Positions 1 to 64,000 of a stretch of 64,000 bases of DNA are shown one piece after another; position 1 is the stretch's first letter, and every line of letters starts with the position of its first letter. The stretch spans positions 131,882 to 195,881 of the forward strand of contig JAFLCD010000002.1 in assembly GCA_017302715.1 (NCBI GenBank), written 5' to 3'. The notes beneath the pieces are model-generated. The model was given only the letters and a program-made list of their open reading frames with translations, made no database searches and had not been told where the DNA came from. A program made the position numbers and the translations under genes. This DNA comes from Deltaproteobacteria bacterium (GTDB taxonomy: Bacteria; Bdellovibrionota; UBA2394).

Positions 1-2
1 CA

Positions 3-413
3 AGCGAAGAAGACGGCAGGCAAGTTTTGCAAATAAGTGTTTGGACAAAACTTATCCGTGTTTCAGGTCTGAGTCGTGACACAAATATGGGCTTACTGGT
101 TTCTGATAACTCCGGATTACCGATTGGGATTATTCAAGTTGGCCATCGAGGAAATTTTGTTCAAGTTCAAGATGGCTCGGACGACGTAAATAATTTGTGG
201 TGGTCTGGAACAGATTATGTCGATCCAAAAATTTGGAATAAAGTGGGACTTAACCTCGATACTAAAAATCATCTCGTTTCATTTTTAGTAAACGATAGGG
301 TGATTCATACGGGTAGACATCTTTCTGATAGCGTTCGTTTTGCGGGACTTTTTAGCTATGGCTGGCAATCGGCGAATTTGAACGGACATCCCCGAATTCT
401 TATAATATTTTAA
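3..413 (+). CDS. C-terminal part of a lectin-like surface protein (5' end outside window)
   Basis: The frame is open to the left window edge, so the first residues are missing; the TTG at 27 is only an internal codon. The visible 137 residues are rich in beta-type segments and tryptophan, with Gly/Asp turns, resembling a concanavalin A-like (LamG type) jelly-roll; this assignment is by appearance only. The frame ends at 411-413 after a short, atypical tail. A dockerin-like EF-hand segment continues directly in the next frame (see 356-538), so the true C-terminus was probably longer and this copy is frameshifted, either really or through a sequence error. Confidence 0.6.
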   Translation, partial: SEEDGRQVLQISVWTKLIRVSGLSRDTNMGLLVSDNSGLPIGIIQVGHRGNFVQVQDGSDDVNNLWWSGTDYVDPKIWNKVGLNLDTKNHLVSFLVNDRVIHTGRHLSDSVRFAGLFSYGWQSANLNGHPRILIIF

Positions 414-538
414 GCTGTGATGATTCAAAAATGCCCGTTTACTGCGCTGCGGACTTCAATGGAGACGGCGCTGTCAACGATGCTGACTTTGTTATCTTTG
501 CAAATGCTTATGACAAATTCGATTGCTCTAACAATTAA
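356..538 (+). pseudogene. dockerin-like EF-hand tail separated by a frameshift
   Basis: This frame is open from 356 (after a TAG at 353-355) to the TAA at 536-538 and has no convincing start codon. From about 443 it encodes a cysteine-bounded module with the calcium-loop pattern DFNGDGAVNDADF, followed by FANAY and a closing Cys. This is the form of the dockerin-type or EF-hand repeat found at the C-termini of secreted bacterial proteins. It overlaps the lectin-like frame and reads as its natural continuation if one base is restored between about 356 and 410. It is best read as the displaced C-terminus of that gene. Confidence 0.6.
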
Positions 539-553
539 TCTGATTAAATTTCT

Positions 554-1549
554 TCAAGTTCCTTTAGCCTTGGCCTTCTGGGCTGCCAACTGGGCTTTCA
601 GGTTTCTGAGTCCAATCGCTGTATCCATCGCCATCGCTGTAATTTCAAAAAGTTTTGAATTCGGCTCTTTTAGCGAGGCAGTTTTTTCGAATCGCTCATT
701 ACAGAATGTTTTGTATTTTACGTGGCCACCAAATTTGAGAGCCCATTCAGTTTGAGACATCGCGCTTTTTACTTCGGCGATTTCTGCCTTCGCTAGAGCG
801 ATGGGATCGAGATATTCCTTTTTATATTTCTCTCGCGCTTTTGATGCTTCGACAATGTCTTTGATCTTTCCGACGGCCTCTTGAATTTGAGCTTCACGCT
901 TCGACTGAAGTTCCGCATATGCCGCCAATACTGCGGGCTCAGCTTCTTTAAAAATCGACGAAGCTTGTTCGATGGCACGAATGGTTTCGACCGTGGTGAA
1001 TGTGCGAACAAATCCTGATGACACAGGTTTTGGAACGCTGACTCGAACACAGTCTTTATTTTCTTCCCAATCGTCGGGGTAACCTTCGATTGTATGCCAC
1101 GCACCCTGGAAGGCTTGACGCGGCCACATTCTTACAGTGACTTTTGACGTTCGCGTGCGAATGGGGCAATTGGCGTGGGATCGACCCATGAAAGATCCGA
1201 TGCCCTTATAGGTGCCCGACTCTTTGTCGAAGCGCAAATTGACGACACTAAAAACGACCTCGCCCTTTTTCATTTTTCCGTTATTTCCTGTGGCATTGAG
1301 AGTGAGAGTCGCACTCGTAGCAAAGCCGACGGAAACATCGCCCCACATGACGCCCTCTTTAGCTTTGCCGAGTCCGATCGTAAAATTATCTGGATTCGAA
1401 AAATGCGGACTTGTCGACGCCCATGATCGACCGTCAAGCAAGGTGTCGGCTGCTTTCAAATCATATGAAAGCGGGGCTTTGAGTAAGTCTTTTACTTCGC
1501 CGGGTTGAGTAGCGAGGATTAATAAAATGGCTAGGTTTTGGAATATCAT
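554..1549 (-). CDS. exported coiled-coil protein of unknown function
   Basis: Protein of 331 residues that I cannot assign to a family. The N-terminus has a short hydrophobic stretch (about residues 2-14) that could be a weak signal peptide. Residues 30-170 look beta-rich with several Gly/Thr runs. Residues about 195-265 are Ala/Glu/Lys-rich and should form a long coiled coil. The start at 1549 is supported by AGGGAG five bases upstream. A weak sigma-54-like element sits 58-73 bases upstream. It converges on the frameshifted lectin-like gene with a 15-base gap and diverges from the J-like gene. Confidence 0.6.
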   Translation of the reverse strand: MIFQNLAILLILATQPGEVKDLLKAPLSYDLKAADTLLDGRSWASTSPHFSNPDNFTIGLGKAKEGVMWGDVSVGFATSATLTLNATGNNGKMKKGEVVFSVVNLRFDKESGTYKGIGSFMGRSHANCPIRTRTSKVTVRMWPRQAFQGAWHTIEGYPDDWEENKDCVRVSVPKPVSSGFVRTFTTVETIRAIEQASSIFKEAEPAVLAAYAELQSKREAQIQEAVGKIKDIVEASKAREKYKKEYLDPIALAKAEIAEVKSAMSQTEWALKFGGHVKYKTFCNERFEKTASLKEPNSKLFEITAMAMDTAIGLRNLKAQLAAQKAKAKGT

Positions 1550-1606
1550 TTTTTCTCCCTAAATTGGTAAGAGACCTTAAGGCTGTTCAGAATCGTTCTG
1601 CTCATA

Positions 1607-1622
1607 GCACAAGATATGCCGT
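1607..1622 (-). promoter_or_regulatory. weak sigma-54-like -24/-12 element
   Basis: Read on the minus strand, CGGCAT-N5-TGTGC keeps the invariant GG-N10-GC spacing of sigma-54 promoters but has GTGC instead of TTGC at the -12 element. It would serve the minus-strand gene starting at 1549. A 5-3-5 inverted repeat (CAGAA-TCG-TTCTG, 1588-1600) lies nearby, between this element and the divergent promoter at 1669. Confidence 0.35.
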
Positions 1623-1668
1623 CGACCAAGTAGCGTTGGCTTTATTTTTCGGCTGGTGCCCTGGATTT

Positions 1669-1684
1669 TGGCATGTTATTTGCA
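1669..1684 (+). promoter_or_regulatory. sigma-54 promoter
   Basis: TGGCAT-GTTAT-TTGCA matches the -24/-12 consensus with exact GG-N10-GC spacing. The predicted transcription start is near 1695. The ATG at 1673 lies inside the promoter and cannot be the start codon, which moves the gene start to 1697 and leaves a leader of only a few bases. Confidence 0.7.
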
Positions 1685-1696
1685 GATTATAAAAAA

Positions 1697-2455
1697 ATGT
1701 TTAAATTTTCATTCAGTTTCGTGGCGATCGTTTTTTTGAACTCCGCGGCTTTTGCGGTCGATAAAAGCCCCGATTATTTTTCGAAAAATATTTTTGATCG
1801 CCTGGGAATCGAGATCACTGATCATATTAATGAAATCAAAATTGAAGAGGCTTATCGGATACATCGAACTGCACTCGATGCTGAGCTTGAGTTGAACCCC
1901 TCCGATCTTCGAATCCAAACAAAGATTGAGATGCTTGATGAAGCTTACGAAATATTGAGCGATCCTGTTCGACTATTGGAATATTTTCATAATTTTCGCT
2001 ATGAGGAACTTTCCGAAAAATATGAAAACTTGCGAGAGATCGGTCGATCGTATTTAGAACTTCGATCCAAACTCGATAAGCTTTCTATTTCAGAAAAAAG
2101 TACTCCCCTAGGGCTGAAAGCGAGCATTCGTCCTCGTCCGATACATCCACGGATTATTCTGGGACACGGGCTTATGTATGGATTTCTCGGGGCGTCCGCT
2201 GTCAATCTCGCGGCTTTGTCTTATCTTTCTCATTATAGTTTCGGATATGTCGCCGCCACTTATGGCTTAGGAATTTCAATTGGGGGAATGAAAGCTCTTT
2301 CGAGATTTCAAGAGGAACGCATCAAGCCAAAGCTGGCGAATTATTTGTTGAATGCAGAAACTCTCGCAAAGTCCGACGGCTTTGTTTTGGGCTCAGCCAT
2401 GGGCGGATGTATGGTGCTTTTACATATGATGGCTAACCGCGGTGGCCTTCACTAA
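1697..2455 (+). CDS. exported or membrane J-like protein lacking HPD
   Basis: Protein of 252 residues from the ATG at 1697, chosen because it opens a clean signal peptide ending in a small-residue cleavage site and because the earlier ATG at 1673 is within a sigma-54 promoter. Roughly residues 30-100 follow the helix pattern of a J-domain, including EEAYRIHR and DEAYEILSDPVR, but the HPD tripeptide needed to stimulate Hsp70 is absent. Two Gly/Ala-rich hydrophobic segments follow near residues 160-205. It is probably an envelope protein with a J-like fold rather than a working co-chaperone; its function is unknown. Confidence 0.65.
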   Translation: MFKFSFSFVAIVFLNSAAFAVDKSPDYFSKNIFDRLGIEITDHINEIKIEEAYRIHRTALDAELELNPSDLRIQTKIEMLDEAYEILSDPVRLLEYFHNFRYEELSEKYENLREIGRSYLELRSKLDKLSISEKSTPLGLKASIRPRPIHPRIILGHGLMYGFLGASAVNLAALSYLSHYSFGYVAATYGLGISIGGMKALSRFQEERIKPKLANYLLNAETLAKSDGFVLGSAMGGCMVLLHMMANRGGLH

Positions 2456-2482
2456 AGACGGGGATCTCAAGAAATCGAAATC

Positions 2483-2554
2483 AGCGGGAGAAGGGGTTCG
2501 AACCCTCGACCTTCTGCTTGGCAAGCAGACGCACTACCACTGTGCTACTCCCGC
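2483..2554 (-). tRNA. tRNA-Gly (GCC anticodon)
   Basis: The minus strand folds into a standard cloverleaf: acceptor stem GCGGGAG/CTCCCGC, D arm, an anticodon arm with loop TTGCCAA giving GCC, and a T arm with GGTTCGAACCC. The discriminator is T, as is usual for bacterial tRNA-Gly. CCA is not encoded after position 2483, so it must be added by CCA transferase. Length is 72 bases. Confidence 0.95.
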
Positions 2555-2672
2555 GTAATCTCGAAAGAATTAACCCGAAATCTTAGGCTTCGCCAGCATA
2601 AATTTGGCAAATCTGACCTCTGATGGTAGGGGTATTCGGCGCATAAGCGCTACATATATATACGGAGACTTC

Positions 2673-3467
2673 ATGCTCAGAATATCGATGCTTTTTATTT
2701 TTGCTTATACGTTTGTGCAAATTAGTTTTGCGCAACCGCCCAAACAACTCCCTCCACGACCTAAGCCAGCAGAGTCTGGTGCTTTAGCACACCCGAATTA
2801 TTCCATGATGCCTTGGAGAGACGTCCTTATTTTAAGAGCCGCGCTTTTATCTATCGAAGCAAAGTCTTCTCGAGAAAAAGCCAGTCTAAAAGATTTGTTG
2901 ATAGATTTAGATAATTCTAAAAGCGGTATGATAGCGGCTATTTCTTTTACAAAATATTTTGGATCTTATTCGGGACAAAACTTTCGAGTCTCGCTCGGTA
3001 GTTCGGAAGACTCAATATTTGCTCCACATCTGTTGATGGAGTTTTCAAAGGATGGAGTGCTTCGAGCTTCAACTCGAACTGAAAATTCATTTGATGGATT
3101 ACTTGAACCCAAAGCATTTCATTCCAATCAAGTTACTAAAAGTGATCTTGCCAGTACTATTTTGAGAAAATTTTTAGCACCTGTGATTTTGAACAAAGAA
3201 TTGGGAAATATAAATGCAGAGGTAGAAGTCGTTCAGACGGAAGATTTCGCTAGATTTTTAGAATCTCGTCGGCCGGATTTTGGTTTGATTGGCGTAAGAA
3301 ATTCTTCTGCAGAATCTGTGGATTTTATTTTTGGATCGTTTGATTCTCAAAAATTTATTCCGCATCCAGAAGCTCTTCGAATTCTAAGATCGGACTCAAA
3401 CACAAAACCTTGTACTCGCGTATTAATCAAAGTTGAAAGAAGCTCGATAAAATCCTTAGCGGAATAA
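2673..3467 (+). CDS. exported protein, paralogue of the protein at 7987-8877
   Basis: The start at 2673 (264 residues) is preferred because it has GGAG six bases upstream and opens directly into a signal peptide. After a Pro-rich linker the mature part begins with PWRDVLILRAA, matching PWQDVLIIRAA in the protein at 7987. Similarity continues through the GQNFRVS/GQPFKVS segment and the FGLIG motif near the C-terminus. No known family is recognised. The two paralogues flank the pseudopilin and propeller genes, so a role in that appendage system is a reasonable inference. Confidence 0.7.
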   Translation: MLRISMLFIFAYTFVQISFAQPPKQLPPRPKPAESGALAHPNYSMMPWRDVLILRAALLSIEAKSSREKASLKDLLIDLDNSKSGMIAAISFTKYFGSYSGQNFRVSLGSSEDSIFAPHLLMEFSKDGVLRASTRTENSFDGLLEPKAFHSNQVTKSDLASTILRKFLAPVILNKELGNINAEVEVVQTEDFARFLESRRPDFGLIGVRNSSAESVDFIFGSFDSQKFIPHPEALRILRSDSNTKPCTRVLIKVERSSIKSLAE

Positions 3468-3637
3468 GTATCGGGCTCTAAGTTCTTAAACTGTTGAACT
3501 CAATTTGAATCTTTGCACTGTCTAGATTTTGACGCTCCTGCGGCATCGTTTAATGCAATTATTTTACTAATCATAAGTTTTCGACAACTTTTTTTGCATC
3601 TCTTACAGCGGGCTCTTTAATCACGTAAAATTGATCT

Positions 3638-4645
3638 ATGGATCGTAGACGCGTGGCAGCAGGGGAGAGGGGCTTCTCTATTATCGAACTGATGATTTCG
3701 GTCGTTGTCATGGCCGGTGTCACTTTAGCTGTCATGCACATCATAAATAAAATTCAAGCTAAGCAAAGAGAATCAAGTTTGGTGTCGGATTACGTTCTTG
3801 CGGGCCAGCAATTAGATTCTTTATTTTCATTTGATTTGAAAAATTCCGAGAAAATAGATGGTGAGTATACCAATGCTGGCAGTCAATTCGCTTCGACTCA
3901 AACATTTGGAATTTTGAGATCACCATTTCAAGACACGGGAAGCGATGCATCCGATGGACTTCAATTGTTTGTAGCGGATCCAAGTCTCTCAACGAGTTCA
4001 AGTTTTGATATTGCCGATATATCTGGAACTTCGGGCAGCGTTACTCTTACGGTGAACGGAGATTTCACTGCTACTGCAACACTCGCTGAAGATTTATTTA
4101 TCGTCGTTGTGAATGAACGAAAAGAGCTTTTTCAGGTTTCTGGTTCCGTTCATGTGACGGGTAGTGCTCCTAATCAAGTCTCGACTTTTTCAACTATAGG
4201 TTCTGACGCCAATGTGGTGAACGCTATTCGCTCAGCGATTCAAACAAATCTTCCGCAAATTTATCGCGTTCAACGAGTCACTTATCAAATCGGAAATGGA
4301 AGTGGAGTGACTCGCGGACTTTATCGAAGTGTCAATGGAGTAGCGAGCAAAGTAGGTGAGGATGTAGCCACGATGCAGATTCGCTACGAACTTGCGACGA
4401 CAGATTCAGATAAAACATCAGACTGTGCGAGCAAAAATAATTCGAGATGGTTTGCTCATTCAACTCAGAGCAATCAGTGCAGTTGGAATAATATTGTAGC
4501 CATTCATCTTGAGATTGTTTTTGAAAGTTCGTCAGATTCAGGGGCGCCCGAAAATTTTAATCCACATATCCCCCAAGTTGTTGATGGAAAAGTGAGATAT
4601 ACCATGCATATTTCGAAATCTCCGTCCGGGTATACTTTGTCTTAA
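3638..4645 (+). CDS. PilW-like minor pseudopilin
   Basis: Protein of 335 residues with a type III (prepilin) signal: a basic leader ending in Gly12, then FSIIELM with Glu at mature position +5, and a hydrophobic helix to about residue 37. These are the recognition features of prepilin peptidase PilD. The large C-terminal globular part contains two Cys (in DCASK and QCSW) and resembles PilW-type minor pilins. It precedes the propeller protein by 20 bases, so the two are probably co-transcribed. The specific name is uncertain; a pseudopilin of a type II secretion-like system is also possible. Confidence 0.75.
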   Translation: MDRRRVAAGERGFSIIELMISVVVMAGVTLAVMHIINKIQAKQRESSLVSDYVLAGQQLDSLFSFDLKNSEKIDGEYTNAGSQFASTQTFGILRSPFQDTGSDASDGLQLFVADPSLSTSSSFDIADISGTSGSVTLTVNGDFTATATLAEDLFIVVVNERKELFQVSGSVHVTGSAPNQVSTFSTIGSDANVVNAIRSAIQTNLPQIYRVQRVTYQIGNGSGVTRGLYRSVNGVASKVGEDVATMQIRYELATTDSDKTSDCASKNNSRWFAHSTQSNQCSWNNIVAIHLEIVFESSSDSGAPENFNPHIPQVVDGKVRYTMHISKSPSGYTLS

Positions 4646-4665
4646 ATATAAAAGGGAAAAACCAG

Positions 4666-7600
4666 ATGTATACAAAAACAAGAAGTAACAATATGGGAAT
4701 GGGGACTCCGCTAGCTGTAGCCATCGTGTTTACGGTCGTGATTGTCACCGCGATCGTAGGATTCATGACGAAGTCGCAATACAATCTCAAGTTGACGTCC
4801 GATAAATCTAAAGGAAATTTTAGAAATTTTGAGCTCTCTAATTTACGCGACCAGGTTGAAGCGGATCTCGCCAAAATTTTTTCAGCTCAGGGCCGAGACT
4901 TACTGATGAAAACTCAGACCGTGAATATTCCTAATTGGACTTTTGGAGGTCTTAAAACAACTACCGGAATTTTGGGTGGACCTAGCGTAAGTTCTGTTAA
5001 TCTTTCTTCCACACAAGCACCTGGAAGTTTTGAACTCACGTATGCGATGAGCAAAGATGATGTTTATCTTTTTGCGCGCGTGTTGTGCGTAAAATGTGTA
5101 ACGATCGACTCCATTTCAAATGCCAATACATCAGGTTTGCTGATGAACCCTTTATCCCACTTGGATGTAAAATTAATTTTAACCACACCCTCGGGTTCGG
5201 CAAATGCGTCGGCATCTTACATTGTGCGTCTTGCACTTCCGAGTGACTATTCTCTCGGATCAAACTCGGATGGCTTAAGCGTTCTGCCTGTCGATTATTC
5301 AAAAACGATAGACGGCAAATTAGTCAACGTCGTTTCAACTTGCCCCACAGACGCGGGCTTAAATGAAGAATATGTTTCAAAAGTTGCCAAAGTTCAAACA
5401 GCCAATATGTGTAGCGGTGGATTTAGTAATATTAAAGATTCGAATACTCGTTTAAGTTCAGCGAATAAATCATTAGCGGGAGCTTCTGCGTTGAGTGATT
5501 TCATTGCCGCTTCTGCGCAGCTCAATGCTGCAAAAACAATCTATATGAAAAACACGGGGGATAACGGATCGCTTGCGACCGAAATCATTAGCAATGCACC
5601 CGTCGATTTTTCTGCTCTCAGCAAAAGTCATCCTGAGCTTTCAAGTTTGTTAACCAATGATCAACTTTTCGTAGGAACAGGATTATTTGATTCCAATACC
5701 ACACTCACCGCGAATGTTTCCATCTGCGGAATCGAAACTGCAAATTTTAATTCCGATGACGTTAGCGATATTGTCGTTGCTCGAAATAATTCAAATACCG
5801 TTTCTGTTTACTCGAGTAATAGCGATGGGTCGTACAATACTCCGGTTGATTATACGGTGGGAAGTGGACCCTTTGCAGTCACCACAGCAGATCTGCGTAA
5901 CAACGGCCGCAAAGATATTATCACGGCAGATTTTTACGATAATACGGCTTCCATTCTTTTGAGTAATGGCGATGGAACTTTTGCGGCTCGCACCATAGTA
6001 GCGGTGGGTACGCACCCTCGAAAAGTCACTCTCTCCGATGTCAATCACGATGGAGTTCCGGATTTAATAAGTAGTGGAGATAGTCCCAATCTAACCGTGG
6101 CACTTGGAAATGGTAGCGGTGGTTTCTTAACTCCAACGACTTATCCCATTTCAGCGGCAGGTAATTATGAAGTTCAAATTTCTGATATGAACGGCGATGG
6201 AAAGCCTGACGTCGTTGTAGCTTCTACCTCTGATGAATATGTTTCGACGCTTCTTGGAAATGGAGACGGAACTTTTCAGGCGAGAACAAATTTCGTAGTT
6301 CCCTTTTCGGCGAGAGGTTTAGCCTTGAGCGATTTTGACGGAGACGGAAAAAAAGATATTGCTGTCGCAGGAAATGGAACAGTTAGTATTTATGCAGGCA
6401 ACGGAGCTGGCAGTTATACGCTTAAAAATTCGATGAGTGTCGGAGCGAATCTGCAAACACTCAAAGCAATGGATATTAATAACGATGGTAAATCCGATCT
6501 TGTCATTGCCGATCGTGGAATCACCGGAACTGGAAATTCGATTTTTACTTTATTCGGAAATGGAAATGGAAATTTTACGAATTCGCAAACCCTGACCGTA
6601 GGTAACGACGTTCGATTTTTTTCGATTTCAGATCTTCAAAGTCATGGTGCACTCGATGTTATTTCTTCGGACTATGCGAGTGGAACGATTTCAATTCGCA
6701 GAGGCGCCGTTGATTTAGATAAAGCGGCCGCTAACCTTTCTAAAGTAGCAGGAATTTATAAAAGAGCGCTTTCTGCTTTAAATGATCCTGAAGACGGAGT
6801 TTCAACGTCGGTCGTTCAAGTGGCAACAGTGGATTTGTCATCGTACGCATGTCCTTCCGCATCTGCGGCTCCGATTTCTATTCCTGCACTTATTGGCCCT
6901 GGAGTGGCTAAACTTAAAGCAAGTGTGGAGTCGAATGTAACTTCTTCAGCCACCAAAATGACTTATGTAAGTTGTCCAAGTCATCAAGCCACCGTCAGTT
7001 TGAATGGCGATCAGTTGAGAACGCAGTGTGTAGCTTTAGCGTCTGACGTTCAGGCTCCGACAGCTTCGGTTTCAACGGTGCCTCGTTCGGGCACTATCGT
7101 GTACGCAACACCTGGAACAGATTTAGTTGTGACGGCGCCATTCGAAGCAAGTCATCCGGTTACATTGATCGCTTCAAGCGACAAAATTTTTGTAAATGCT
7201 CCAATCACTTCAAAAAAAGCGAGTGTGAGTGGGATTAGTTCTGCATCTTCAGAGACCTCCAGTTGCACCAATGCGAATCGTATCACAGCAGATTGTTTTA
7301 GTTACGCTGTTAAATCTCTCGATGGTGCAGCACGTGTCGGTCTTGTTGCCGATACCGTAAGTTTTGTCGCACATAATAATTTGCCTTCCATCGTGAGTGG
7401 AAAAATTTCTGCCTCTGTAGAAAATTTAGGCGATCTGATTCCAAACGCTCTCGATTCCAATGCTGTTGTTCAAGTGGCTCAAGCGCATATCGTGGCAAAC
7501 AAAATGATCACAGAAGTTCCTTCGTCTGAAGCAGGAGCCGCTCTCGTAAGTGGAAGTCCAAAACTTCTTCGAACCGAAATGGCGAGCATGAATAAGGGAT

Positions 7601-7878
7601 CCATTTTGATTGCGGGTACAGCTACGGCTGAAGTTTTTGCAACAGGTCAGGTGCTTAACACCGGCTCATGTCAACCGATTGGGGCCAGCATCATTCTTCA
7701 ACCTCAAAATACTCGTAACAGTACTTGTACGACGGGCTCTCAAGATTGTGCGCCTCTTCCCATTTTGGGAACATCAGCGGGACCTACTTATACGGTTTCG
7801 CGAGTTAATTACTCGGTTGGTGCCGGAATGGATTCGTCGGGCCCAAACGTTTTAGCAGCGGGTGGCGGTGCTCGTTAA
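4666..7878 (+). CDS. giant surface protein: pilin-like membrane segment plus seven FG-GAP repeats
   Basis: Protein of 1070 residues. Residues about 9-32 form one hydrophobic helix preceded by GMGTP, similar to the N-terminus of PilX-type minor pilins but lacking Glu at +5. Residues about 358-684 contain seven consecutive FG-GAP/VCBS blades, each with a calcium-loop-like D-x-N-x-D-G motif (DVNHDGVPD, DMNGDGKPD, DFDGDGKKD, DINNDGKSD) and an ending such as LGNGDGTF. Seven blades would close an integrin-alpha-type beta-propeller. The last 300 residues are Ser/Thr/Ala-rich and beta-like. It is probably an adhesive tip component working with the PilW-like protein. Confidence 0.75.
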   Translation: MYTKTRSNNMGMGTPLAVAIVFTVVIVTAIVGFMTKSQYNLKLTSDKSKGNFRNFELSNLRDQVEADLAKIFSAQGRDLLMKTQTVNIPNWTFGGLKTTTGILGGPSVSSVNLSSTQAPGSFELTYAMSKDDVYLFARVLCVKCVTIDSISNANTSGLLMNPLSHLDVKLILTTPSGSANASASYIVRLALPSDYSLGSNSDGLSVLPVDYSKTIDGKLVNVVSTCPTDAGLNEEYVSKVAKVQTANMCSGGFSNIKDSNTRLSSANKSLAGASALSDFIAASAQLNAAKTIYMKNTGDNGSLATEIISNAPVDFSALSKSHPELSSLLTNDQLFVGTGLFDSNTTLTANVSICGIETANFNSDDVSDIVVARNNSNTVSVYSSNSDGSYNTPVDYTVGSGPFAVTTADLRNNGRKDIITADFYDNTASILLSNGDGTFAARTIVAVGTHPRKVTLSDVNHDGVPDLISSGDSPNLTVALGNGSGGFLTPTTYPISAAGNYEVQISDMNGDGKPDVVVASTSDEYVSTLLGNGDGTFQARTNFVVPFSARGLALSDFDGDGKKDIAVAGNGTVSIYAGNGAGSYTLKNSMSVGANLQTLKAMDINNDGKSDLVIADRGITGTGNSIFTLFGNGNGNFTNSQTLTVGNDVRFFSISDLQSHGALDVISSDYASGTISIRRGAVDLDKAAANLSKVAGIYKRALSALNDPEDGVSTSVVQVATVDLSSYACPSASAAPISIPALIGPGVAKLKASVESNVTSSATKMTYVSCPSHQATVSLNGDQLRTQCVALASDVQAPTASVSTVPRSGTIVYATPGTDLVVTAPFEASHPVTLIASSDKIFVNAPITSKKASVSGISSASSETSSCTNANRITADCFSYAVKSLDGAARVGLVADTVSFVAHNNLPSIVSGKISASVENLGDLIPNALDSNAVVQVAQAHIVANKMITEVPSSEAGAALVSGSPKLLRTEMASMNKGSILIAGTATAEVFATGQVLNTGSCQPIGASIILQPQNTRNSTCTTGSQDCAPLPILGTSAGPTYTVSRVNYSVGAGMDSSGPNVLAAGGGAR

Positions 7879-7986
7879 ATTAAGCCGAATTCGAGACCTC
7901 GACTTTGACTTGCAATCGGCTCTAGATCCAGTATTTGTCAGAAATCGGTCTTTTTAGGGGTTCGCAATACTGGGAAGGAGCTATTC

Positions 7987-8877
7987 ATGAAATCAGCCGT
8001 TTTTTTTGTACTTTCTTTCATCTCGTTAAATCTCGATCTTTGTTTTGCTCAGGATTTTAGCGGATTCGAGAATCCTGAAAGTTTATTTAATACGGGTCGT
8101 CCGGTAGAGCCTCAGTGGCAATGGAGAGAACCCGAGCCAACGGAATTAGCGCCCGCCGTTATTTCTCATACTCCATGGCAAGATGTGCTTATTATTCGCG
8201 CTGCTTTTCTTGCTCTTGATAAACAAGATCCAAATTCTGCGCGCAAAGTTTCATATTTAGAATCGGCATTAAAAGATATTTTTGGAAAAAGATTCTATGC
8301 TCTGAAAACGAGTATTTCTTTTCAAAAGCCTGCAGAAAAATTTACGGGCCAACCTTTTAAAGTTTCAATCGGCGGAGTTCGAGGGTCTTCTTTTGGTCCT
8401 CAAATATTGATGAGCTTTGGAGGAGACGGCGCGCTTTTAAGTATTCAGAGAATTAATCATCCACCTTCATCTCTGGCGCCAAACGGAAGAAAACCCTTTC
8501 ATTATGCACACTCTGTAAATGGCTTAGGCGCTAACTTTATTCTCAAAGAATATTTATTTCCGATGGTTGTGAAGCAAGAATTTCGCAGCGGCCTACCTGT
8601 AGATTTTCAAGAGACGAGCGCTGCTCGCGAATCACTTTTGAAAGCGCATCGCGAGTCATTTGGTTTGATTGGAATTAAAAGAGTTTATGATCCCGAATCA
8701 GAAACTCCTCATCAGCTTAATTTCATTCTTGGAAGTGCAAAAGCAGATGCGCCTGGAATGTTTGTGCAACAATTGGCGTCGATTGCGCTTCAGCGAAGTA
8801 ATCCGATCGAGCCCCCTAAAAGGGGCGGATGCTACAAAATAATTGCGCATCTTTTTGAGTCCGTCAGATTTTTTTAA
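7987..8877 (+). CDS. exported protein, paralogue of the protein at 2673-3467
   Basis: Protein of 296 residues with a clear N-terminal signal peptide ending at CFA. AAGGAG lies seven bases before the ATG. It shares with the 2673 protein the PWQDVLIIRAA opening, a GQPFKVSIGG segment, a long middle region ending in FGLIGI, and a FILGSA motif. No known domain is recognised. The gene is separated from the propeller gene by 108 bases, so it may have its own promoter. Its stop codon abuts the ahpD stop on the other strand with no spacer. Confidence 0.7.
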   Translation: MKSAVFFVLSFISLNLDLCFAQDFSGFENPESLFNTGRPVEPQWQWREPEPTELAPAVISHTPWQDVLIIRAAFLALDKQDPNSARKVSYLESALKDIFGKRFYALKTSISFQKPAEKFTGQPFKVSIGGVRGSSFGPQILMSFGGDGALLSIQRINHPPSSLAPNGRKPFHYAHSVNGLGANFILKEYLFPMVVKQEFRSGLPVDFQETSAARESLLKAHRESFGLIGIKRVYDPESETPHQLNFILGSAKADAPGMFVQQLASIALQRSNPIEPPKRGGCYKIIAHLFESVRFF

Positions 8878-9408
8878 TTAAGCCGCTCGTGTATGTCTAA
8901 AGCAGGCTTCAAGTCCTTTGATCGTGGCTGATAGGCGCGCAAGATCGTGAATTTTATCTTCGGCGATGCCAAGTTTTACTAAACTTGCTTCATGACTTTT
9001 AATGCAGTCGTGACAACCGTTGATGATCGACACCGCAAGCGCCATCATTTCAAAAGTTTCTTTGCCGTTCAGTGGACGCGCCATAACGTTCATGCGTAAG
9101 CCAGCCGGTTTTTTGTAATCTTCTTTTTCGACATAAGATCGAAAGCGATAATACATATTCATCACGCCCATAATCGCTGCAGCGTCTTTGGCTTCAGCAA
9201 TTTCTTCGGCGCTTGAACCTTGGGCTTTCAAGTGTTCAGCTGCAAAGTCAGAAAGTTCCTTGCAGTTGGTGGTTTCGGCGCAGGCGAGAGTGATCAGGCC
9301 AGCTTCTTTCGGACTAAGTTGGCTGTCCGAAAAAAATTTATTAAAATTTAATTTTAAATCTTTTTGTGTCGTCGTTTCGAATCTGTCGAAGAGAGTGTCG
9401 AGGCTCAT
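8878..9408 (-). CDS. ahpD: alkyl hydroperoxidase AhpD (CMD family)
   Basis: Protein of 176 residues. The motif GCHDCIKSHE places the redox pair at Cys132/Cys135 with His139, matching the Cys130-Cys133-His137 arrangement of mycobacterial AhpD. AhpD receives electrons through a lipoylated carrier and reduces AhpC, so it replaces AhpF in such organisms. The upstream ahpC (80 bases away) supports this. AAGGA precedes the ATG at a good distance. A strong inverted repeat lies between ahpC and ahpD. It is the last gene of the perR-ahpC-ahpD series. Confidence 0.92.
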   Translation of the reverse strand: MSLDTLFDRFETTTQKDLKLNFNKFFSDSQLSPKEAGLITLACAETTNCKELSDFAAEHLKAQGSSAEEIAEAKDAAAIMGVMNMYYRFRSYVEKEDYKKPAGLRMNVMARPLNGKETFEMMALAVSIINGCHDCIKSHEASLVKLGIAEDKIHDLARLSATIKGLEACFRHTRAA

Positions 9409-9442
9409 AAGTTATTTCCTTTCGATTGATTTTGTATTTTTC

Positions 9443-9472
9443 GAATTCCCAAATCCGAAAACTTGGGAATTC
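9443..9472 (-). repeat. perfect 10-bp inverted repeat between ahpC and ahpD
   Basis: GAATTCCCAA and TTGGGAATTC are perfectly complementary across a 10-base loop, 16 bases after the ahpC stop and before the ahpD ribosome site. On the minus strand the stem is not followed by a T run, so it is unlikely to be a complete intrinsic terminator. It could protect the ahpC message, attenuate ahpD, or bind a protein. Confidence 0.6.
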
Positions 9473-9488
9473 TGAAAAGACAAATGCC

Positions 9489-10079
9489 TTAAGCAACTTG
9501 AAGGGTGTCGTCGCCTTTTTCCCATCCACATGGGCAGAGTTCGCCAGTTTGAAGAGCGTCTAATACTCTCAAAACTTCTTTGACGTTTCGTCCTACGGAC
9601 AAATCATTTACTTCAACCCAACGAATGGTATTTTCTGGATCGATAATAAAAGTTGCGCGAAGGGGAGCGCCGGCACCTTTGTGCAAAATTCCAAGTGCTG
9701 TGGATAATTCTTTTTTGTAATCGGCGAGCATAGGGATTTGAAGAGTTTTCAAATCTTTGTGATCTTTTCTCCAAGCTAAGTGAGTAAATTTAGAATCACA
9801 GCTTGCGCCCATCAAAACGGTATCGCGATCTTTAAAATCTTTATTGTGATTGCTGAACTCAGCGATTTCAGTTGGGCAAACAAATGTAAAATCTAAAGGC
9901 CAAAAGAAAATAGTTCGCCATTTACCTTTAGAGTCTGCGAGTGAAATCGTTTTGAAGTTATCGTCGAGTTTTTTATCGATCGAAATCACTGCATCGAGTT
10001 TGAAATCAGGAAATTTATCACCGATGGTGAGCATTCCAGTGGTTGTAGTTTCGGGGGTTGTTGTCGTAGGGGTGGACAT
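9489..10079 (-). CDS. ahpC: peroxiredoxin AhpC
   Basis: Protein of 196 residues with the 2-Cys peroxiredoxin pattern: peroxidatic Cys68 in FTFVCPTE, the conserved Thr and Arg of the active site, and C-terminal resolving cysteines Cys182 and Cys184 in LCPCGW. The first 15 residues are a Thr/Pro-rich extension; AAGGAG seven bases before the ATG supports that start. It reduces hydrogen peroxide and organic hydroperoxides and, given the adjacent ahpD and absent ahpF, is probably recycled by AhpD. It follows perR by 39 bases. Confidence 0.95.
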   Translation of the reverse strand: MSTPTTTTPETTTTGMLTIGDKFPDFKLDAVISIDKKLDDNFKTISLADSKGKWRTIFFWPLDFTFVCPTEIAEFSNHNKDFKDRDTVLMGASCDSKFTHLAWRKDHKDLKTLQIPMLADYKKELSTALGILHKGAGAPLRATFIIDPENTIRWVEVNDLSVGRNVKEVLRVLDALQTGELCPCGWEKGDDTLQVA

Positions 10080-10118
10080 ATTTTTCTCCTTATTCGTATT
10101 CTTGTTAAAATGTGATCT

Positions 10119-10550
10119 TTAAATTTTTCGACCTCGTAAGGTCACTTCGATATCCGTTATTTGAAAATTTTTTCCTAACAAACTCATATCGGGCACCACT
10201 CGCAAAACGCGAGGATCTAAGTCCATAATTTCGCCGCTGCTTTCGTCTACAAAATGAAAGTGAGGTTTGGTGTTGCAATCGTAGCGAGTGCCGGGCGAGC
10301 CTGGCTCTTTCACTTCTTTAAGCAATCCCTTTTCAACAAAGAGATTGAGGGTGTTATAGACCGTCGCCAGCGAAACCGTTGGAAAAGTTTTTTCGACTTC
10401 GGTTTTCACTTCTTCAGCGGTTGGATGAGAGCAGGTATTCCAAACATACTGGGCAATCGCCATTCTAGGTGCTGAAGCCTGGATACCTGCGGCACTTAAT
10501 CGCTGTTTAAGCTCTTTGGGGGTTGAAGTGTTTTGATGCTCTGACTTCAT
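10119..10550 (-). CDS. perR: Fur-family peroxide regulator, PerR-like
   Basis: Protein of 143 residues with a Fur-type winged helix (about residues 12-85, including SLATVYNTLNLF) and a dimer domain with the metal ligands expected for PerR: His42, His97, His99 and nearby Asp/Glu. The two CxxC structural zinc sites of classic PerR/Fur are missing, a subtype seen in some proteobacteria. Its position before ahpC-ahpD and a perfect Per box 40 bases upstream support peroxide sensing and autoregulation. A Fur or Irr role is less likely. Confidence 0.85.
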   Translation of the reverse strand: MKSEHQNTSTPKELKQRLSAAGIQASAPRMAIAQYVWNTCSHPTAEEVKTEVEKTFPTVSLATVYNTLNLFVEKGLLKEVKEPGSPGTRYDCNTKPHFHFVDESSGEIMDLDPRVLRVVPDMSLLGKNFQITDIEVTLRGRKI

Positions 10551-10589
10551 ACTATTAGACTACGCCTAAAGGTTAGAAAGTCAATAGGT

Positions 10590-10604
10590 TTAGAATGATT
10601 CTAA
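10590..10604 (-). promoter_or_regulatory. Per box upstream of perR
   Basis: TTAGAAT-G-ATTCTAA is a perfect 7-1-7 inverted repeat, one base per arm away from the PerR consensus TTATAAT-N-ATTATAA. It lies 40 bases before the perR start and only 7 bases from the end of the upstream E1-beta gene. It should let PerR repress its own operon and release it when oxidised. Confidence 0.8.
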
Positions 10605-10610
10605 TCTAAA

Positions 10611-11669
10611 TCAGGCAGGATCGGCTAAAAGCTCTCGAATAGCATTCTCTACATCCACTTTCTGTGGAACCGAGGCGTACTCAAGGTTTGGTGAAAGCCC
10701 AATTCCAGGAACCGCTTTTCCAGCCAGCAATCGTGGTCGAACGGCCAACTCATAGAACATTTCATCTACGACTCGACGAATAAGATGCTCGCCGAAATTA
10801 GTGATTTCAGTTTCTTCGTTGATAAAAATCACTCGGCCGGTTTTTCGAATCGAAGTAGTGATCGCATTCCAGTCGTAAGGAATCAAAGTCCTCAAATCGA
10901 TGACTTCTAAATCTCCGTGCCCAGCTTCGGCAAATTCATTGGCGACATCCAAACAAATGGGAGCCAAGCGACCATGAGTGATGATGGTCGCATCGCGACC
11001 TTCGCGAGAAATTTTCGCCTGACCGATAGGAATAGAAAAATCTTCAAGCTTTGGCCATTTAGGTTTCCAATTCGAGCGATCTCCAATCGGAGCGTCGATC
11101 ATATCTTTCAAAGCTTTTTCATCGGCGGGTTCGCCAGGAATAAGTTCTACGCCTTTTGCGCGAAGAAGAGCTTTAGGTTTCAAAAATAAAACTGGATTGT
11201 CATCTTTAATCGCTGAAAGCATTAAGCCGTAAGCGTCGAGCGGAGTCGAAGGACAAACCACTTTCATTCCGTGAATTTTTGTCGCGATCGAATCAAATGA
11301 ATGTGAATGATAAAGTGATCCGTGAATTCCAGAACCGGTGGGAGTCATGATCACCATCGGAGTTTTAAATTTTCCACCTGAAGCCCAGAGAGAATTTCCG
11401 CAAAGCTTCAGCAGATCGATCGTATTGAAAATATAATCCACGAATTGAACTTCAGCGACAGGACGAAAGCCTGCCCATGCAAGTCCAAGTGCAGCGCCCA
11501 CAATTCCGCGCTCATCGAGTGGAGAATTCCATGCTTTTTTTAAACCTTGAGAGACGGTGAATACTCCACCAAGAGGTGCGCCTACATCTTCTCCAAAAAT
11601 TTCTTTAACGCCTAAATTTTCTTCTCCGTAGTGGAGGGCCATGCGAATGGCCTGTGCCATATTCGCCAT
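10611..11669 (-). CDS. 2-oxo acid dehydrogenase E1 component, beta subunit
   Basis: Protein of 352 residues of the transketolase-like E1-beta family. It shows the conserved EDVGAPLGGVF start region, the DERGIVGAALGLAWAG segment and a C-terminal transketolase domain with the loop VIDLRTLIPYD. With the E1-alpha two bases upstream it forms the thiamine diphosphate heterotetramer that decarboxylates a 2-oxo acid and passes the acyl group to lipoyl E2. Sequence character favours branched-chain 2-oxo acids, but pyruvate is possible. No E2 or E3 gene is adjacent. Its stop lies seven bases from the Per box. Confidence 0.85.
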   Translation of the reverse strand: MANMAQAIRMALHYGEENLGVKEIFGEDVGAPLGGVFTVSQGLKKAWNSPLDERGIVGAALGLAWAGFRPVAEVQFVDYIFNTIDLLKLCGNSLWASGGKFKTPMVIMTPTGSGIHGSLYHSHSFDSIATKIHGMKVVCPSTPLDAYGLMLSAIKDDNPVLFLKPKALLRAKGVELIPGEPADEKALKDMIDAPIGDRSNWKPKWPKLEDFSIPIGQAKISREGRDATIITHGRLAPICLDVANEFAEAGHGDLEVIDLRTLIPYDWNAITTSIRKTGRVIFINEETEITNFGEHLIRRVVDEMFYELAVRPRLLAGKAVPGIGLSPNLEYASVPQKVDVENAIRELLADPA

Positions 11670-11671
11670 GT

Positions 11672-12718
11672 TTAACTTCCGCCTTTTTTGGGATAAGTGT
11701 CGTCGAGACCTTCAGCAAAAACGCCGTACCAAATATCATCGCCCTCGGGATAAGGCTCTTGTTTAACTTGTTGATAAGCGTCGTCGATTAAATTGCGATT
11801 GCTCGTCCAAACTTCTTCGATTTCTTTTTCGTCGATTAAATTTCGCTTCAACATTTGTTCTTCAAAAATTTTAATACAATCAGGTTCAGGAATTCGATTC
11901 GCACCCGAGGAAGAAGAGTGACCGTAGAGTCGCGAAGTTTTTGCCTCTAATAAATAAGGACGTCGCTCTTTGCGAATATAGGCCATCGCTTCTTGTATCG
12001 CGAAATACGATTCAACGGGATCATTTCCGTTGATGGTTTTTCCGGGCATATCAAAAGTTTTTGCCCAATCGGCGATATTTTTTTCACCGTGCTGTTCAGC
12101 GGCGGGAGTAGAAATTCCAAATCCGTTGTTCACCACAATCATTAAAATAGGCAAGGGAAGTGCAGGTCGATTGGCCCAAACTAAACAGGAGTGAAAATCT
12201 CCTTCGGCTGTTCCTGCATCACCGCCGTTAACGATGGTGAGCGAGTCTGTGCCTTTGGTGTGAGCTTGTGCAATTCCTGTTCCGATCGCGGTTGAATACT
12301 GAGTTTCGATCGTTGGCGAAACCGGCATGATATTCCATTCGGGAACGGCGTAGTGATTAACGAAATTTCTTCCGCGAGAGTAAGGATCTGTCGCGGTGGT
12401 TCGCATCTGGCGAATCGTATCGATGACTTCGGCTCCCATCGCAAGCGCAATGCCGCTACTTCGGTAATGCAAATGTAAATAATCGAATTGAACGCCTTCA
12501 CCTTTTTTAACTTGAAAGCCGAGAGGCACATTGAAGCCCTCTTCGCCGGGTCCACCGATCCAAAAAAATCCTTCGCCACCTTTACTCATTTTAATAAGAC
12601 GCTCTTCGAGCAAGCGACCGCGTACCATAATATTGTGCATTCGCTTTAAGAGTTGAGCATCCAATCGAAGATAGGGGTCGTTGGATTTGGGAGTTAGGGT
12701 ATGAACTTTTTTCGACAT
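11672..12718 (-). CDS. 2-oxo acid dehydrogenase E1 component, alpha subunit
   Basis: Protein of about 348 residues. The thiamine diphosphate site is visible as GDAGTAEGDFHS followed 20 residues later by VVNNGFGIST; GDA replaces the usual GDG. The phosphorylation-loop region YGHSSSSGANR is also typical of E1-alpha. The start is uncertain: ATG at 12718 has better spacing to an AAGAG site than the GTG at 12724. It is paired with the beta subunit in one transcript. Branched-chain oxo acid dehydrogenase is the most likely identity, which would supply primers for branched fatty acids. Confidence 0.85.
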   Translation of the reverse strand: MSKKVHTLTPKSNDPYLRLDAQLLKRMHNIMVRGRLLEERLIKMSKGGEGFFWIGGPGEEGFNVPLGFQVKKGEGVQFDYLHLHYRSSGIALAMGAEVIDTIRQMRTTATDPYSRGRNFVNHYAVPEWNIMPVSPTIETQYSTAIGTGIAQAHTKGTDSLTIVNGGDAGTAEGDFHSCLVWANRPALPLPILMIVVNNGFGISTPAAEQHGEKNIADWAKTFDMPGKTINGNDPVESYFAIQEAMAYIRKERRPYLLEAKTSRLYGHSSSSGANRIPEPDCIKIFEEQMLKRNLIDEKEIEEVWTSNRNLIDDAYQQVKQEPYPEGDDIWYGVFAEGLDDTYPKKGGS

Positions 12719-12844
12719 ATTCACTAGCTCTTTTGAAATAACTTCAAATTCATCGGCTGTCCAATTGTTAAGTATAAGAAATAATCAAGGTTTTGCGAAG
12801 TCCGTCAAAGACTTGGTTAAGAAAAAGTTCAACAATTTTAAGTG

Positions 12845-13447
12845 TCAAGATGGCAGACCTCTTAAGAAACGTATCACGTACATAATTCCAGACCACAGAG
12901 CGAGAATCACCGAGACGGTGAGTAAAACGAGTCCGATCTCATTCCAGATCGGCCAATTTACCAGAAGGAATAAAATCGCAAAAAACTGAATCCAGGTTTT
13001 AAGTTTTCCGCCTCTATCCGCAGGTAAAACAATTCCAGCCGTTGAAGCAATGGCGCGAAGACCGGTGATGGCAATTTCTCTTCCCACCGTAACGATGACT
13101 AAAATCGGAGGCAAAATATCCGCGTGAATTCCAAAAAAATGAAACTCAAGTCGATGCATCCAGAGCAGAACGATCATCGTTGATACAATGATGAGTTTGT
13201 CGGCAAGAGGATCGAGAAGCACTCCCAGTTTCGATTCGTAGTTATATTTTCGCGCGACCCAGCCATCTATATAATCAGAAAGGCCTGCGAGTGAAAAAAA
13301 TATCGCGGCCAAAATATTCCATCCGTAATAAACGCTGGTTGCTACGAGCGGAATTGCAACGACTCGGCTTAAAGTAAGAATATTTGGCAGCAGATAAAAG
13401 TCAGAGCGCCGAATGAGTTGAAATTTCAATTTTTCGGTAACTTTCAT
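12845..13447 (-). CDS. pgsA: CDP-diacylglycerol-glycerol-3-phosphate 3-phosphatidyltransferase
   Basis: Protein of 200 residues with the CDP-alcohol phosphotransferase signature: Asp58, Asp61-Gly62, Ala65-Arg66, Gly75, Asp79 and Asp83 in the order D-x2-DG-x2-AR-x8-G-x3-D-x3-D. Four or more hydrophobic segments place it in the inner membrane. It makes phosphatidylglycerol phosphate for anionic phospholipid synthesis. The ATG overlaps the stop of the upstream lipoprotein gene by four bases, so they are co-translated. Other members of the family are possible but length and motif spacing fit PgsA. Confidence 0.88.
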   Translation of the reverse strand: MKVTEKLKFQLIRRSDFYLLPNILTLSRVVAIPLVATSVYYGWNILAAIFFSLAGLSDYIDGWVARKYNYESKLGVLLDPLADKLIIVSTMIVLLWMHRLEFHFFGIHADILPPILVIVTVGREIAITGLRAIASTAGIVLPADRGGKLKTWIQFFAILFLLVNWPIWNEIGLVLLTVSVILALWSGIMYVIRFLRGLPS

Positions 13448-14109
13448 TTAGTACTCGGCGCAGAAGTTTGTGGCTGCACAACGAATTCATATTCAAGAGA
13501 TCCTCGGGGTCCCGTTATCAAGAGTCTGATCATATCAGCAGAAGCCAAATCTTTTTTTGGAAAACGAACGCGGTAAGTTCTGCCAAAATTACTCATATTT
13601 TTGTAAAAATATTTGGCTCTCTCATCTTTATGAGAGGCTGCCTCGATTTTATCGTGATCGACTTGGACCGTTCCATCAGGATTTTCTATAAAAATTCTCC
13701 ACATCGAATGCTTTTTTTCAAAATCATTCCACTCGGGTTCGCGGGTAGAGGCTGAAAGCACAAAAACAAAATAATCCTTATCTTCAGCTTTCTGTTCCGC
13801 AGCGATTTTCTTCTCGGCATCTTCGGTCAATTGGTATTGGCGGGCCATTTCGTGCGTGAAAGCTTCTTGCAATCGTGGGCTCCAATAAGTGGCATACACG
13901 GTCATCACAGGTTCGAATTCACTATGAACCTGCTTTTCTTTTGTGACTTTGTCGAAAATTCGAGAATAAGAATCATCGTTCCAAACGGCATCGAGAAAAT
14001 TATATTGTCGTGGAGCTTTTCGTCGCTGGCTTGTAGTCGCGCATGCAGAAACAAATTCAGTCAAAACGAAAAGAAAAAGAATTCGAGAAAAAAGAGATCC
14101 AAATTTCAT
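13444..14109 (-). CDS. predicted lipoprotein of unknown function
   Basis: Protein of 221 residues with a lipoprotein signal peptide: a basic start, a hydrophobic core and a lipobox ending in VSAC at Cys23. The mature part starts with a TTSQRR linker and is otherwise charged, with no domain I recognise. It should be anchored in the envelope. It lies between pyrE (adjacent, no spacer) and pgsA (4-base overlap), so it belongs to the SCP2-pyrE-lipoprotein-pgsA transcript. Confidence 0.75.
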   Translation of the reverse strand: MKFGSLFSRILFLFVLTEFVSACATTSQRRKAPRQYNFLDAVWNDDSYSRIFDKVTKEKQVHSEFEPVMTVYATYWSPRLQEAFTHEMARQYQLTEDAEKKIAAEQKAEDKDYFVFVLSASTREPEWNDFEKKHSMWRIFIENPDGTVQVDHDKIEAASHKDERAKYFYKNMSNFGRTYRVRFPKKDLASADMIRLLITGPRGSLEYEFVVQPQTSAPSTK

Positions 14110-14667
14110 CTACATTAGGTTCCCAAAATCAGATTTTCGAAACAAGCTATAAAGTTTTAAACCTTCCTTTTGTAAGGCTTCGCGTCCACCTTCTTCTCGA
14201 TCGACCACGGCGGCTACGCCGAGAACCGTCCAACCATGCTCTCGAACTTTTTTTGAGGCTTCAATCGAAGAGCCCCCACTCGTGACCACATCTTCAACAA
14301 TAACTACTTCAGCTTGAGGTTTAAGAAAGTGTCCGCCTTCGATCATTTTTCCGGTTCCGTGTCCTTTAGCTTCTTTTCGAACGATGAAAGCCTCGAGCGG
14401 ATGTTTTTCAACAAAAGAAGTGAGTGCTACAGCAGTAGCAAGTGGATCAGCACCAAGAGTAAGTCCGCCGACACCGACGGCTTCTTTATAATTTTCGCGG
14501 ATGAGAGAAAATAATCCTCGGCCAATGAGATAAGAACCTTCGGCAAGTAAGCTAACACGTTTAACGTCGATATAAAAATTGGATTGGCGTCCCGAAGCTA
14601 GAGTGACTTGTTTTTGCTCGTAAGCTTTTTCTTTTAAAATTTCTAAAAGACGTGGATCTGAGGTCAT
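14110..14667 (-). CDS. pyrE: orotate phosphoribosyltransferase
   Basis: Protein of 185 residues. The PRPP-binding motif VVIVEDVVTSGGSS lies at residues 121-134, and the N-terminal part carries the expected SGRQSNFYID substrate segment. It converts orotate and PRPP to orotidine 5'-monophosphate in pyrimidine synthesis. The ATG overlaps the SCP2 gene stop by four bases. No other pyrimidine gene is nearby. Confidence 0.93.
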   Translation of the reverse strand: MTSDPRLLEILKEKAYEQKQVTLASGRQSNFYIDVKRVSLLAEGSYLIGRGLFSLIRENYKEAVGVGGLTLGADPLATAVALTSFVEKHPLEAFIVRKEAKGHGTGKMIEGGHFLKPQAEVVIVEDVVTSGGSSIEASKKVREHGWTVLGVAAVVDREEGGREALQKEGLKLYSLFRKSDFGNLM

Positions 14668-15002
14668 GATGAAAAAAGTCCTCCCAATTTAAGAGCTAAA
14701 GTTTTATCTCCAGAGATTTTTATTTTGCCGGTGACGAGGGCCATGGGAATATTGAGATCTCGTCTTAATAATTTTTCAAAATTTTCGGCTGAAATTTTTA
14801 AAGTGCAGTCTGGGTCAGAATGTGCGCCGGATTTAATTTGAGGTTCAGATTGATAGAGATCAAGATTCCAAACTTTTCCGTCGATTTCAAATTGATAGAC
14901 GCAGTCGAATCCTTGCATGGATTCGGGATTTTCTTTGAGGTTACGGTTCATCTTTACCTCAAAGAATTCTTGAATGTTTAGAGGTTTGCTCGACTTCGAC
15001 AT
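14664..15002 (-). CDS. SCP2 sterol-carrier domain protein
   Basis: Small cytoplasmic protein of 112 residues that is nearly all one SCP2 domain. It shows the domain's beta strands, the DPDCTLKIS turn, a FEKLL helix and the typical ending with a G-K-I-K-I-SGD motif followed by a hydrophobic helix. Such domains bind fatty acyl chains or other lipids. It overlaps pyrE by four bases. The actual ligand cannot be deduced. Confidence 0.78.
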   Translation of the reverse strand: MSKSSKPLNIQEFFEVKMNRNLKENPESMQGFDCVYQFEIDGKVWNLDLYQSEPQIKSGAHSDPDCTLKISAENFEKLLRRDLNIPMALVTGKIKISGDKTLALKLGGLFSS

Positions 15003-15040
15003 CCTGTAATGGATGTATCGAAATCGAGCTCCTCAATCAA

Positions 15041-15910
15041 TCAAAGCCGTTCAATATCCGCTAAGAGATCCGTTAAATCCTCTGTTCCATCGATGGGATT
15101 TAAAAAATCTCGCTGTCGTCCCATTAAATATTCGGTGCCTAAAAAGCCCGCGAAGCGTCCTGCGATTGCTCCCACATAAGCCCCAAATATTACGATCGGA
15201 ACTCGACCACCTAATTTAGCGATTTTTTCCCAAGTTCCTGTTGTCGCGCTCATTTCAAATATTTTTGTAGATGCTTTGTAACTGAGCACTCCACCAACCG
15301 CTGTTCCGAGCACGGCCATTCCGGTCATGACGAGCGATTGAATATGTCGACGCTTATCTTCAATCGAAAGCCATTTCGCCTGAAGTTTTTCATTGAGTGA
15401 TCCGTAGCGAATCACTTCAGATTGGTGTGCCAGCCAAGAAGCGTTGATCAAATAAAGTCTCGATTCAAATGTTTTGGTGTCTCCTGATTTAAAAGTTAGA
15501 CGAACAATTTCATCTCGAACTTTTGAAAACTCAGGAACAGCTTCGTCATCGTTTGGATTAAATTTTACGCTGACAAACTGCTCAAGCAATTGAACAAACT
15601 TTTTCTGATCTTTTTCAATCGCGGCCACAATTCGTTGCTGTCTTTCAGAAAGTTTAATTTCTGAAATCGTATCATCTAAAGTTTTTTTCTTTTTAACTTC
15701 CGGAAGCGCTTCAGGAGTTTTTACGGCAGGTTTAGGAGCAGGCTTAGCCGCTTCTTCTTCTGCAGGAGCTTCGGATAAATCCGGATCCGTTAAGATAATG
15801 ACGATTGGATCCGCATTTGTAGGAGCCGCGCTAAGTTTTTGGTTTGTTGCCGATTGTGATAGAGCAATCGCACCCCATGCGATCAATCCCATTCTAAAAT
15901 ATACTTTCAT
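15041..15910 (-). CDS. exported protein with a double glycine-rich membrane segment (unknown operon, gene 4)
   Basis: Protein of 289 residues, not recognised. It has a signal peptide (about 1-28), an acidic and Pro/Ala/Lys-rich linker (residues 45-80), a helical domain (80-190), then two glycine-rich hydrophobic segments (about 198-212 and 235-258) separated by a short loop, and an acidic tail. The same layout occurs in the next two upstream genes. The protein is probably inserted in the inner membrane with its helical part in the periplasm. It is the last gene of the four-gene operon, 21 bases after the previous one. Confidence 0.65.
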   Translation of the reverse strand: MKVYFRMGLIAWGAIALSQSATNQKLSAAPTNADPIVIILTDPDLSEAPAEEEAAKPAPKPAVKTPEALPEVKKKKTLDDTISEIKLSERQQRIVAAIEKDQKKFVQLLEQFVSVKFNPNDDEAVPEFSKVRDEIVRLTFKSGDTKTFESRLYLINASWLAHQSEVIRYGSLNEKLQAKWLSIEDKRRHIQSLVMTGMAVLGTAVGGVLSYKASTKIFEMSATTGTWEKIAKLGGRVPIVIFGAYVGAIAGRFAGFLGTEYLMGRQRDFLNPIDGTEDLTDLLADIERL

Positions 15911-15931
15911 TTTCCCCTCCGATTTCTATTT

Positions 15932-16537
15932 TTATTTTACTTCTTGAAGTTCCTTATTCATTAAATCCAAATCGCCCATCAATGCGCCCTCTTGCAAATC
16001 ATAGTGAGGCATCTCGATGAGTTGTCCTAAAAGAAATCCTGCGCCTGCACCCGTGAGCGCTCCTGCAGGAATCGTGATCGCCATCACTTTCATTCCCATT
16101 GAAGTAGAAGTTGAAAGAACTTTGCCGACGGGAATTCCGACAACGGCCCCGATCACAGCGCCACTTACCGTATAGAGCATTCGTTTTTCTTTTGCTTTCT
16201 CGATTCGTTCGTCGAATTCATTTCGAAGCCGAGCATCGAGACTCATATAGCGATCGAGAAGTTCTGGCTTAGCTTTTAAACTTGAACGAAGCATTCTTAG
16301 ACGACCTTCGAACTCCGACTTACTGGTGGTGTCGAAAATGGTTTCAGCTAAACGATTCACGATGAGTTTTGCCATGGGCTCGGTGGTATCGAGTTCATGA
16401 CTTATAAATTCGTTAAAGTAATAACCAAATTCACTTTCATTATCGATAGGTTCCGATGCTGCATAAACTGAAACGCTTAAAAGAAAAACGCCTCCGATCG
16501 TAAGTAGATTTTTTATTTTACTGATTTGTCGTCTCAC
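15932..16537 (-). CDS. exported protein with a double glycine-zipper membrane segment (unknown operon, gene 3)
   Basis: Protein of 201 residues, not recognised. A signal peptide ends near YAAS; residues 30-118 are helical and charged; residues about 122-142 and 148-172 form two hydrophobic segments with repeated Gly at four-residue spacing, such as GAVIGAVVG. A short acidic tail follows. Its start lies 20 bases inside the preceding gene, indicating coupled translation. Together with its neighbours it probably forms a membrane complex, but no function can be assigned. Confidence 0.65.
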   Translation of the reverse strand: MRRQISKIKNLLTIGGVFLLSVSVYAASEPIDNESEFGYYFNEFISHELDTTEPMAKLIVNRLAETIFDTTSKSEFEGRLRMLRSSLKAKPELLDRYMSLDARLRNEFDERIEKAKEKRMLYTVSGAVIGAVVGIPVGKVLSTSTSMGMKVMAITIPAGALTGAGAGFLLGQLIEMPHYDLQEGALMGDLDLMNKELQEVK

Positions 16538-17237
16538 GCGTTCCCTCCAATTCTGAAAGTTCTAGTTGAAGATCACCTGCTGAATTTGATTCGAGATCTT
16601 TTAAAAAATCTTCGCCGTTGGGATATCGCTGCGCAAATTCCTGGGCATTCGTTACAGAGCGATCAACAGGAAGAGAGTAGACGGCAGCGACACCGACTCC
16701 GTAACCAACTGCTGTTAATCCTACGATCGCTGTCGCAGCAATCGTTGCTGATTTTGCGTTGAGAGAAGTGAAATAAATATAACCGCCTCCGACGGCGAGA
16801 CCTACGATGGCTCCCCCGACGGTGGACCAGATTTTAATCAATCGATCCTGGTCTTTTTGTTTCCTAACTTCTCGTAGTGCGAGCTCCAGAAAAGCATTTC
16901 CAAGAATTGTGAAATAATTTTTAAGCTCTGCATTTTCTTTAATTGTTTTGCCTAAAAACGCATCGAGCTTGGGATGATTTTCGGTTGTCAGCTCTCGAAA
17001 ATAAATAAGAGAGATTCTTGTCGCTGTTTGATAAAGCGAATCAAGTTGCTCTTTCTCATTGGATTGATTTTTTGTTTTGTCATGCAATTCAGCGGCGGTC
17101 TCGACAAAATTTCTAACCTCTCCTGTAAACATCAAAATATTTTGATCCTTCTCAGGAATTTCGGCCGTGGTTGTTGTAGTCAAAGCGAAGCCCAAAACGC
17201 CCCACACTGAAATAGCTTTCATCCATTTATGAATCAT
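16518..17237 (-). CDS. exported protein with a double glycine-rich membrane segment (unknown operon, gene 2)
   Basis: Protein of 239 residues, not recognised. It has a signal peptide ending around the TTTTTAE stretch, a helical charged domain (residues 30-130), and two hydrophobic Gly/Ala-rich segments (about 135-155 and 165-185, with GGAIVGLAVGGG). The C-terminal 50 residues are acidic. The start overlaps the end of the preceding gene by 11 bases and its own end overlaps the next start by 20 bases. Its architecture mirrors genes 3 and 4, suggesting ancient duplication. Confidence 0.65.
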   Translation of the reverse strand: MIHKWMKAISVWGVLGFALTTTTTAEIPEKDQNILMFTGEVRNFVETAAELHDKTKNQSNEKEQLDSLYQTATRISLIYFRELTTENHPKLDAFLGKTIKENAELKNYFTILGNAFLELALREVRKQKDQDRLIKIWSTVGGAIVGLAVGGGYIYFTSLNAKSATIAATAIVGLTAVGYGVGVAAVYSLPVDRSVTNAQEFAQRYPNGEDFLKDLESNSAGDLQLELSELEGTRETTNQ

Positions 17238-18585
17238 TTTTAATTTCTCCTCTTAGTCGCGTTAGTTCCTGATCAATTTGCAAAATTATTTTTTCTCGTT
17301 GAGCCTTAGCTTTAAAAAGTTCAAGGCGGCGTTTCTCCATTTCTTTTTCAAGAGTTTCGAGAGAATTTTTGAGAACTTCTGTGCGATTTGATTTCTTCCA
17401 CAATTGATCGGCAACTTTGAAATCATTTTCATTGGCGATTAAATTAACGGTGGTCGGAAAGAATAGTTCAGAAAGCAAGCCCACTCCAAAGATTACGCGG
17501 CCGGTGACAACAATATAATAAGAAGCGCCGATCTCCACAGCAGCTCGAGCGGAGAAATCAAAAGAATCTAAGAATTCTTGAATCGGAATTTCAGATTGAG
17601 CCGCTGCAGCCGGATTGACGTTTGAATAAAAATTTCTGATTCCAACGACGCCATATTCAAGATCCTGAAAATCCTGGATGAGTCGATAGAGCTCGCGAAT
17701 CTGTGTAGCTCTAAACTCTACATCTTCTTTTAAAAGTGGATCGAATAAATTTCTTACGCCGGTGTATTTCATCCAGTCTGAAATCGAGAGAAGAAAGGCC
17801 TTTACCTGAAATGAATCCGTAGCTTGCGGAAAAAGTTTAGTAAGAAGTGGGGTAAGCTGTCCGTCAAAACGCGAATTGACTTCATCGTATTTGATTTGTT
17901 CTTCGCGAGCTTTTTTTCCAATCTCAATCGCTTTGTCTTTGGCGAGATTCATGAGCAGACCGGCTTGCTCGGCATAAGTCTGCATGGCGACTTGATACTG
18001 AATGCCTTCAATCATTCCTCGATCGATAGCTTCTTGGATCATGTCTTTTTGATCTGGAGACATGAGACTCACTTGCAAATAAAACTCGAGTGAATTGAAA
18101 AGCACGCGAACTTCAGACGTAAGTTTCATCCAATCCGAACGAACTTCTCTTTCGTGATCGTATCTTTTTTTCCACCACTGCGTCCATTCGCTCAGTGTCT
18201 GCGGAAAATAAGACTTCATTTTAGGAGCTTCAAATTTTTCGCGCACCAATCGATACGCTGATTTGACTCCGCTATCTCGAGACTTTAAAAAAGCTTTTCC
18301 TACTTCGGGAATCAATTCGGATCGCTGATCAAAGCGAGAGATCAGATTGAATTTTTTTCTTTGGCATTCGTCGCTATAGCAGGGGTTTTTACCTTGCAGA
18401 ATTCTTTGAAGCTGATCATTGGCCATCGCTCTTTGTTTTTCAAGGCGAGCGATTTTATCTGCCTGAGATGGCGACGACTGAGCAACGGCAGTCGACACTC
18501 CTAATAGGTGTGCGAAAGCCAAACTCGCTGCAAAATAGCGAATACCTGCTAACGGCAATGTCACGAATTTTCCCCTCGAGATCAC
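17227..18585 (-). CDS. exported helical protein (unknown operon, gene 1)
   Basis: Protein of 452 residues, the largest product of the operon. A signal peptide is followed at about residues 68-74 by a Cys pair (PCYSDEC) and then a mainly helical body. A hydrophobic segment lies near 360-380 and a strongly charged coiled coil covers the last 60 residues. No family is recognised. A terminator upstream (18649-18665) separates it from the degenerate GGDEF gene, so the operon probably starts from a promoter in the 76-base gap. Confidence 0.65.
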   Translation of the reverse strand: MISRGKFVTLPLAGIRYFAASLAFAHLLGVSTAVAQSSPSQADKIARLEKQRAMANDQLQRILQGKNPCYSDECQRKKFNLISRFDQRSELIPEVGKAFLKSRDSGVKSAYRLVREKFEAPKMKSYFPQTLSEWTQWWKKRYDHEREVRSDWMKLTSEVRVLFNSLEFYLQVSLMSPDQKDMIQEAIDRGMIEGIQYQVAMQTYAEQAGLLMNLAKDKAIEIGKKAREEQIKYDEVNSRFDGQLTPLLTKLFPQATDSFQVKAFLLSISDWMKYTGVRNLFDPLLKEDVEFRATQIRELYRLIQDFQDLEYGVVGIRNFYSNVNPAAAAQSEIPIQEFLDSFDFSARAAVEIGASYYIVVTGRVIFGVGLLSELFFPTTVNLIANENDFKVADQLWKKSNRTEVLKNSLETLEKEMEKRRLELFKAKAQREKIILQIDQELTRLRGEIKNDS

Positions 18586-18648
18586 TTTACTGAAGGCGAG
18601 ATTTGCGACGCAATGCTTTTTCGCGATGCAACAAAATTTATTTGAAAA

Positions 18649-18665
18649 CTAACGCAACGCGTTAG
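18649..18665 (-). terminator. intrinsic terminator after the degenerate GGDEF gene
   Basis: CTAACGC-GTT-GCGTTAG on the minus strand is a 7-bp stem with a three-base loop followed by TTTTC. It overlaps the stop codon of the gene at 18662-19552. The stem is short, so efficiency is uncertain. Confidence 0.55.
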
Positions 18666-19552
18666 TGCTGATGCGCGCCAGTTTCAATCGAAGAGATAAC
18701 AAAGGGAAGTCGCCATTCTCTTTTATTCGAGTGAATTTTAAGGCCCTTCAATGCATCTTCGAGTCGATCTTTGCATTTTGAAAGATGGCTTGAATCTGCG
18801 TTCGAAAGAAAAATGAGAAACTCATTTTCTTTATTGTGAAGAATGCGGTCAGAATTTCTAACTGCTGATTGGATCATTCGTGAGATCAGATCGATAACTT
18901 CGGTTGTTCCGATATCACTTAAAGCCGATTTCGCTCGGCTCCAAGAATTCAAAGTAATTTTAAGACCAAATTTGGATTTATCTTCCCGCGGGCCAAGTAA
19001 TTCTCCCAAAATCTGACGACTTTGAATGGGACAACTTAAGCTTCTGGCTGGATCAAAACTGCTCAGTTGAGGAAACTTTTTCTCAACCAATCTTTGCAGT
19101 CTCTCATTTTGAGCCTTCAGACGTTTTTTTCGACCAATCTCTTCAATGAGACGAGGTAGCTGAATCAGATAATCCAAACTTTTTGTTTCACTGAGAGCCA
19201 CAATACAAGAATGCAGAACTTTTTTTCTCTTCTGGTTAAGAAGTTGAAACCCAGAAGGGGTGACGATCAAGATAATAGGAGAATTTTTATGTGCTTTTGT
19301 GATGGCATCAAAAGTTTTAAGAGAGGTTGAGGTAAAATTCTTTATTTCAGCTATTACCCCATCCGGAGCGTCTATTTTTTTTAAAGCAGGGGCTTTGAAT
19401 TCAGCAAAACGAAAATAAGAAAAATGATAAGTAGGAAATCGCTTCTCGAGTAAATTTTTTAAGAACACAGACTTGGTGGCCGGAGCATTTCCTGAAGAAT
19501 TATCAGGAGTACTTTGAATCACCCGCCATCTTGCCCCCCATTTTTCCCGCAC
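18662..19552 (-). CDS. degenerate REC-GGDEF-like protein
   Basis: Protein of 296 residues. Residues about 20-125 alternate strands and helices like a response-regulator receiver but lack a clear phospho-Asp. A coiled coil (125-150) leads to a C-terminal domain with the GGDEF fold pattern, where SDRILHNKENEFLIFL aligns with the usual D-x-x-x-R-x-GGDEF-x-x-x-L. GGDEF itself is replaced by NKENEF, so diguanylate cyclase activity is unlikely. It may be a c-di-GMP effector or a structural remnant. It diverges from the exported protein at 19617. Confidence 0.6.
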   Translation of the reverse strand: MREKWGARWRVIQSTPDNSSGNAPATKSVFLKNLLEKRFPTYHFSYFRFAEFKAPALKKIDAPDGVIAEIKNFTSTSLKTFDAITKAHKNSPIILIVTPSGFQLLNQKRKKVLHSCIVALSETKSLDYLIQLPRLIEEIGRKKRLKAQNERLQRLVEKKFPQLSSFDPARSLSCPIQSRQILGELLGPREDKSKFGLKITLNSWSRAKSALSDIGTTEVIDLISRMIQSAVRNSDRILHNKENEFLIFLSNADSSHLSKCKDRLEDALKGLKIHSNKREWRLPFVISSIETGAHQH

Positions 19553-19616
19553 TTAGAGATTATCGACTTTCAAAAACCTAGCAAGCAAGCGTAATTTAGT
19601 AGGGGAGAAAAAAATT

Positions 19617-20291
19617 ATGAAAAAAACGTCTCAAATGCGCGCGAATCTCTCACTTCTTTTGTCTTTGTGTGTCATCTCGACGATTTTTTTTACTCCTCAG
19701 TCGAGTGAGGCCATGATTTTTAAACCTCTCGAAGCAAAATCGGTCTGCTTTATTTCATTTTCATCCAAAATTTCTGAGGAAGTTCGATCGGCCGTTAGAA
19801 ATATTCTCAGAGATTATTTTGATGGGGATTGCAGTCAACTTCAGTCCTCCATGGAGGATCCTTTTTTAGATTCCTCTAAGTCGATGTGGCCCAAGGTGCA
19901 GGGACTTGGACTTTGGTTGGGATCTTCAAATTCATCGCAAGAGCTTTCAATGAGAGGCTTTGATCTTGAAAGTGGCTTAGAGTTTGGCTCTGCAAAAAAT
20001 ATTTCACTTAAGAATTTAATTCCTGCTCTTTTGAAGCAACATCCGATGGTGGGAATCATTCGACCGACGGGCTTTGTCATTTGGAAAGATATTGGTTCAG
20101 CCAATGTTCAGGTGTTTGAGAGAAGGAATGTAAAACGACATCCTTTATTGCCTCATCTTTTAGAAATTTCGGGCGCCGTTAAAAAAACTCCTCTGCTTAA
20201 GCAAAAGGAAGGGGATCTTGTAAGCTCTTCAGACTTCTCTCTCGACACTACAGCTTCTCTCTGGCTAAAAGTTTTGGAAGCTCATGAGTGA
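19617..20291 (+). CDS. exported protein of unknown function
   Basis: Protein of 224 residues with a signal peptide ending near SSEA. GGGGAG lies about nine bases upstream of the ATG. The mature part contains two Cys (CFIS and DCSQ) that could pair, and a central HPMVGIIRPTGF segment. No family is recognised. It overlaps the next gene by eight bases. It is divergent from the degenerate GGDEF gene across a 64-base gap. Confidence 0.6.
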   Translation: MKKTSQMRANLSLLLSLCVISTIFFTPQSSEAMIFKPLEAKSVCFISFSSKISEEVRSAVRNILRDYFDGDCSQLQSSMEDPFLDSSKSMWPKVQGLGLWLGSSNSSQELSMRGFDLESGLEFGSAKNISLKNLIPALLKQHPMVGIIRPTGFVIWKDIGSANVQVFERRNVKRHPLLPHLLEISGAVKKTPLLKQKEGDLVSSSDFSLDTTASLWLKVLEAHE

Positions 20292-20769
20292 TGAACGAGA
20301 GAAAAAATCTTGGGCAGAGATAGATTCGGCCCGCAATCGAGGCGTAAAAGCGACAAAATCCGTTTCTAAAGCGGATGCTCGGGAGCAAAAGCTAGCTTCT
20401 TCAGCTGCCAAGAAAAAACTCGAAGCACTTTTTAGTTCAAGTCCTCTCTCTAAAGAAAAAGCGGCTAAGCTAAATGAGATTCATAAATTACGTCTGAGCG
20501 ATCGAAATCAATATTATCAAAAGATGAGTGAGTATCTAAAAGATTATGGAACTCCACGTGAATGGGATGCTCAACTTTTTTTCTTGGATCATCGAGATGT
20601 AAATGTCGTTTGTGAGATTTTAGACGAATTAAAAAAAACAGCACCTCGTGAAAACTTAAGTCGACAAGATGTGCTCGGTTCTAAGCTAAAGGTCATGAGT
20701 CTTTCTACTTTTGACTCAAAGCTTTTAGATAAAATTAAAGAAGTTCAGGTTGCGATTTTAAAAACTTAA
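20284..20769 (+). CDS. cytoplasmic protein of unknown function
   Basis: Protein of 161 residues without signal peptide or membrane segment. The first 60 residues are Lys/Ala/Ser-rich and probably disordered or coiled; the C-terminal 90 residues look like a small helical domain (TPREWDAQLFFLDHRD and following). It starts eight bases inside the previous gene, so the two are coupled. No function can be inferred. Confidence 0.55.
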   Translation: MSDEREKKSWAEIDSARNRGVKATKSVSKADAREQKLASSAAKKKLEALFSSSPLSKEKAAKLNEIHKLRLSDRNQYYQKMSEYLKDYGTPREWDAQLFFLDHRDVNVVCEILDELKKTAPRENLSRQDVLGSKLKVMSLSTFDSKLLDKIKEVQVAILKT

Positions 20770-20796
20770 TTTAATGGGTCGAATTATCTGGCTGAT

Positions 20797-21234
20797 TTAT
20801 CGGGCTGCGTTCTTTGAAGCGGGCTTTTTTGGAATCGATTTAACCTGCGTAGGCTTAGACTTAGGCTTTCGCTCGTGACGTTTTACTTTTAAAATCTTCT
20901 GCTCAAGACGCGAAACTAAATGTTGATAGTGATCAATTTCGGCGCGCGCTGCTTTCATTCTCACTTCGCGCATTTCGCCTTTATCTATTTTTACATCCGA
21001 TTTTCCATCTGTTTTGCGCGGTGGAGATTGAAGTTCAGAAAGTTTTCGCTGGGCGATCATCAGACGAGCTCGAGAAGAAATCAGTTCTTCTTGAGGACTT
21101 AGTTCATCTCGATCTTGAAAATTACTAACGATTTCTCCAAATCTTTTGACGGCGTAAGTTTCTGGTCGAACGATCTCGACTTTTGAAGGTGGAGTCGAAG
21201 AAATCACAGTCAAAAAAAGAGCCAAATCGAGCAT
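20797..21234 (-). CDS. small basic coiled-coil protein of unknown function
   Basis: Protein of 145 residues. A short hydrophobic N-terminus (residues 2-13) could be a weak signal. The middle (about 45-115) is a heptad-like coiled coil, and the last 30 residues are a Lys/Pro/Ala-rich basic tail. It could bind nucleic acid or cell wall through the tail, but nothing specific is visible. It converges on the gene ending at 20769 with 27 bases between. Confidence 0.5.
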   Translation of the reverse strand: MLDLALFLTVISSTPPSKVEIVRPETYAVKRFGEIVSNFQDRDELSPQEELISSRARLMIAQRKLSELQSPPRKTDGKSDVKIDKGEMREVRMKAARAEIDHYQHLVSRLEQKILKVKRHERKPKSKPTQVKSIPKKPASKNAAR

Positions 21235-21351
21235 CCATTTATTCTGCCAAGAAGGCTTTAGCTATGCATTCTTTTTCGAAAAGTGACTTATTTTGTCGGG
21301 CAAAAAAGGGCTAATTTTGGCTTAAATACCGCTTAAAGTGGGTTTATAGCT

Positions 21352-21367
21352 CGGCAAGACTTTTGCA
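21352..21367 (+). promoter_or_regulatory. probable sigma-54-like promoter
   Basis: CGGCAA-GACTT-TTGCA has exact GG-N10-GC spacing and a full TTGCA -12 box but an imperfect -24 box. The predicted start near 21378 is 35 bases before the gene at 21413. Two GCTTAAA direct repeats (about 21320-21337) lie upstream and might bind a regulator. Confidence 0.45.
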
Positions 21368-21412
21368 TTCTCTTAGAGCATAGGCGTTTCGCCTAAGTGA
21401 ATTGGAGGACTT

Positions 21413-21868
21413 ATGCTTTCAGTTTTATTTACCTGTTTATTTGGACTCGTCAGCAAAACTTCGACTATTGAAACGACGACTTTAAGTCATATGGTAGCTT
21501 CAGCTTCTCGAGAAGAAATACATTTAATCGGAAGAATCAAAGCCCTTCGTTTGGCCACCGAAAAGCTTCCAACCAATTGGAAGTCGAGCAATCTCAAGGA
21601 TGCGCTGACAAAAGATATTTTATTAAATGAAATCGCAGCTGAAGAAGCCAGATCTGTAGAGCGATGGAATATTCTCTCATCGCATACCTCACTCATTTTT
21701 AAAAAGCAGGAATCAGATCCCAGTATCTTAAAAATTAAAAAATCTTTGGACGCCTGGCCGAAGCTTCATTCCGAGATTAACAATCGTTTAGATATTTATA
21801 ATCTCAAGCTTAAAGATGGAATTTTGCAAAATCTTGCGACTCGTTTAACGACGAAGAAATTTAATTAA
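21413..21868 (+). CDS. small helical exported protein of unknown function
   Basis: Protein of 151 residues. GGAGG lies five bases before the ATG. The N-terminus has a short hydrophobic stretch (residues 2-13) that may be a signal sequence, and the remainder is predicted to be almost fully helical with two long amphipathic helices. No family is recognised. Its stop codon shares the palindrome TTAA with the tyrS stop on the opposite strand. Confidence 0.55.
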
Positions 21869-23052
21869 ACGATTTTAAAGTATTTGAGTTTTCCAACTTT
21901 CAAAACGTCTTTGGGTTTAAGTTTAGAGGTAGAGAATTCTAAATCTATTTTCTCACCATTCACTTTAATCGCGCCTGACGTAACTAATCGTTTTCCTTCA
22001 CCTGCAGAAAATAATCCGCAGTCCGCCGCCAAATATTTATAAAGCGGAATATCTTTTGGAATCTCTGCCCACTTAAGCTCCGGCATATCTTCGGGAGCTT
22101 CTTGTTTTGAAAATTGATTGATGAAACTCTGAGTTTCTTTCTCGCCTGCACCGGCGCCATGAAATTCATCGACGATCGTGGCCGCGAGTTTAAGTTTTGC
22201 ATCTCGCGGGTGACCTTTTAAAAGAATTTCGATTTCATTCGAAGAAATTCTAGTCAAATGTTCATAATATTTTTTCATAAGAGCATCTGGGATGCTCATG
22301 ATTTTTCCAAACATATCCTTAGGTGCATCGTTGATGCCTATTGAATTGCCTAAGCTTTTACTCATTTTTTCAACGCCGTCTGTTCCCTCAATGAGCGGAA
22401 GCAAAATTAACACTTGAGGTTCCTGTTTCGCCCCATACTGAAGATCTCGACCTACGAGCAAATTAAAACGCTGGTCTTGTCCACCGATTTCGATATCCGC
22501 TTTAAGCGCGACAGAGTCGTAACCTTGAATAAGTGGATATAAAAATTCGTGAATCGCGATACTTTGATTCGAAGTGTATCTTTTTTTAAAATCATCTCGC
22601 TCGAGCATTCGTGCGACATTCATTTGAGACGCAAGAGTAATCAAATCGCTGGCCAAAAGTTTTTGGCACCATTCTGAATTAAAAACCACCTTCGTTTTTT
22701 TGGGATCGAGAATTTTAAAAACTTGAGCTTTATAAGTTTCGGCATTTGAAGCCACTTCTTCGCTTGAAAGGGGAGGGCGGGTTTTATTTTTCCCGGAGGG
22801 ATCGCCAATGCGGCCTGTAAAATCTCCAATCAAAAATAAAATCTCATGGCCTAGCTCTTGAAAATCGCGCAATTTTCGTAAACCAACCGTGTGACCCAAA
22901 TGTAAATCGGGAGCGGTGGGGTCAAATCCCATCTTCACTCGAAGGGGGCGTTTTTCTTTGGCAGCTTTTTCTAGTTTTTGAACGAGTTCTTTTTCAGAAA
23001 GAATTTCGGTAGTGCCGCGTTTTAAAATTTCAAGAGCTTGAGCTGGGTTCAT
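21865..23052 (-). CDS. tyrS: tyrosyl-tRNA synthetase
   Basis: Protein of 395 residues, class Ic aminoacyl-tRNA synthetase. The HIGH motif appears as HLGH (51-54) and the second signature as KMSKS (229-233). A C-terminal S4 RNA-binding domain covers the last 60 residues. It charges tRNA-Tyr. The motif spacing matches the TyrZ-like bacterial subgroup rather than the E. coli-like one; this is by eye. The gene lies 13 bases downstream of ymdB. Confidence 0.95.
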
Positions 23053-23065
23053 TTAAATAAAGATC

Positions 23066-23860
23066 TCATAAAACATTTTTACGAACCCGTTCAATTTCAA
23101 CACATCGTCCCGAATCCGAGTCGATCGAAAAAATCACGCCTGAAAGCGGGCCGGGTCCTTCGGCCACTTCCATTTTAATGGGAAGTTTCTTTAGAAATCT
23201 TTCTAAAATAATTTCTTTTTTCATTCCGATCACCGAATCAAGAGGTCCGTTCATTCCTGCATCGGTTAAAAACCCGGTTCCCTTTGGAAGAATTCGCTCG
23301 TCCGCCGTAGGCACATGGGTGTGAGTTCCTACAATCGCCGACACTCGACCATCCACAAAATAACCCATCGCTGATTTCTCACTTGAAACTTCGGCATGCA
23401 TATCGACCAAGATGATCGACGTTTCTCGGCGAACAGATTCGATCTCTCTATTGAATGCCTGAAACGGGCAATCGAGTGGGTCCATAAAAACTCGGCCCAT
23501 TAAATTGATGATTCCGATTTTGTGGCCCGATTTTCCCATCACCACCGTTGAGCCTTTGCCGATCGTGCCCGCAGGATAATTCGCGGGTCTAACAAGTTTG
23601 GAAGCATATTCATTAAAAGTTTGAGGCCATTCCTTTTTATCGAAAGTGTGGTTTCCGCCAGTGATGATATCGACGCCGGTTGCGAGAATTTCTTTGCAAA
23701 TTTGTTGAGTGATGCCAAATCCATGAGCTGCGTTTTCGCCATTCGCGATAATCAAATCGAGTTTGTGTTCTTCACGTATTTTAGGAATTCCCGCTTCTAG
23801 AATTCTGCGCCCCGAAGAGCCCACAATATCGCCAAGGAAGAGTATTTTAATGACTGACAT
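23066..23860 (-). CDS. ymdB: YmdB-type metallophosphodiesterase
   Basis: Protein of 264 residues. It begins with ILFLGDIVGSSGR and continues with IANGENAAHG, GGNHTFDKKE and later VDMHAE and GTHTHVPT, the dinuclear metal-binding blocks of the TIGR00282/YmdB family. Members hydrolyse cyclic nucleotides or 2',3'-cyclic phosphates and affect cell-surface and RNA processes in Firmicutes. It is upstream of tyrS on the same strand and probably co-transcribed. Confidence 0.9.
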   Translation of the reverse strand: MSVIKILFLGDIVGSSGRRILEAGIPKIREEHKLDLIIANGENAAHGFGITQQICKEILATGVDIITGGNHTFDKKEWPQTFNEYASKLVRPANYPAGTIGKGSTVVMGKSGHKIGIINLMGRVFMDPLDCPFQAFNREIESVRRETSIILVDMHAEVSSEKSAMGYFVDGRVSAIVGTHTHVPTADERILPKGTGFLTDAGMNGPLDSVIGMKKEIILERFLKKLPIKMEVAEGPGPLSGVIFSIDSDSGRCVEIERVRKNVL

Positions 23861-23957
23861 AATAGAGTTTTAAAGATTTAACATGGAATAGGAGTGGGGC
23901 AAAGAAGTCCCTTAAAAGCCGTCTACGCTTAAAATATCGCATTTAAGGCGATTCATT

Positions 23958-23973
23958 TGGCATCGAAATTGCA
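23958..23973 (+). promoter_or_regulatory. sigma-54 promoter
   Basis: TGGCAT-CGAAA-TTGCA matches the -24/-12 consensus with exact GG-N10-GC spacing. The predicted start near 23984 gives a 10-base leader before the ATG at 23994. An imperfect inverted repeat (CTTAAA...TTTAAG, about 23928-23947) lies just upstream. Confidence 0.7.
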
Positions 23974-23993
23974 AATAAAATGAGAAGTAGGCT

Positions 23994-24824
23994 ATGAGAA
24001 CGAAATTGAAATTCAATTCTAAAACCCATTTTCTTGGATTTTTCTTATCACTCGCATTGGGGTTTTTATTTTTTTCAAAATTAGAGGCCACTGAAAGCCT
24101 TGCGGGATTTATGGAAGCCCTTCAAAAAGCTGGAGTTCCTGCAGAAAAAATTTATGGCGTCGTTCAAGGGACGGGAGTTCGTTCTACAGATTTAGTTGAA
24201 CTCAAAGTGAAATGGATGAAAAATCAAGGCATTCCAGATGCAACCATTGGAGATTTGATTAGTAAGCACCCACAAATTTTATCTTATCGATTAGAAGCGC
24301 ATGGAGAATGGTTCAGAGCAAATGGATTTCAAAATATCGCGGAGATGTTTAAAAAATACCCCGAAGCTTTTGGATTAAAAGTGAAGGGCAATTTGGATCG
24401 CAAGTTGACGATTTTGAAACGGCCTTGGGGATTAAGCATTCAAGATATCGAAAATCATCCCTTGGTTTTAGGGGCAAGTTACTCTCGACTAGAAGAGGTG
24501 ACGAATTGGCTTACTGAAAAAAATTTTCCAATTTTTGCTTTGAGCACAACAGAAAAAGTGGCGATTTTGATTCGAGGAAAAATTGAAAATGCCTTTGACC
24601 CCATCAAAATTCTACGAGGTTATCCAGGCTTACAGCATGCATTTTTTATAGAAGCTCATGCCAACGGACTTCTTGCCCCTCTTGTTTTAAGTCCTGACCG
24701 GATGAGCGCAGACGCTAGATTGCGATGTCAGCAAATAGTATCTAGAATTGTCACGGAGGCAGATATTTTTAGGCCTGTGTCGCAGCAAAGAATTACGTAT
24801 CAAAGAATCCTGACGGGCAAATGA
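23994..24824 (+). CDS. exported mTERF-like helical repeat protein
   Basis: Protein of 276 residues. The N-terminus is a signal peptide (about 1-35, with a long hydrophobic core). The rest consists of about five helical repeats of 31-35 residues, each opening with a G-[VIFL]-x-x pattern and containing an HP- or YP-type turn, as in ISKHPQILS, KKYPEAFGL and IENHPLVLGA. This is the mTERF motif, best known from nucleic-acid-binding proteins of mitochondria and chloroplasts. Export is unexpected for such a role. The last 32 bases overlap fthC on the other strand. Confidence 0.6.
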   Translation: MRTKLKFNSKTHFLGFFLSLALGFLFFSKLEATESLAGFMEALQKAGVPAEKIYGVVQGTGVRSTDLVELKVKWMKNQGIPDATIGDLISKHPQILSYRLEAHGEWFRANGFQNIAEMFKKYPEAFGLKVKGNLDRKLTILKRPWGLSIQDIENHPLVLGASYSRLEEVTNWLTEKNFPIFALSTTEKVAILIRGKIENAFDPIKILRGYPGLQHAFFIEAHANGLLAPLVLSPDRMSADARLRCQQIVSRIVTEADIFRPVSQQRITYQRILTGK

Positions 24825-25365
24825 TTTGATTCATGGATTCATCGTTTGAATCGATCTTCCAATCGTTCATTAAAATTTGAATATCATAACCAAAGCCGAT
24901 TCTAAAAAATTCTGGATGTTCATTTAAATAGCGATCGTAAAATCCTTTTCCAAATCCGATGCGATGACCAAAGCGAGAAAAGGCAATTCCCGGAACCACT
25001 ACCACCACTTTTTCTGAGGTCGAGAGTTTTGTAGATTTTTCAGATGGCTCAATCGTATACGAAGATTTTTTAAGTTCGCTCCAATCGCTTACTTGATAAA
25101 AATTAATTTTTTCTTTTTCAATACGAGGAAAATATATTTTCTTTTGGTGAGATTTTAATTCCGCATATAAAGGCTCGGTAGAGATTTCATTTTGAATAGG
25201 TGCGTACAGTAACCAATGATCGAATTTTTTATAATGAGATCTAAAAAATTTTAAAGCGCGAAATCCTTCGGCAAGAGAATGCTCTGCAGAAATTTTAGAC
25301 CGTTGATTTTTAAGTGCTTCGCGAATTTCGCTTTTGAGAGTTGGTTGAGTAGTTGGAGTCGGCAT
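24793..25365 (-). CDS. fthC: 5-formyltetrahydrofolate cyclo-ligase
   Basis: Protein of 190 residues with the family signature RFGHRIGFGKGFYDRYL at 131-147 and the N-terminal R/K ATP-binding region. It converts 5-formyl-THF to 5,10-methenyl-THF. It lies directly downstream of 6S RNA, the same arrangement as ygfA in E. coli. The ATG is preceded by the A/T run that ends 6S RNA and shows no ribosome-binding site. Confidence 0.9.
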   Translation of the reverse strand: MPTPTTQPTLKSEIREALKNQRSKISAEHSLAEGFRALKFFRSHYKKFDHWLLYAPIQNEISTEPLYAELKSHQKKIYFPRIEKEKINFYQVSDWSELKKSSYTIEPSEKSTKLSTSEKVVVVVPGIAFSRFGHRIGFGKGFYDRYLNEHPEFFRIGFGYDIQILMNDWKIDSNDESMNQIICPSGFFDT

Positions 25366-25553
25366 GAAAAAAAACTGCTCCCACCTGTACCGTTAGAAGT
25401 CTTTATTTGAACCCAGCAATTGCTAGGTGGGACCCATGTAAATCGCTTTAGGCACAATCCTAAGATTGCGCACACCACATTCAGGGATAGGCCCCCAAGT
25501 TACGTTATAGGTTAAATAAACGCACCTTCCTCACGAATACCGCAGGAGCAGTT
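25366..25553 (-). ncRNA. ssrS: 6S RNA
   Basis: Between zapA and fthC on the minus strand lies a 181-base segment whose ends pair perfectly (AACTGCTCC at the 5' end with GGAGCAGTT at the 3' end) and which is followed by eight T. The 5' part carries TGCGGTATTCGTGAGG, typical of the 6S closing stem. Internal hairpins include GCGCAATC-TTAG-GATTGTGC. Size, shape and the zapA-ssrS-fthC synteny all fit 6S RNA, which binds sigma-70 RNA polymerase in stationary phase. Confidence 0.87.
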
Positions 25554-25850
25554 CTATAACTTGTGATGTATCCATTCTATCAATTGATTGGTCTGTTTGA
25601 GAAGTTCTTTTCCGTTCGACACCCAGTCAAATCTTTCAAAAGCAATCTCAAGAAGCAGGAGGGCTTGTAATTCCGAAGGTTTCATGAGTGGATGCTTTTT
25701 TCCTAACGCGTCGTATCTTTTATTTATCCACGAAGCTGCTTCTAATAATTTTTCTTTGTCGGCTGTTCTCAGCGTGAAGTTGTGGCCATTGACATTGACG
25801 AGTTGTTCACCCGTTTTTGTTTTTGGCGTTGATGATACTTTGGTCGCCAT
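25554..25850 (-). CDS. zapA: cell division protein ZapA
   Basis: Protein of 98 residues with the ZapA N-terminal domain (VNGHNFTLRT, then a helix) and a C-terminal coiled coil around residues 60-98. It stabilises FtsZ filaments at the division ring. The stop codon lies directly against the 5' end of 6S RNA, so 6S may be processed from the zapA transcript or begin from a promoter inside the gene. Confidence 0.85.
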   Translation of the reverse strand: MATKVSSTPKTKTGEQLVNVNGHNFTLRTADKEKLLEAASWINKRYDALGKKHPLMKPSELQALLLLEIAFERFDWVSNGKELLKQTNQLIEWIHHKL

Positions 25851-25915
25851 CTCTTTAGTTTAAAAGTGAAGGCTTACGCTTGACTAGACTTTCTTTTGCT
25901 CTCGTAGTGAAAGGC

Positions 25916-26713
25916 ATGAATTTAAGGCTTAAGCAGACTTTAGCGCGAAAAAAAGTTTTTCTCTTCGATCTCGATGGCACGCTTTATATGGGAAAAAAAC
26001 TTATCCCTGGCGCACTCGCTTTAATTCAAGGTTTGCGGACTCAGAAAAAAAAGATTTTCTTTTTCACCAATAATTCGTCGAGATCTGTGGAAGATTATAT
26101 TCAAAAACTTAAGGGCTTTGGATTTTCTGTGCATAAAGATGAGATCGTCATGTCGACTCATACGTTGATTTCATTTCTTAAAAACAAAAATTGGAAAAAT
26201 ATTTTTTTATTGGGAACTCCATCAATGCAAAAAATGCTCGCCAACGAAAAAATCAAACATACCAAAAATAACCCGAAAGCTGTGGTGGTAGGATTTGATA
26301 AAACTTTAACGTATGAAAAAATACTTGTGGCGTGCCGACTTATCGAAAAGAAAATTCCTCTCGTGGTTACGCATCCGGATCTTTTTTGTCCAACGGACGA
26401 AGGTCCAGAGCCCGACTGTGGTGCGATTGCTAAGCTTTTAGAACTTTCGTCTGGTAGAGACCGACATTCCACTTTGGGTAAGCCTCATCCTTCGATGATT
26501 CAAGAAGTCATCAAAAGATCAGGCCGTAAAAAATCCGAGATGATTTTGATTGGAGATCGCTTATCAACGGATGTAAAGATGGGGCGTGAAGCCGGGATCG
26601 AAACGATTTTAGTTTTGTCGGGTGAAACAAAGCGCCAACATCTTCGCGCAATGCATTCACTCAAACCGACCTTCGTGGTGCCCTCGGTCAAAGAATTAAG
26701 GATGATAGGCTAG
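25916..26713 (+). CDS. HAD-family phosphatase, NagD/phosphoglycolate type
   Basis: Protein of about 265 residues. HAD motif I is FLFDLDGTLYMG, motif II is FTNNSSRS, and the C-terminal motif is LIGDRLSTDVKMG. A large type IIA cap domain lies between. Related enzymes hydrolyse nucleotide monophosphates, p-nitrophenyl phosphate or 2-phosphoglycolate, and the substrate cannot be fixed here. The start is uncertain; 25916 places motif I at a normal distance, while TTG at 25880 would add twelve residues. The next gene starts six bases after the stop. Confidence 0.82.
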   Translation: MNLRLKQTLARKKVFLFDLDGTLYMGKKLIPGALALIQGLRTQKKKIFFFTNNSSRSVEDYIQKLKGFGFSVHKDEIVMSTHTLISFLKNKNWKNIFLLGTPSMQKMLANEKIKHTKNNPKAVVVGFDKTLTYEKILVACRLIEKKIPLVVTHPDLFCPTDEGPEPDCGAIAKLLELSSGRDRHSTLGKPHPSMIQEVIKRSGRKKSEMILIGDRLSTDVKMGREAGIETILVLSGETKRQHLRAMHSLKPTFVVPSVKELRMIG

Positions 26714-26719
26714 AGAAGA

Positions 26720-27259
26720 ATGAAATATTTTATTTTTTTATTCGTCATTTCGGTTTCTCTGATTTCTTGCTCTTCTAAAATGAAAGGCGAGCATGAAGCT
26801 CTGGGAGATGCGAAATATTATTTTAGTGATATTCAAATCGTCTCTGAAACAATTCCCGAAGGTAGTTGTTCTGATGATTTAAAATTAACGGCACAAGTCG
26901 ATGAACCTTTCAAAGTTGAGATCAACGAAAACAAAGAGCTCGCTGTTAATACGAAGAGCAAAAAAGTTAATTTATATGGAGCCAATATCACTTTGCAGGT
27001 GATGGGTTTTGACCAAGCTCAATATACTTTCTCAGCTATCGATCAAATGATTCCTGAATCCATTCCTTTTGGAATGAAGCTCAAAAGAATTCCTGGCAAT
27101 ATGTTGCTACTCACTTTTCTCGATCAAAACGTCGAGATGAAACTTCAGGCCACTCCTATCTATACGTTCTCAGCTACTGAGCAGCGTAAAGACTGTAAAC
27201 TTGTTCATCATGTAAACGTCTTTGGCGAAAAAGCTGGGTACTATCCTTTAGCGAAATAA
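26720..27259 (+). CDS. predicted lipoprotein of unknown function
   Basis: Protein of 179 residues with a lipobox (LISC, Cys17) after a short hydrophobic signal. The mature part has beta-like segments, one Cys pair (SCSDD and DCKL) and no recognised domain. It follows the HAD phosphatase by six bases, so they share a transcript. It converges on prfB with one base between stops. Confidence 0.65.
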   Translation: MKYFIFLFVISVSLISCSSKMKGEHEALGDAKYYFSDIQIVSETIPEGSCSDDLKLTAQVDEPFKVEINENKELAVNTKSKKVNLYGANITLQVMGFDQAQYTFSAIDQMIPESIPFGMKLKRIPGNMLLLTFLDQNVEMKLQATPIYTFSATEQRKDCKLVHHVNVFGEKAGYYPLAK

Positions 27260-27260
27260 A

Positions 27261-28404
27261 TTAAGAGCTCGGATTATTTTCCGGGCTCGAATTTTTCAGA
27301 AGAAAAGCTTCGACGAATTCCTCAAGTTCCCCATCTAAAATAGAATCAGGCTGAAAGCTTTCGTAGTCGGTTCGGTGATCTTTCACCAAACGATAGGGCG
27401 CTAAAACATATGAGCGAATTTGTGAGCCCCAGGAGTTATCCATTTTCTGAGCGTTGTGGGCGTCAACTTTAGCGCGGCGTTTATCCATTTCAATTTCATA
27501 CAAACGACTTTTTAGCATCGTCATCGCAGTCGCGCGATTTTGGTGCTGAGAACGCTGAGTCTGACAAGCCACGATGATGCCGCTTGGAACATGTGTGATA
27601 CGAATCGCTGAATCTGTTTTGTTGACGTGCTGACCTCCCGCTCCACCGGCGCGAAAAGTATCCACCTTAAGATCTTCGGTGCGAATTTCGATTTCAATCG
27701 AGTCATCGATCTCGGCGGTGACATCGACAGCCGAAAAAGAAGTGTGCCGTTTTTTATTGGCATCAAAAGGAGAGATGCGAACTAAGCGATGAACTCCGCG
27801 TTCTGATTTAAAAAATCCGTAAGCAAAATCTCCGCGCGCAATAAACGTACAAGATTTAATTCCAGCACCTTCGCCGGCTTGCTCGTCTACGAGCTCTACG
27901 CCAAATCCTTTTCGAGTGGCGTATCTGAATAACATTCTTTGAATCATCTGCGCCCAATCTTGGGCTTCAGTTCCGCCGGATCCCGAATTGATCGTGATGA
28001 TGGCAGGCAATCGATCAGATTCTCCAGAGAGCATTTTCTTTAACTCGAGCGCGCGTAAATTTTTAAGTGAACTATCTATTTGCAAACTGACGTCTGCTAA
28101 AATCGGATCGCCGTTTTCAGAAATCTCTACAAGCTCGATCATTTCTGAGACAGAGCTTGCCACCTTTTCAAAAGGATCGAGAGTTTTGTTGATCGCCTCG
28201 ATTCTTAAATTCGTTTTTTTGGCTTCGTCTGGATTATTCCAAAAATCTTGCTGAAGGGTGCGCTCGGTGAGCGATTCTTTTTCGTCTCTCAATCGAGCGA
28301 CGTCAAAGAAGCCCCCGTAAGTTTTCAATTCGCTCGCGAATTGAATTTAGTTGCTGAAGAAGATCTTTCTTCTCTTTAATTTTTGATGAAAGGTCTCTTT
28401 CCAT
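27261..28404 (-). CDS. prfB: peptide chain release factor 2 (programmed +1 frameshift)
   Basis: The main frame encodes RF2 with the GGQ loop (RAGGAGGQHVNKTDS) and the typical domain I/II region (GSGGTEAQDWAQM). The classic frameshift site is at 28302-28316: GGGGG, three bases, then CTTTGAC. The zero frame upstream is open back to an ATG at 28404 and gives an N-terminus of about 33 residues ending in NLRGLL before the TGA, so the full protein is about 375 residues. A start at TTG 28328 in the main frame is not needed. The first 58 bases overlap the end of lnt. Confidence 0.92.
28302..28316 (-). promoter_or_regulatory. prfB +1 frameshift site
   Basis: GGGGG-CTT-CTTTGAC on the minus strand reproduces the E. 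coli prfB arrangement: an internal Shine-Dalgarno-like GGGGG, a three-base spacer, then the slippery CTT followed by an in-frame TGA and C. RF2 shortage lets the ribosome slip to read GAC, which gives autoregulation. Confidence 0.92.
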
Positions 28405-29906
28405 AGAATGGCTATAACAAATATCGCGAGCCAAATCCATTCCATTAACGGATAAGTCCAAACGAAAAAAGTTTGCTGCGGATTTTGTGAAATGGGGAGC
28501 TCACGAGTCAAAGTTTGTTTATGAAAAGAAGGTAGATCCTCTCGCTCATTCAAACTTAAAAAGGTTGAAACTCCGTCGTTGGTGGATCGAATCATGGGGA
28601 GGCCTGTTTGAAAAACTTGAAATTGAGCCATGGCCGCATGTTGAAGCTGGGCCGAAGTATCGCCGTACCAAGCATCGTTGGTAAGATTGACGAGTAGATT
28701 GGCACCTTTCTTCGCATGTCGAACGCTCTCTCGACTAAATGTATCTTCATAGCAAATGAGTGAACCCATTTTTAAAATAGAGTTTGTGGGCTGAAGAAGC
28801 GGTTGATCAATCGCACCTGATAAAAAATCTCCCGCATTGGCGACCAACTTTCCAAAAGGCAGCCAATTTTTTAGCGGAACAAATTCTCCAAACGGAACGA
28901 GATGAATTTTATCAAAACGAGAAGTGATCTGGTCGTTTTCTACCAAGATGGCAGAATTTCGATTTACTTGATTTTCGCGAATGACGGCGCCGATCACAAT
29001 CGGAGTGGTGGTCAGCACGGGCATTTGCTTTTGAGGAGCGCGAATCAAATAAGGAAAACTCGTTTCGGGCCATACGATGATGGCGGGAGATTGCTTGGCT
29101 GCTTCTAAAGTAAGTTCGATCAAAGTTTTTAGATTTTGTTCGGAAGAATCCGGATTCCATTTAATTTCTTGAGCAATATTGGGTTGAACGATTGAAATTT
29201 TTGTAAGTTTTAAGTCAGCTTTTATAAGCCTTAGCGAAAAATAAGTTCCGATCGAACCGACTACAATCCAAATTCCTAAAGCAATGAAGGCGGGCTTTAA
29301 ATTTTCTCGATTGCGAGAGAATGTTGGAAAAAAAAGTTTAAAGTGGATGAGAAGGGCAGCGATAAAAACCCAGAGAAAGGTGAGTCCATGAACTCCCCAA
29401 AAAGCGGCGGTCTTTGCGAGCCAAGGAGCAAAATAAAAAGCAAATCCAAGTTCGCCCCAACCAAATCCCGTTAAAAAATATTGTCGAACGGCTTCGCAAA
29501 AAGTCCAAAGACTGGCCCAGGCTAAAATTTTCAAAAAGAAGGGACGATGGCGAACTGCTTCAGATCCGGCGATGAGAGCCCAGACTCCAGAAAAAACCGC
29601 GCAATAAGCCGAGAGCAAAACGCACGCCAAAATCGAAATGAAAAGATTGATGTCTCCAAAGGTGTGAAGAGCCACTGAGATCCAAAAAATCGTAATCACG
29701 AAATAGATCAGACTTCCAAACCAAGCTTTTAAAAAACGTCTTCGAGGATTCGCTTCGCTTAAAGTTCGCGAAAGAAAAAGGCAGAGCCCGATGGTCGCTA
29801 CTAAAATCGTGAACCAAGAATTGGGAATAGAAAAATTTTCATACTTGATCGGATGAGCGACGGACATCAAAAGACCTGAGAGAAAAATAAAAATCCATGT
29901 CATCAC
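28347..29906 (-). CDS. lnt: apolipoprotein N-acyltransferase
   Basis: Protein of 519 residues with about six to eight membrane segments and a nitrilase-like periplasmic domain (about 235-480). The catalytic triad is visible as Glu281 (VWPETSFPY), Lys333 (FDKIHLVPFGEF) and Cys385 (LICYEDTF). It adds the third acyl chain to lipoproteins, a Gram-negative trait that fits the many lipoboxes in this window. It lies 14 bases after ybeY and its end overlaps the prfB start. Confidence 0.93.
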   Translation of the reverse strand: MMTWIFIFLSGLLMSVAHPIKYENFSIPNSWFTILVATIGLCLFLSRTLSEANPRRRFLKAWFGSLIYFVITIFWISVALHTFGDINLFISILACVLLSAYCAVFSGVWALIAGSEAVRHRPFFLKILAWASLWTFCEAVRQYFLTGFGWGELGFAFYFAPWLAKTAAFWGVHGLTFLWVFIAALLIHFKLFFPTFSRNRENLKPAFIALGIWIVVGSIGTYFSLRLIKADLKLTKISIVQPNIAQEIKWNPDSSEQNLKTLIELTLEAAKQSPAIIVWPETSFPYLIRAPQKQMPVLTTTPIVIGAVIRENQVNRNSAILVENDQITSRFDKIHLVPFGEFVPLKNWLPFGKLVANAGDFLSGAIDQPLLQPTNSILKMGSLICYEDTFSRESVRHAKKGANLLVNLTNDAWYGDTSAQLQHAAMAQFQVFQTGLPMIRSTNDGVSTFLSLNEREDLPSFHKQTLTRELPISQNPQQTFFVWTYPLMEWIWLAIFVIAILWKETFHQKLKRRKIFFSN

Positions 29907-29920
29907 TTTGTTTCTCCTGT

Positions 29921-30352
29921 CTAGAGATTCTCCTGAAGTTTAAGAAATTTTGACAGTCGAATTTCTTGAGCTTTCATTTTTTTGGCGTCTGAAGCTTTTT
30001 CATGATCAAAACCCAGCAAATGCAAAACTCCATGGATAAAAAGCTCCAAAATTTCTTGTTTTATACTGTGTTGGTATTCACGCGCCTGTTTTTTTGCGAC
30101 GGCAAGATCGATCACAATACTTCCGAGCAAGTCGGGAATACTCGAATGAAAACTTAAAACATCCGTCGTTTTGTTTTTCTGCCTAAATTGTCGATTGAGT
30201 TGCTTCATGATCGGACTTTTCACGAATGCGACTTCAACGTCTTGAATGGGAGCGCGTTGAGAAATCAGAATTTTTTGATAAAGCTTTTTTAATTCTAATT
30301 CAGAAACAAGCGATCGACTTTGAGTGTGTGAATGAATCCAAACACGAGCCAA
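29921..30352 (-). CDS. ybeY: endoribonuclease YbeY
   Basis: Protein of 143 residues from the TTG at 30352. The zinc motif HGVLHLLGFDH near residues 110-120 defines the family, with the earlier NRQFRQKNKTTDVLSF segment. YbeY is needed for 16S rRNA 3' maturation and ribosome quality control. I chose TTG because it follows an AAGAAG site and fits family length; a longer reading from 30493 would run far into the upstream gene. The pgpH-ybeY-lnt order resembles the ybeZ-ybeY-lnt order of other bacteria. Confidence 0.88.
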   Translation of the reverse strand: MARVWIHSHTQSRSLVSELELKKLYQKILISQRAPIQDVEVAFVKSPIMKQLNRQFRQKNKTTDVLSFHSSIPDLLGSIVIDLAVAKKQAREYQHSIKQEILELFIHGVLHLLGFDHEKASDAKKMKAQEIRLSKFLKLQENL

Positions 30353-30362
30353 CGTCGACTTC

Positions 30363-32624
30363 TTAAGGTTTGACTTTCGTGATGACCGGCGCTTCAAATT
30401 CCGGGTCGCTCTTTTGGGTTTGGAGGTGAGGGTAGTCAATGCGTTGATGATAAACGCCTTGGAGTACCGAGAGGAAGGCATTTTGAATCGCATTTAAGTC
30501 TTTTAAACTGAGTTCGCATTCATCAAGTTGCCCATCGAGAAAAAATCGTTGAATGGTGGCGTGAACGATCTGTCTAAATTGCTCTGGCGTTTTATTCGCT
30601 AAACTTTTTGCCGTCGCTTCAACTGCATCGGCCAATAAAATAATCGCACCTTCTCGAGTTTGAGGTTTCGGCCCTGGATATCGAAAATCTCTGTCGTCTA
30701 ATTCTCGTCCCTGTTTTTTTGCTTTATCGTAAAAATACGAGATCAAAGAAGTTCCATGATGCTGTGGGATAATTTCGATGATGCTTTGAGGAAGGCGATA
30801 CTGATATCCCAAATCGATTCCATCTTTCACATGATTGGAGATGATCAATGCACTCATCGTCGGCACAAGTTTGTCGTGCATATTTTCGCCCTGAATATTT
30901 TCGATAAAATACTGAGGCTTTTTTACTTTGCCGATATCGTGATAGAGACTCGCCACCCGAGCGAAAAGTGAATTGGCGTGAATTGCTTCAGCCGCTTTCT
31001 CTGCAAGTTGGCTGACGGTGAACGAATGAAAATAAGTTCCTGGCGCATTTAAAATCAAATCTTTGAGAAGCGGGTGATTGGTGCTTGCAAGTTCCATCAA
31101 TCGCAAATCGGTCGTATATCCTAAATATTCAAGCAAAGGTTGAACGCCAAGAACAAGTGAGGAGCAGAGCAAACCCGCGCCCAAAGAGAGTCCGATGATT
31201 GCACCGATGTTGGTAATAAAATGAGAAAATCCGGGCGAAGGAGTGAGCTCAAGACCAACTCCTAAAATAATAAGTAAGGCCTGTACGACCGAAGCTATCA
31301 TGCCCGCACGAAAAACATCGAGACGCTGACCAATATGTCGCATGCCGGCAGCTCCTGTCATTGAAGCTCCAAGATTGACGAGTGCAAAATATGGATCTTT
31401 AAACATCCAAGCGACGCAAACCGAAAACAACATCACGAAGAAGGTGGTGATTTCCATGCTCGTAAAAAGTCGAAGAGTCATTCCCGCAAACGCGAGAGGC
31501 AAAAGAGCATTCAACGAAGCTCCGGTCATCGAATGAAGTTTCGCCGCATCAAAAAGTGTATGAAGAATCGCGATGAAGGCGAGACTGCCTACAAAAAATC
31601 CACCCGTGACAAGTTGATCTTTAAAACTCAATTTGAATTTTCTAAAATTGCGCGCGCCGATTTGATAAAAAAGAGAAATGAGAATTCCAATCAAGAGAGC
31701 AAATTCAAAAAATGCTTTGAGATTAACTTGAGTACTCGCGATTTTATTGAGTTCCGTTAAGAGAAGTTCTTGCTCTCGAGTGATGCGCTGGCCTTCACGT
31801 ACGATCATTTCACCTTCAACGATTTCAGCAAATCCGGCTTCTGCGCGAGAACGAGCTTCTTCTTGTCGAGCTTTGGTTTCTACTTTGTTAAAGACGACAT
31901 CAGAATCGGTTAGTTTAAGTGTGAGCTTAGTAAGAATGCTCCAGTTTTGAGCAGGTAGATTTCCCAGATAATTTTTAGAATATTTTTCTTCATTCTGAAA
32001 TAAAACTTTAATTTCAGGCAGTGTGATCATTTTTCTTTGAAAATCATCACGTGGAACTTCGGATTCTTTTCCGTTGCTGATGTCTCGCAAGGTGATGGCA
32101 GCTCCTTGCGGACGAACATTGTCATTCAATACCCAATACTCATCGAGTTTAGATTCAATTTTGATGATAGATTTTTTCACTTCATCTGAGTGATGGGTGC
32201 GTATAAACTTCCATTCATCTTCGTCGAGGGTCACCCCCAGTGCCGCCTCAAAACTAGGACGAAGCTTGTCGATACGAGAGGGATTTCGAGTTACTAAAAT
32301 TTTAAAACTGGCTTCGATTCTCTGCGCAAAACCTTGGCGCGTTTTGGGATCATAATCGTAAACATCGAGTACTTGATCGGCTAATAATTTGCGCTTTTGA
32401 TTGGTAAGCTCTTCGTCGGCGACTTTTAAACTTCGCTTGGCTTTAATATCACCGGTAGAAATTTCACCAGTTCGATAGTGAGGAATCGAAGATCGAAAGG
32501 GGCTTTGACAAATCAACGCCGTTAAAAGCGCTAAACTTGCGACTACTCCAATGGCTCGAACTTTATCGCCTAACTGAGCGATCCAATCCGATGCAAATTC
32601 CAGCCATTTCTTGAAAAAATTCAT
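30363..32624 (-). CDS. 7TM-HD phosphohydrolase, PgpH-like
   Basis: Protein of 753 residues. One N-terminal membrane segment is followed by a large extracytoplasmic 7TMR-HDED domain (about 60-300), seven membrane helices (about 305-485) and a cytoplasmic HD domain with LYHDIGKVKKPQY near residue 560 and HHGTSLISYFY downstream. This is the architecture of PgpH, which hydrolyses cyclic di-AMP. Whether this organism uses c-di-AMP is not visible here. Position before ybeY is common for this family. Confidence 0.88.
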   Translation of the reverse strand: MNFFKKWLEFASDWIAQLGDKVRAIGVVASLALLTALICQSPFRSSIPHYRTGEISTGDIKAKRSLKVADEELTNQKRKLLADQVLDVYDYDPKTRQGFAQRIEASFKILVTRNPSRIDKLRPSFEAALGVTLDEDEWKFIRTHHSDEVKKSIIKIESKLDEYWVLNDNVRPQGAAITLRDISNGKESEVPRDDFQRKMITLPEIKVLFQNEEKYSKNYLGNLPAQNWSILTKLTLKLTDSDVVFNKVETKARQEEARSRAEAGFAEIVEGEMIVREGQRITREQELLLTELNKIASTQVNLKAFFEFALLIGILISLFYQIGARNFRKFKLSFKDQLVTGGFFVGSLAFIAILHTLFDAAKLHSMTGASLNALLPLAFAGMTLRLFTSMEITTFFVMLFSVCVAWMFKDPYFALVNLGASMTGAAGMRHIGQRLDVFRAGMIASVVQALLIILGVGLELTPSPGFSHFITNIGAIIGLSLGAGLLCSSLVLGVQPLLEYLGYTTDLRLMELASTNHPLLKDLILNAPGTYFHSFTVSQLAEKAAEAIHANSLFARVASLYHDIGKVKKPQYFIENIQGENMHDKLVPTMSALIISNHVKDGIDLGYQYRLPQSIIEIIPQHHGTSLISYFYDKAKKQGRELDDRDFRYPGPKPQTREGAIILLADAVEATAKSLANKTPEQFRQIVHATIQRFFLDGQLDECELSLKDLNAIQNAFLSVLQGVYHQRIDYPHLQTQKSDPEFEAPVITKVKP

Positions 32625-32654
32625 CTTCTTTATTTTACCACCGAAGACCTGCTC

Positions 32655-33722
32655 TTAAAGAGAGGGCTTCACCTTAATTTCATAGACCTCTGGATGCTCC
32701 AGAGTATAAACCAACGCTTCTGTCTCTTGTGACGAAAGCGGCCTAAGATTTTGAATTTCTAACAAGCTTAAAGGGTAGTGGCCATTTAATTCCCTAAATA
32801 TTTCGATAGCTTGGATGACGTTTACCGGGACAGCTTTTAGGGGCATATCAGGAGGAGTGATCCAAAAATGTAGCGTCAAAAACGCTGAGGTCAATGCAAC
32901 AGCCCATACAAAACCAAACAAATGTCGCGCCGAGAAATGCATCGCGTTGCTTTGTCGCGGAGCCACTAATTCTTCGGCATCTTTTGGTGCGATCGCGCCT
33001 TTTCTCCAAAGCTCCAGAAGGCGTCTTAAAATTAAAAATTCGCCTTCAGGAAATTTTCGAATGAGATCTTCTACAGTGTTTCTTCCATCGCAACTTCTTA
33101 AGAGATCAATTTCTTCGCCAGAAAAAGGAAGGTGATGCGGACGAGCCTTACTCTCATCGAATTGCATCAGTGATTGATCGATCACATCAATATGCGATGA
33201 ATCTTTTTTGGGGAGATCCACTTGAGAAACAAAAACGCGTTTACTCGACCCCATTTTTTCTTGGATGACAGGCCATTCGTGAAGTCTCTTTTGAGCTTCG
33301 TTAATAAGAGTTTCAAATCTCTTCGGCGTATAAAATCCAAATTCGACTGGATCCGGTCCTTCGACTGAAAAAGTGCGCGGGTTAAGTTCAACATTGCTCC
33401 AGAAAAAAATACGAAAGAAAATTTCTAAACGCTCGAGTTTTAAATATTTTACGACTCGCGCGTACTGATCGGGATTCGCAGCAATGACCTCTTTAACGAG
33501 AGTTTCAAAACTTCGAATGCTAGTTAAAACTTCGGAAGGTGGAAGATGCATCCACTCTACTTTTTCAAGTCTTTCTATCGCGCGGTCTAAAGGCCGATGT
33601 GCCCAAATAAGTTGACCGTCTTTAATTAAAAGACAGGCATGGCCTTGACTCGAAGTGATATCGACTTCACCTGACCAGCGCTCTTTCTCGACCTTCTTAA
33701 AAAAATCAAAAGCTATTTTCAT
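32655..33722 (-). CDS. PATAN/DUF4388-like protein with membrane anchor
   Basis: Protein of 355 residues from the ATG at 33722, which overlaps the previous stop as ATGA. The first 100 residues (WSGEVDITSSQGHACLLIKDGQLIWA) match the DUF4388/PATAN style in which a sheet carries a G-x-L-x-h-x-x-G pattern. A second winged-helix-like region (about 195-250) precedes one membrane segment near 270-295. Such proteins occur in signalling and motility in delta-proteobacteria. The role here is unknown. Family assignment is moderate. Confidence 0.55.
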   Translation of the reverse strand: MKIAFDFFKKVEKERWSGEVDITSSQGHACLLIKDGQLIWAHRPLDRAIERLEKVEWMHLPPSEVLTSIRSFETLVKEVIAANPDQYARVVKYLKLERLEIFFRIFFWSNVELNPRTFSVEGPDPVEFGFYTPKRFETLINEAQKRLHEWPVIQEKMGSSKRVFVSQVDLPKKDSSHIDVIDQSLMQFDESKARPHHLPFSGEEIDLLRSCDGRNTVEDLIRKFPEGEFLILRRLLELWRKGAIAPKDAEELVAPRQSNAMHFSARHLFGFVWAVALTSAFLTLHFWITPPDMPLKAVPVNVIQAIEIFRELNGHYPLSLLEIQNLRPLSSQETEALVYTLEHPEVYEIKVKPSL

Positions 33723-35416
33723 GAGTGACCTCGCTTTTGATTCTCCATGAAGAAATAAACCCAAGCGATTCCAAATAAAATTAAAAGAGACCAGCTCATT
33801 TCAGACGGAGCCCAAGCAAAAGGAATCTCTGGAAAAATTTCTCGTCTTGTTCGGAAAGGAATCGCCCACCAAATGAGGACAAGCAAAAGACTCAATTTAA
33901 AAAAACTAGGCAACCAAGTATCTTTTTCAAGAAGATCTCCGAGCTGCGGAATGAAAAATTTTCCAAATGTAAATCGTCGTCTTTGCTTTTGCTGAAAAGC
34001 TCTGACCATTTGATCGACTTGCTGCCGATGATGTCCGCGCACTCGACCATCATTTTTTTGAGTCGAAGATTGATAGATCACTGAGACAGAAATGTTAGGC
34101 GAAGGTGTAATTTCACCCGTCTGCTTACATAGACCAGGGGCGGATTGGCGGCGTTGCAGACAATAAAATAAAAGAATCCAAGGTAGCAAATAATAGAGCG
34201 CCGAAGCTCCACCACGCTTTTCTGAAAATGGATAAAAACCTAAGCGATTGAGTTGTTCTTTTCCTCGAATTTCAAAAGCATTCATCCAATGTGAAAACCC
34301 TGGATAAACAACCGGATTAACCAAAAGCTTTCCATTCATTTCTGCTAGATTCTGAAAATATTCATAAACGGGTGTGGGAAGTTTGAGACGAGCTTGATCG
34401 GCTTTTACAAGATTTTGAGCGCGAGTATAAAGTTGAGCGAGATTGAATCGGATGAGTGCGTCGCCAGGATATTCTTCGGCCAATTTTTCGTAAGCCGAAA
34501 TGAGTGCTGAATTACTCATTTGAGAAGCTTCGGCGTTAATAAGAAGAATGGATTTTTTTTGAGAAGGTTCGGCAGATTGCAGGTAAGTTTTAAAGCCTTC
34601 TTGGTCTCCATTCATATCTGACCAAATTGCTTTTTCAATAGGTGAAAGAAGTGAAGTGGCGTGCTCTGAATAAATAAGTCGAGTTCGGCCTTTCGACATG
34701 GATTCAAGCACATTCAAATCTGAAAGACTTTTTTGGAACACACTGACCATAGGTTGTAAAAAAATAAAACTCGCTGTGATAATCGCGCCAATTAAAACGG
34801 GTTTAAGATTTCGGCTATAGATGATCGAAAGACATAAAAGCAAATGAGCTGTCCAAATCCATTCTTGTGAAAATATTCCAAACAAAACAATGATCGCCAA
34901 AAGAACAGGAAGTGTGTTCGAAGACTTCCAGAAAAATAAAAAAGAAGAGTGATGTTTAAAAACTGAAGCCCAAATCATCAGCTTAAATCCAAGCACTAAA
35001 ATCAGAGCAAGTAGCAGAGGCGGTGCAATTAAAAAATACCAAAACACCCACTGATGACTTGCATCGAGCGGTCGATCCCATAAATTTTGAATATAGCGAA
35101 TAAAGGCTGGCAACCAAAGGTCCACTCTTAAAATAGAATGCGTCAGTGCAGTTTGAGTTTGAAAAGCTGAAACAGAAATATCTTTTGAAAAGGGAGGTTT
35201 TGATAATTTTTTTTCAGAAACCCAAAAATCTTCTGCGACGTCGATTAAAAAGTGATCGGTTTTAAATTTTTCATAAGAAGAAGTCTTCGCAGCCTCATGC
35301 CATTTTTTCGCAAGAGAGCTTTGTGATGTTTGCGCGAATAAACTTTCGCACACGAGAGTAAATGCAAATAAAAGAGAAAGGGTACGCACGACTCTATTTT
35401 GATTCCAAAGTTTCAA
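33719..35416 (-). CDS. multi-spanning membrane protein with TPR-like region
   Basis: Protein of 565 residues with a signal peptide ending at LFA, four to six membrane segments (about 110-250) and a soluble helical region (270-370) that looks like TPR repeats, as in SALISAYEKLAEEYPGDAL. Two more hydrophobic segments lie near the C-terminus, after a basic linker with QRRQSAP and GRVRGHHRQQ. No family is recognised. It overlaps the next gene by four bases and follows murJ by eight, so it may be part of an envelope-biogenesis transcript. Confidence 0.6.
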   Translation of the reverse strand: MKLWNQNRVVRTLSLLFAFTLVCESLFAQTSQSSLAKKWHEAAKTSSYEKFKTDHFLIDVAEDFWVSEKKLSKPPFSKDISVSAFQTQTALTHSILRVDLWLPAFIRYIQNLWDRPLDASHQWVFWYFLIAPPLLLALILVLGFKLMIWASVFKHHSSFLFFWKSSNTLPVLLAIIVLFGIFSQEWIWTAHLLLCLSIIYSRNLKPVLIGAIITASFIFLQPMVSVFQKSLSDLNVLESMSKGRTRLIYSEHATSLLSPIEKAIWSDMNGDQEGFKTYLQSAEPSQKKSILLINAEASQMSNSALISAYEKLAEEYPGDALIRFNLAQLYTRAQNLVKADQARLKLPTPVYEYFQNLAEMNGKLLVNPVVYPGFSHWMNAFEIRGKEQLNRLGFYPFSEKRGGASALYYLLPWILLFYCLQRRQSAPGLCKQTGEITPSPNISVSVIYQSSTQKNDGRVRGHHRQQVDQMVRAFQQKQRRRFTFGKFFIPQLGDLLEKDTWLPSFFKLSLLLVLIWWAIPFRTRREIFPEIPFAWAPSEMSWSLLILFGIAWVYFFMENQKRGHS

Positions 35417-35424
35417 ACGGGCAA

Positions 35425-37056
35425 TCAGCGAAAGCGAATTCGACCAAAAAGACGCCTTAAAATCTGCTGGGTATGTGGAATTCCAAGTAGATAGGCCAAA
35501 CTAAAGTAAGAGACCGTGCCTAAAATAACGAGAGCGAGAAGAGCTCCGATTTTTTTAATCGAAATACCAACAAAGAGCCAAAAATCCGGACTGATTTGGG
35601 TAAGAGTGAGCGCTAAAATGGCTGCCATTCCCGCAGCCGCAAAAAACATTTTCAAAAAGATTAAAAATATTTTACCCCACGCAAAATCGGGGAAACGGCG
35701 ATAAGAAATAAAACAAAGAATTCCCAAATTTGCAAAAGACGAAATCGAAGTCGCAAAAGCAATTCCTGAAGCGCCGTAATCTTTATAGAGTGCCCATGCG
35801 GCAAGAAGATTAACGCCTAAAGCAATGAAGCCCGTGATTGCGGGAGTGAACGTATCTTTTTGCGCAAAGAAGAGTGGTAAAATAATTCTCATTCCCGAAA
35901 AAAATGGAAGCCCAAGTCCATAAAAAATCAAAGCTCGCGACGTAAGCTCTGCATCTTCAGGAGTGAATTTTCCAGATAAATAAAGTGTCGACACCAGGGG
36001 AAGAGAAAGCACAATCAATCCGAGCATCGAAGGCAGGGCTAAAGTTTGAACCGCTTCCATCGAAAATTCAAAAGACTCTGCTAAACCTTTTCGATTGCCA
36101 TCCGCAATTTGTCGACTGAACGTAGGAACAACAGCGGTGCCAACAGATGTCGCGATCAGCGAGACCGGCAGCTCAAGCAGCAAATCAGCATAAAAAAGAT
36201 GAGAAACTGCGCCGGGAATATCGCTCGCAAAATAGCGATTAACGATAATATTTAATTGATAAACGCCCATGCTAAAAATCGATGGCAACAAAAGAATGCC
36301 GAGCTCTTTTACGCGATAATCATTGGGCTGAAATTCAGCGCGGGGCATCGCGCGATATTTTTTCAACCAAGGCAGCTGAATAAGAGCCTGAAATAATCCT
36401 CCGACCAAAAGCGCTCCTGCAAAAACATAAATTCGATAATCTGAAGAAGCGGGCAACACATAGATCAGAGTCGCCGGTACTAAAATAATCACACTGATAT
36501 TGAGGAAGGCGGGACCCGCAGCGGAAATCGCGAACGAGCGAAATGTATTGAGAACGCCCATAAAAAAAGCCGACCATCCAATGAACAAAATAAAAGGAAA
36601 TAAAAATCGAGTGAGGCTGACGGTGAGCTCAAATTTTCCGGGGATTTTATTGAAATTATCGACATATAAGCTAACGATCCAATCCGCTCCCAAAATTCCG
36701 AGTAGAGTGATCCCCACTAAAAAAATCGTCAGCCAAATGAACGAATTCGAAATGAATTTTTGCCAAGGTTGTCGGATATTGGGATTGTCTGGATTAGTCG
36801 TGGGTTCTTTGAGGGATCTCGTCAGTAGCGCCACAATCGCCGGCGTAAGTGCGCCTTCACCAAAGAGGCGGCGAAGCGCATTGGGAATGGTAAACGCGGC
36901 AATAAAGGCATCGGCTACGAAGCCTGCACCAAAAAAATGGCTCAGAATCTGGTTACGAACAAGGCCAAGCAGCCGCGAAACCAGAGTAAAAAATGCCATA
37001 ATCCCCGAAGCTCGTCCGATTTCGCGCTTCTCAGAACTCATTTTTGATTGGTCCAT
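35425..37056 (-). CDS. murJ: lipid II flippase MurJ
   Basis: Protein of about 543 residues with 14 predicted membrane segments and the family pattern RASGIMAFFTLVSRLLGLVR at the start, then DAFIAAFTIPNALRRLFGEG. MurJ moves lipid II across the inner membrane for peptidoglycan synthesis. The start is uncertain: ATG at 37056 or at 37041 are both possible; the frame's first ATG at 37110 would lie past the rpsT start on the opposite strand. It heads a minus-strand series of seven genes to prfB. Confidence 0.9.
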   Translation of the reverse strand: MDQSKMSSEKREIGRASGIMAFFTLVSRLLGLVRNQILSHFFGAGFVADAFIAAFTIPNALRRLFGEGALTPAIVALLTRSLKEPTTNPDNPNIRQPWQKFISNSFIWLTIFLVGITLLGILGADWIVSLYVDNFNKIPGKFELTVSLTRFLFPFILFIGWSAFFMGVLNTFRSFAISAAGPAFLNISVIILVPATLIYVLPASSDYRIYVFAGALLVGGLFQALIQLPWLKKYRAMPRAEFQPNDYRVKELGILLLPSIFSMGVYQLNIIVNRYFASDIPGAVSHLFYADLLLELPVSLIATSVGTAVVPTFSRQIADGNRKGLAESFEFSMEAVQTLALPSMLGLIVLSLPLVSTLYLSGKFTPEDAELTSRALIFYGLGLPFFSGMRIILPLFFAQKDTFTPAITGFIALGVNLLAAWALYKDYGASGIAFATSISSFANLGILCFISYRRFPDFAWGKIFLIFLKMFFAAAGMAAILALTLTQISPDFWLFVGISIKKIGALLALVILGTVSYFSLAYLLGIPHTQQILRRLFGRIRFR

Positions 37057-37085
37057 TGACAGTTTCGAGGTGGAAAGACTAAAAA
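37056..37085 (+). promoter_or_regulatory. putative sigma-70 promoter of rpsT
   Basis: TTGACA (37056-37061), an 18-base spacer and TAAAAA (37080-37085), with the rpsT ATG nine bases further. The -35 box is perfect and the -10 box is weak. The same -35 to ATG distance of 39 bases occurs before rpmF, suggesting a shared short-leader design. Confidence 0.4.
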
Positions 37086-37094
37086 ACTTGGACC

Positions 37095-37352
37095 ATGGCA
37101 AATCACCCATCTGCAGAAAAACGTGCGCGACAAGCGATTAAAAGAAAAACCCGTAACAATAAAGTTCGTTCTCAAGTTCACACGGCTGAGCGAGCTGTTC
37201 GAGAAGCTAAAGATTCTAAAGGAGCTCAAGAGGCACTGAAGAAAGCTTTTCATACGATTCAAAAATCTCGCGGCGTCGTTCATCGCAATACGATCAGGCG
37301 AAAGATGGCACGATTGTCCAAAGCTGCGGCGCGGGTTTCAAAGGCCTCCTAA
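37095..37352 (+). CDS. rpsT: 30S ribosomal protein S20
   Basis: Protein of 85 residues starting MANHPSAEKRARQ and consisting of three long basic helices, typical of S20. It binds the 5' domain of 16S rRNA during early 30S assembly. It is divergent from murJ. The last 59 bases overlap the end of holA on the other strand. Only a weak GGA precedes the ATG, in line with a very short leader. Confidence 0.95.
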   Translation: MANHPSAEKRARQAIKRKTRNNKVRSQVHTAERAVREAKDSKGAQEALKKAFHTIQKSRGVVHRNTIRRKMARLSKAAARVSKAS

Positions 37353-38133
37353 ATTTCGCATAAACTTTCTTATCCGCGGCCTTACTGGCCACGGTCAGTT
37401 GAATCAAATCAAGAGTCAGTTTTCGGAGCACCCAAATATGGTCGGCTCCGGATTTCATTTCTAAATCAGCTTCGAGTAAGCGCTCAAAAAGTGAAGACCA
37501 ATGTTGGTTTGAGTGAGTCGGGCGCTTCATCCATTTTTGCAGTACAAAGCTATGCACTTTGAGAGTTGTTAAAATCTCATTTTCTTTCAGACGACTTTGC
37601 TGTGCGTGATGAATCAGTCTTCCGATTCTAAAATCTCGCGTAACCAATTGAAGTAAAGCGAGTGGATGTTGATCTGCTTTCAAAGCTTGCTCCAAAAATA
37701 AAATCGCCTGCGAAAGATTCGCCGAGTGAATCGAGTCGATCCATTTAAAACTTACTCTATCATCCACCATATTTTTAGATTCAGCCGATTCAAAAGTCCA
37801 AGTGTCGAGCTCAAGATCTTTAGGAAGTTTTTGTTCCGATTGAAAAATTAAAAAATGCGGACCTTTTTTAAAAGTTTCGAGAAGGCCCGGTAAATCTTTC
37901 ACCGCTTTGAGAGCTTTTTCGGCTTCTAAAATAATAATCGCTTTAGTTTGTTTGAAGAGAGTGAAGGTGTGAAACGAATCGACAACTTGCGACCATTGAA
38001 ACTCAGGCGCTTTCCACTTTTCGATCACCAGATTTTTTGGCCATTTTTTTTCGGAAGAAAGAGCGGACCACCAGTCGGTCCAGGGCGTTTCAGCAGAGAG
38101 TGTCGCCCACAAAATCGAATTCTCTTTGGTCAC
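37294..38133 (-). CDS. holA: DNA polymerase III delta subunit
   Basis: Protein of 279 residues with the HolA layout: an N-terminal AAA-like domain without a clear Walker A, a second helical domain and a C-terminal domain containing HPLALLQLVTRDFRIGRL (about 175-195), the best-conserved block. The delta subunit opens the beta clamp within the clamp loader. Overall similarity is weak by eye, as is usual for HolA. It overlaps the preceding membrane protein gene by four bases and rpsT by 59 bases tail-to-tail. Confidence 0.78.
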   Translation of the reverse strand: MTKENSILWATLSAETPWTDWWSALSSEKKWPKNLVIEKWKAPEFQWSQVVDSFHTFTLFKQTKAIIILEAEKALKAVKDLPGLLETFKKGPHFLIFQSEQKLPKDLELDTWTFESAESKNMVDDRVSFKWIDSIHSANLSQAILFLEQALKADQHPLALLQLVTRDFRIGRLIHHAQQSRLKENEILTTLKVHSFVLQKWMKRPTHSNQHWSSLFERLLEADLEMKSGADHIWVLRKLTLDLIQLTVASKAADKKVYAKFRRPLKPAPQLWTIVPSFA

Positions 38134-39302
38134 ACTCGAGGATCTCCTTCTTTGAGCGCTTGGTCGATAGAAGATGTATCAAAAATAGGAATTTCTTCTG
38201 TGAGATCTGTAGGCGCAGTCAAAACTTCTTGCAAAACTTCATCGAATGAGGTCGCCGTGCCTAACGGTTGAAGTGTTGGAGCTGGGGTCGGCTGAGCTGC
38301 AGTGGGCGCTGGTTGTGGCGCAGCGGTTTGCGTTGGAGGAATCTCAATATTTTCTGGCCGCGCGATGGCTTCTGTTTTGTTTAATTCTTCAGCAACTTTT
38401 TCTTTTTCTTGCTCTTCTTTAGCGAGCTCAGCTGTTACAGCGACTTCGGCGTTCGCAATCATTTTAGAAATTTCATCGGATTCTTTTTCGCTGACATCCG
38501 TAGTTGCGAGAGGTTCTAAAACTTCTGTGTTCTCCGTGAATGCTGCTACTTCGGCAGGTGTTTGAGCTGGTGGAATTTCTACGGTCGCAGCGGGAGCAAC
38601 TTCAGGTGTTGCAGGTTTAGCTTCAGCAGCTGGTGCCGGCATTTCTGGTGGAGGTGGTGGTTCAAATTCTGCAGCGGCTGGCGCGTCAGCGGCCGCTGCT
38701 GAATTCTCAGGTGCGGCTGCGGTCGCAGGTGTTGGCGTTGAAGTGGCGCCAAGTGGGGTGGCCGTTTTTGCTCCAGATGTTGGAGCTCCAGGTTTTGCAG
38801 CCGTTGAAGCAGCTGGTGTTGCAGGTGCCGAAGTACTTGCAGCTTTCGCCGCAGGCGTTGCTGTCTTCGCAGCTGCAGGTGCGGCCGCACTCGAACTCGA
38901 AGGAGTTGCTTCAGCTGGTGCCGCCGGTGTTGCACTCGCAGCAGGTGCACTTGCCGCTGCCGCCTCTTTTTTCGATTGAAGTGCAGCCGCAGCTTCCGCT
39001 TTTACTTTTTCTTTTCTTTCAAACTTTTCGAGCGAGTACGCTCTCCACGCGCTTAAAATTTTTGAAATTTGTGGAAGCAAAAGTGTTCCCAAAAATAAAG
39101 TCAGCGCCAATAAATTTAAACCGAGCAATGCCCAGACCGAAGAGTTGAACCAATTGGTAAGTTTATTTGGATCTAAAACTTCTGGAGATTTGAGAACTTC
39201 GGCGACGGGGAGTTTTTTGGCCGCAGTCGACGACGCCCAGAGATTCACTTGATGAATCCAAACGTTAACCCCAACAAAAACGCTTAAAAACACTCTAAAC
39301 AT
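38130..39302 (-). CDS. Ala/Pro-rich membrane protein of unknown function
   Basis: Protein of 390 residues. A signal-like hydrophobic start (1-25) and a membrane segment (about 52-80) are followed by a coiled, charged stretch and then about 160 residues of Ala/Pro/Ser/Thr low complexity, which must be unstructured. The C-terminal 120 residues are acidic and end in a short predicted helix region. A TonB/TolA-like periplasmic spacer or FimV-like scaffold are possible comparisons, but no domain supports either. The low complexity creates long false open frames on the other strand. Confidence 0.65.
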   Translation of the reverse strand: MFRVFLSVFVGVNVWIHQVNLWASSTAAKKLPVAEVLKSPEVLDPNKLTNWFNSSVWALLGLNLLALTLFLGTLLLPQISKILSAWRAYSLEKFERKEKVKAEAAAALQSKKEAAAASAPAASATPAAPAEATPSSSSAAAPAAAKTATPAAKAASTSAPATPAASTAAKPGAPTSGAKTATPLGATSTPTPATAAAPENSAAAADAPAAAEFEPPPPPEMPAPAAEAKPATPEVAPAATVEIPPAQTPAEVAAFTENTEVLEPLATTDVSEKESDEISKMIANAEVAVTAELAKEEQEKEKVAEELNKTEAIARPENIEIPPTQTAAPQPAPTAAQPTPAPTLQPLGTATSFDEVLQEVLTAPTDLTEEIPIFDTSSIDQALKEGDPRV

Positions 39303-39415
39303 AAAATTATTCGACCTACCCCCAAAAGAGCAATAAAGAAGGCGTGCTCGGCACCACTCTTTATATTATAAATCAATTTCATTCAGACTTTTAAGATGAC
39401 GAAGGTAGGTGATAG

Positions 39416-42420
<3,005 letters not shown>

Positions 42421-45400
42421 TTATTTTCCGGTTCCTGAAATTTTTCCAAGCACACGGCGAATCCAAAGTCTAAAATCATCGATGGTGGAGAACGCAGCCG
42501 GAATCACAACCAAAGTTAACAAAGTAGAGCTAATGAGTCCGCCGATGATCGCGATACCCATGCTAGTTCTCTGACGAGAAGCTTCGTTAAGTCCAATCGC
42601 GACAGGAAGCATACCTGCGATCAGTGCAACGGTGGTCATCAAGATCGGACGAAGCCGAGTGCGTCCGGCCGTAACGAGTGCCGTCATTCGATCTTTTCCT
42701 TCGCCGATCATTTGGTTTGCGTAATCGACGAGTAAGATGGAATTTTTTGTGGCGACCCCAAGAAGCATAATACATCCGATCATCGAAAAAATATTGAGCG
42801 ATTTGCCCATCACAAAAAGTGCGTAGAACGCACCACAAGCGGCAAGCGGAATCACAAGCATGATCGTAAACGGAGTGATGAAAGATTCGTAGAGACTTGC
42901 GAGCACAAGATAAATAAATAAAATCGCAAGAGCCGCAGCGATCAGCATGCTCTCCATTAGATTTTTAAAATCTTCGGCTTGTCCGATGAATTCATATTTT
43001 ACGCCTTCAGGAAGTTTTAAATCTCCAGATGCAAACATTTCTTGAACATCTTGCATCGCTCGCCCCATTCCTGGGCCATCGGCCGAGATATCGGCAGAAA
43101 TTTGTACGTAACGTCCGCGATCTTGTCGGTTGATATTCGCAGGCCCTTTGGCTTCAACGCCTTCACTTACGTCTGAAAGTTTGACGAGGTAGCCGTTGAT
43201 ATTTGGAATAAAAGTTTGCGAAAAGTTTTGCTGAAGATTTCTTTGATCTTCTTGCAAACGAACGCGCACATCATATTCTTTTCCGCTCTCTCTAAATCTT
43301 GCCGGAGTGATGCCCTCGATCTGAGTACGAAGTTCGGCTCCTAAAATTTCGGAGGAAACTCCAAGTTTTTCAGATTTTTGTTTGTTGAACGCGACCTGAA
43401 ACTCTGGTTTTCCGGGTCGAAAACTGATGTCGACGTCTTTGAGCGCAGGATTTGCTTTTAGTTTTTGCATCGTCGCTACTGCGATTTTTTCAAGCTGATC
43501 TAAGTCGTAGCCCGAGATATTGAGATTGAAAGGGCGTTGTCCTCCAGCGACGAGGTCGATATCTTGCACTCGAGGGTTTGCAAAAGCAAAAGGCTGAAAA
43601 TCTTTTCTTAAAAGGTCTTTAAAATCTGAAGTATTTATTTTTCTTTTCTTAGCCGGCACAAGTTGAACAAAAAATTTGGCTTCGTTTGCAGGGCCTTTTG
43701 CAGAGCCTACGGTGAGAACGGTGCGTTCGACTTCGGGATATTTTTTTGTGATGGCTTCAAGTTGTTTGGCGACTTCTTCAGTGGCATCTAAATTTTTTCC
43801 TGGAGGAAGATCGAGGCGAACTTCAAATTCTCCGAAATCTTGTGGCGGCAAGAAAGTTTTAGGAACAAATTTCAAAATGAATCCGCTGCCTAAAACAATG
43901 ACGACGACACAGCCCAAAATGATGACAGGGTTTTTAATCGAAAATCTTAAAACAGTTTCGTAGTGGTGCTCTAAAAATTTTTGAAAGTTATCGACAGCGG
44001 TGATTGCTCTTCCAATCGTTAAATCCCAGAGGGATTTTTTTGCTTTGGGATCTTTGTGGGTGGGTGTTGCAAGATAAGCTGAGAGCATCGGAGCCATCGT
44101 AAGGGCATCGATCAAACTGATGATCATGGCAAAACAGATTGTTAGCCCAAACTCTCTAAAAAATTGACCGACAATTCCGCTTAAAAAAGAAACCGGCCCA
44201 AAGACTGCGAGTACAGTAGCCGTCGTCGCGATAACAGCGAGAGTGACTTCGGATGTTCCAACCAGAGCTGCTTGCCGAGGAGGCAAGCCTAGTTCGATAT
44301 GCCTAAAAATATTTTCACGAACCACGATGGCGTCGTCGATCAAAAGTCCAACCGCTAAGCTGAGCGCCAAGAGAGTCATAATGTTGATCGTAAATCCTGC
44401 AAAGTACATCAGGATGAATGCTCCAAGCAGAGAGTTCGGAAGCGCAAGTCCCGTAATAAAAGTAGAGCGCAAATTTCCTAAGAAAAATAAAACGACCACA
44501 AGTGTAAGAATGATTCCAAGCAAAATGGATTCTTCGACATCGTCGACGTTATTTTGAATAAACTTCGAAGTATCGTAGACGAGCCCGATATGAGCCTTGT
44601 TCGGATTGGATTGATATTCTTGATTCAAAGCCGCCATTTTTTTCTTAATTTCTTTGGCGACGGCAATCGTGTTCGCTCCTGATTGACGATAGACGTTAAT
44701 AAACAAGGCTTTCGATCCGTTGACGAAGGCTCGAGATTTTTCGTCTTGAAGTCCATCGACCACTTTGCCGACGTCTTTAACGGTCACAGGAACATCATTG
44801 CCAAAAAAATTGACGATGACGTTTTCGATATCTTTAGGAGATTGAAATTCTCCGAGACTTCGAAAACTCATTTCAGATTTTTGAGAGTCGATTTTTCCGA
44901 TGGGAATATTTTGTCCTGCAGATCCGATTCTCTGAGCGACCATATTGGCTGAGACTTCGTAAGCTTTAAGTTTTTTTCGATCGAGCTCAGCGCGAATTTC
45001 TCTTTTCCTTCCGCCTTCAATTTCAACCAATCCGACCTGATTGATCTGCTCGAACTTAGGTTTTAAAATTTCATTGGCGAGATCGTAGAGCTGACCTTCA
45101 GGTAAATTTGCCGTCAGTGCTAAAATCACAATCGGTTGATCGGCGGGATCGATCCTACGAATCACGGGCTCATCGATATCCTTTGGTAATTTGGATCGTG
45201 CAGAAGAAACACGATCGCGAATCTGTTGTTCTGCATCTCGAATAGGAGTTTCGAGTGTGAACTCAGCGACGACTTGGCTTAAGCCCTCTCGATTGATCGA
45301 GCGAACGGTTTTGATTCCAGCGACCGTGCTGATTTCTTCTTCGAGAGGTTTTGAAATTAAAGTTTCAATTTCATTGGGACTTGCTCCGGGATAAACCGTC

Positions 45401-45543
45401 TGAATAAAAACGACGGGAAAACTTACGTTCGGAAATAAATCGACGCCAAGTTTTAAGAGTGAAAGCCCGCCGATCGCAAGCATCAAGATGAATGCGCAGG
45501 TGATAAAAATCGGGCGCTTGATAGATAGTTCAGGTAAATTCAT
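42421..45543 (-). CDS. RND efflux transporter, HAE1 (AcrB-like)
   Basis: Protein of 1040 residues with twelve membrane helices and two large periplasmic loops. The proton-relay Asp pair is seen in LLIDDAIVVREN (near 402) and the Lys in ATKNSILLVDYAN (near 933). It exports hydrophobic compounds through a TolC-like duct using proton force. It overlaps the TolC-like gene by four bases. No membrane fusion protein gene is present in this operon, which is unusual for an AcrB-type pump. Confidence 0.92.
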   Translation of the reverse strand: MNLPELSIKRPIFITCAFILMLAIGGLSLLKLGVDLFPNVSFPVVFIQTVYPGASPNEIETLISKPLEEEISTVAGIKTVRSINREGLSQVVAEFTLETPIRDAEQQIRDRVSSARSKLPKDIDEPVIRRIDPADQPIVILALTANLPEGQLYDLANEILKPKFEQINQVGLVEIEGGRKREIRAELDRKKLKAYEVSANMVAQRIGSAGQNIPIGKIDSQKSEMSFRSLGEFQSPKDIENVIVNFFGNDVPVTVKDVGKVVDGLQDEKSRAFVNGSKALFINVYRQSGANTIAVAKEIKKKMAALNQEYQSNPNKAHIGLVYDTSKFIQNNVDDVEESILLGIILTLVVVLFFLGNLRSTFITGLALPNSLLGAFILMYFAGFTINIMTLLALSLAVGLLIDDAIVVRENIFRHIELGLPPRQAALVGTSEVTLAVIATTATVLAVFGPVSFLSGIVGQFFREFGLTICFAMIISLIDALTMAPMLSAYLATPTHKDPKAKKSLWDLTIGRAITAVDNFQKFLEHHYETVLRFSIKNPVIILGCVVVIVLGSGFILKFVPKTFLPPQDFGEFEVRLDLPPGKNLDATEEVAKQLEAITKKYPEVERTVLTVGSAKGPANEAKFFVQLVPAKKRKINTSDFKDLLRKDFQPFAFANPRVQDIDLVAGGQRPFNLNISGYDLDQLEKIAVATMQKLKANPALKDVDISFRPGKPEFQVAFNKQKSEKLGVSSEILGAELRTQIEGITPARFRESGKEYDVRVRLQEDQRNLQQNFSQTFIPNINGYLVKLSDVSEGVEAKGPANINRQDRGRYVQISADISADGPGMGRAMQDVQEMFASGDLKLPEGVKYEFIGQAEDFKNLMESMLIAAALAILFIYLVLASLYESFITPFTIMLVIPLAACGAFYALFVMGKSLNIFSMIGCIMLLGVATKNSILLVDYANQMIGEGKDRMTALVTAGRTRLRPILMTTVALIAGMLPVAIGLNEASRQRTSMGIAIIGGLISSTLLTLVVIPAAFSTIDDFRLWIRRVLGKISGTGK

Positions 45544-46988
45544 GGGTTCACTTCTCCTTGAGTGCTGGCAGAACTAAAATTTGAAAATGTTTTAAGCTGT
45601 GCGTAAGTCGTCAATAAATCGAATTCAGTTTTTGCAAGATTGAGGCTCGCGAATTCATAATCCTGTTCAAAAACTAAAACTTGATAGGTGGTAGAGCGTC
45701 CTCGATGAAGTCGCTCTTGCTCATAGACAGATTTTTCTCTCTGCGCACTTTCAAGTTCTCGGGCGATGGTGAGTTGCTTTTTTAATTCTACAAATTTTTC
45801 AGAAAGATCTCTCCACTCCTGCTCTTGTTCAAAAAACTTTCTTTGATAATCGAGCTCTGCCGCTTTTCTTTCTTTATGAGCGCCCGCTCGAATATCTTTT
45901 TGCGCCCAAAAATCGAGAGGAAGAACCAAATTTACTCCGACAGCATACGTATTGTGATTGGTTTTAAAAGATTGGCTAAAGGCTTCGTCCATTTCGGAAT
46001 TTCGAGAGTGAAGCTCAATCGATCCTGTCGCATCGAGAGAGGGGCGAGATTTGTTTAAGGTTTGATCTGCTTGAGCCGTTTGAGATCGCTTGCGCTGTTC
46101 GGCAGCGAGCAGATCTTCTCTTCGAGATGCGCGCACAGGAATTTGAAGAGAAGAAAGTGCTTCTCCATTTAGACCGGAGAGCTTTTCTTTTACTTCGGAA
46201 CTTTCAACTCCTCGAAAGGTATTGAAACTCAAAGCGGCAGCACGCTGTTCATCTTGAGCTTGCTGAGTTTCAAATTGGCGTGTTCGGTAGGCGGCATCAC
46301 CTTGTAAAAAATCGGAGCGATCGGCCAAATGATTATCCATTCGATTCTTGCTCCAGGTTCTGATTTTTTTAGCTCTCTCCAAAGTTTGCTCACGAATGGT
46401 AAGAATGCGAGTAGAAATAAAATATTTCCAATAAGTCGCTTCAGCCGCTGCCAAAATTTGTTTCAGCTTAAATTGCTCTATAAAACTTAGTTCTAAAAAT
46501 TGAGCTTCGGCGGCTCTGACCATCGCGCGAGTTTCAGAGCCGAAGAAATTTTTCCAAAGCGATTGAGAAACTTCAATGGTCGGAGAAGCATCGTAATATT
46601 TAGGTTGAGAAATCAAACTCGGACTTGTTCCTTCAAGTGTCGTGTGACTGAGTTCGTAAGTAACCTTGGCTTGAGTTCCAGTTGAAAATAATTTTGAAAG
46701 CCCGAGTGTGTTTGCAAAAACTTTTGTCTTTGAACCCATCGAGGCTGGATTAAGAGTGGGGCGGCCGTCGTTATACCACTGTGATTTTGCCAAAAGCTGC
46801 GGTGAAAGCATAAATCTGCCGAGCTTTGATTCTTGAAACGCGGCTTTGGCTCGCATCTCTGAAGCTGCAAATCCAAGATGAGAGGTTCTTACTTGTTCTA
46901 GATAGTCTACGAGTGAAAGATTTGTTTTCTCTGCGGCGAATGCGGAAAAAGAAAATGTAAAGCTTAAGGTAAAAATAAAAAATTTCAT
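45540..46988 (-). CDS. TolC-like outer membrane efflux protein
   Basis: Protein of 482 residues with a signal peptide ending in AFAAE and two long-helix repeats (about residues 150-270 and 370-460), the outer membrane efflux protein (OEP) pattern. It would form the trimeric outer-membrane channel for the RND pump downstream. It overlaps the TetR gene by four bases and the pump gene by four bases, so all three are translated together. Confidence 0.82.
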   Translation of the reverse strand: MKFFIFTLSFTFSFSAFAAEKTNLSLVDYLEQVRTSHLGFAASEMRAKAAFQESKLGRFMLSPQLLAKSQWYNDGRPTLNPASMGSKTKVFANTLGLSKLFSTGTQAKVTYELSHTTLEGTSPSLISQPKYYDASPTIEVSQSLWKNFFGSETRAMVRAAEAQFLELSFIEQFKLKQILAAAEATYWKYFISTRILTIREQTLERAKKIRTWSKNRMDNHLADRSDFLQGDAAYRTRQFETQQAQDEQRAAALSFNTFRGVESSEVKEKLSGLNGEALSSLQIPVRASRREDLLAAEQRKRSQTAQADQTLNKSRPSLDATGSIELHSRNSEMDEAFSQSFKTNHNTYAVGVNLVLPLDFWAQKDIRAGAHKERKAAELDYQRKFFEQEQEWRDLSEKFVELKKQLTIARELESAQREKSVYEQERLHRGRSTTYQVLVFEQDYEFASLNLAKTEFDLLTTYAQLKTFSNFSSASTQGEVNP

Positions 46989-47626
46989 TTTTTACATCCT
47001 TCAAAAAAGTTTTGTAGAAGTTGTTGAGTGACGAGGGTTCGATAATTTTTGTCCGAAATGCTTTTATCGAAATACTTTTTCGTTGTCGGATCGTTGCGAA
47101 TCAAATGCATCAGCGATCCAAAGAAAAGTTGTGCTGAGATAAAGGGATCTAAGTCGGCGCGCAAAAACCCGTTGGCTTGCGCCTGTTTTAAAAATTCGAG
47201 CAGGGTTTCAAAAACTTTAAGAAAAGTTTGTTTAAAAATATCGGGAGCGATCGTAAATGCATTTTCACATTCGCGATGAACGATTTTGGGAAGATAAGGC
47301 TCTTCAATATGAAAATTAAAAATCTCTTCGACGAACATCTCGAGGCGAACTCGCACTTCATCAAAAGTTTCTGGAGATTTAAAAAGTCTTTGAGTTGCTT
47401 CAAGGCGCTTTTGACCAAATTCACTGAGAACAGTTCGAAACAGTCCTTCTTTCCCATCGAAGTAGTAGCTAACGAGGCTGAGGTTTACACCGGCTTCATC
47501 CGCTAGCTCGCGAACGGTAGTTCCATCGAGGCCTTTTTCAGCAAAAAGCTTTTTAGCGGCTTCTAGGAGCAGCCTCTTCGACTTGTCCGAAGCTTCTGGG
47601 CTTTGCTCTAATTCTGATTTCCCCAT
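46985..47626 (-). CDS. TetR-family transcriptional regulator
   Basis: Protein of 213 residues. Residues about 20-65 form the TetR helix-turn-helix (GTTVRELADEAGVNLSLVSYY), and the rest is an all-helical ligand-binding domain with the FGSLMHLIRNDP segment. It heads the efflux operon and probably represses it, with a pump substrate as inducer. Two identical palindromes at 47680-47717 in the promoter region are its likely operators. Confidence 0.9.
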   Translation of the reverse strand: MGKSELEQSPEASDKSKRLLLEAAKKLFAEKGLDGTTVRELADEAGVNLSLVSYYFDGKEGLFRTVLSEFGQKRLEATQRLFKSPETFDEVRVRLEMFVEEIFNFHIEEPYLPKIVHRECENAFTIAPDIFKQTFLKVFETLLEFLKQAQANGFLRADLDPFISAQLFFGSLMHLIRNDPTTKKYFDKSISDKNYRTLVTQQLLQNFFEGCKK

Positions 47627-47679
47627 CCCTTTTTTATAATAAACTTTTATTTGAAAAAATAAAACAAACGTTTAAATGC

Positions 47680-47717
47680 GTAAAAATTACCTATTTTGCG
47701 TACCGTGTAAAAATTAC
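47680..47717 (-). promoter_or_regulatory. two GTAAAAATTAC palindromes, likely TetR operators
   Basis: The 11-base palindrome GTAA-AAA-TTAC occurs twice, at 47680-47690 and 47707-47717, 27 bases centre to centre. They lie 54-91 bases upstream of the TetR start, in an AT-rich promoter region. Their identity and position fit operators for the adjacent regulator; a spacing near 2.5 helical turns would let two dimers bind on different faces. Confidence 0.55.
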
Positions 47718-47720
47718 ATT

Positions 47721-47986
47721 GACTCAAAATGTCGATTCTGTGAGTCTGGATTCATAGGGTTAGAACTAGATCCGGGATGAACAAGGGTTATAGGGGTTCA
47801 AAGGGGGGTCTAGTTCGAAAAGTACACAGGGGAGTTTAAGAGTGACTTGAGGGGGTAACTTTTAAACACCAAGCCACGAAGGGGTGGCAAAAAACAGGGT
47901 TCCAGTGGGAACCCAAAGGCATACTGCTCATTCCAAATTAAGGAAAAGGCCGAGATCCCGAGGGGAGATCTCGGCCTTGTTTTTTT
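47721..47986 (+). ncRNA. candidate structured RNA with six hairpins
   Basis: This segment has no open frame but six perfect or near-perfect stems in order: GACTCA/TGAGTC (47721/47741), GAACTAGA/TCTAGTTC (47763/47809, enclosing TGAAC/GTTCA), GTTTAAGAGT/ACTTTTAAAC (47834/47858, one G-U), GCCAC/GTGGC (47873/47884), GGGTTCC/GGAACCC (47897/47908), and a 12-bp terminator stem (47946/47967) followed by seven T. The strand is inferred from the T run and G-rich loops. I see no clear promoter. It matches no RNA family I know. Confidence 0.45.
47946..47986 (+). terminator. strong bidirectional terminator
   Basis: A perfect 12-bp stem (AAGGCCGAGATC / GATCTCGGCCTT) with a nine-base loop is followed on the plus strand by GTTTTTTT and on the minus strand by TTTTCC. 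On the minus strand it serves the M16 gene ending at 47991; on the plus strand it could end the candidate RNA. Confidence 0.85.
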
Positions 47987-47990
47987 GTGC

Positions 47991-49361
47991 CTAAGGTTTC
48001 TTAGATTTCTTCATCTGTTTCGCTGCTTTTCCTGAAGCGCCACCAGCTTTTGTTTTTTCTGCAGAATGACCAGAGATGTTCGAAGCTAAATCAATTTTTT
48101 CAGGGCCGACATAGGCCACAGTGAAATCTTTAAAATATTTTTTCGAGACTTCTATAATTTTTTCTGGAGTTACGGTGTTTAGACGATCGATAAAAGCATT
48201 CGAATCTTTCCAACCTGTTCCAATCATTTCGTAGAGAGAAAAAATTCTCGCTTGAGAAGATCCCGTTTCCCTTCCCAAATACCAAGACGAAGTAAATTTT
48301 CTCACTTGAAGCTCAATAGTTTTCTTGTCGATAGGTTGAGATTGGATTTTTCTGACTTCATCAAAAATCACGTGAACAGCTTCGGGCAATTGAGTCGACG
48401 TTACATACAAATAGCCCGAGTTCACGGCTGAATTTCCCATACTGCAATGAACGGAGTACGTGAGACCTCGCTTCGTTCTCACTTCCTCAAAAAGTCGGTT
48501 GTCTAAAATCTGACAAGCGAGAGCAAGCGCAGGATAGTCGGCATCTTTTAATGCTGGAGCTTTAAATCTCGCGATGAAATAAGTCGTGGGAGAATCAAAT
48601 TTTTTATAAATAATTTCTTTTGTCTCGTTTTTTGGTTGCTCAGAAATAATGCTGCCGCGTTCTCCCGAAGGCAGATCTCCAAAAAACTTTTGAATCATCG
48701 AGGTGGTTTCTTGAGCGTTTAAATCTCCCACCACAATGAAGAATACATTTTTTGAATTGAAAATTTTCGGAAGCGTGGCTTTTAAATCCTCGCGAGTAAT
48801 TTCCGGAACCGTGTTCAAATATCCCGACGTGCGTTTTGAATAGGGGTGGCTTTTATAAAATGCATCGCCACTCACAAGTTGCAAAATCGAATCAGGGTGA
48901 TCTTCTTCGTTTCTTAAATCAGAGAGCAATTGATTTCTCGAAAGCTCAATTTCCTCAGCCTTGAGATCGGGAGTGCGAATCATTTCGGAAATAATCGGAA
49001 GAAGTTTTGGCAAAAATCTTTTCAAGCACTTTAAAGAAACTTCAATATAATCATTTTTCGCTTCGATACTAAAAATCGCGCCACTCTCTGCAAAAATCTG
49101 ATCGATTTGTTCTTTCGAGTAAGTGGGGGTTCCAGAGTGCATAGTTTTTAAAAGCATTTCGATAACGCCGGCTTTGTTTTGTAAATTTACCGAGCCTTTA
49201 GTGGAAATCTGAAACGCCACAATTTCACCATCGTCTTTGGTTGAGCGTAAAATGCCGGGCATTCCGGCAGCAGTGAAAGTTTGCATATCTTTAAGGTCTA
49301 AGGCCTTTGTCATGGGTGAAGCTCCTAAGCTAAAAATAAAAATTAAAAAAAATTTCTTCAT
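47991..49361 (-). CDS. M16-family protein lacking the zinc site
   Basis: Protein of 456 residues with a signal peptide (about 1-20). The body follows the M16 peptidase fold, with the middle helix pattern AEEIELSRNQLLSDLRN and later VVGDLNAQETTSMIQKFFGDL. The HxxEH zinc motif is missing where it should occur after residue 60, so it is the non-catalytic partner. Its start overlaps the stop of the catalytic M16 gene by four bases, indicating a heterodimer as in mitochondrial processing peptidase. The C-terminus ends in a Lys/Ala-rich tail. Confidence 0.82.
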   Translation of the reverse strand: MKKFFLIFIFSLGASPMTKALDLKDMQTFTAAGMPGILRSTKDDGEIVAFQISTKGSVNLQNKAGVIEMLLKTMHSGTPTYSKEQIDQIFAESGAIFSIEAKNDYIEVSLKCLKRFLPKLLPIISEMIRTPDLKAEEIELSRNQLLSDLRNEEDHPDSILQLVSGDAFYKSHPYSKRTSGYLNTVPEITREDLKATLPKIFNSKNVFFIVVGDLNAQETTSMIQKFFGDLPSGERGSIISEQPKNETKEIIYKKFDSPTTYFIARFKAPALKDADYPALALACQILDNRLFEEVRTKRGLTYSVHCSMGNSAVNSGYLYVTSTQLPEAVHVIFDEVRKIQSQPIDKKTIELQVRKFTSSWYLGRETGSSQARIFSLYEMIGTGWKDSNAFIDRLNTVTPEKIIEVSKKYFKDFTVAYVGPEKIDLASNISGHSAEKTKAGGASGKAAKQMKKSKKP

Positions 49362-50833
49362 TTTTTTCCAGCGGCCTTTTCTTCTTTGATTGGCGCGGCG
49401 ACTGGTGCAGCGGGTTCATTAAATTTTAGCGAATTCGTTCCGGCAGGAACAAGCGCACCAATAATATAATTTTTGCTGAGATAGGTTGCGATGCTGCGAT
49501 CAATATCCGCCATCGTTATTTTTTTCATCGCTGGAATATAAGTCAGGTAATAATCTAAACTTCCTGTGCTCGTCCAAACATTCGCCAAACTCAACGCAAA
49601 TTTTTGACCGTTTTCACGATCAAAAGCAGAACTTACTTCGATGGAAGTTTTTGCCGTATTTAAATCGGCCTCCGAAAAGAATCCGCCTTTCAGCATTCTG
49701 TCTTTTAAGCTCATCAAGACTTCGTAAGATTTCTGAGCTTTTTCCGGGCTGGTCTCCAAATTGAAAATGAGTGGGCTAGTGTATCGCTGCGACCAAGAAA
49801 AGAAACTTGCATGCGACGCAATTCCTGAATGCACGAGTTCTTTTTGAATTGGCGAAGATTCTAAGCTCGTCATCATCGAAATCAAATCGAAGGCGATCGT
49901 ATCTTGATCTTGCTTTGTTAAGCTTGGGCCTTGATAAGCCAAAACCATATTCACAGTTTGCACAGGACCGTGTTCGATAAAGCTTAGAGTTTTTTCTACC
50001 GGAGTTTGTTCTGGGATTGGATATTTTTCAAATGGATTGTCAGAAGCTTTCCAATTTCCAAAATATTTTTGAATAGAGGCTTTTGTCTCAGGCTCACTAA
50101 AATCTCCGACAATAAAAAGCGCGGTATTGTTTGGCACATAATATCGATGCTGAATGTCGTGCATTTGATCTTGCGAAGCCGATAAAATAACAGGCCGAGA
50201 TCCGATTACATTTTTGCGGATGTAATGCTCTTTAAATAATCTTGAAAAAAGTCCGCGTTGAAAAAATACATCTGAAGGAGAAGCTTCGTATCTATCAAAT
50301 TCACCAATCACCACTTTACGTTCTTTTTCGAGTTCCTCTTGTAAAAATTTTGGTGTGATCAATGCATCGGCCATGAATTGCAAGCCTCGATCTAAATATT
50401 CAGATTGCAGTGTGAAAAAATATCGAACGGATTCTGTCGAAGTGTAAGCGTTCATATTCGGACCGAGCTCGATTCCCATTTCATCTAAAGTTCGTAAAAA
50501 TTCTGACTGCGCAGGGATTTTTTCATTCGCTTTAAAAAACATATGCTCATAGAGGTGAGCGAGTCCGTTGTTGCTCTCATCTTCAGCGAACGAGCCGTTT
50601 TTAACGGCAATCAAAACAGTGGCCATAGGGATGGCTTTTTTCTCGATGAAAAAAATCTCGAGTCCGTTAGAGAGCTTATAACTTGGTATAGATTGCATAG
50701 TCGTTCGTCCTATCTCTGAAGCTTGATTTTGTGTGGGCAATTCTGGCATGGCTTTTTGATGCGCGGATTGGCAGCTTGCCAAAAAACCCATCAAACAGAG
50801 CGTTGAAATTCGATGAGGAAATGAAAAGAACAT
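49358..50833 (-). CDS. M16 zinc metalloprotease, lipoprotein
   Basis: Protein of about 491 residues from the ATG at 50833, which gives a lipoprotein signal ending in LASC (Cys21). The zinc motif HLYEH (near 95) and the downstream Glu in ERKVVIGEFDRYE are present, so it is catalytic. A Pro/Ala/Lys-rich tail ends the protein. It and the following non-catalytic M16 protein probably form a periplasmic peptidase. The start codon overlaps the start of the divergent HAD gene within one CATG. Confidence 0.88.
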   Translation of the reverse strand: MFFSFPHRISTLCLMGFLASCQSAHQKAMPELPTQNQASEIGRTTMQSIPSYKLSNGLEIFFIEKKAIPMATVLIAVKNGSFAEDESNNGLAHLYEHMFFKANEKIPAQSEFLRTLDEMGIELGPNMNAYTSTESVRYFFTLQSEYLDRGLQFMADALITPKFLQEELEKERKVVIGEFDRYEASPSDVFFQRGLFSRLFKEHYIRKNVIGSRPVILSASQDQMHDIQHRYYVPNNTALFIVGDFSEPETKASIQKYFGNWKASDNPFEKYPIPEQTPVEKTLSFIEHGPVQTVNMVLAYQGPSLTKQDQDTIAFDLISMMTSLESSPIQKELVHSGIASHASFFSWSQRYTSPLIFNLETSPEKAQKSYEVLMSLKDRMLKGGFFSEADLNTAKTSIEVSSAFDRENGQKFALSLANVWTSTGSLDYYLTYIPAMKKITMADIDRSIATYLSKNYIIGALVPAGTNSLKFNEPAAPVAAPIKEEKAAGKK

Positions 50834-51617
50834 GAACGAAGTCTTTGGAAAAAAAACAGTCACGTCAAGCGAATTCCCGGTTATCCTTTTTGATGCCGGA
50901 GGCACTCTGCTGCACACCAATCCTTCGTTTGAAAAATTTTCGTGCGCTCAAGTTTATCTCGCTGGACATCACTTTTCGGAAGAAGAATTTCAATTGGCAA
51001 TCACCAAAGGAGTTCGCCGCGTAAATGATTTGGCTGAAGAAGATCTTCAATTTCAATTTAGAACAAAAGTTTGGCTCGAATTCTTTTTAGAAAATCTAAA
51101 ATTGGATGAAAATTCTCGAAAAGATTTAGCGCGAAAAATTTTAGAAAATTTTGCACTCACTTCTAAAATGGTGATCGCAGAATCCACGGTGGATCTCTGC
51201 GAAAATTTAAAAGATCGAGGTTACCGCTTAGCGATTGTTTCAAATTCTGAAACAGCGATTACAGAAATTTTACGGGCTCAAGGAGTGCTTCAACTTTTTG
51301 ATGCTGTGATTACTTCTCAAGATGTTGGATTTTCAAAACCCCATCCGCAAATTTTTACGGCGGCTTTAGAAGATATGGATGTCTCAGCTCATCAAGCCGT
51401 GGTCGTTGGCGACTCTTATTCGAATGATATTTTAGGAGCGAGGCGCGCGCAGATTCATTCTGTTTTGTATGACCCCGAACTTCGTGAGCTTAAAGCGCTT
51501 TCGCCTGAAGATCTTTCGGCCAAAGTTGTTTCGATTGAATCACTTCGCCACAATCGCAGACTTCAAGATGTAAAAGTCATTCTTCGACTCGAAGAGCTCT
51601 CGGAATTTTTTCTATGA
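50832..51617 (+). CDS. HAD-superfamily hydrolase
   Basis: Protein of 261 residues. Motif I is VILFDAGGTLL, with Ala-Gly replacing the second Asp position region as in some subfamilies; motif II is AIVSNSETA; motif III/IV is SKPHPQIFTAAL and VVVGDSYSNDILGA. An all-helical type I cap is predicted at about 30-100. The substrate is unknown. The ATG is opposite the M16 gene start. It overlaps trmJ by four bases. Confidence 0.82.
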   Translation: MNEVFGKKTVTSSEFPVILFDAGGTLLHTNPSFEKFSCAQVYLAGHHFSEEEFQLAITKGVRRVNDLAEEDLQFQFRTKVWLEFFLENLKLDENSRKDLARKILENFALTSKMVIAESTVDLCENLKDRGYRLAIVSNSETAITEILRAQGVLQLFDAVITSQDVGFSKPHPQIFTAALEDMDVSAHQAVVVGDSYSNDILGARRAQIHSVLYDPELRELKALSPEDLSAKVVSIESLRHNRRLQDVKVILRLEELSEFFL

Positions 51618-52387
51618 AAATTTCTGTCATTCTCGTTTCGCCTAAGGGCGCTTCCAATGTTGGCGGAGTCGCGCGATCGATGGGAAATTTTGGTCTGAGC
51701 GAACTTCGCATCGTGAAACCTCGCTGTAATTTGAGCGGACTTGCTGCGATGAGAATGAGCATGGCTTCTTATCCGATTGTACAGAACGCAAAAATTTTTA
51801 AAACTTTCGAAGAAGCTCAAGCCGATATGACTTATTCGATTGCCCTCTCGGGACGACTTAAAGATCGCGAAATTCCAGTCGGAAGACCTCAGGATGATCT
51901 TTTTTCTTTCGCACAAAAATTTCAGAAAGATTTTCATTCCAAAGATAAAATCGCTCTGGTTTTTGGAAGAGAGGAGTCAGGCCTAAGACTCGCTGAGCTC
52001 AATCGCTGCGATAAACAAATTTATATTCCGACCGTCGAAGATCTTCCCTCTATTAATTTAAGTTCGGCCGTTGCGATCACATTATCTGCGCTTCACTTTC
52101 ACCTTCCTAAAAAAATGGCGAAGACCGTGCCACTCAAAAAAACAAATACAAAGCTGCTTCGTCCGCCCAAAGATAAAGAAGAGTTTTTTTTCAAACGTAT
52201 GTACGAGCTTCTCGATTTGGTGAAATTTTTGAATCCTCAAAATCCTCAGCATTTATTAGAGGACTTACGAAATATTTATCATCGTGCACTTTGCAGCGAT
52301 CGCGATTTAAGAATTCTATTTGGAATCCTTAAATGCATCGAATTCAACGTCCAAAAGCCCTCTAAAAAAATCTTAAAACGGGTGTAA
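51614..52387 (+). CDS. trmJ: TrmJ-type tRNA 2'-O-methyltransferase (SPOUT)
   Basis: Protein of 257 residues. The SPOUT motifs are SPKGASNVGGVARSMGNFG (near 9-27), IALVFGREESGL (near 115) and IPTVEDLPSINLSSAV (near 140), with a C-terminal helical extension as in TrmJ. TrmJ methylates the ribose of tRNA position 32. It is translationally coupled to the HAD hydrolase. Another SpoU-family target cannot be excluded. Confidence 0.85.
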   Translation: MKISVILVSPKGASNVGGVARSMGNFGLSELRIVKPRCNLSGLAAMRMSMASYPIVQNAKIFKTFEEAQADMTYSIALSGRLKDREIPVGRPQDDLFSFAQKFQKDFHSKDKIALVFGREESGLRLAELNRCDKQIYIPTVEDLPSINLSSAVAITLSALHFHLPKKMAKTVPLKKTNTKLLRPPKDKEEFFFKRMYELLDLVKFLNPQNPQHLLEDLRNIYHRALCSDRDLRILFGILKCIEFNVQKPSKKILKRV

Positions 52388-52399
52388 AAAAAAGTTGCT

Positions 52400-52423
52400 A
52401 AGCCTTTCACAGCTCTAAGGCTT
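52400..52423 (+). terminator. weak hairpin after trmJ
   Basis: AAGCCTT and AAGGCTT pair across a ten-base loop, 13 bases after the trmJ stop. Only a short T run follows at some distance, so it is a poor intrinsic terminator. A promoter-like pair (TTGTGC at 52463, TACCAT 17 bases later) follows for the next gene. Confidence 0.3.
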
Positions 52424-52544
52424 CGTGTCAGATTTTGTCGCCTCACCCCATTTCCACCCCCGTTGTGCAGTGAGTTAGCGCGCGATACCATGAACTGTAC
52501 CTGTGTTTTAGTGTGTTTCTGGTTCTGTTACTCGGGGGAAATTT

Positions 52545-53126
52545 ATGTTGATCAATAACTACCTCAAGAGTCTTGTCGTCTCTGGTTTCGCAGTTGTTGC
52601 TGCTTCTTCTCAAGTTTTTGCCTCCACCGTTTTGTCGGAATCCGTTCAAACCACCACTCAAAAATCAGTGTGGGTAGGAAGAGTCAAAGTCACTAACTTG
52701 GCCGTTGTCGCTGGCCTCACTTCAAAAGCTATGCCGACTACCGAAGTCTACGCAGAAATTCTCGAAGTCTTTAAAGGTCTCGGCGAAATCAATCAAAAAA
52801 TCATGACCAGAATTCCCGGTGGAGTGGTGGGCTCAAAAGCGCGAGTCGTTGTGGGCGCACCTGCTTTCAAAATAAATGAAGAATATATTTTATTTTTAAA
52901 TTCAAATCCTGAAATCGTCGCTGAAGACGGCAGTGTAAAAGATGTGATGATGGATCTTGTCGATTGGAGTGCTTATCACGTCATCAAACGCGACGATGAT
53001 TCTAAAGTTGTGATTCGTGGTGGAGAAACCACCTTATTAAAATCCGTCGGAAATTATCAGGTGCTTGGTCATCCAACCGCCTCGACGTACGACGAATTTG
53101 TCAGTGATATTTTTAGAGCTCAGTAA
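52545..53126 (+). CDS. exported protein next to a matrixin protease
   Basis: Protein of 193 residues with a signal peptide ending in VFAS. The mature part looks beta-rich with a central EEYILFLN segment and a C-terminal Val/Ile/Asp pattern. No family is recognised. It lies 27 bases before the matrixin gene, so it may be its inhibitor, chaperone or substrate; this is inference from position only. GGGGG precedes the ATG. Confidence 0.6.
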   Translation: MLINNYLKSLVVSGFAVVAASSQVFASTVLSESVQTTTQKSVWVGRVKVTNLAVVAGLTSKAMPTTEVYAEILEVFKGLGEINQKIMTRIPGGVVGSKARVVVGAPAFKINEEYILFLNSNPEIVAEDGSVKDVMMDLVDWSAYHVIKRDDDSKVVIRGGETTLLKSVGNYQVLGHPTASTYDEFVSDIFRAQ

Positions 53127-53153
53127 ACGGCGGCACTTGTAGGGAGTGCATGT

Positions 53154-54311
53154 ATGCGGGAGGGGTCTTTGAGGAAGGTCGAACATCATCTGAAGTTAAG
53201 TGGATTGTGGATGGTGTCGGCCTTCCTCGTTTTTTCTTGCAGCTTTTCCGCTGAAGCTTTCACTTTGATTTCAAACGGTGGAAAACCGGCTTACTGGCCT
53301 GGCGGAAATATCACTTATCATTTTAATTCTCACTCTTCGGGACAATTCGCGGGCGGTCATGACGCCTCTGGAACATCCACCGATGAATTCGCTCCGATTC
53401 GCGCGGCCTTTCAGACTTGGCAAGATTTATCGGGATTAAATCTAAACTTCACTGAAGCAGCCATGAGTGGTGTCGCAGCAAGCTCAGGCGATTATCAAAA
53501 TACAATTTCGTGGGTGACCACAGGTTGGAGCTCGCAATCTTATCGTCCACCGAGCAATGCGCTCGCTGTCACTTTACTTTCATTCAACACAGCATCAGGT
53601 GCCATTATCGATGCCGATATTTATTTCAACGCGCAGAATTTTTCTTGGAGTGTTGTCGATACGGGTGGCGAGAGCGGATACATCGATGTTCAAAATATTG
53701 CGACTCATGAAATTGGTCACTTGATCGGACTTGATCACTCTTCAGAAGATATGGGTGAGACCGACTTAGGATTAAAAGCGGCGACAATGTTTTACGCCGC
53801 TGGATATGGCGAAACTTCTCGTCGTACTCCTCATGCCGACGATATCGACGCAGTTCAAGCACTCTACGGAGTTTCTCCAGCGTCTGCGCCTACGATTACT
53901 TCAGTTAATTACGTAGGAATGACCGGCCAAACGATAATTTATCAAGTGAATGGCACCAATTTTAACGATCGAACGGCTTTTATTTTAACAAAAAATAATC
54001 CTGCTATTTCGGATGCAGTAGCTCGTTACAAAACGATTAATTCTTCAACCAATGCGACGGTAAAATTTGATTTAACTTATTTAACAGATGGCGGAGCCGC
54101 TGTGCTTGCTTTCAATACACCTTCTCAAATTGCAAATTACTCTGTGGAGCTTACCGGAACGGGCTTAGGAGCCACATCAGCTGGCGGCGGTGGTGGATGT
54201 GTGATGAGTGCTGAGAGCAGTTTTAGCCCTTCATTTTTTGTTTTATTTCTCGCCCTTTCTGTTTCTATTTTGATTTTGCGCTCGCGAAAACTTCGCTCAC
54301 CGAGCCACTAA
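53154..54311 (+). CDS. matrixin-like zinc metalloprotease with C-terminal sorting signal
   Basis: Protein of 385 residues. A signal peptide ends near AEAF. The zinc motif HEIGHLIGLDHS (His185, Glu186, His189, His195) and the following Met region ATMFYAAGYG define the metzincin M10A/matrixin type. The C-terminus has a Gly run with Cys (GGGGGCVMS), a hydrophobic segment and a basic RSRK tail, the three-part layout of CTERM sorting signals removed by rhombosortase-type enzymes. It is probably a secreted or surface-anchored protease. Confidence 0.85.
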   Translation: MREGSLRKVEHHLKLSGLWMVSAFLVFSCSFSAEAFTLISNGGKPAYWPGGNITYHFNSHSSGQFAGGHDASGTSTDEFAPIRAAFQTWQDLSGLNLNFTEAAMSGVAASSGDYQNTISWVTTGWSSQSYRPPSNALAVTLLSFNTASGAIIDADIYFNAQNFSWSVVDTGGESGYIDVQNIATHEIGHLIGLDHSSEDMGETDLGLKAATMFYAAGYGETSRRTPHADDIDAVQALYGVSPASAPTITSVNYVGMTGQTIIYQVNGTNFNDRTAFILTKNNPAISDAVARYKTINSSTNATVKFDLTYLTDGGAAVLAFNTPSQIANYSVELTGTGLGATSAGGGGGCVMSAESSFSPSFFVLFLALSVSILILRSRKLRSPSH

Positions 54312-54351
54312 GCCTTGCCTTTTCAAACTTAGCCTCGGTAATCTGAATTTA

Positions 54352-54885
54352 ATGTTTAGTACGTCTCGCTTTAAAGAAGAAGTGGCTGAGCGGCTTTCGC
54401 ATTTAGAAATCCAAGTCGCTGAAATTAAAAAAACAGAATCCGAACTTAAATTACAAAATGCAAAATTAAGTTTAATCGTGCGAAATCTTGCGCGAAAATT
54501 AGTCACTCGATTGCCCATCTCTTTAGAGTCTTTAGAAAAAGGCCTTCACTACGATCTTATTTTTTCGGAAGAAGTCGAAACCTGGAAGCGCGCCACTCGG
54601 GACGGAATTATTTTGGATCTTCGTCCGCAACCTGAGTACGTCAAAAATGGAATTTCTGGAGCGATGAATATTCCGCTCGATCAACTCGCACTTCGTTCAG
54701 AATCTTTGCTAAAAGATCAGGCGATTTTGTTGGTCTGCGAAAATGGAATCAAATCCGTTTCGGCCAGCGAAATTTTAGCCTCGAAGGGCTTTATGTTTAT
54801 TTACGTTTTGAAAGGTGGAATGTCGATGCATTCACCTAAGCCCACGTTTGAAGCTCCATCTTCAGCCCGCGATATTATTGTTTAA
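54352..54885 (+). CDS. coiled-coil rhodanese domain protein
   Basis: Protein of 177 residues. The first 45 residues form a coiled coil; residues 80-165 form a rhodanese domain with the active Cys129 in LLVCENGIKSVSA and the CDC25-like segments ILDLRPQPEYVKNG and LKGGMS. It may transfer sulfur or bind persulfide. The gene overlaps ilvC tail-to-tail by 24 bases. Confidence 0.8.
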   Translation: MFSTSRFKEEVAERLSHLEIQVAEIKKTESELKLQNAKLSLIVRNLARKLVTRLPISLESLEKGLHYDLIFSEEVETWKRATRDGIILDLRPQPEYVKNGISGAMNIPLDQLALRSESLLKDQAILLVCENGIKSVSASEILASKGFMFIYVLKGGMSMHSPKPTFEAPSSARDIIV

Positions 54886-55860
54886 TTGATCTCTCATTTT
54901 TTTCCCCATCACTTCAAGTGGATGCTCGCTCTGTTTTTTGGCGAGAGCTAAATAATTTTCGCTGCGATTATTTTTTAAAAATTCTTTGGCAAATTCGCCA
55001 GATTGAATTTCTTTGAGAATCTCTTGCATCTTTTTCTTCACCGAATCATCGATCACTCGATCACCGCGTGTGATGTCTCCAAATCTTGCCGTCGGAGAAA
55101 TTTTTTCGCGCATTCCGGTGATGCCGCGATTCCAAAGTAGATCGACAATCAACTTAAGTTCGAACAACGATTCAAAATACGCAGCTTCTGGATGATAGCC
55201 GGCCTCAACCATGACTTCGTAAGTTTTGCGAAGCAAACTCGAAACGCCTCCGCACAGTAAAACTTGTTCCGCAAATAAATCGCAGTCTGTTTCGTCTTTG
55301 AAGTCCGCCCAAATCAACGCGCGAGAATTGCAACCAATCGCGATGGCGTATTCTTCTGCCCATTTTTTTTCGGCCTTGTCATCAGCATTGGCGTCGGCGC
55401 TTACTCCTTGAATCGCCAAAATCGCGGGCAGTGCATTTTTTGTTCCGTAAAATTCTTGAAGTCCGCTGGCCGCACCCTTAGGCGCCACTAAAAAATGTCG
55501 CGGTCCATTTTCTAAAACGGGAATGAGTTTGAAATGCGTATTAAATCCATGCGCAAAAACGAGTCGCTTCACCGGTCGATTCTTTAAAAATTCTTCATAG
55601 ATCTGAGCCTGATCTTGATCGGGTAAATTCATGGCAATCGAGTCGGCCTGCGCGGCCACTTCTTCGATCGAAAGCACCGAAAATCCATCCGCGATGGCTC
55701 GCTTTTTCGATGCTCCGTCCCTCAATCCCAGCAAAAACTCCACACCCGAGCGCTTTAAGTTTTGGGCCTCAGCACTGCCCTGAGCCCCGTATCCAAGTAG
55801 CCCTAAACGGGTTTTTTTCAGTCTTTCAAACTTTGGAAGGGTGGCTTTTTGCGAATCCAT
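54862..55860 (-). CDS. ilvC: ketol-acid reductoisomerase
   Basis: Protein of 332 residues, class I length. The NADPH loop LLGYGAQGSAEAQNL, FAHGFNTHF and the metal-binding segment DLFAEQVLLCGG followed by ELKLIVDLLWNRGI are well conserved. The block after VAPKG, normally GPGHTVR-like, reads AASGLQ instead, an unusual loop. It would convert acetolactate to dihydroxyisovalerate in branched-chain amino acid synthesis. No ilvB/N or ilvD gene is adjacent. Confidence 0.88.
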   Translation of the reverse strand: MDSQKATLPKFERLKKTRLGLLGYGAQGSAEAQNLKRSGVEFLLGLRDGASKKRAIADGFSVLSIEEVAAQADSIAMNLPDQDQAQIYEEFLKNRPVKRLVFAHGFNTHFKLIPVLENGPRHFLVAPKGAASGLQEFYGTKNALPAILAIQGVSADANADDKAEKKWAEEYAIAIGCNSRALIWADFKDETDCDLFAEQVLLCGGVSSLLRKTYEVMVEAGYHPEAAYFESLFELKLIVDLLWNRGITGMREKISPTARFGDITRGDRVIDDSVKKKMQEILKEIQSGEFAKEFLKNNRSENYLALAKKQSEHPLEVMGKKMRDQLNNNIAG

Positions 55861-55917
55861 AAATAAAATTCCCTTTGCTGGCTTTTTGAGAGTATAGAAG
55901 TGGCAATCTTTTTTACT

Positions 55918-56628
55918 ATGAATAACGAAAAAACATCTAAAGAAAAGCGCGTGACAGAGTCTTTAACTCTGCAGTTTGCCGATTTACCTTTTGAGGGAGT
56001 CGATATTCGAACCAATGTTCGTTTCTCAGAGCTGAATTCAGCGCCTATAGCTGGTGGCGATTCTGAGGAACTTGCACAGTCTTTTTCGTCCCCGATTTTG
56101 GTAGAGGCCACGGTGATTCCCGTAGCGGCCAAGGTCGATTTGCGCGGCGAATTTACGACTCTTTATACAGGCGTTTGCGATCGCTGTACCTGCGAAGTAA
56201 ATCAAGATGTGAAGGGTTCACTCACTACTTTTTTAATGCCTCAACGCCAGTTTTCTGAACACGATAAGCCCGGTGGAAAAGTAATTCATTCCCCAACTCG
56301 CGACACCAAGCCTTCTCGCCACCATTCAAAGTCTAAAGCCCCTGTTTTGGCAGATGCCGAAGGGGAGCATGAAGACCTCAATTTCGGAGCTTTTGATGGC
56401 CAGGTTGTGGATTTACGCCCTTTGATTCGCGAGCTTCTGATTTTGCAATTGCCGATGCGAACGCTTTGCTCGGATTCATGCAAAGGGCTTTGTATGAAAT
56501 GTGGAGAAAATTTAAACGATTCAAAATGCAGCTGTGCTCAAGGCCCAACCTTGATTTTTCAAGACACTACCGAATCTGTTCCTTCGCCTTTAGCAACCGC
56601 TCTTCAGGAAAAATTAAAGTCGCATTAA
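55918..56628 (+). CDS. yceD: YceD/DUF177 protein
   Basis: Protein of about 236 residues. The motif VCDRCTCEV and the C-terminal zinc-like block DSCKGLCMKCGENLN are the signature of YceD (DUF177), almost always encoded before rpmF and linked to 23S rRNA and 50S assembly. A His/Lys/Glu-rich insert (about 120-150) is longer than in E. coli. The start at 55918 is chosen over GTG 55900 for family length. The next gene is rpmF, as expected. Confidence 0.85.
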   Translation: MNNEKTSKEKRVTESLTLQFADLPFEGVDIRTNVRFSELNSAPIAGGDSEELAQSFSSPILVEATVIPVAAKVDLRGEFTTLYTGVCDRCTCEVNQDVKGSLTTFLMPQRQFSEHDKPGGKVIHSPTRDTKPSRHHSKSKAPVLADAEGEHEDLNFGAFDGQVVDLRPLIRELLILQLPMRTLCSDSCKGLCMKCGENLNDSKCSCAQGPTLIFQDTTESVPSPLATALQEKLKSH

Positions 56629-56643
56629 TTCAGTAAAAGACTT

Positions 56644-56673
56644 TTGACATTACCACTCTCAAAAGCCTAAGAA
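56644..56673 (+). promoter_or_regulatory. putative sigma-70 promoter of rpmF
   Basis: TTGACA (56644-56649), an 18-base spacer and TAAGAA (56668-56673), nine bases before the rpmF ATG. The geometry is identical to that before rpsT. The gap between -10 and ATG contains GAGGGG, so the site may act both as leader and ribosome-binding region. Confidence 0.45.
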
Positions 56674-56682
56674 TGAGGGGTT

Positions 56683-56859
56683 ATGGCAGTCCCAAAGAAG
56701 AAAATTTCCAAGTCTAGAGGCCGGTCGCGAAGAGCACATTATAAGTGTCATCCTCCCGGTCTATCGAACTGTACTCACTGTAAGTCTCTCATTGCTCCCC
56801 ATCGAGCTTGCCCTATCTGCGGATATTACAAGGGTAAAGAAATCGTTGCTGTAGCTTAA
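56683..56859 (+). CDS. rpmF: 50S ribosomal protein L32
   Basis: Protein of 58 residues starting MAVPKKKISKSRGRSRRAH with two CxxC zinc pairs (Cys30/Cys33 and Cys43/Cys46). L32 is a small protein of the 50S subunit. It is placed between yceD and plsX, the standard order in many Gram-negative bacteria. GAGGGG precedes the ATG with only two bases between. Confidence 0.96.
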   Translation: MAVPKKKISKSRGRSRRAHYKCHPPGLSNCTHCKSLIAPHRACPICGYYKGKEIVAVA

Positions 56860-56867
56860 GGAGCTGG

Positions 56868-57980
56868 ATGAACGTTCGAATAGCTCTCGATGCCATGGGT
56901 GGCGATTTTTTAGCCGTGCCCAATTTGCAAGGTGCCTTCAGCGCAATCAAACGAAGTCTCGACGAGGGGAAAAATCTTAAAGTTTATTTAGTCGGTCCAA
57001 AAGAAAGAGTGCTTGGCTCTCTTCAAGAGGCGATCGACGATCCAGGTGTCGATGAAGATTATAAAATCGACCGCAACCAATTTGAAAAATTTTTAAACGA
57101 AGGTTTGTTAGAGCTCGTCGACTGCACTCAAGTCGTCGATATGGATGAAAGTCCAGGTGTCGTCGTCCGCTCCAAACGAGACTCCTCGATGGGAAAAAGT
57201 TTTCAACTCGTTCGTGACGGCAAAGCCGACGCGATGATCTCCGCAGGAAATTCCGGAGCGGTGATGGCTTATGGAATTGCGAATCTCGGAAGAATTTCTG
57301 AAGTGCGCCGGCCTGCGATCTTATGCCACTTTCCTTCGAAGTCGGGAGTGACGGCTTTACTCGATGCAGGTGCGAATGTGGATTGCACGAGCGAACAACT
57401 TTTTCAGTTCGCTGTGATGGGACAAATTTATTTTCAAAGTGTTTTTGAAAAAAAAGATGTGAAAGTTGCTCTTCTTAATATCGGTGAAGAAGAGGGCAAG
57501 GGAAATGAAGCTGTAAAAGCAACGGCAGCACTTCTTAAAGAAAAAATGCCTGAATCTTATTTTGGATTCGTCGAAGGTCGCGACATTATGAAAGGCAAAG
57601 TGGATGTCATTGTTTGTGACGGCTTTGTTGGCAATGTGGTTTTAAAAACTGCCGAAGGTGTTGCTCAAGTGGTCAAAGAAACTTTGAAAGAAGAATTTTC
57701 TAGAAATCCTATCTGGGGATTAGGCGCATGGCTCGCTAAAGGTGGATTCATGGCAATGAAAACAAAATTAGATTATCGAGAATATGGAGCCGCTCCTTTG
57801 ATTGGCCTCAATGGTTTAGGTCTTGTAGCTCACGGATCCTCAGACGGAAAAGCCATCACGAATGCGATTCGAATTGCCGAAAGATATGTGCAAAACGGTT
57901 TGATCGAAAAACTTCAAAAAGCTTTCGGAGATAAAACCGAAGCGGCTGCATTAGTGGCTGAAGTAGTAGGTGAAGGCTGA
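56868..57980 (+). CDS. plsX: phosphate acyltransferase PlsX
   Basis: Protein of 370 residues starting with the signature IALDAMGGDF. Other conserved segments are SAGNSGAVMAYG, LLDAGANVDC and VCDGFVGNVVLK. It makes acyl-phosphate from acyl-ACP for phospholipid synthesis. AAGGAG lies five bases before the ATG. The stop overlaps the fabG start by one base (TGATG), so translation is coupled. Confidence 0.95.
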   Translation: MNVRIALDAMGGDFLAVPNLQGAFSAIKRSLDEGKNLKVYLVGPKERVLGSLQEAIDDPGVDEDYKIDRNQFEKFLNEGLLELVDCTQVVDMDESPGVVVRSKRDSSMGKSFQLVRDGKADAMISAGNSGAVMAYGIANLGRISEVRRPAILCHFPSKSGVTALLDAGANVDCTSEQLFQFAVMGQIYFQSVFEKKDVKVALLNIGEEEGKGNEAVKATAALLKEKMPESYFGFVEGRDIMKGKVDVIVCDGFVGNVVLKTAEGVAQVVKETLKEEFSRNPIWGLGAWLAKGGFMAMKTKLDYREYGAAPLIGLNGLGLVAHGSSDGKAITNAIRIAERYVQNGLIEKLQKAFGDKTEAAALVAEVVGEG

Positions 57981-58741
57981 TGAGCGAAGTAAATTTTTCT
58001 TTGAAGGGTCAAGTGGCACTCGTTACAGGTGGCAGTCGAGGAATCGGAGCCGGCATTGTAAAAACTTTGGCCAAAGCAGGTGCCACGGTTTTGATTAATT
58101 ACAAATCCAACGAAGAAGCCGCGCAAAAAGTTTTAAATGAAATCAAAAGTATTTCTCCAAAATCCGAATTGGTGAAATTCGATATCTGTAATGGCGACGA
58201 AGTGGATTCCGCCGTCGATGCTTTGATAAAAAAATTCGAATCTATTCCTATTTTAGTTTGTAACGCCGGGATTTCCCGCGACGCTTTAGTTGTGCGAGCA
58301 AGTGACGAGCATTTTCGCGAAATTTTAGAGACCAATTTGCTTGGTACCATGCATATGGTTCGTGCGCTGACGAGACCAATGATGAAAAATCGATACGGCC
58401 GCATTGTTTGTATTGGTTCGATTATTGGTGAGACCGGAAACAAAGGTCAGGCAGCTTATGCAGCATCGAAAGCTGGACTTTCGGGTTTTGCAAAATCTGT
58501 GGCATTAGAGCTTGCCTCGAGGGGCATCACTTGTAATCTTGTATCCCCAGGCTTCATTGAGACCGAGATGACTCAAAGTCTTGATGAAACTGTACAGAAA
58601 ACCTACTTTGAACGAATTCCAGCCGCGAGGTTTGGATCAGCTGACGAAGTAGCAGCTTGTGTTCAATTTTTAGCTTCGAAAGAAGCGGGTTATATTACCG
58701 GAGCGACGCTGGATATTAACGGCGGACTCCTGATGCGTTAG
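57980..58741 (+). CDS. fabG: 3-oxoacyl-[ACP] reductase
   Basis: Protein of 253 residues of the short-chain dehydrogenase family. It has the NADPH motif TGGSRGIGAG (near 16-25), NAG, the catalytic Tyr/Lys pair in YAASKAG and the C-terminal GGLLMR. It reduces 3-oxoacyl-ACP in fatty acid elongation. Context between plsX and acpP makes FabG rather than another SDR very likely. Confidence 0.94.
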   Translation: MSEVNFSLKGQVALVTGGSRGIGAGIVKTLAKAGATVLINYKSNEEAAQKVLNEIKSISPKSELVKFDICNGDEVDSAVDALIKKFESIPILVCNAGISRDALVVRASDEHFREILETNLLGTMHMVRALTRPMMKNRYGRIVCIGSIIGETGNKGQAAYAASKAGLSGFAKSVALELASRGITCNLVSPGFIETEMTQSLDETVQKTYFERIPAARFGSADEVAACVQFLASKEAGYITGATLDINGGLLMR

Positions 58742-58771
58742 AATTTTTAAAATCGACTAGGAGGTATGCAT

Positions 58772-59002
58772 ATGGAACTACAAACTCAAGTTAAAAGTCT
58801 GATCAGCAAAAGCCTGAAGATTCCAGAAGACGGAATCAAAATGGAAAGTTCGTTCATTGAAGATTTGGGCGCGGATTCCTTGGATATCGTCGAGTTGGTG
58901 ATGGCTCTTGAAGATGAATTTCAAATCGAAATTCCAGACAAAGACGCTGAGCAAATCAAAACCGTTAACGATGCGGTTACCTATATTAAATCGCATAAAT
59001 AA
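58772..59002 (+). CDS. acpP: acyl carrier protein
   Basis: Protein of 76 residues, acidic, with the phosphopantetheine site GADSLD (Ser36). It carries acyl chains in fatty acid synthesis. Two ATG codons are close; the second, at 58772, is chosen because a perfect AGGAGG (58759-58764) sits seven bases upstream of it, while the first at 58766 would leave only one base. Confidence 0.95.
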
Positions 59003-59027
59003 TTTTATTTTTTCGGAGTGATCGAAG

Positions 59028-60281
59028 ATGCAGCAAGAACGTCGAGTGGCGGTGACTGGAGTTTCTACTGTGTCGGCGCTTGGAAATACTCGCGACATCA
59101 ATTGGGCGGCACTCATGGAAGGCCGCTCGGGCATTGGGCCGATCACTCATTTCGATTCCACTCAATTCAAATGTAAAATTGCGGGCGAAGTTCGCAATCT
59201 CAATCCTGAAACGGTGATTCCTCCTAAAGAATTGCGGATGATGGATCTTTTTATTCAATACGCTTTAGTTGCCTCGCATGAAGCAATGATTCAATCGGGT
59301 TTGGTTAGCGCACGTACGCATATCGCAGAAAATTTGCAGGATCGAGCGGGTTCGATTATGGGTTGCGGCCTCGGCGGACTTCCTGAAATCGAAGCGACGG
59401 GAAAAATTTTAGCAGAGCGCGGACCTGGAAGAATTTCTCCTTTTTTTATTCCCAAATTGATTTCGAATTTAGCTCCTGGTCATGCGGCGATTGCATATGG
59501 TTTGAAGGGCCCCAATTTTGCCACAACTTCGGCTTGTTCATCTGGTGCTCACGCGATCGGTGAAGCTTATCGAATGATCAAACTTGGTTTGGTCGACATC
59601 ATGCTTACAGGCGGAACGGAATCGACGATTTCTCCGCTTGCGATCGGTGGATTTGATTCGATGAAGGCATTGTCAACGCGAAACGAAGAGCCCACTCGCG
59701 CCTCGAGACCTTTTGATAAAGATCGTGATGGATTTGTCTGCGGTGAAGGTGCTGGCATCATGGTTTTAGAAGAGTGGGAGATGGCCAAAAAACGCGGCGC
59801 AAAAATTTTAGCAGAGCTCGTTGGCTACGCGGCGAATTGCGATGCCTTTCATGTAACGGCTCCAGCTGAAGGTGGAGCAGGGGCTGCGGCTTGTATGAAA
59901 CTTGCGCTTAAGGATGCCAAACTCAATGGCGAAGAAATTACAGCGATCAATGCGCATGGAACTTCGACTCCTCTTGGAGATGTGGCTGAAACTCAAGCGA
60001 TCAAATCGGTTTTCAAAGATCACGCCAAAAAAATAAAAGTTACTTCGACTAAATCGATGACGGGGCATTGCTTAGGAGCGGCGGGTGGAATCGAAGCGGT
60101 GTATTCTGTTTTGTGTCTGCAAAATCAAAAAATTACGCCGACGATCAATTTAGAAAATCAAGATCCTCAATGTGATCTCGATGTGCCTAAGTCTGCTCAA
60201 GATTTTAAACATGAGTATGCGCTTTCAAATTCATTTGGATTCGGCGGAACAAACGGCTGTTTGATTTTTAGGAAAGCTTGA
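59028..60281 (+). CDS. fabF: 3-oxoacyl-[ACP] synthase II
   Basis: Protein of 417 residues. The catalytic Cys (near 169) is in TSACSSGAHAIG, and the two His are in NAHGTSTPLGD and KSMTGHCLGAAGG. It performs chain-elongating Claisen condensation. It follows acpP by 25 bases. Length and motifs match FabF rather than FabB. It overlaps no neighbour except the possible TTG start of rpiB. Confidence 0.95.
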   Translation: MQQERRVAVTGVSTVSALGNTRDINWAALMEGRSGIGPITHFDSTQFKCKIAGEVRNLNPETVIPPKELRMMDLFIQYALVASHEAMIQSGLVSARTHIAENLQDRAGSIMGCGLGGLPEIEATGKILAERGPGRISPFFIPKLISNLAPGHAAIAYGLKGPNFATTSACSSGAHAIGEAYRMIKLGLVDIMLTGGTESTISPLAIGGFDSMKALSTRNEEPTRASRPFDKDRDGFVCGEGAGIMVLEEWEMAKKRGAKILAELVGYAANCDAFHVTAPAEGGAGAAACMKLALKDAKLNGEEITAINAHGTSTPLGDVAETQAIKSVFKDHAKKIKVTSTKSMTGHCLGAAGGIEAVYSVLCLQNQKITPTINLENQDPQCDLDVPKSAQDFKHEYALSNSFGFGGTNGCLIFRKA

Positions 60282-60283
60282 TC

Positions 60284-60757
60284 GTGAAATTATTTATCGC
60301 TGCGGATCACGCTGGCTTTGAACTCAAACAAAGAATCATCGAAAAATTTCATAAAAAAGTTCAGATCGAAGATTTAGGAACTCAGTCGACAGAGTCTTGC
60401 GATTATCCCATCTACGCACAAAAACTTTGCGAACGATTGTTATCTGAAGAAAGTACTTTTGTAGGAAGCGCTTCGGCGAAGCCTACCGTTTTAGGTTTGC
60501 TTATTTGCGGAACGGGGATTGGAATGTCGATCGCTGCCAACAAAATCAAAGGTATTCGTGCGGCCGCTGTTTCGGATGTGGTTTCGGCTCGTATGGCGAG
60601 AGAGCATAATAATTGTCAGGTTTTATGTCTCGGCGCCCGCATTTTAGAAATCGGGCGTTCGTCGGAATGTCTTCAAGCTTTTCTCGACGCCAAATTCGAC
60701 ACCGCCAATCCAAGGCATCAACGTCGCATTGATGAGATCGCGGAGCTGGAGAAGTAA
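60284..60757 (+). CDS. rpiB: ribose-5-phosphate isomerase B
   Basis: Protein of 157 residues. The opening KLFIAADHAGFELK and the catalytic loop ICGTGIGMSIAANK identify RpiB, which interconverts ribose 5-phosphate and ribulose 5-phosphate. GTG at 60284 is preferred over TTG at 60278 because AGGAAAG is seven bases upstream. It contains a slightly longer middle loop (about 60-75) than E. coli RpiB. It is the last gene of the lipid block. Confidence 0.92.
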   Translation: MKLFIAADHAGFELKQRIIEKFHKKVQIEDLGTQSTESCDYPIYAQKLCERLLSEESTFVGSASAKPTVLGLLICGTGIGMSIAANKIKGIRAAAVSDVVSARMAREHNNCQVLCLGARILEIGRSSECLQAFLDAKFDTANPRHQRRIDEIAELEK

Positions 60758-60788
60758 TTTTTAGAGCGGGAAATGACCTCTCTGAAAT

Positions 60789-60804
60789 TTGGTCCCGGGA
60801 CCAA
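60789..60804. repeat. 16-bp perfect palindrome, possible enhancer-binding site
   Basis: TTGGTCCCGGGACCAA is a perfect palindrome about 86-101 bases upstream of the predicted start of the sigma-54 promoter at 60864. Palindromes at that distance commonly bind the activators needed by sigma-54 RNA polymerase. It also lies 31 bases after rpiB, but lacks a T run, so it is a poor terminator. Confidence 0.55.
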
Positions 60805-60863
60805 TTGTGAAGTTAATTCAATTATTTGAGATATTAAATCAGACTCCACATCTCCTGTTTTAT

Positions 60864-60879
60864 TGGCATCAAACTTGCT
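60864..60879 (+). promoter_or_regulatory. sigma-54 promoter
   Basis: TGGCAT-CAAAC-TTGCT matches the -24/-12 consensus with exact GG-N10-GC spacing. The predicted start near 60890 lies two bases before the ATG at 60892, implying an almost leaderless message. Confidence 0.7.
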
Positions 60880-60891
60880 TATAAAGAAGGA

Positions 60892-62037
60892 ATGGGCGCT
60901 TGCAGGGCATACGGCATAAAAGCTGGTTTAATCGGGCTTTTGATTATTTTCGTTAGCGGGCATTCATTCGGCGACAATATTTATTATCCAGATCGATGTA
61001 AGAAAGTTGCTTCAAAAGTTTCTGAAAAAAATTCGTCCTCTTCGCGAGTAAAAATACTTTCATGGACGGCAGCGGCTTTGGTCAGTGCTTTAGGAGTTTC
61101 GATGTGGCGAACAGATCGGTTGCCGGATTTTTCGTTTATGAATTTCAATTCATCATCGCGCATGATTCATTCTGATAATGCTTATTCGATGAATCAGAAT
61201 TCAGAGACTCAAAAATCTAAAACTAATCATGAAGGCCCAAAGAAAAATGCGAACGGGCTTTATAATCCTGACGAAATTGAAATTCGAAAAGATAGATTGG
61301 AAATATTTGAGGATATCCAAAACGCTAAACGCCAAGAAAGCAAATGGGCGCGAGAAGAAGTTGATTGGAAGTTAATCATGACTTCTCCTTTTCTTCGATC
61401 CGATTCTGAGAGTTCTTATGGTAAGAGTAGTACGGAACAATTTACTTGGAAGTTTAAATTATCGATGGATCAAAAAATAAGAAGTCTTCCTCAGATTTTG
61501 GATCTTCTTCAGCAATTAGAAAAACCGTCAATTGAAGTAAAAACTCCAGAACAGAAATATGATTTTCAGCAAGATATTGCAGGCTATCGAGGTATGTTTG
61601 GTCATATTATCGAAACGCTTCCGTATCCTGAGGAATTAAGCGCTGAAGCACGATCGAATTATGATCACTACGATTTAGAAATTCAAAATGCTTTGCGGGT
61701 TTACGAAACAACAAAAGATCCCATAATAATGGAAACTTTAAGTCGACTCTGGTCGGACCAATTTTATTATGCAGGTACAATCTCTTTACCTTCTTATTTT
61801 CAGAGGGACTTTGAAAATAAATCCGCTGAAAAACTTGATTCCGATGAGAGTATAAGATTTAGAAAAATCAAATTTAATCATCCAAATCTTCAATCGGAGG
61901 CTATTATTAGCGATCACAATGATCCTAAGCAATTTAAGTATTTTTATGAAGGCACAGACCGGCTTCCAATAGATCGGACGTCCAACACACTATGGCCCTA
62001 TTTAGAATATGATAGGAGTTTTGGGCGCCCAAAATAG
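60892..62037 (+). CDS. exported protein of unknown function under sigma-54 control
   Basis: Protein of 381 residues with a signal peptide (about 1-27, ending HSFGD). A second hydrophobic stretch (about 52-68) may anchor it. The rest is charged and probably helical, with a low-complexity Asn/Ser/Lys region (about 85-125). No family is recognised. It lies alone between rpiB and glyA, with its own sigma-54 promoter, and its base use looks more AT-rich than that of glyA, which suggests a faster-evolving or accessory gene. Confidence 0.6.
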   Translation: MGACRAYGIKAGLIGLLIIFVSGHSFGDNIYYPDRCKKVASKVSEKNSSSSRVKILSWTAAALVSALGVSMWRTDRLPDFSFMNFNSSSRMIHSDNAYSMNQNSETQKSKTNHEGPKKNANGLYNPDEIEIRKDRLEIFEDIQNAKRQESKWAREEVDWKLIMTSPFLRSDSESSYGKSSTEQFTWKFKLSMDQKIRSLPQILDLLQQLEKPSIEVKTPEQKYDFQQDIAGYRGMFGHIIETLPYPEELSAEARSNYDHYDLEIQNALRVYETTKDPIIMETLSRLWSDQFYYAGTISLPSYFQRDFENKSAEKLDSDESIRFRKIKFNHPNLQSEAIISDHNDPKQFKYFYEGTDRLPIDRTSNTLWPYLEYDRSFGRPK

Positions 62038-62099
62038 TTTGGCCCGCTTCAACGCATCTCACCTTGCGCCCATCTTTTGCCCAATGTTAGCGTCGCTGG

Positions 62100-63332
62100 A
62101 TGTCTAGCGAATCCCAGAAAGTTTTTGATATTATTGATCGCGAAGAGGCCCGCCAAAAGTCTCAGCTCGAAATGATCGCATCCGAAAATTTTGTTTCAGA
62201 TGAAGTGCGAAAAGCTTCGGGCTCAGTGCTGACCAATAAATATGCCGAAGGTTATCCGGGCAAAAGATATTACGGTGGTTGCGAAGTGGTGGACGAAGTC
62301 GAAACGCTTGCCATTGAACGTTTGAAAAAACTTTTTGGCGCACAGGCCGTGAATGTTCAGCCGCATTCAGGATCTCAAGCCAATATGGCGGTTTATTTTT
62401 CTTATTTGCAACCCGGTGACACGATTCTTGGAATGGATCTCGCTCAAGGCGGACATCTCACTCATGGCTCGCCGGTAAATTTTTCGGGCCGACTTTATAA
62501 AGTTGTTTCTTACGGAGTCGATGAAAAAGCTTATCTCGATTTCAATCAAGTTCGCGAAATGGCGAAGCAGCACAAACCAAAATTGATTGTCTGCGGAGCT
62601 TCGGCTTATGCGCGCAAAATAGATTTCGCTCAGTTTCAAAAAATCGCCGACGAAGTGGGCGCGCGAACGATGGCCGATATTGCTCATCCCGCTGGCTTAG
62701 TGGCAACAGGTCATCATCCTTCACCGGTTGGTATTTGTGATTACGTTACTTCAACGACGCATAAAACTTTGCGCGGACCTCGTTCAGGAATCATCATGAT
62801 GAAAGAAGAGTGGGCCAAAGAAGTGAACTCGAGAATTTTTCCGGGAATTCAGGGCGGACCATTGATGCATACGATCGCTGCGAAAGCGATTGCGTTTGGC
62901 GAGGCACTTGATCCGCGATTTAAAAATTACGCCGCGCAAATTATAAAAAATTGTCAGACTCTCGCCGATGAATTGCTGAAGGGTGGAGTGGCACTGGTAA
63001 GTGGCGGCACCGACAATCATTTGTTGCTCGCCGATTTGCGGCCTTTAAATTTGAACGGAACAGAAGCCGAGCATGCGCTTGATCGAGCAGGCATTACCGT
63101 CAATAAAAATATGATTCCAAAAGATCCTCAGCCACCGCGAGTGACTTCGGGAATTCGCATCGGAACGGCAGCATTGACGACTCGAGGTTTAAAAGAAGCT
63201 CAGATGAAACAAGTGGCTGGATGGATTTTAGAAGTTTTAAAAAATTCTAAAGACGAAACGAAACTTTCAAAAGTTCGGGCAGAGATCAAAGAGTTCTGCA
63301 AACCTTATCCGCTATTTCAGTGGAACGCTTAA
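62100..63332 (+). CDS. glyA: serine hydroxymethyltransferase
   Basis: Protein of 410 residues. The pyridoxal phosphate Lys is in [12 protein letters not shown] (near 222), and the family segments [18 protein letters not shown] and HPAGLVATG are all present. It converts serine and tetrahydrofolate to glycine and methylene-THF, linking with fthC in folate metabolism. ATG follows a weak GCTGG site. The next gene is nrdR, 24 bases away, as in many bacteria. Confidence 0.96.
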
Positions 63333-63356
63333 GCATGCGAAGCGAGATGAAATAAA

Positions 63357-63815
63357 GTGCGTTGCCCCGTTTGTAAACACGATGAAACATCGGTTGTTGA
63401 TTCTCGAGATGCCAAAGAAGGCGAAGAGATTCGCCGTCGCCGCGAATGTTTAAAATGTAAGCAGCGTTTTACGACTTATGAGCGAGCGGATTCAGTTTTC
63501 CCTTGGGTCATCAAAAAAGATGGGCGTCGTGAAGAATTTAATCCCGAAAAAATCAAAGCCGGAGTACTTCGCGCTCTCGAAAAGCGTCCAGTGAGCATTC
63601 ATGATTCCGAAGATTTAGTGAACCAGGTGATTCAGGCGCTGGTTGAAAAAGGTGAGAAAGAAATTCCAAGTTCGATGATTGGCGAAGAGATTATGCGACG
63701 ATTAAAGGGCCTCGATGAAGTAGCCTATGTGCGTTTTGCGAGCGTTTATCGTCAGTTTCGAGATATCAATGATTTCATGTCAGAACTGAGCTCTCTTTTA
63801 ACAAAACGCTCTTAA
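63357..63815 (+). CDS. nrdR: transcriptional repressor NrdR
   Basis: Protein of 152 residues starting at a GTG. The N-terminal zinc ribbon is formed by Cys3/Cys6 and Cys31/Cys34 (CPVC and CLKC), followed by an ATP-cone domain from about residue 49. NrdR represses ribonucleotide reductase genes when dATP is high. No ribonucleotide reductase gene is in the window. The glyA-nrdR order is common. Confidence 0.95.
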   Translation: MRCPVCKHDETSVVDSRDAKEGEEIRRRRECLKCKQRFTTYERADSVFPWVIKKDGRREEFNPEKIKAGVLRALEKRPVSIHDSEDLVNQVIQALVEKGEKEIPSSMIGEEIMRRLKGLDEVAYVRFASVYRQFRDINDFMSELSSLLTKRS

Positions 63816-63902
63816 TTGATCCGACTAAAGTCAGGCAAAAATGGGCTACGCAAAAATTGCGTTCGTCTTAAAAAATGTTAATGAATTTCTAAGACTTAAG
63901 AG

Positions 63903-63918
63903 TGGCACAAGTATTGCT
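63903..63918 (+). promoter_or_regulatory. sigma-54 promoter inside a perfect inverted repeat
   Basis: TGGCAC-AAGTA-TTGCT is a full match to the -24/-12 consensus. The arms CTTAAGAG (63895-63902) and CTCTTAAG (63917-63924) form a perfect 8-bp inverted repeat around it. Further upstream are a 6-3-6 palindrome ACGCAA-AAA-TTGCGT (63848-63862) and the pair GTCTTA/TAAGAC (63865/63890). The predicted start is near 63929, 17 bases before the next ATG. Confidence 0.8.
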
Positions 63919-63945
63919 CTTAAGAAGAACGAAAGAGAGCCCACC

Positions 63946-64000
63946 ATGAAAAAATTCGTATTCACTTCCAGCAAATTTCTAAGCCTAAATTTGGGCGTGT
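63946..64000 (+). CDS. start of an exported protein (3' end outside window)
   Basis: Only the first 18 codons are visible. They begin MKKFVF with a Lys pair and then a mixed hydrophobic stretch, consistent with a signal peptide. GAGAG lies eight bases upstream. The sigma-54 promoter at 63903 is its obvious source of transcription. Nothing more can be said about its function. Confidence 0.55.
   Translation, partial: MKKFVFTSSKFLSLNLGV

Follow-up and report, generated by a model that had tools for sequence, protein, structure and literature searches.

Helical glycine-zipper assemblies of the envelope, SlyB among them and TraT in manner, are only beginning to be understood. TraT is a homo-oligomer. 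SlyB forms ring-shaped transmembrane oligomers and acts as a guard of the envelope (PMC13067283). TraT forms a helical oligomer of the outer membrane, a decamer, in which two helices from the soluble core span the membrane (PMC12258729). Here we analyzed a stretch of 64,000 nucleotides (the window) from a Deltaproteobacteria bacterium (contig JAFLCD010000002.1 of assembly GCA_017302715.1, positions 131,882 to 195,881), which carries four adjacent genes for exported proteins, designated g1 to g4. The nearest described kinds to these proteins are glycine-zipper envelope proteins, namely SlyB and, in manner, TraT, and we would count the operon as a member of neither.

Results

The four open reading frames on the minus strand at 15041-18585 are all positioned as the preliminary description had them (Table 1). 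Its statement that the genes overlap or nearly touch was borne out by the g1-g2 and g2-g3 junctions, which overlap by 11 and 20 nt, respectively, and by the 21 nt between g3 and g4; the spacing is similarly tight in four other genera. Five genera keep each gene, with 22-46% identity and an unchanged order, which identifies g1-g4 as real genes. Sec-type hydrophobic segments were present at the N-termini of all four products as judged by eye and by hydrophobicity, in agreement with the signal peptides ascribed to them, and they are weak in some g3 orthologues. Translation of g1 probably starts at the GTG at 18564, giving a protein of 445 aa, since its Shine-Dalgarno sequence, AGGGGA, falls within the codons for RGKF. 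Relatives of g1 have AGGGGA or a similar purine run shortly upstream of the start codon. A promoter scan of the locus gave fewer matches than shuffled sequence, and a terminator scan of the minus strand found no clear terminator just after g4.

Table 1. Features of the g1-g4 locus, with coordinates in the window.
Feature	Coordinates	Strand	Description
small exported coiled-coil protein	20797..21234	-	upstream of g0
g0	18662..19552	-	cytosolic; C-terminal degenerate GGDEF-like domain; 76 nt upstream of g1
g1	17227..18585	-	exported all-helical protein; ORF of 452 aa
g2	16518..17237	-	exported helical domain, two Gly-rich TM segments, tail
g3	15932..16537	-	exported helical domain, Gly-zipper hairpin, acidic tail
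g4	15041..15910	-	exported; low-complexity linker, four-helix domain, Gly-zipper hairpin, tail
SCP2-domain protein	14664..15002	-	38 nt after g4; 4-nt overlap with pyrE
pyrE	14110-14667	-	continues the minus-strand run
conserved lipoprotein-like gene	13444-14109	-	continues the minus-strand run
pgsA-like phosphatidyltransferase	12845-13447	-	name assigned by eye

The SCP2-domain gene is likely on the same transcript as g1-g4, and the transcription unit is probably longer than the four genes, with g0 upstream and SCP2 and pyrE downstream. The series SCP2-pyrE-lipoprotein-pgsA follows the operon in four of the five genera; other genes occupy this place on the contig of the fifth. The NfeD-FloA microdomain operon, which has no homology to g1-g4, shares their locus in two sister genera, where an nfeD-floA insertion lies 32-43 nt after g4 (L029:4672-7507 and L030:3924-6385). 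A search of the remaining three genomes did not find floA, so it is not obligatory for the operon. With SCP2 and pgsA downstream and nfeD-floA in two genera, the neighborhood leans toward membranes and lipids, and these lipid-related genes may be mere neighbors. On the upstream side, g0 adjoins the operon in all five genera, at a distance of 75-142 nt from g1 in four and with a ParA-like gene inserted in the fifth. In two genera the small coiled-coil gene is the immediate upstream neighbor of g0, while in the window genome and two relatives two genes intervene. In these three genera the intervening pair consists of overlapping plus-strand genes of unknown family (19617-20769 in the window), the second of which is 57-60% identical between genera. 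Elsewhere in the window we observed a 6S RNA on the minus strand (25374-25551; Rfam RF00013, 72.8 bits), a 1070-aa protein with FG-GAP repeats (4666-7878), and an RND efflux transporter with an outer-membrane factor, after which come two M16 peptidases in tandem (42421-50920).

The proteins had been described as belonging to no recognised family. This held when they were searched against Pfam, PHROGs, NCBIfam, PADLOC and the PDB, the last by both sequence and fold, as nothing reached significance. None of the profile libraries searched yielded an enzyme family for g1-g4, nor did any PADLOC or PHROG profile match them as an anti-phage defence or phage protein. Origin from a phage, plasmid or virus was rejected, as there were no matches and tblastn searches with g1 in phages and g4 in plasmids were both empty. 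The g3 protein scored 25.4 bits (E 1.2e-5) against Gly-zipper_YMGG (PF13441), below the curated Pfam cut-off of 28.9 bits, and weakly matched the YiaD family in a profile search (0.0013). No match to Gly-zipper_YMGG was seen for g2 or g4. A ClyA-like bundle fold was not found by Foldseek, where the best such match for g4 was AhlB (E 1.1, probability 0.18, TM 0.19) and that for g1 was AhlC (E 0.5).

Single-protein searches of 59 genomes recovered g1-g4 together, in the same order and in single copy, in each of the five genomes that belong to the window's family, which represent five different genera. The claim of a conserved gene order thus stands for five of five genera, and the scattering in relatives that had been named as the contrary outcome did not occur. 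We take the window's lineage to be the one that has the class-level name UBA2394 in the Bdellovibrionota of GTDB. Profile searches with g1, g2 and g4 across 369 genomes of the phylum gave no orthologue beyond the five, and one with g3 across 291 genomes gave no further orthologue. A search of genome contigs with g1 found no match; the same search with an alignment of the three closer g4 sequences found matches in two relatives only. Weak matches to g1 of the right length in two other genera were traced to open reading frames that by eye are FliD-like (flagellar cap), one with flagellin-like neighbors, so that these are chance coiled-coil matches. Weak g3 matches in about 50 other genomes of the phylum were likewise rejected as distant orthologues: the eleven inspected are M48 (HEVGH) lipoproteases that have only the Gly hairpin in common with g3. 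Outside the family, the g3 hairpin is matched best by such M48 lipoproteins of Bdellovibrionota (E down to 9e-8), but they are metalloproteases of about 350 aa and their similarity to g3 is limited to the hairpin and the preceding helix. As an observation in its own right, M48 HEVGH lipoproteins of about 340 aa with an internal Gly hairpin are found in many families of the phylum, with one copy in each genome (L051-L061, e.g. L051:6641-7714).

Between genera, g1-g4 taken together are 25-38% identical, as compared to 55-64% for the five downstream flanking genes. Since both sets yield the same grouping of genera, the comparison indicates that g1-g4 have been vertically inherited, with fast divergence that outpaces their neighbors.

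The relationship among g2, g3 and g4 was examined by profile comparison. As Gly-rich segments can align by composition, we repeated the comparisons on the helical domains alone. Comparisons of the transmembrane segments by themselves hardly beat shuffled columns; these segments were therefore dropped as evidence of paralogy and only the helical domains were used. The g3 and g4 profiles aligned by hhalign with an E value of 8e-15 over the full length and 3.4e-9 over the helical domains, where the raw score was 51 and none of 30 column shuffles exceeded 19. By these measures, g3 and g4 are true paralogues. The corresponding values for g2 and g3 were 9.5e-7 over the full length and 0.0026 for the helical domain, with a score of 21.8, where the shuffles reached no more than 13.9. 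From these weaker scores, g2 is probably a more distant copy of the g3/g4 subunit. The proposed duplication of a set of genes is therefore demonstrated for g3 and g4 and likely, short of proof, for g2, but the profiles give no sign of it in g1, which was ruled out as a fourth copy for want of similarity to any of g2-g4.

A common plan of a helical domain, two Gly-rich segments and an acidic tail had been proposed for g2-g4. The double Gly-rich segments were present in all 15 orthologues, but the acidic tail proved variable. The charge beyond the second segment is -7, -5 and -5 for g2, g3 and g4 of the window genome, and values between -8 and +2 are seen among the orthologues. Pairs of invariant glycines at a spacing of 4 numbered 8 versus 1.4 expected, a count reached by none of 5000 column shuffles. 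They form a GxxxGxxxG zipper in the first segment of g2 (G142xxxG146xxxG150), G126xxxG130 and, in the second segment, G159xxxG163xxxG167 in g3, and a GxxxGxxxGxxxG zipper in g4 (G243xxxG247xxxG251xxxG255). The tails of g2 and g4 carry F-x3-YPxGEDF, which is conserved, and PIDGxEDL, respectively. The AlphaFold2 models of g1 and g4, built on 5-10 sequences (pTM 0.63 and 0.48, respectively), are both all-helical, with pLDDT values of 75.9 and 68.3. In the g4 model, the helices at 89-218 are mostly above a pLDDT of 80, and the last core helix of 53 residues runs into the first membrane segment and then the second (226-262).

All 30 hairpin segments of the 15 orthologues are marginally hydrophobic, with an estimated dG of about -0.2 to +2.6 by a formula used only alongside control proteins. 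Helices that depend on partners would be expected to look like this; similarly weakly hydrophobic segments occur in the inner-membrane controls. Such weak hydrophobicity would suit helices that insert with the help of partners or that pass on to the outer membrane. The mean flanking charge is +2.3 before the first segment, +1.3 in the loop and -0.8 after the second, a distribution that fits neither the inner nor the outer membrane cleanly.

In the alignment of g1 orthologues from the five genera, Cys69 and Cys74 are invariant. Besides its N-terminal segment, g1 has one conserved hydrophobic segment at about 356-376 and a C-terminal coiled coil. For g0, neither a signal peptide nor a transmembrane segment was found when looked for. 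Its signature reads ENEF or DDEF instead of the intact GG(D/E)EF of a diguanylate cyclase, the Gly-Gly having been lost in all five orthologues, and its Pfam GGDEF score of 20.9 bits is below the cut-off of 23.8. By eye, we suspect that the N-terminal part of g0 is receiver-like.

Discussion

The results identify g1-g4 as a real, lineage-specific and undescribed envelope operon, which may encode a new kind of machine. Since two or three of the proteins are diverged copies of a hairpin subunit, the operon probably specifies an unstudied envelope complex. The membrane complex with g1 suggested in the preliminary description is plausible, given that the genes are strictly kept together and that the glycine zippers are conserved. 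As a full explanation, we tentatively favor a lineage-specific structural complex of the envelope, formed by g1-g4 as a membrane scaffold packed by zippers. What counts for it is the order, single copy number and tight spacing in five of five genera, the zippers, the paralogy of g3 and g4 (probable for g2) and the all-helical models. Further points in its favor are the marginal hydrophobicity of the hairpins, the lack of any matching enzyme family, the membrane and lipid neighborhood, the vertical inheritance, and the precedent of SlyB and TraT, from which it is clear that assemblies of this kind exist. Points against it are that floA is not required, that the lipid-related genes may be mere neighbors, that a conserved lipobox as in SlyB is missing and that the flanking charges suit neither membrane well. 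We propose that g3 and g4, and probably g2, follow one subunit plan in which a long helix connects an exported helical domain to a membrane hairpin of two helices, and a short tail, acidic in most cases, completes the protein. Packing of the g2-g4 hairpins by way of their GxxxG zippers would produce a hetero-oligomer, probably shaped as a ring or patch, whose helical domains and tails would face the periplasm. The unrelated g1, with its Cys pair and single hydrophobic segment, may cap or tether the assembly, and g0 may be a co-expressed partner or regulator devoid of cyclase activity. The job of the complex would be to scaffold a membrane zone or other membrane proteins in the manner of SlyB rings or flotillin scaffolds, without belonging to either, rather than catalysis. 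A bolder version, which we consider doubtful, is an undescribed multi-subunit envelope machine in which three diverged hairpin subunits join with a helical partner and with a GGDEF-type regulator devoid of catalytic activity; this machine would be defining, and perhaps essential, for one uncultured class-level lineage of Bdellovibrionota.

It is possible, though unlikely, that g1-g4 are independent small glycine-zipper proteins of envelope stress, each acting alone like SlyB or YiaD and merely co-transcribed without a common complex. The weak matches of g3 to Gly-zipper_YMGG and the YiaD family would agree with this. However, no genus has lost or scattered any of the four genes, and the three copies, divergent as they are, have all persisted since the ancestor of the family. 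Joint retention together with the persistence of divergent copies suggests non-redundant parts of one thing.

Slightly less probable still is an inner-membrane complex for the assembly or export of Gly-rich, collagen-like surface proteins encoded nearby, with the hairpins as its membrane part and g1 as a periplasmic guide. Exported proteins of this type with GGxGG repeats are encoded by two or three genes in tandem in all five genomes of the family. In four of the five genera these genes are a few kb upstream of the operon (L027:2-1809, L028:2-1714, L029:13377-16298 and L030:11542-14380), and in three of the four they diverge from the coiled-coil gene. In the window genome, however, they are on another contig (C2:61307-63966; L076:9262-12020), so the linkage to the operon is breakable. 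In addition, the operon has neither an ATPase nor a known component of secretion systems as a conserved companion, and only one genus has the ParA-like gene. A multi-component alpha-helical pore-forming system directed at other cells, with three hairpin paralogues and a helper as in AhlABC, SmhABC or Nhe, is very improbable, for although these tripartite toxins are also operons of helical paralogues with hydrophobic hairpins and Foldseek does list AhlB, AhlC and SmhB, their hairpins differ in position, length and fold from those studied here, which are near the C-terminus rather than between two long bundle helices, the fold matches (E 0.5-2.5) are far from significance, and a single-copy, vertically inherited operon adjoining the housekeeping gene pyrE is unlike typical toxin loci.

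If the structural complex that we favor is correct, a heteromeric set that arose by gene duplication would provide a test case for how glycine-zipper assemblies diversify. The operon would also be a test case for what marks this uncultured branch of the phylum of predatory bacteria, in which it is retained in every sampled genus while evolving faster than its neighbors.

Compared with known systems, g2-g4 share with Gly-zipper 2TM proteins (Gly-zipper_YMGG, Rick_17kDa_Anti, SlyB and YiaD) their export and the general feature of paired Gly-rich transmembrane helices with GxxxG or GxxxGxxxG. They differ in having an extra N-terminal helical domain and in occurring as three diverged copies in one operon with g1. 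Unlike SlyB, g2-g4 have no conserved lipobox, and in the window genes no Cys is near the predicted cleavage site. TraT is alike in being exported and in extending two membrane-spanning helices from a soluble core, which it does as an oligomer. TraT is, however, a lipoprotein whose core is alpha/beta and bears a long beta-hairpin; the g4 model lacks this core fold, being all-helical, and g4 has no sequence or fold match to it.

Follow-up and report, generated by a model that had tools for sequence, protein, structure and literature searches.

Introduction

RosA of Bacillus subtilis, a sponge of ~229 nt with G-rich regions for the C-rich sRNAs RoxS (RsaE) and FsrA, demonstrates that G-rich sponges of C-rich sRNAs do exist (PMC8216469). 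In Vibrio cholerae, the sRNAs Qrr1-4 are driven by the NtrC-type regulator LuxO from sigma54 promoters with sites ~100 bp upstream, and are counteracted by a sponge, QrrX, which has an activator of its own, the LysR-type protein QrrT (PMC9732341, PMC11407668). In both systems, sponge and sRNA are placed under different regulators (PMC8216469, PMC9732341), and a short search of the open-access literature found no described sRNA and sponge under one operator. The NfeR1/alpha-r14 RNAs, restricted to Alphaproteobacteria, display C-rich anti-Shine-Dalgarno loops (CCUCCUCCC) on differing stems, carry three short motifs and are linked to an NtrBC-type system through repression by NtrC; the NfeR1 paper describes no sponge (PMC10746234). 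Regarding the regulators themselves, NtrC-type proteins without GAFTGA, the sigma54-contact motif, act at sigma70 promoters, as in Caulobacter and Rhodobacter, where the targets belong to nitrogen assimilation (PMC10274813). In Escherichia coli, the NtrC-type system QseE/QseF drives the expression of a decoy small RNA, GlmY, through a sigma54 promoter; GlmY titrates the protein RapZ and has no complementary partner RNA (PMC6075780, PMC7073468).

In this work, we analysed an intergenic gap in a 64-kb window (the whole stretch of DNA under analysis) together with its counterparts in related genomes. The genome holding the window (G000) and four relatives (G001-G004), all Bdellovibrionota MAGs, represent one GTDB family, with one genus each. 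Two RNAs are described, one with G-rich loops (G-RNA) and one with a C-rich loop (C-RNA), and in our best reading they would work most like RosA/RoxS, the likeness being an RNA of ~230 nt with several G-rich regions set against C-rich sRNA regions that target ribosome-binding sites (PMC8216469). Unlike RosA and RoxS, which depend on CcpA and Rex, respectively (PMC8216469), G-RNA and C-RNA have the same operator; C-RNA also differs from RoxS in consisting of one hairpin topped by one long loop, and neither RNA has a sequence or Rfam relation to that pair. With QrrX/Qrr1-4 the locus shares the type of its probable regulator, the promoter type in part of the family, the upstream position of the sites and, in this reading, a sponge opposing the sRNA, although the sequences are unrelated and QrrX has its own activator. 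The C-rich loop on changing stems recalls NfeR1, and the loss of GAFTGA recalls Caulobacter and Rhodobacter, except that here the loss tracks the type of promoter at an adjoining sRNA gene. We lean, if modestly, towards a circuit in which G-RNA is a sponge for C-RNA and one NtrC-type regulator drives both from a common operator. Two unannotated RNA families of a little-known Bdellovibrionota family would then appear to match each other as partners that share a control site, and a common regulator, unlike the arrangement in RosA/RoxS and QrrX/Qrr, would give a compact and testable circuit.

A predicted small-RNA gene in the intergenic gap

By crude gene calls, the gap at 47627-47990 (364 bp) is the sole one >300 bp in the window, as the initial annotation had stated, and no ORF >36 aa overlaps the segment 47721-47988, which had likewise been described as free of open frames. 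The separate stems and the terminator that were placed within 266 bases are present: the minimum free energy of 47721-47988 is -104.2 kcal/mol (z = -7.6), a value that none of 200 dinucleotide-shuffled versions attained (-71.0 +/- 4.4 kcal/mol), and the interval 47754-47987 reaches z = -7.9. The minus strand of the segment folds almost equally well (z = -7.1), and therefore folding gives no strand; the plus strand, proposed from the G-rich loops and the T run, is assigned on these two features together with a conserved putative promoter. The -35 hexamer and a 17-bp spacer place the start near 47754 (Table 1), so that the first of the annotated stems (~47734-47761) would lie mostly in the promoter. 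Sequence comparison points to a conserved and probably stand-alone small-RNA gene in the gap, G-RNA, probably transcribed from ~47754 to 47987 on the plus strand, and the earlier proposal of a new structured small RNA ending near 47986 is retained as the best reading.

No Rfam covariance model reached its gathering threshold at the G-RNA or C-RNA loci, permissive matches being far below it; RF01820 (RsaE/RoxS) gave 22.1 bits, vs a threshold of 79, on the reverse strand of the C-RNA locus sequence of G000. Matches at threshold in the window were one tRNA and one 6S RNA (RF00013, 72.8 bits; 25374-25551, minus strand), both away from the gap. The genes flanking the gap are listed in Table 1. TetR, TolC-type and AcrB-type genes stand in a row on the minus strand (42421-47626) as an efflux operon divergent from G-RNA, and the TolC-type gene still adjoins G-RNA in two relatives.

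Table 1. Features of the G-RNA locus in the window, and location of C-RNA in the same genome.
Feature	Position	Strand	Remarks
TetR-family gene	46985..47626	-	Divergent neighbour; Pfam TetR_N 7.6e-16
Operator-like palindrome 1, GCGTAAAAATTACCT	47678..47692	.	Second-best operator-matrix site of the 64-kb window; tandem copy in five of five genomes
Operator-like palindrome 2, GTGTAAAAATTACAT, abutting the -35	47705..47719	.	Top-scoring site of the window; TTGAC begins 7 bp past its centre in five of five genomes
Putative -35 hexamer, TTGACT	47719..47724	+	TTGAC directly after the palindrome in all five genomes
Putative weak -10 hexamer, GAGTCT, 17-bp spacer	47742..47747	+	Predicted; same register in relatives
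G-RNA	47754..47987	+	Start predicted from promoter spacing; terminator with T run; five syntenic/promoter-matched homologues
Hairpin 1, large loop with AAGGGUUAUAGGGG	47763..47817	+	MFE and centroid structure
Hairpin 2, loop region with UUGAGGGGGU	47834..47867	+	MFE and centroid structure
Hairpin 3, GCCAC-GAAGGG-GUGGC	47873..47888	+	MFE and centroid structure
Hairpin 4, NGUG tetraloop, GGGUUCC-AGUG-GGAACCC	47897..47914	+	Tetraloop in five of five genomes; covarying stem
Terminator hairpin, AGGGG loop	47948..47976	+	Followed by TTGTTTTTTT; AGGGG in the terminator loop in five of five genomes
Terminator T run (TTGTTTTTTTG)	47977..47987	+	Directly 3' of the terminator hairpin
M16 peptidase gene	47991..49361	-	Convergent neighbour; Pfam Peptidase_M16_C 4.3e-30
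C-RNA of G000	L106 (contig C1), ~1200-1500	-	Also at loci L104, L087, L108 and L096

Conservation of the G-RNA across the family

BLASTN with the whole segment against the relatives returned a single weak match, in the promoter region, and synteny was consequently required for finding homologues; the M16 peptidase used as a single-protein query in a contig scan gave no match. On the basis of synteny and promoter pattern, G-RNA was recognized in each of the five family genomes, with no further occurrence in the searched sample of the phylum. The M16 gene adjoins it in G000, G001, G002 and G004: the locus lies between this gene and the TolC-type gene in G001 and G002; in G004, it is flanked by guaA and the M16 gene, and in G003 it is near guaA, with two small ORFs between. 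Of 368 phylum genomes, four carry the promoter pattern (GTAA-N3-TTACATTGAC, 26-38 nt, AGGG), each of them a member of the family, and a relaxed search of G003 revealed its copy, with one mismatch in the operator-TTGAC part. Two pattern matches in viral contigs, located inside a phage tail-type gene, were set aside as chance.

Common to the five genomes are two tandem palindromes of the ATGTAAAAATTACAT type, TTGAC, the NGUG hairpin, the AGGGG terminator loop and the G runs, with 6-11 runs of at least three G per G-RNA and 0-2 runs of C. The promoter-like and terminator sequences are conserved throughout: the palindrome centres are 27-33 bp apart, TTGAC begins 7 bp past the second centre, and a 17-bp spacer leads to a putative weak -10 whose second base is A (CAAATT, CAGTTT, CACAGT and CATAAA in the relatives). 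Stems were compared hairpin by hairpin, two hairpins being comparable across all five genomes, and the outcome favours the reading of the initial annotation, which had named compensatory changes as a check on its stems. In the NGUG hairpin (tetraloops AGUG, CGUG, UGUG, GGUG and UGUG), both-sided changes affect 5 of 6 pairs with all cells paired, and the covariation score was reached by 0 of 500 shuffles; the terminator stems are largely re-coded around their constant AGGGG loop. Drawn from five sequences, this covariation evidence is good but not exhaustive.

A probable C-rich partner RNA beside a two-component system

A search for further copies of the palindrome located some in G002 and G004, close to an NtrC-type response-regulator gene. 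Beside these sites a second unannotated RNA, C-RNA, was recognized, with a predicted length of ~120 nt and consisting of a hairpin with a C-rich loop and then a terminator; it was next found in G001, G003 and G000. C-RNA is present in all five genomes just downstream of the same kinase/NtrC-type response-regulator pair, and a sequence model applied to 357 phylum genomes found it absent from the other 352. Weak matches of this model outside the family (L122-L124), as well as a second match in G004 (L125), were without a comparable hairpin on inspection, and matches of the C-loop pattern in G121, G287 and G045 look like chance. The hairpin of G000 reads GAGCGGCA-GAAACCCUUAAAACCCUUUAUCCCUCCCCUU-UGCCGCUC. 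Across the family, the loop consists of CCC runs over 26-31 nt, shows complementarity with the G runs of G-RNA and is nearly invariant over ~26 nt (ACCCUUAAAACCCUUUAUCCC(C)UCCC). When the natural loops were swapped for one short common spacer to align the stems, both-sided changes were counted in 7 of 8 stem pairs, with 97.5% of cells paired. On the other side of C-RNA, a clostripain-family (C11) protease gene is found in three of the five genomes (L106 2-1201, L087 1-1293 and L104 705-2048).

A shared operator-like site

An operator matrix was built solely from the sites that precede G-RNA in four genomes. Within 350 bp on the upstream side of the C hairpin, its top site scores 15.4-23.4 bits in five of five genomes, such scores being expected ~0.005-0.01 times per 350 bp. 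This site stands 103 nt upstream of the hairpin in G000, 104 in G002, 138 in G003 and 150 in G004, and G001 has a first site at 178 nt and a second (12.4 bits) at 105 nt. Near-exact palindromes elsewhere in the five genomes are few, with 0-3 per genome for reversed-pattern controls. The positions of the sites, ~-42 and -69 at G-RNA and roughly -66 or -118 at C-RNA, relative to predicted promoters, suggest activation. The Bdellovibrio LexA site is TTAC-N3-GTAA; LexA was dismissed as the binder of the palindrome, the half-sites being in opposite order.

Complementarity between the two RNAs

Predicted duplexes between the C loop and G-RNA amount to -23 to -31 kcal/mol in four genomes, no better than with dinucleotide-shuffled G-RNAs, which indicates that composition, namely G-run content, carries most of the pairing; for this reason, counts of exact words were used instead. 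Complements to 6-mers of the own C loop cover 190 nt of the five G-RNAs. Dinucleotide-shuffled G-RNAs give 120 +/- 22 nt (P = 0.0013) and the opposite strand gives 24 nt, with P = 0.056 when the loop is shuffled instead. The loop of hairpin 1 contains words of six and seven bases that are complementary to the C loop, and many complementary words fall in predicted loops or single strands of G-RNA, as accessible seed complements of a sponge would. Pairing between C-RNA and G-RNA is accordingly regarded as plausible and moderately supported by these sequence statistics.

The same G-rich loops could instead bind a protein, with G-RNA and C-RNA as independent products of a common regulator that never pair, in a manner resembling CsrB/CsrA. 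We consider this a fairly unlikely reading: repeated AGGG loops on varying stems, an AGGGG terminator loop in five of five genomes and a constant NGUG tetraloop, unlike the C-loop complement, would suit a protein ligand, but GGA/ANGGA is not enriched, so that the motif is not the known one of CsrA, and a complementary C-RNA with the same operator would be left unexplained. Titration of CsrA itself, of the CsrB/RsmZ type, was rejected, as GGA is not above shuffles in four G-RNAs.

The response regulator and its sigma factor

The neighbour of C-RNA is an NtrC-type response regulator by its receiver, AAA+ sigma54-interaction and Fis-type HTH domains (Pfam Response_reg 2.1e-26, Sigma54_activat 3.5e-70, HTH_8 2.8e-11), with a HisKA kinase as partner. 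Comparison of the response-regulator genes at loci L106, L105, L107, L108 and L109 revealed a sigma54-contact loop that reads GAFTGA in G003 and GSFTGA in G004, and that is degenerate or lost in the remaining genomes: GAFVSA in G000, which departs from the GAFTGA expected of a sigma54-activating bEBP, DVTLGF in G002, and deleted in G001. A -24/-12-type promoter precedes C-RNA in G003 (TTGGCATGAATTTTGCT) and G004 (TTGGCATGACTCTTGCT), and no such elements were seen at C-RNA of G000, G001 and G002. The intact contact loop is therefore found exactly in the two genomes with a sigma54-type C-RNA promoter, and is lost in the other three. This two-versus-three match is the main reason for naming the response regulator as the probable controller of both RNAs, along with its conserved HTH and the conserved sites. 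That it binds TGTAA-N3-TTACA we infer from adjacency, site sharing and the correlation with promoter type (2 vs 3 in five genomes).

Control of two real, pairing RNAs by some other transcription factor, for instance the TetR-family neighbour, is unlikely. In G000, the operators do fall within the stretch from which the TetR gene and G-RNA diverge, and TetR proteins bind palindromes; nevertheless, the four relatives retain the palindromes yet have no such gene at the locus, no homologue is found at E <= 0.001 in G001, G003 and G004, and it is the response-regulator gene that adjoins C-RNA in five of five. The TetR protein as common regulator was set aside for its non-conservation at the locus.

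A proposed sponge circuit

In the circuit that we favour, with sponge and sRNA under the NtrC-type regulator, G-RNA would present AGGG/GGGG runs along a series of hairpins and unpaired segments, and these runs would base-pair with the C-RNA loop and neutralise C-RNA. Free C-RNA would bind mRNAs at G-rich leaders and at Shine-Dalgarno regions and so repress them, and the response regulator would bind TGTAA-N3-TTACA before both genes, probably activating both. One point weighs against this circuit: were a single activator to raise both, the sponge would offset part of the sRNA, and a difference in timing or affinity would be needed.

The complementarity is symmetric and the same operator stands at both genes, so the roles could be reversed, with G-RNA as an effector on C-rich mRNA sites and C-RNA as its sponge or antagonist. 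This direction is quite unlikely, given that the near-invariant ~26 nt of the C loop are as expected of a multi-target seed, whereas G-RNA keeps little beyond its tetraloop, its terminator loop and scattered G runs, as a multi-site decoy would. Moreover, 11 of 52 window genes have a C-loop 6-mer directly ahead of them, vs 3.7 expected at random positions, an excess in keeping with an anti-Shine-Dalgarno RNA and also with plain purine-rich ribosome sites. For these reasons, C-RNA is taken as the probable regulator and G-RNA as its sponge. It is highly improbable that the gap holds no gene at all and is a spacer between TetR and M16 with a bidirectional terminator and hairpins that arose by chance. 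Although terminators are ordinary between converging genes and the minus strand folds well too, all five genera keep the promoter with its tandem palindromes, the tetraloop hairpin and the terminator loop despite changes of neighbours, and the five G-RNAs fold with z from -2.6 to -7.9.

Extending the sponge circuit to the history of the family is more tentative, and we put it somewhat short of an even chance: one two-component system would produce from a single operator both a C-rich regulatory RNA and, devoted to it, a G-rich sponge with multiple sites, in a self-limiting manner, and part of the family would have dropped the regulator's use of sigma54 along with the C-RNA promoter while keeping the circuit. 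The variation of GAFTGA alongside the sigma54-type promoter, with loss in three of five genera, would then constitute a natural case of a sigma-factor swap with the target kept. A weaker palindrome, ATGTCAAAATTACGC (12.2 bits), is located at ~3644 of L106, near a divergent gene upstream of the kinase gene of G000 itself, and would be compatible with possible autoregulation.
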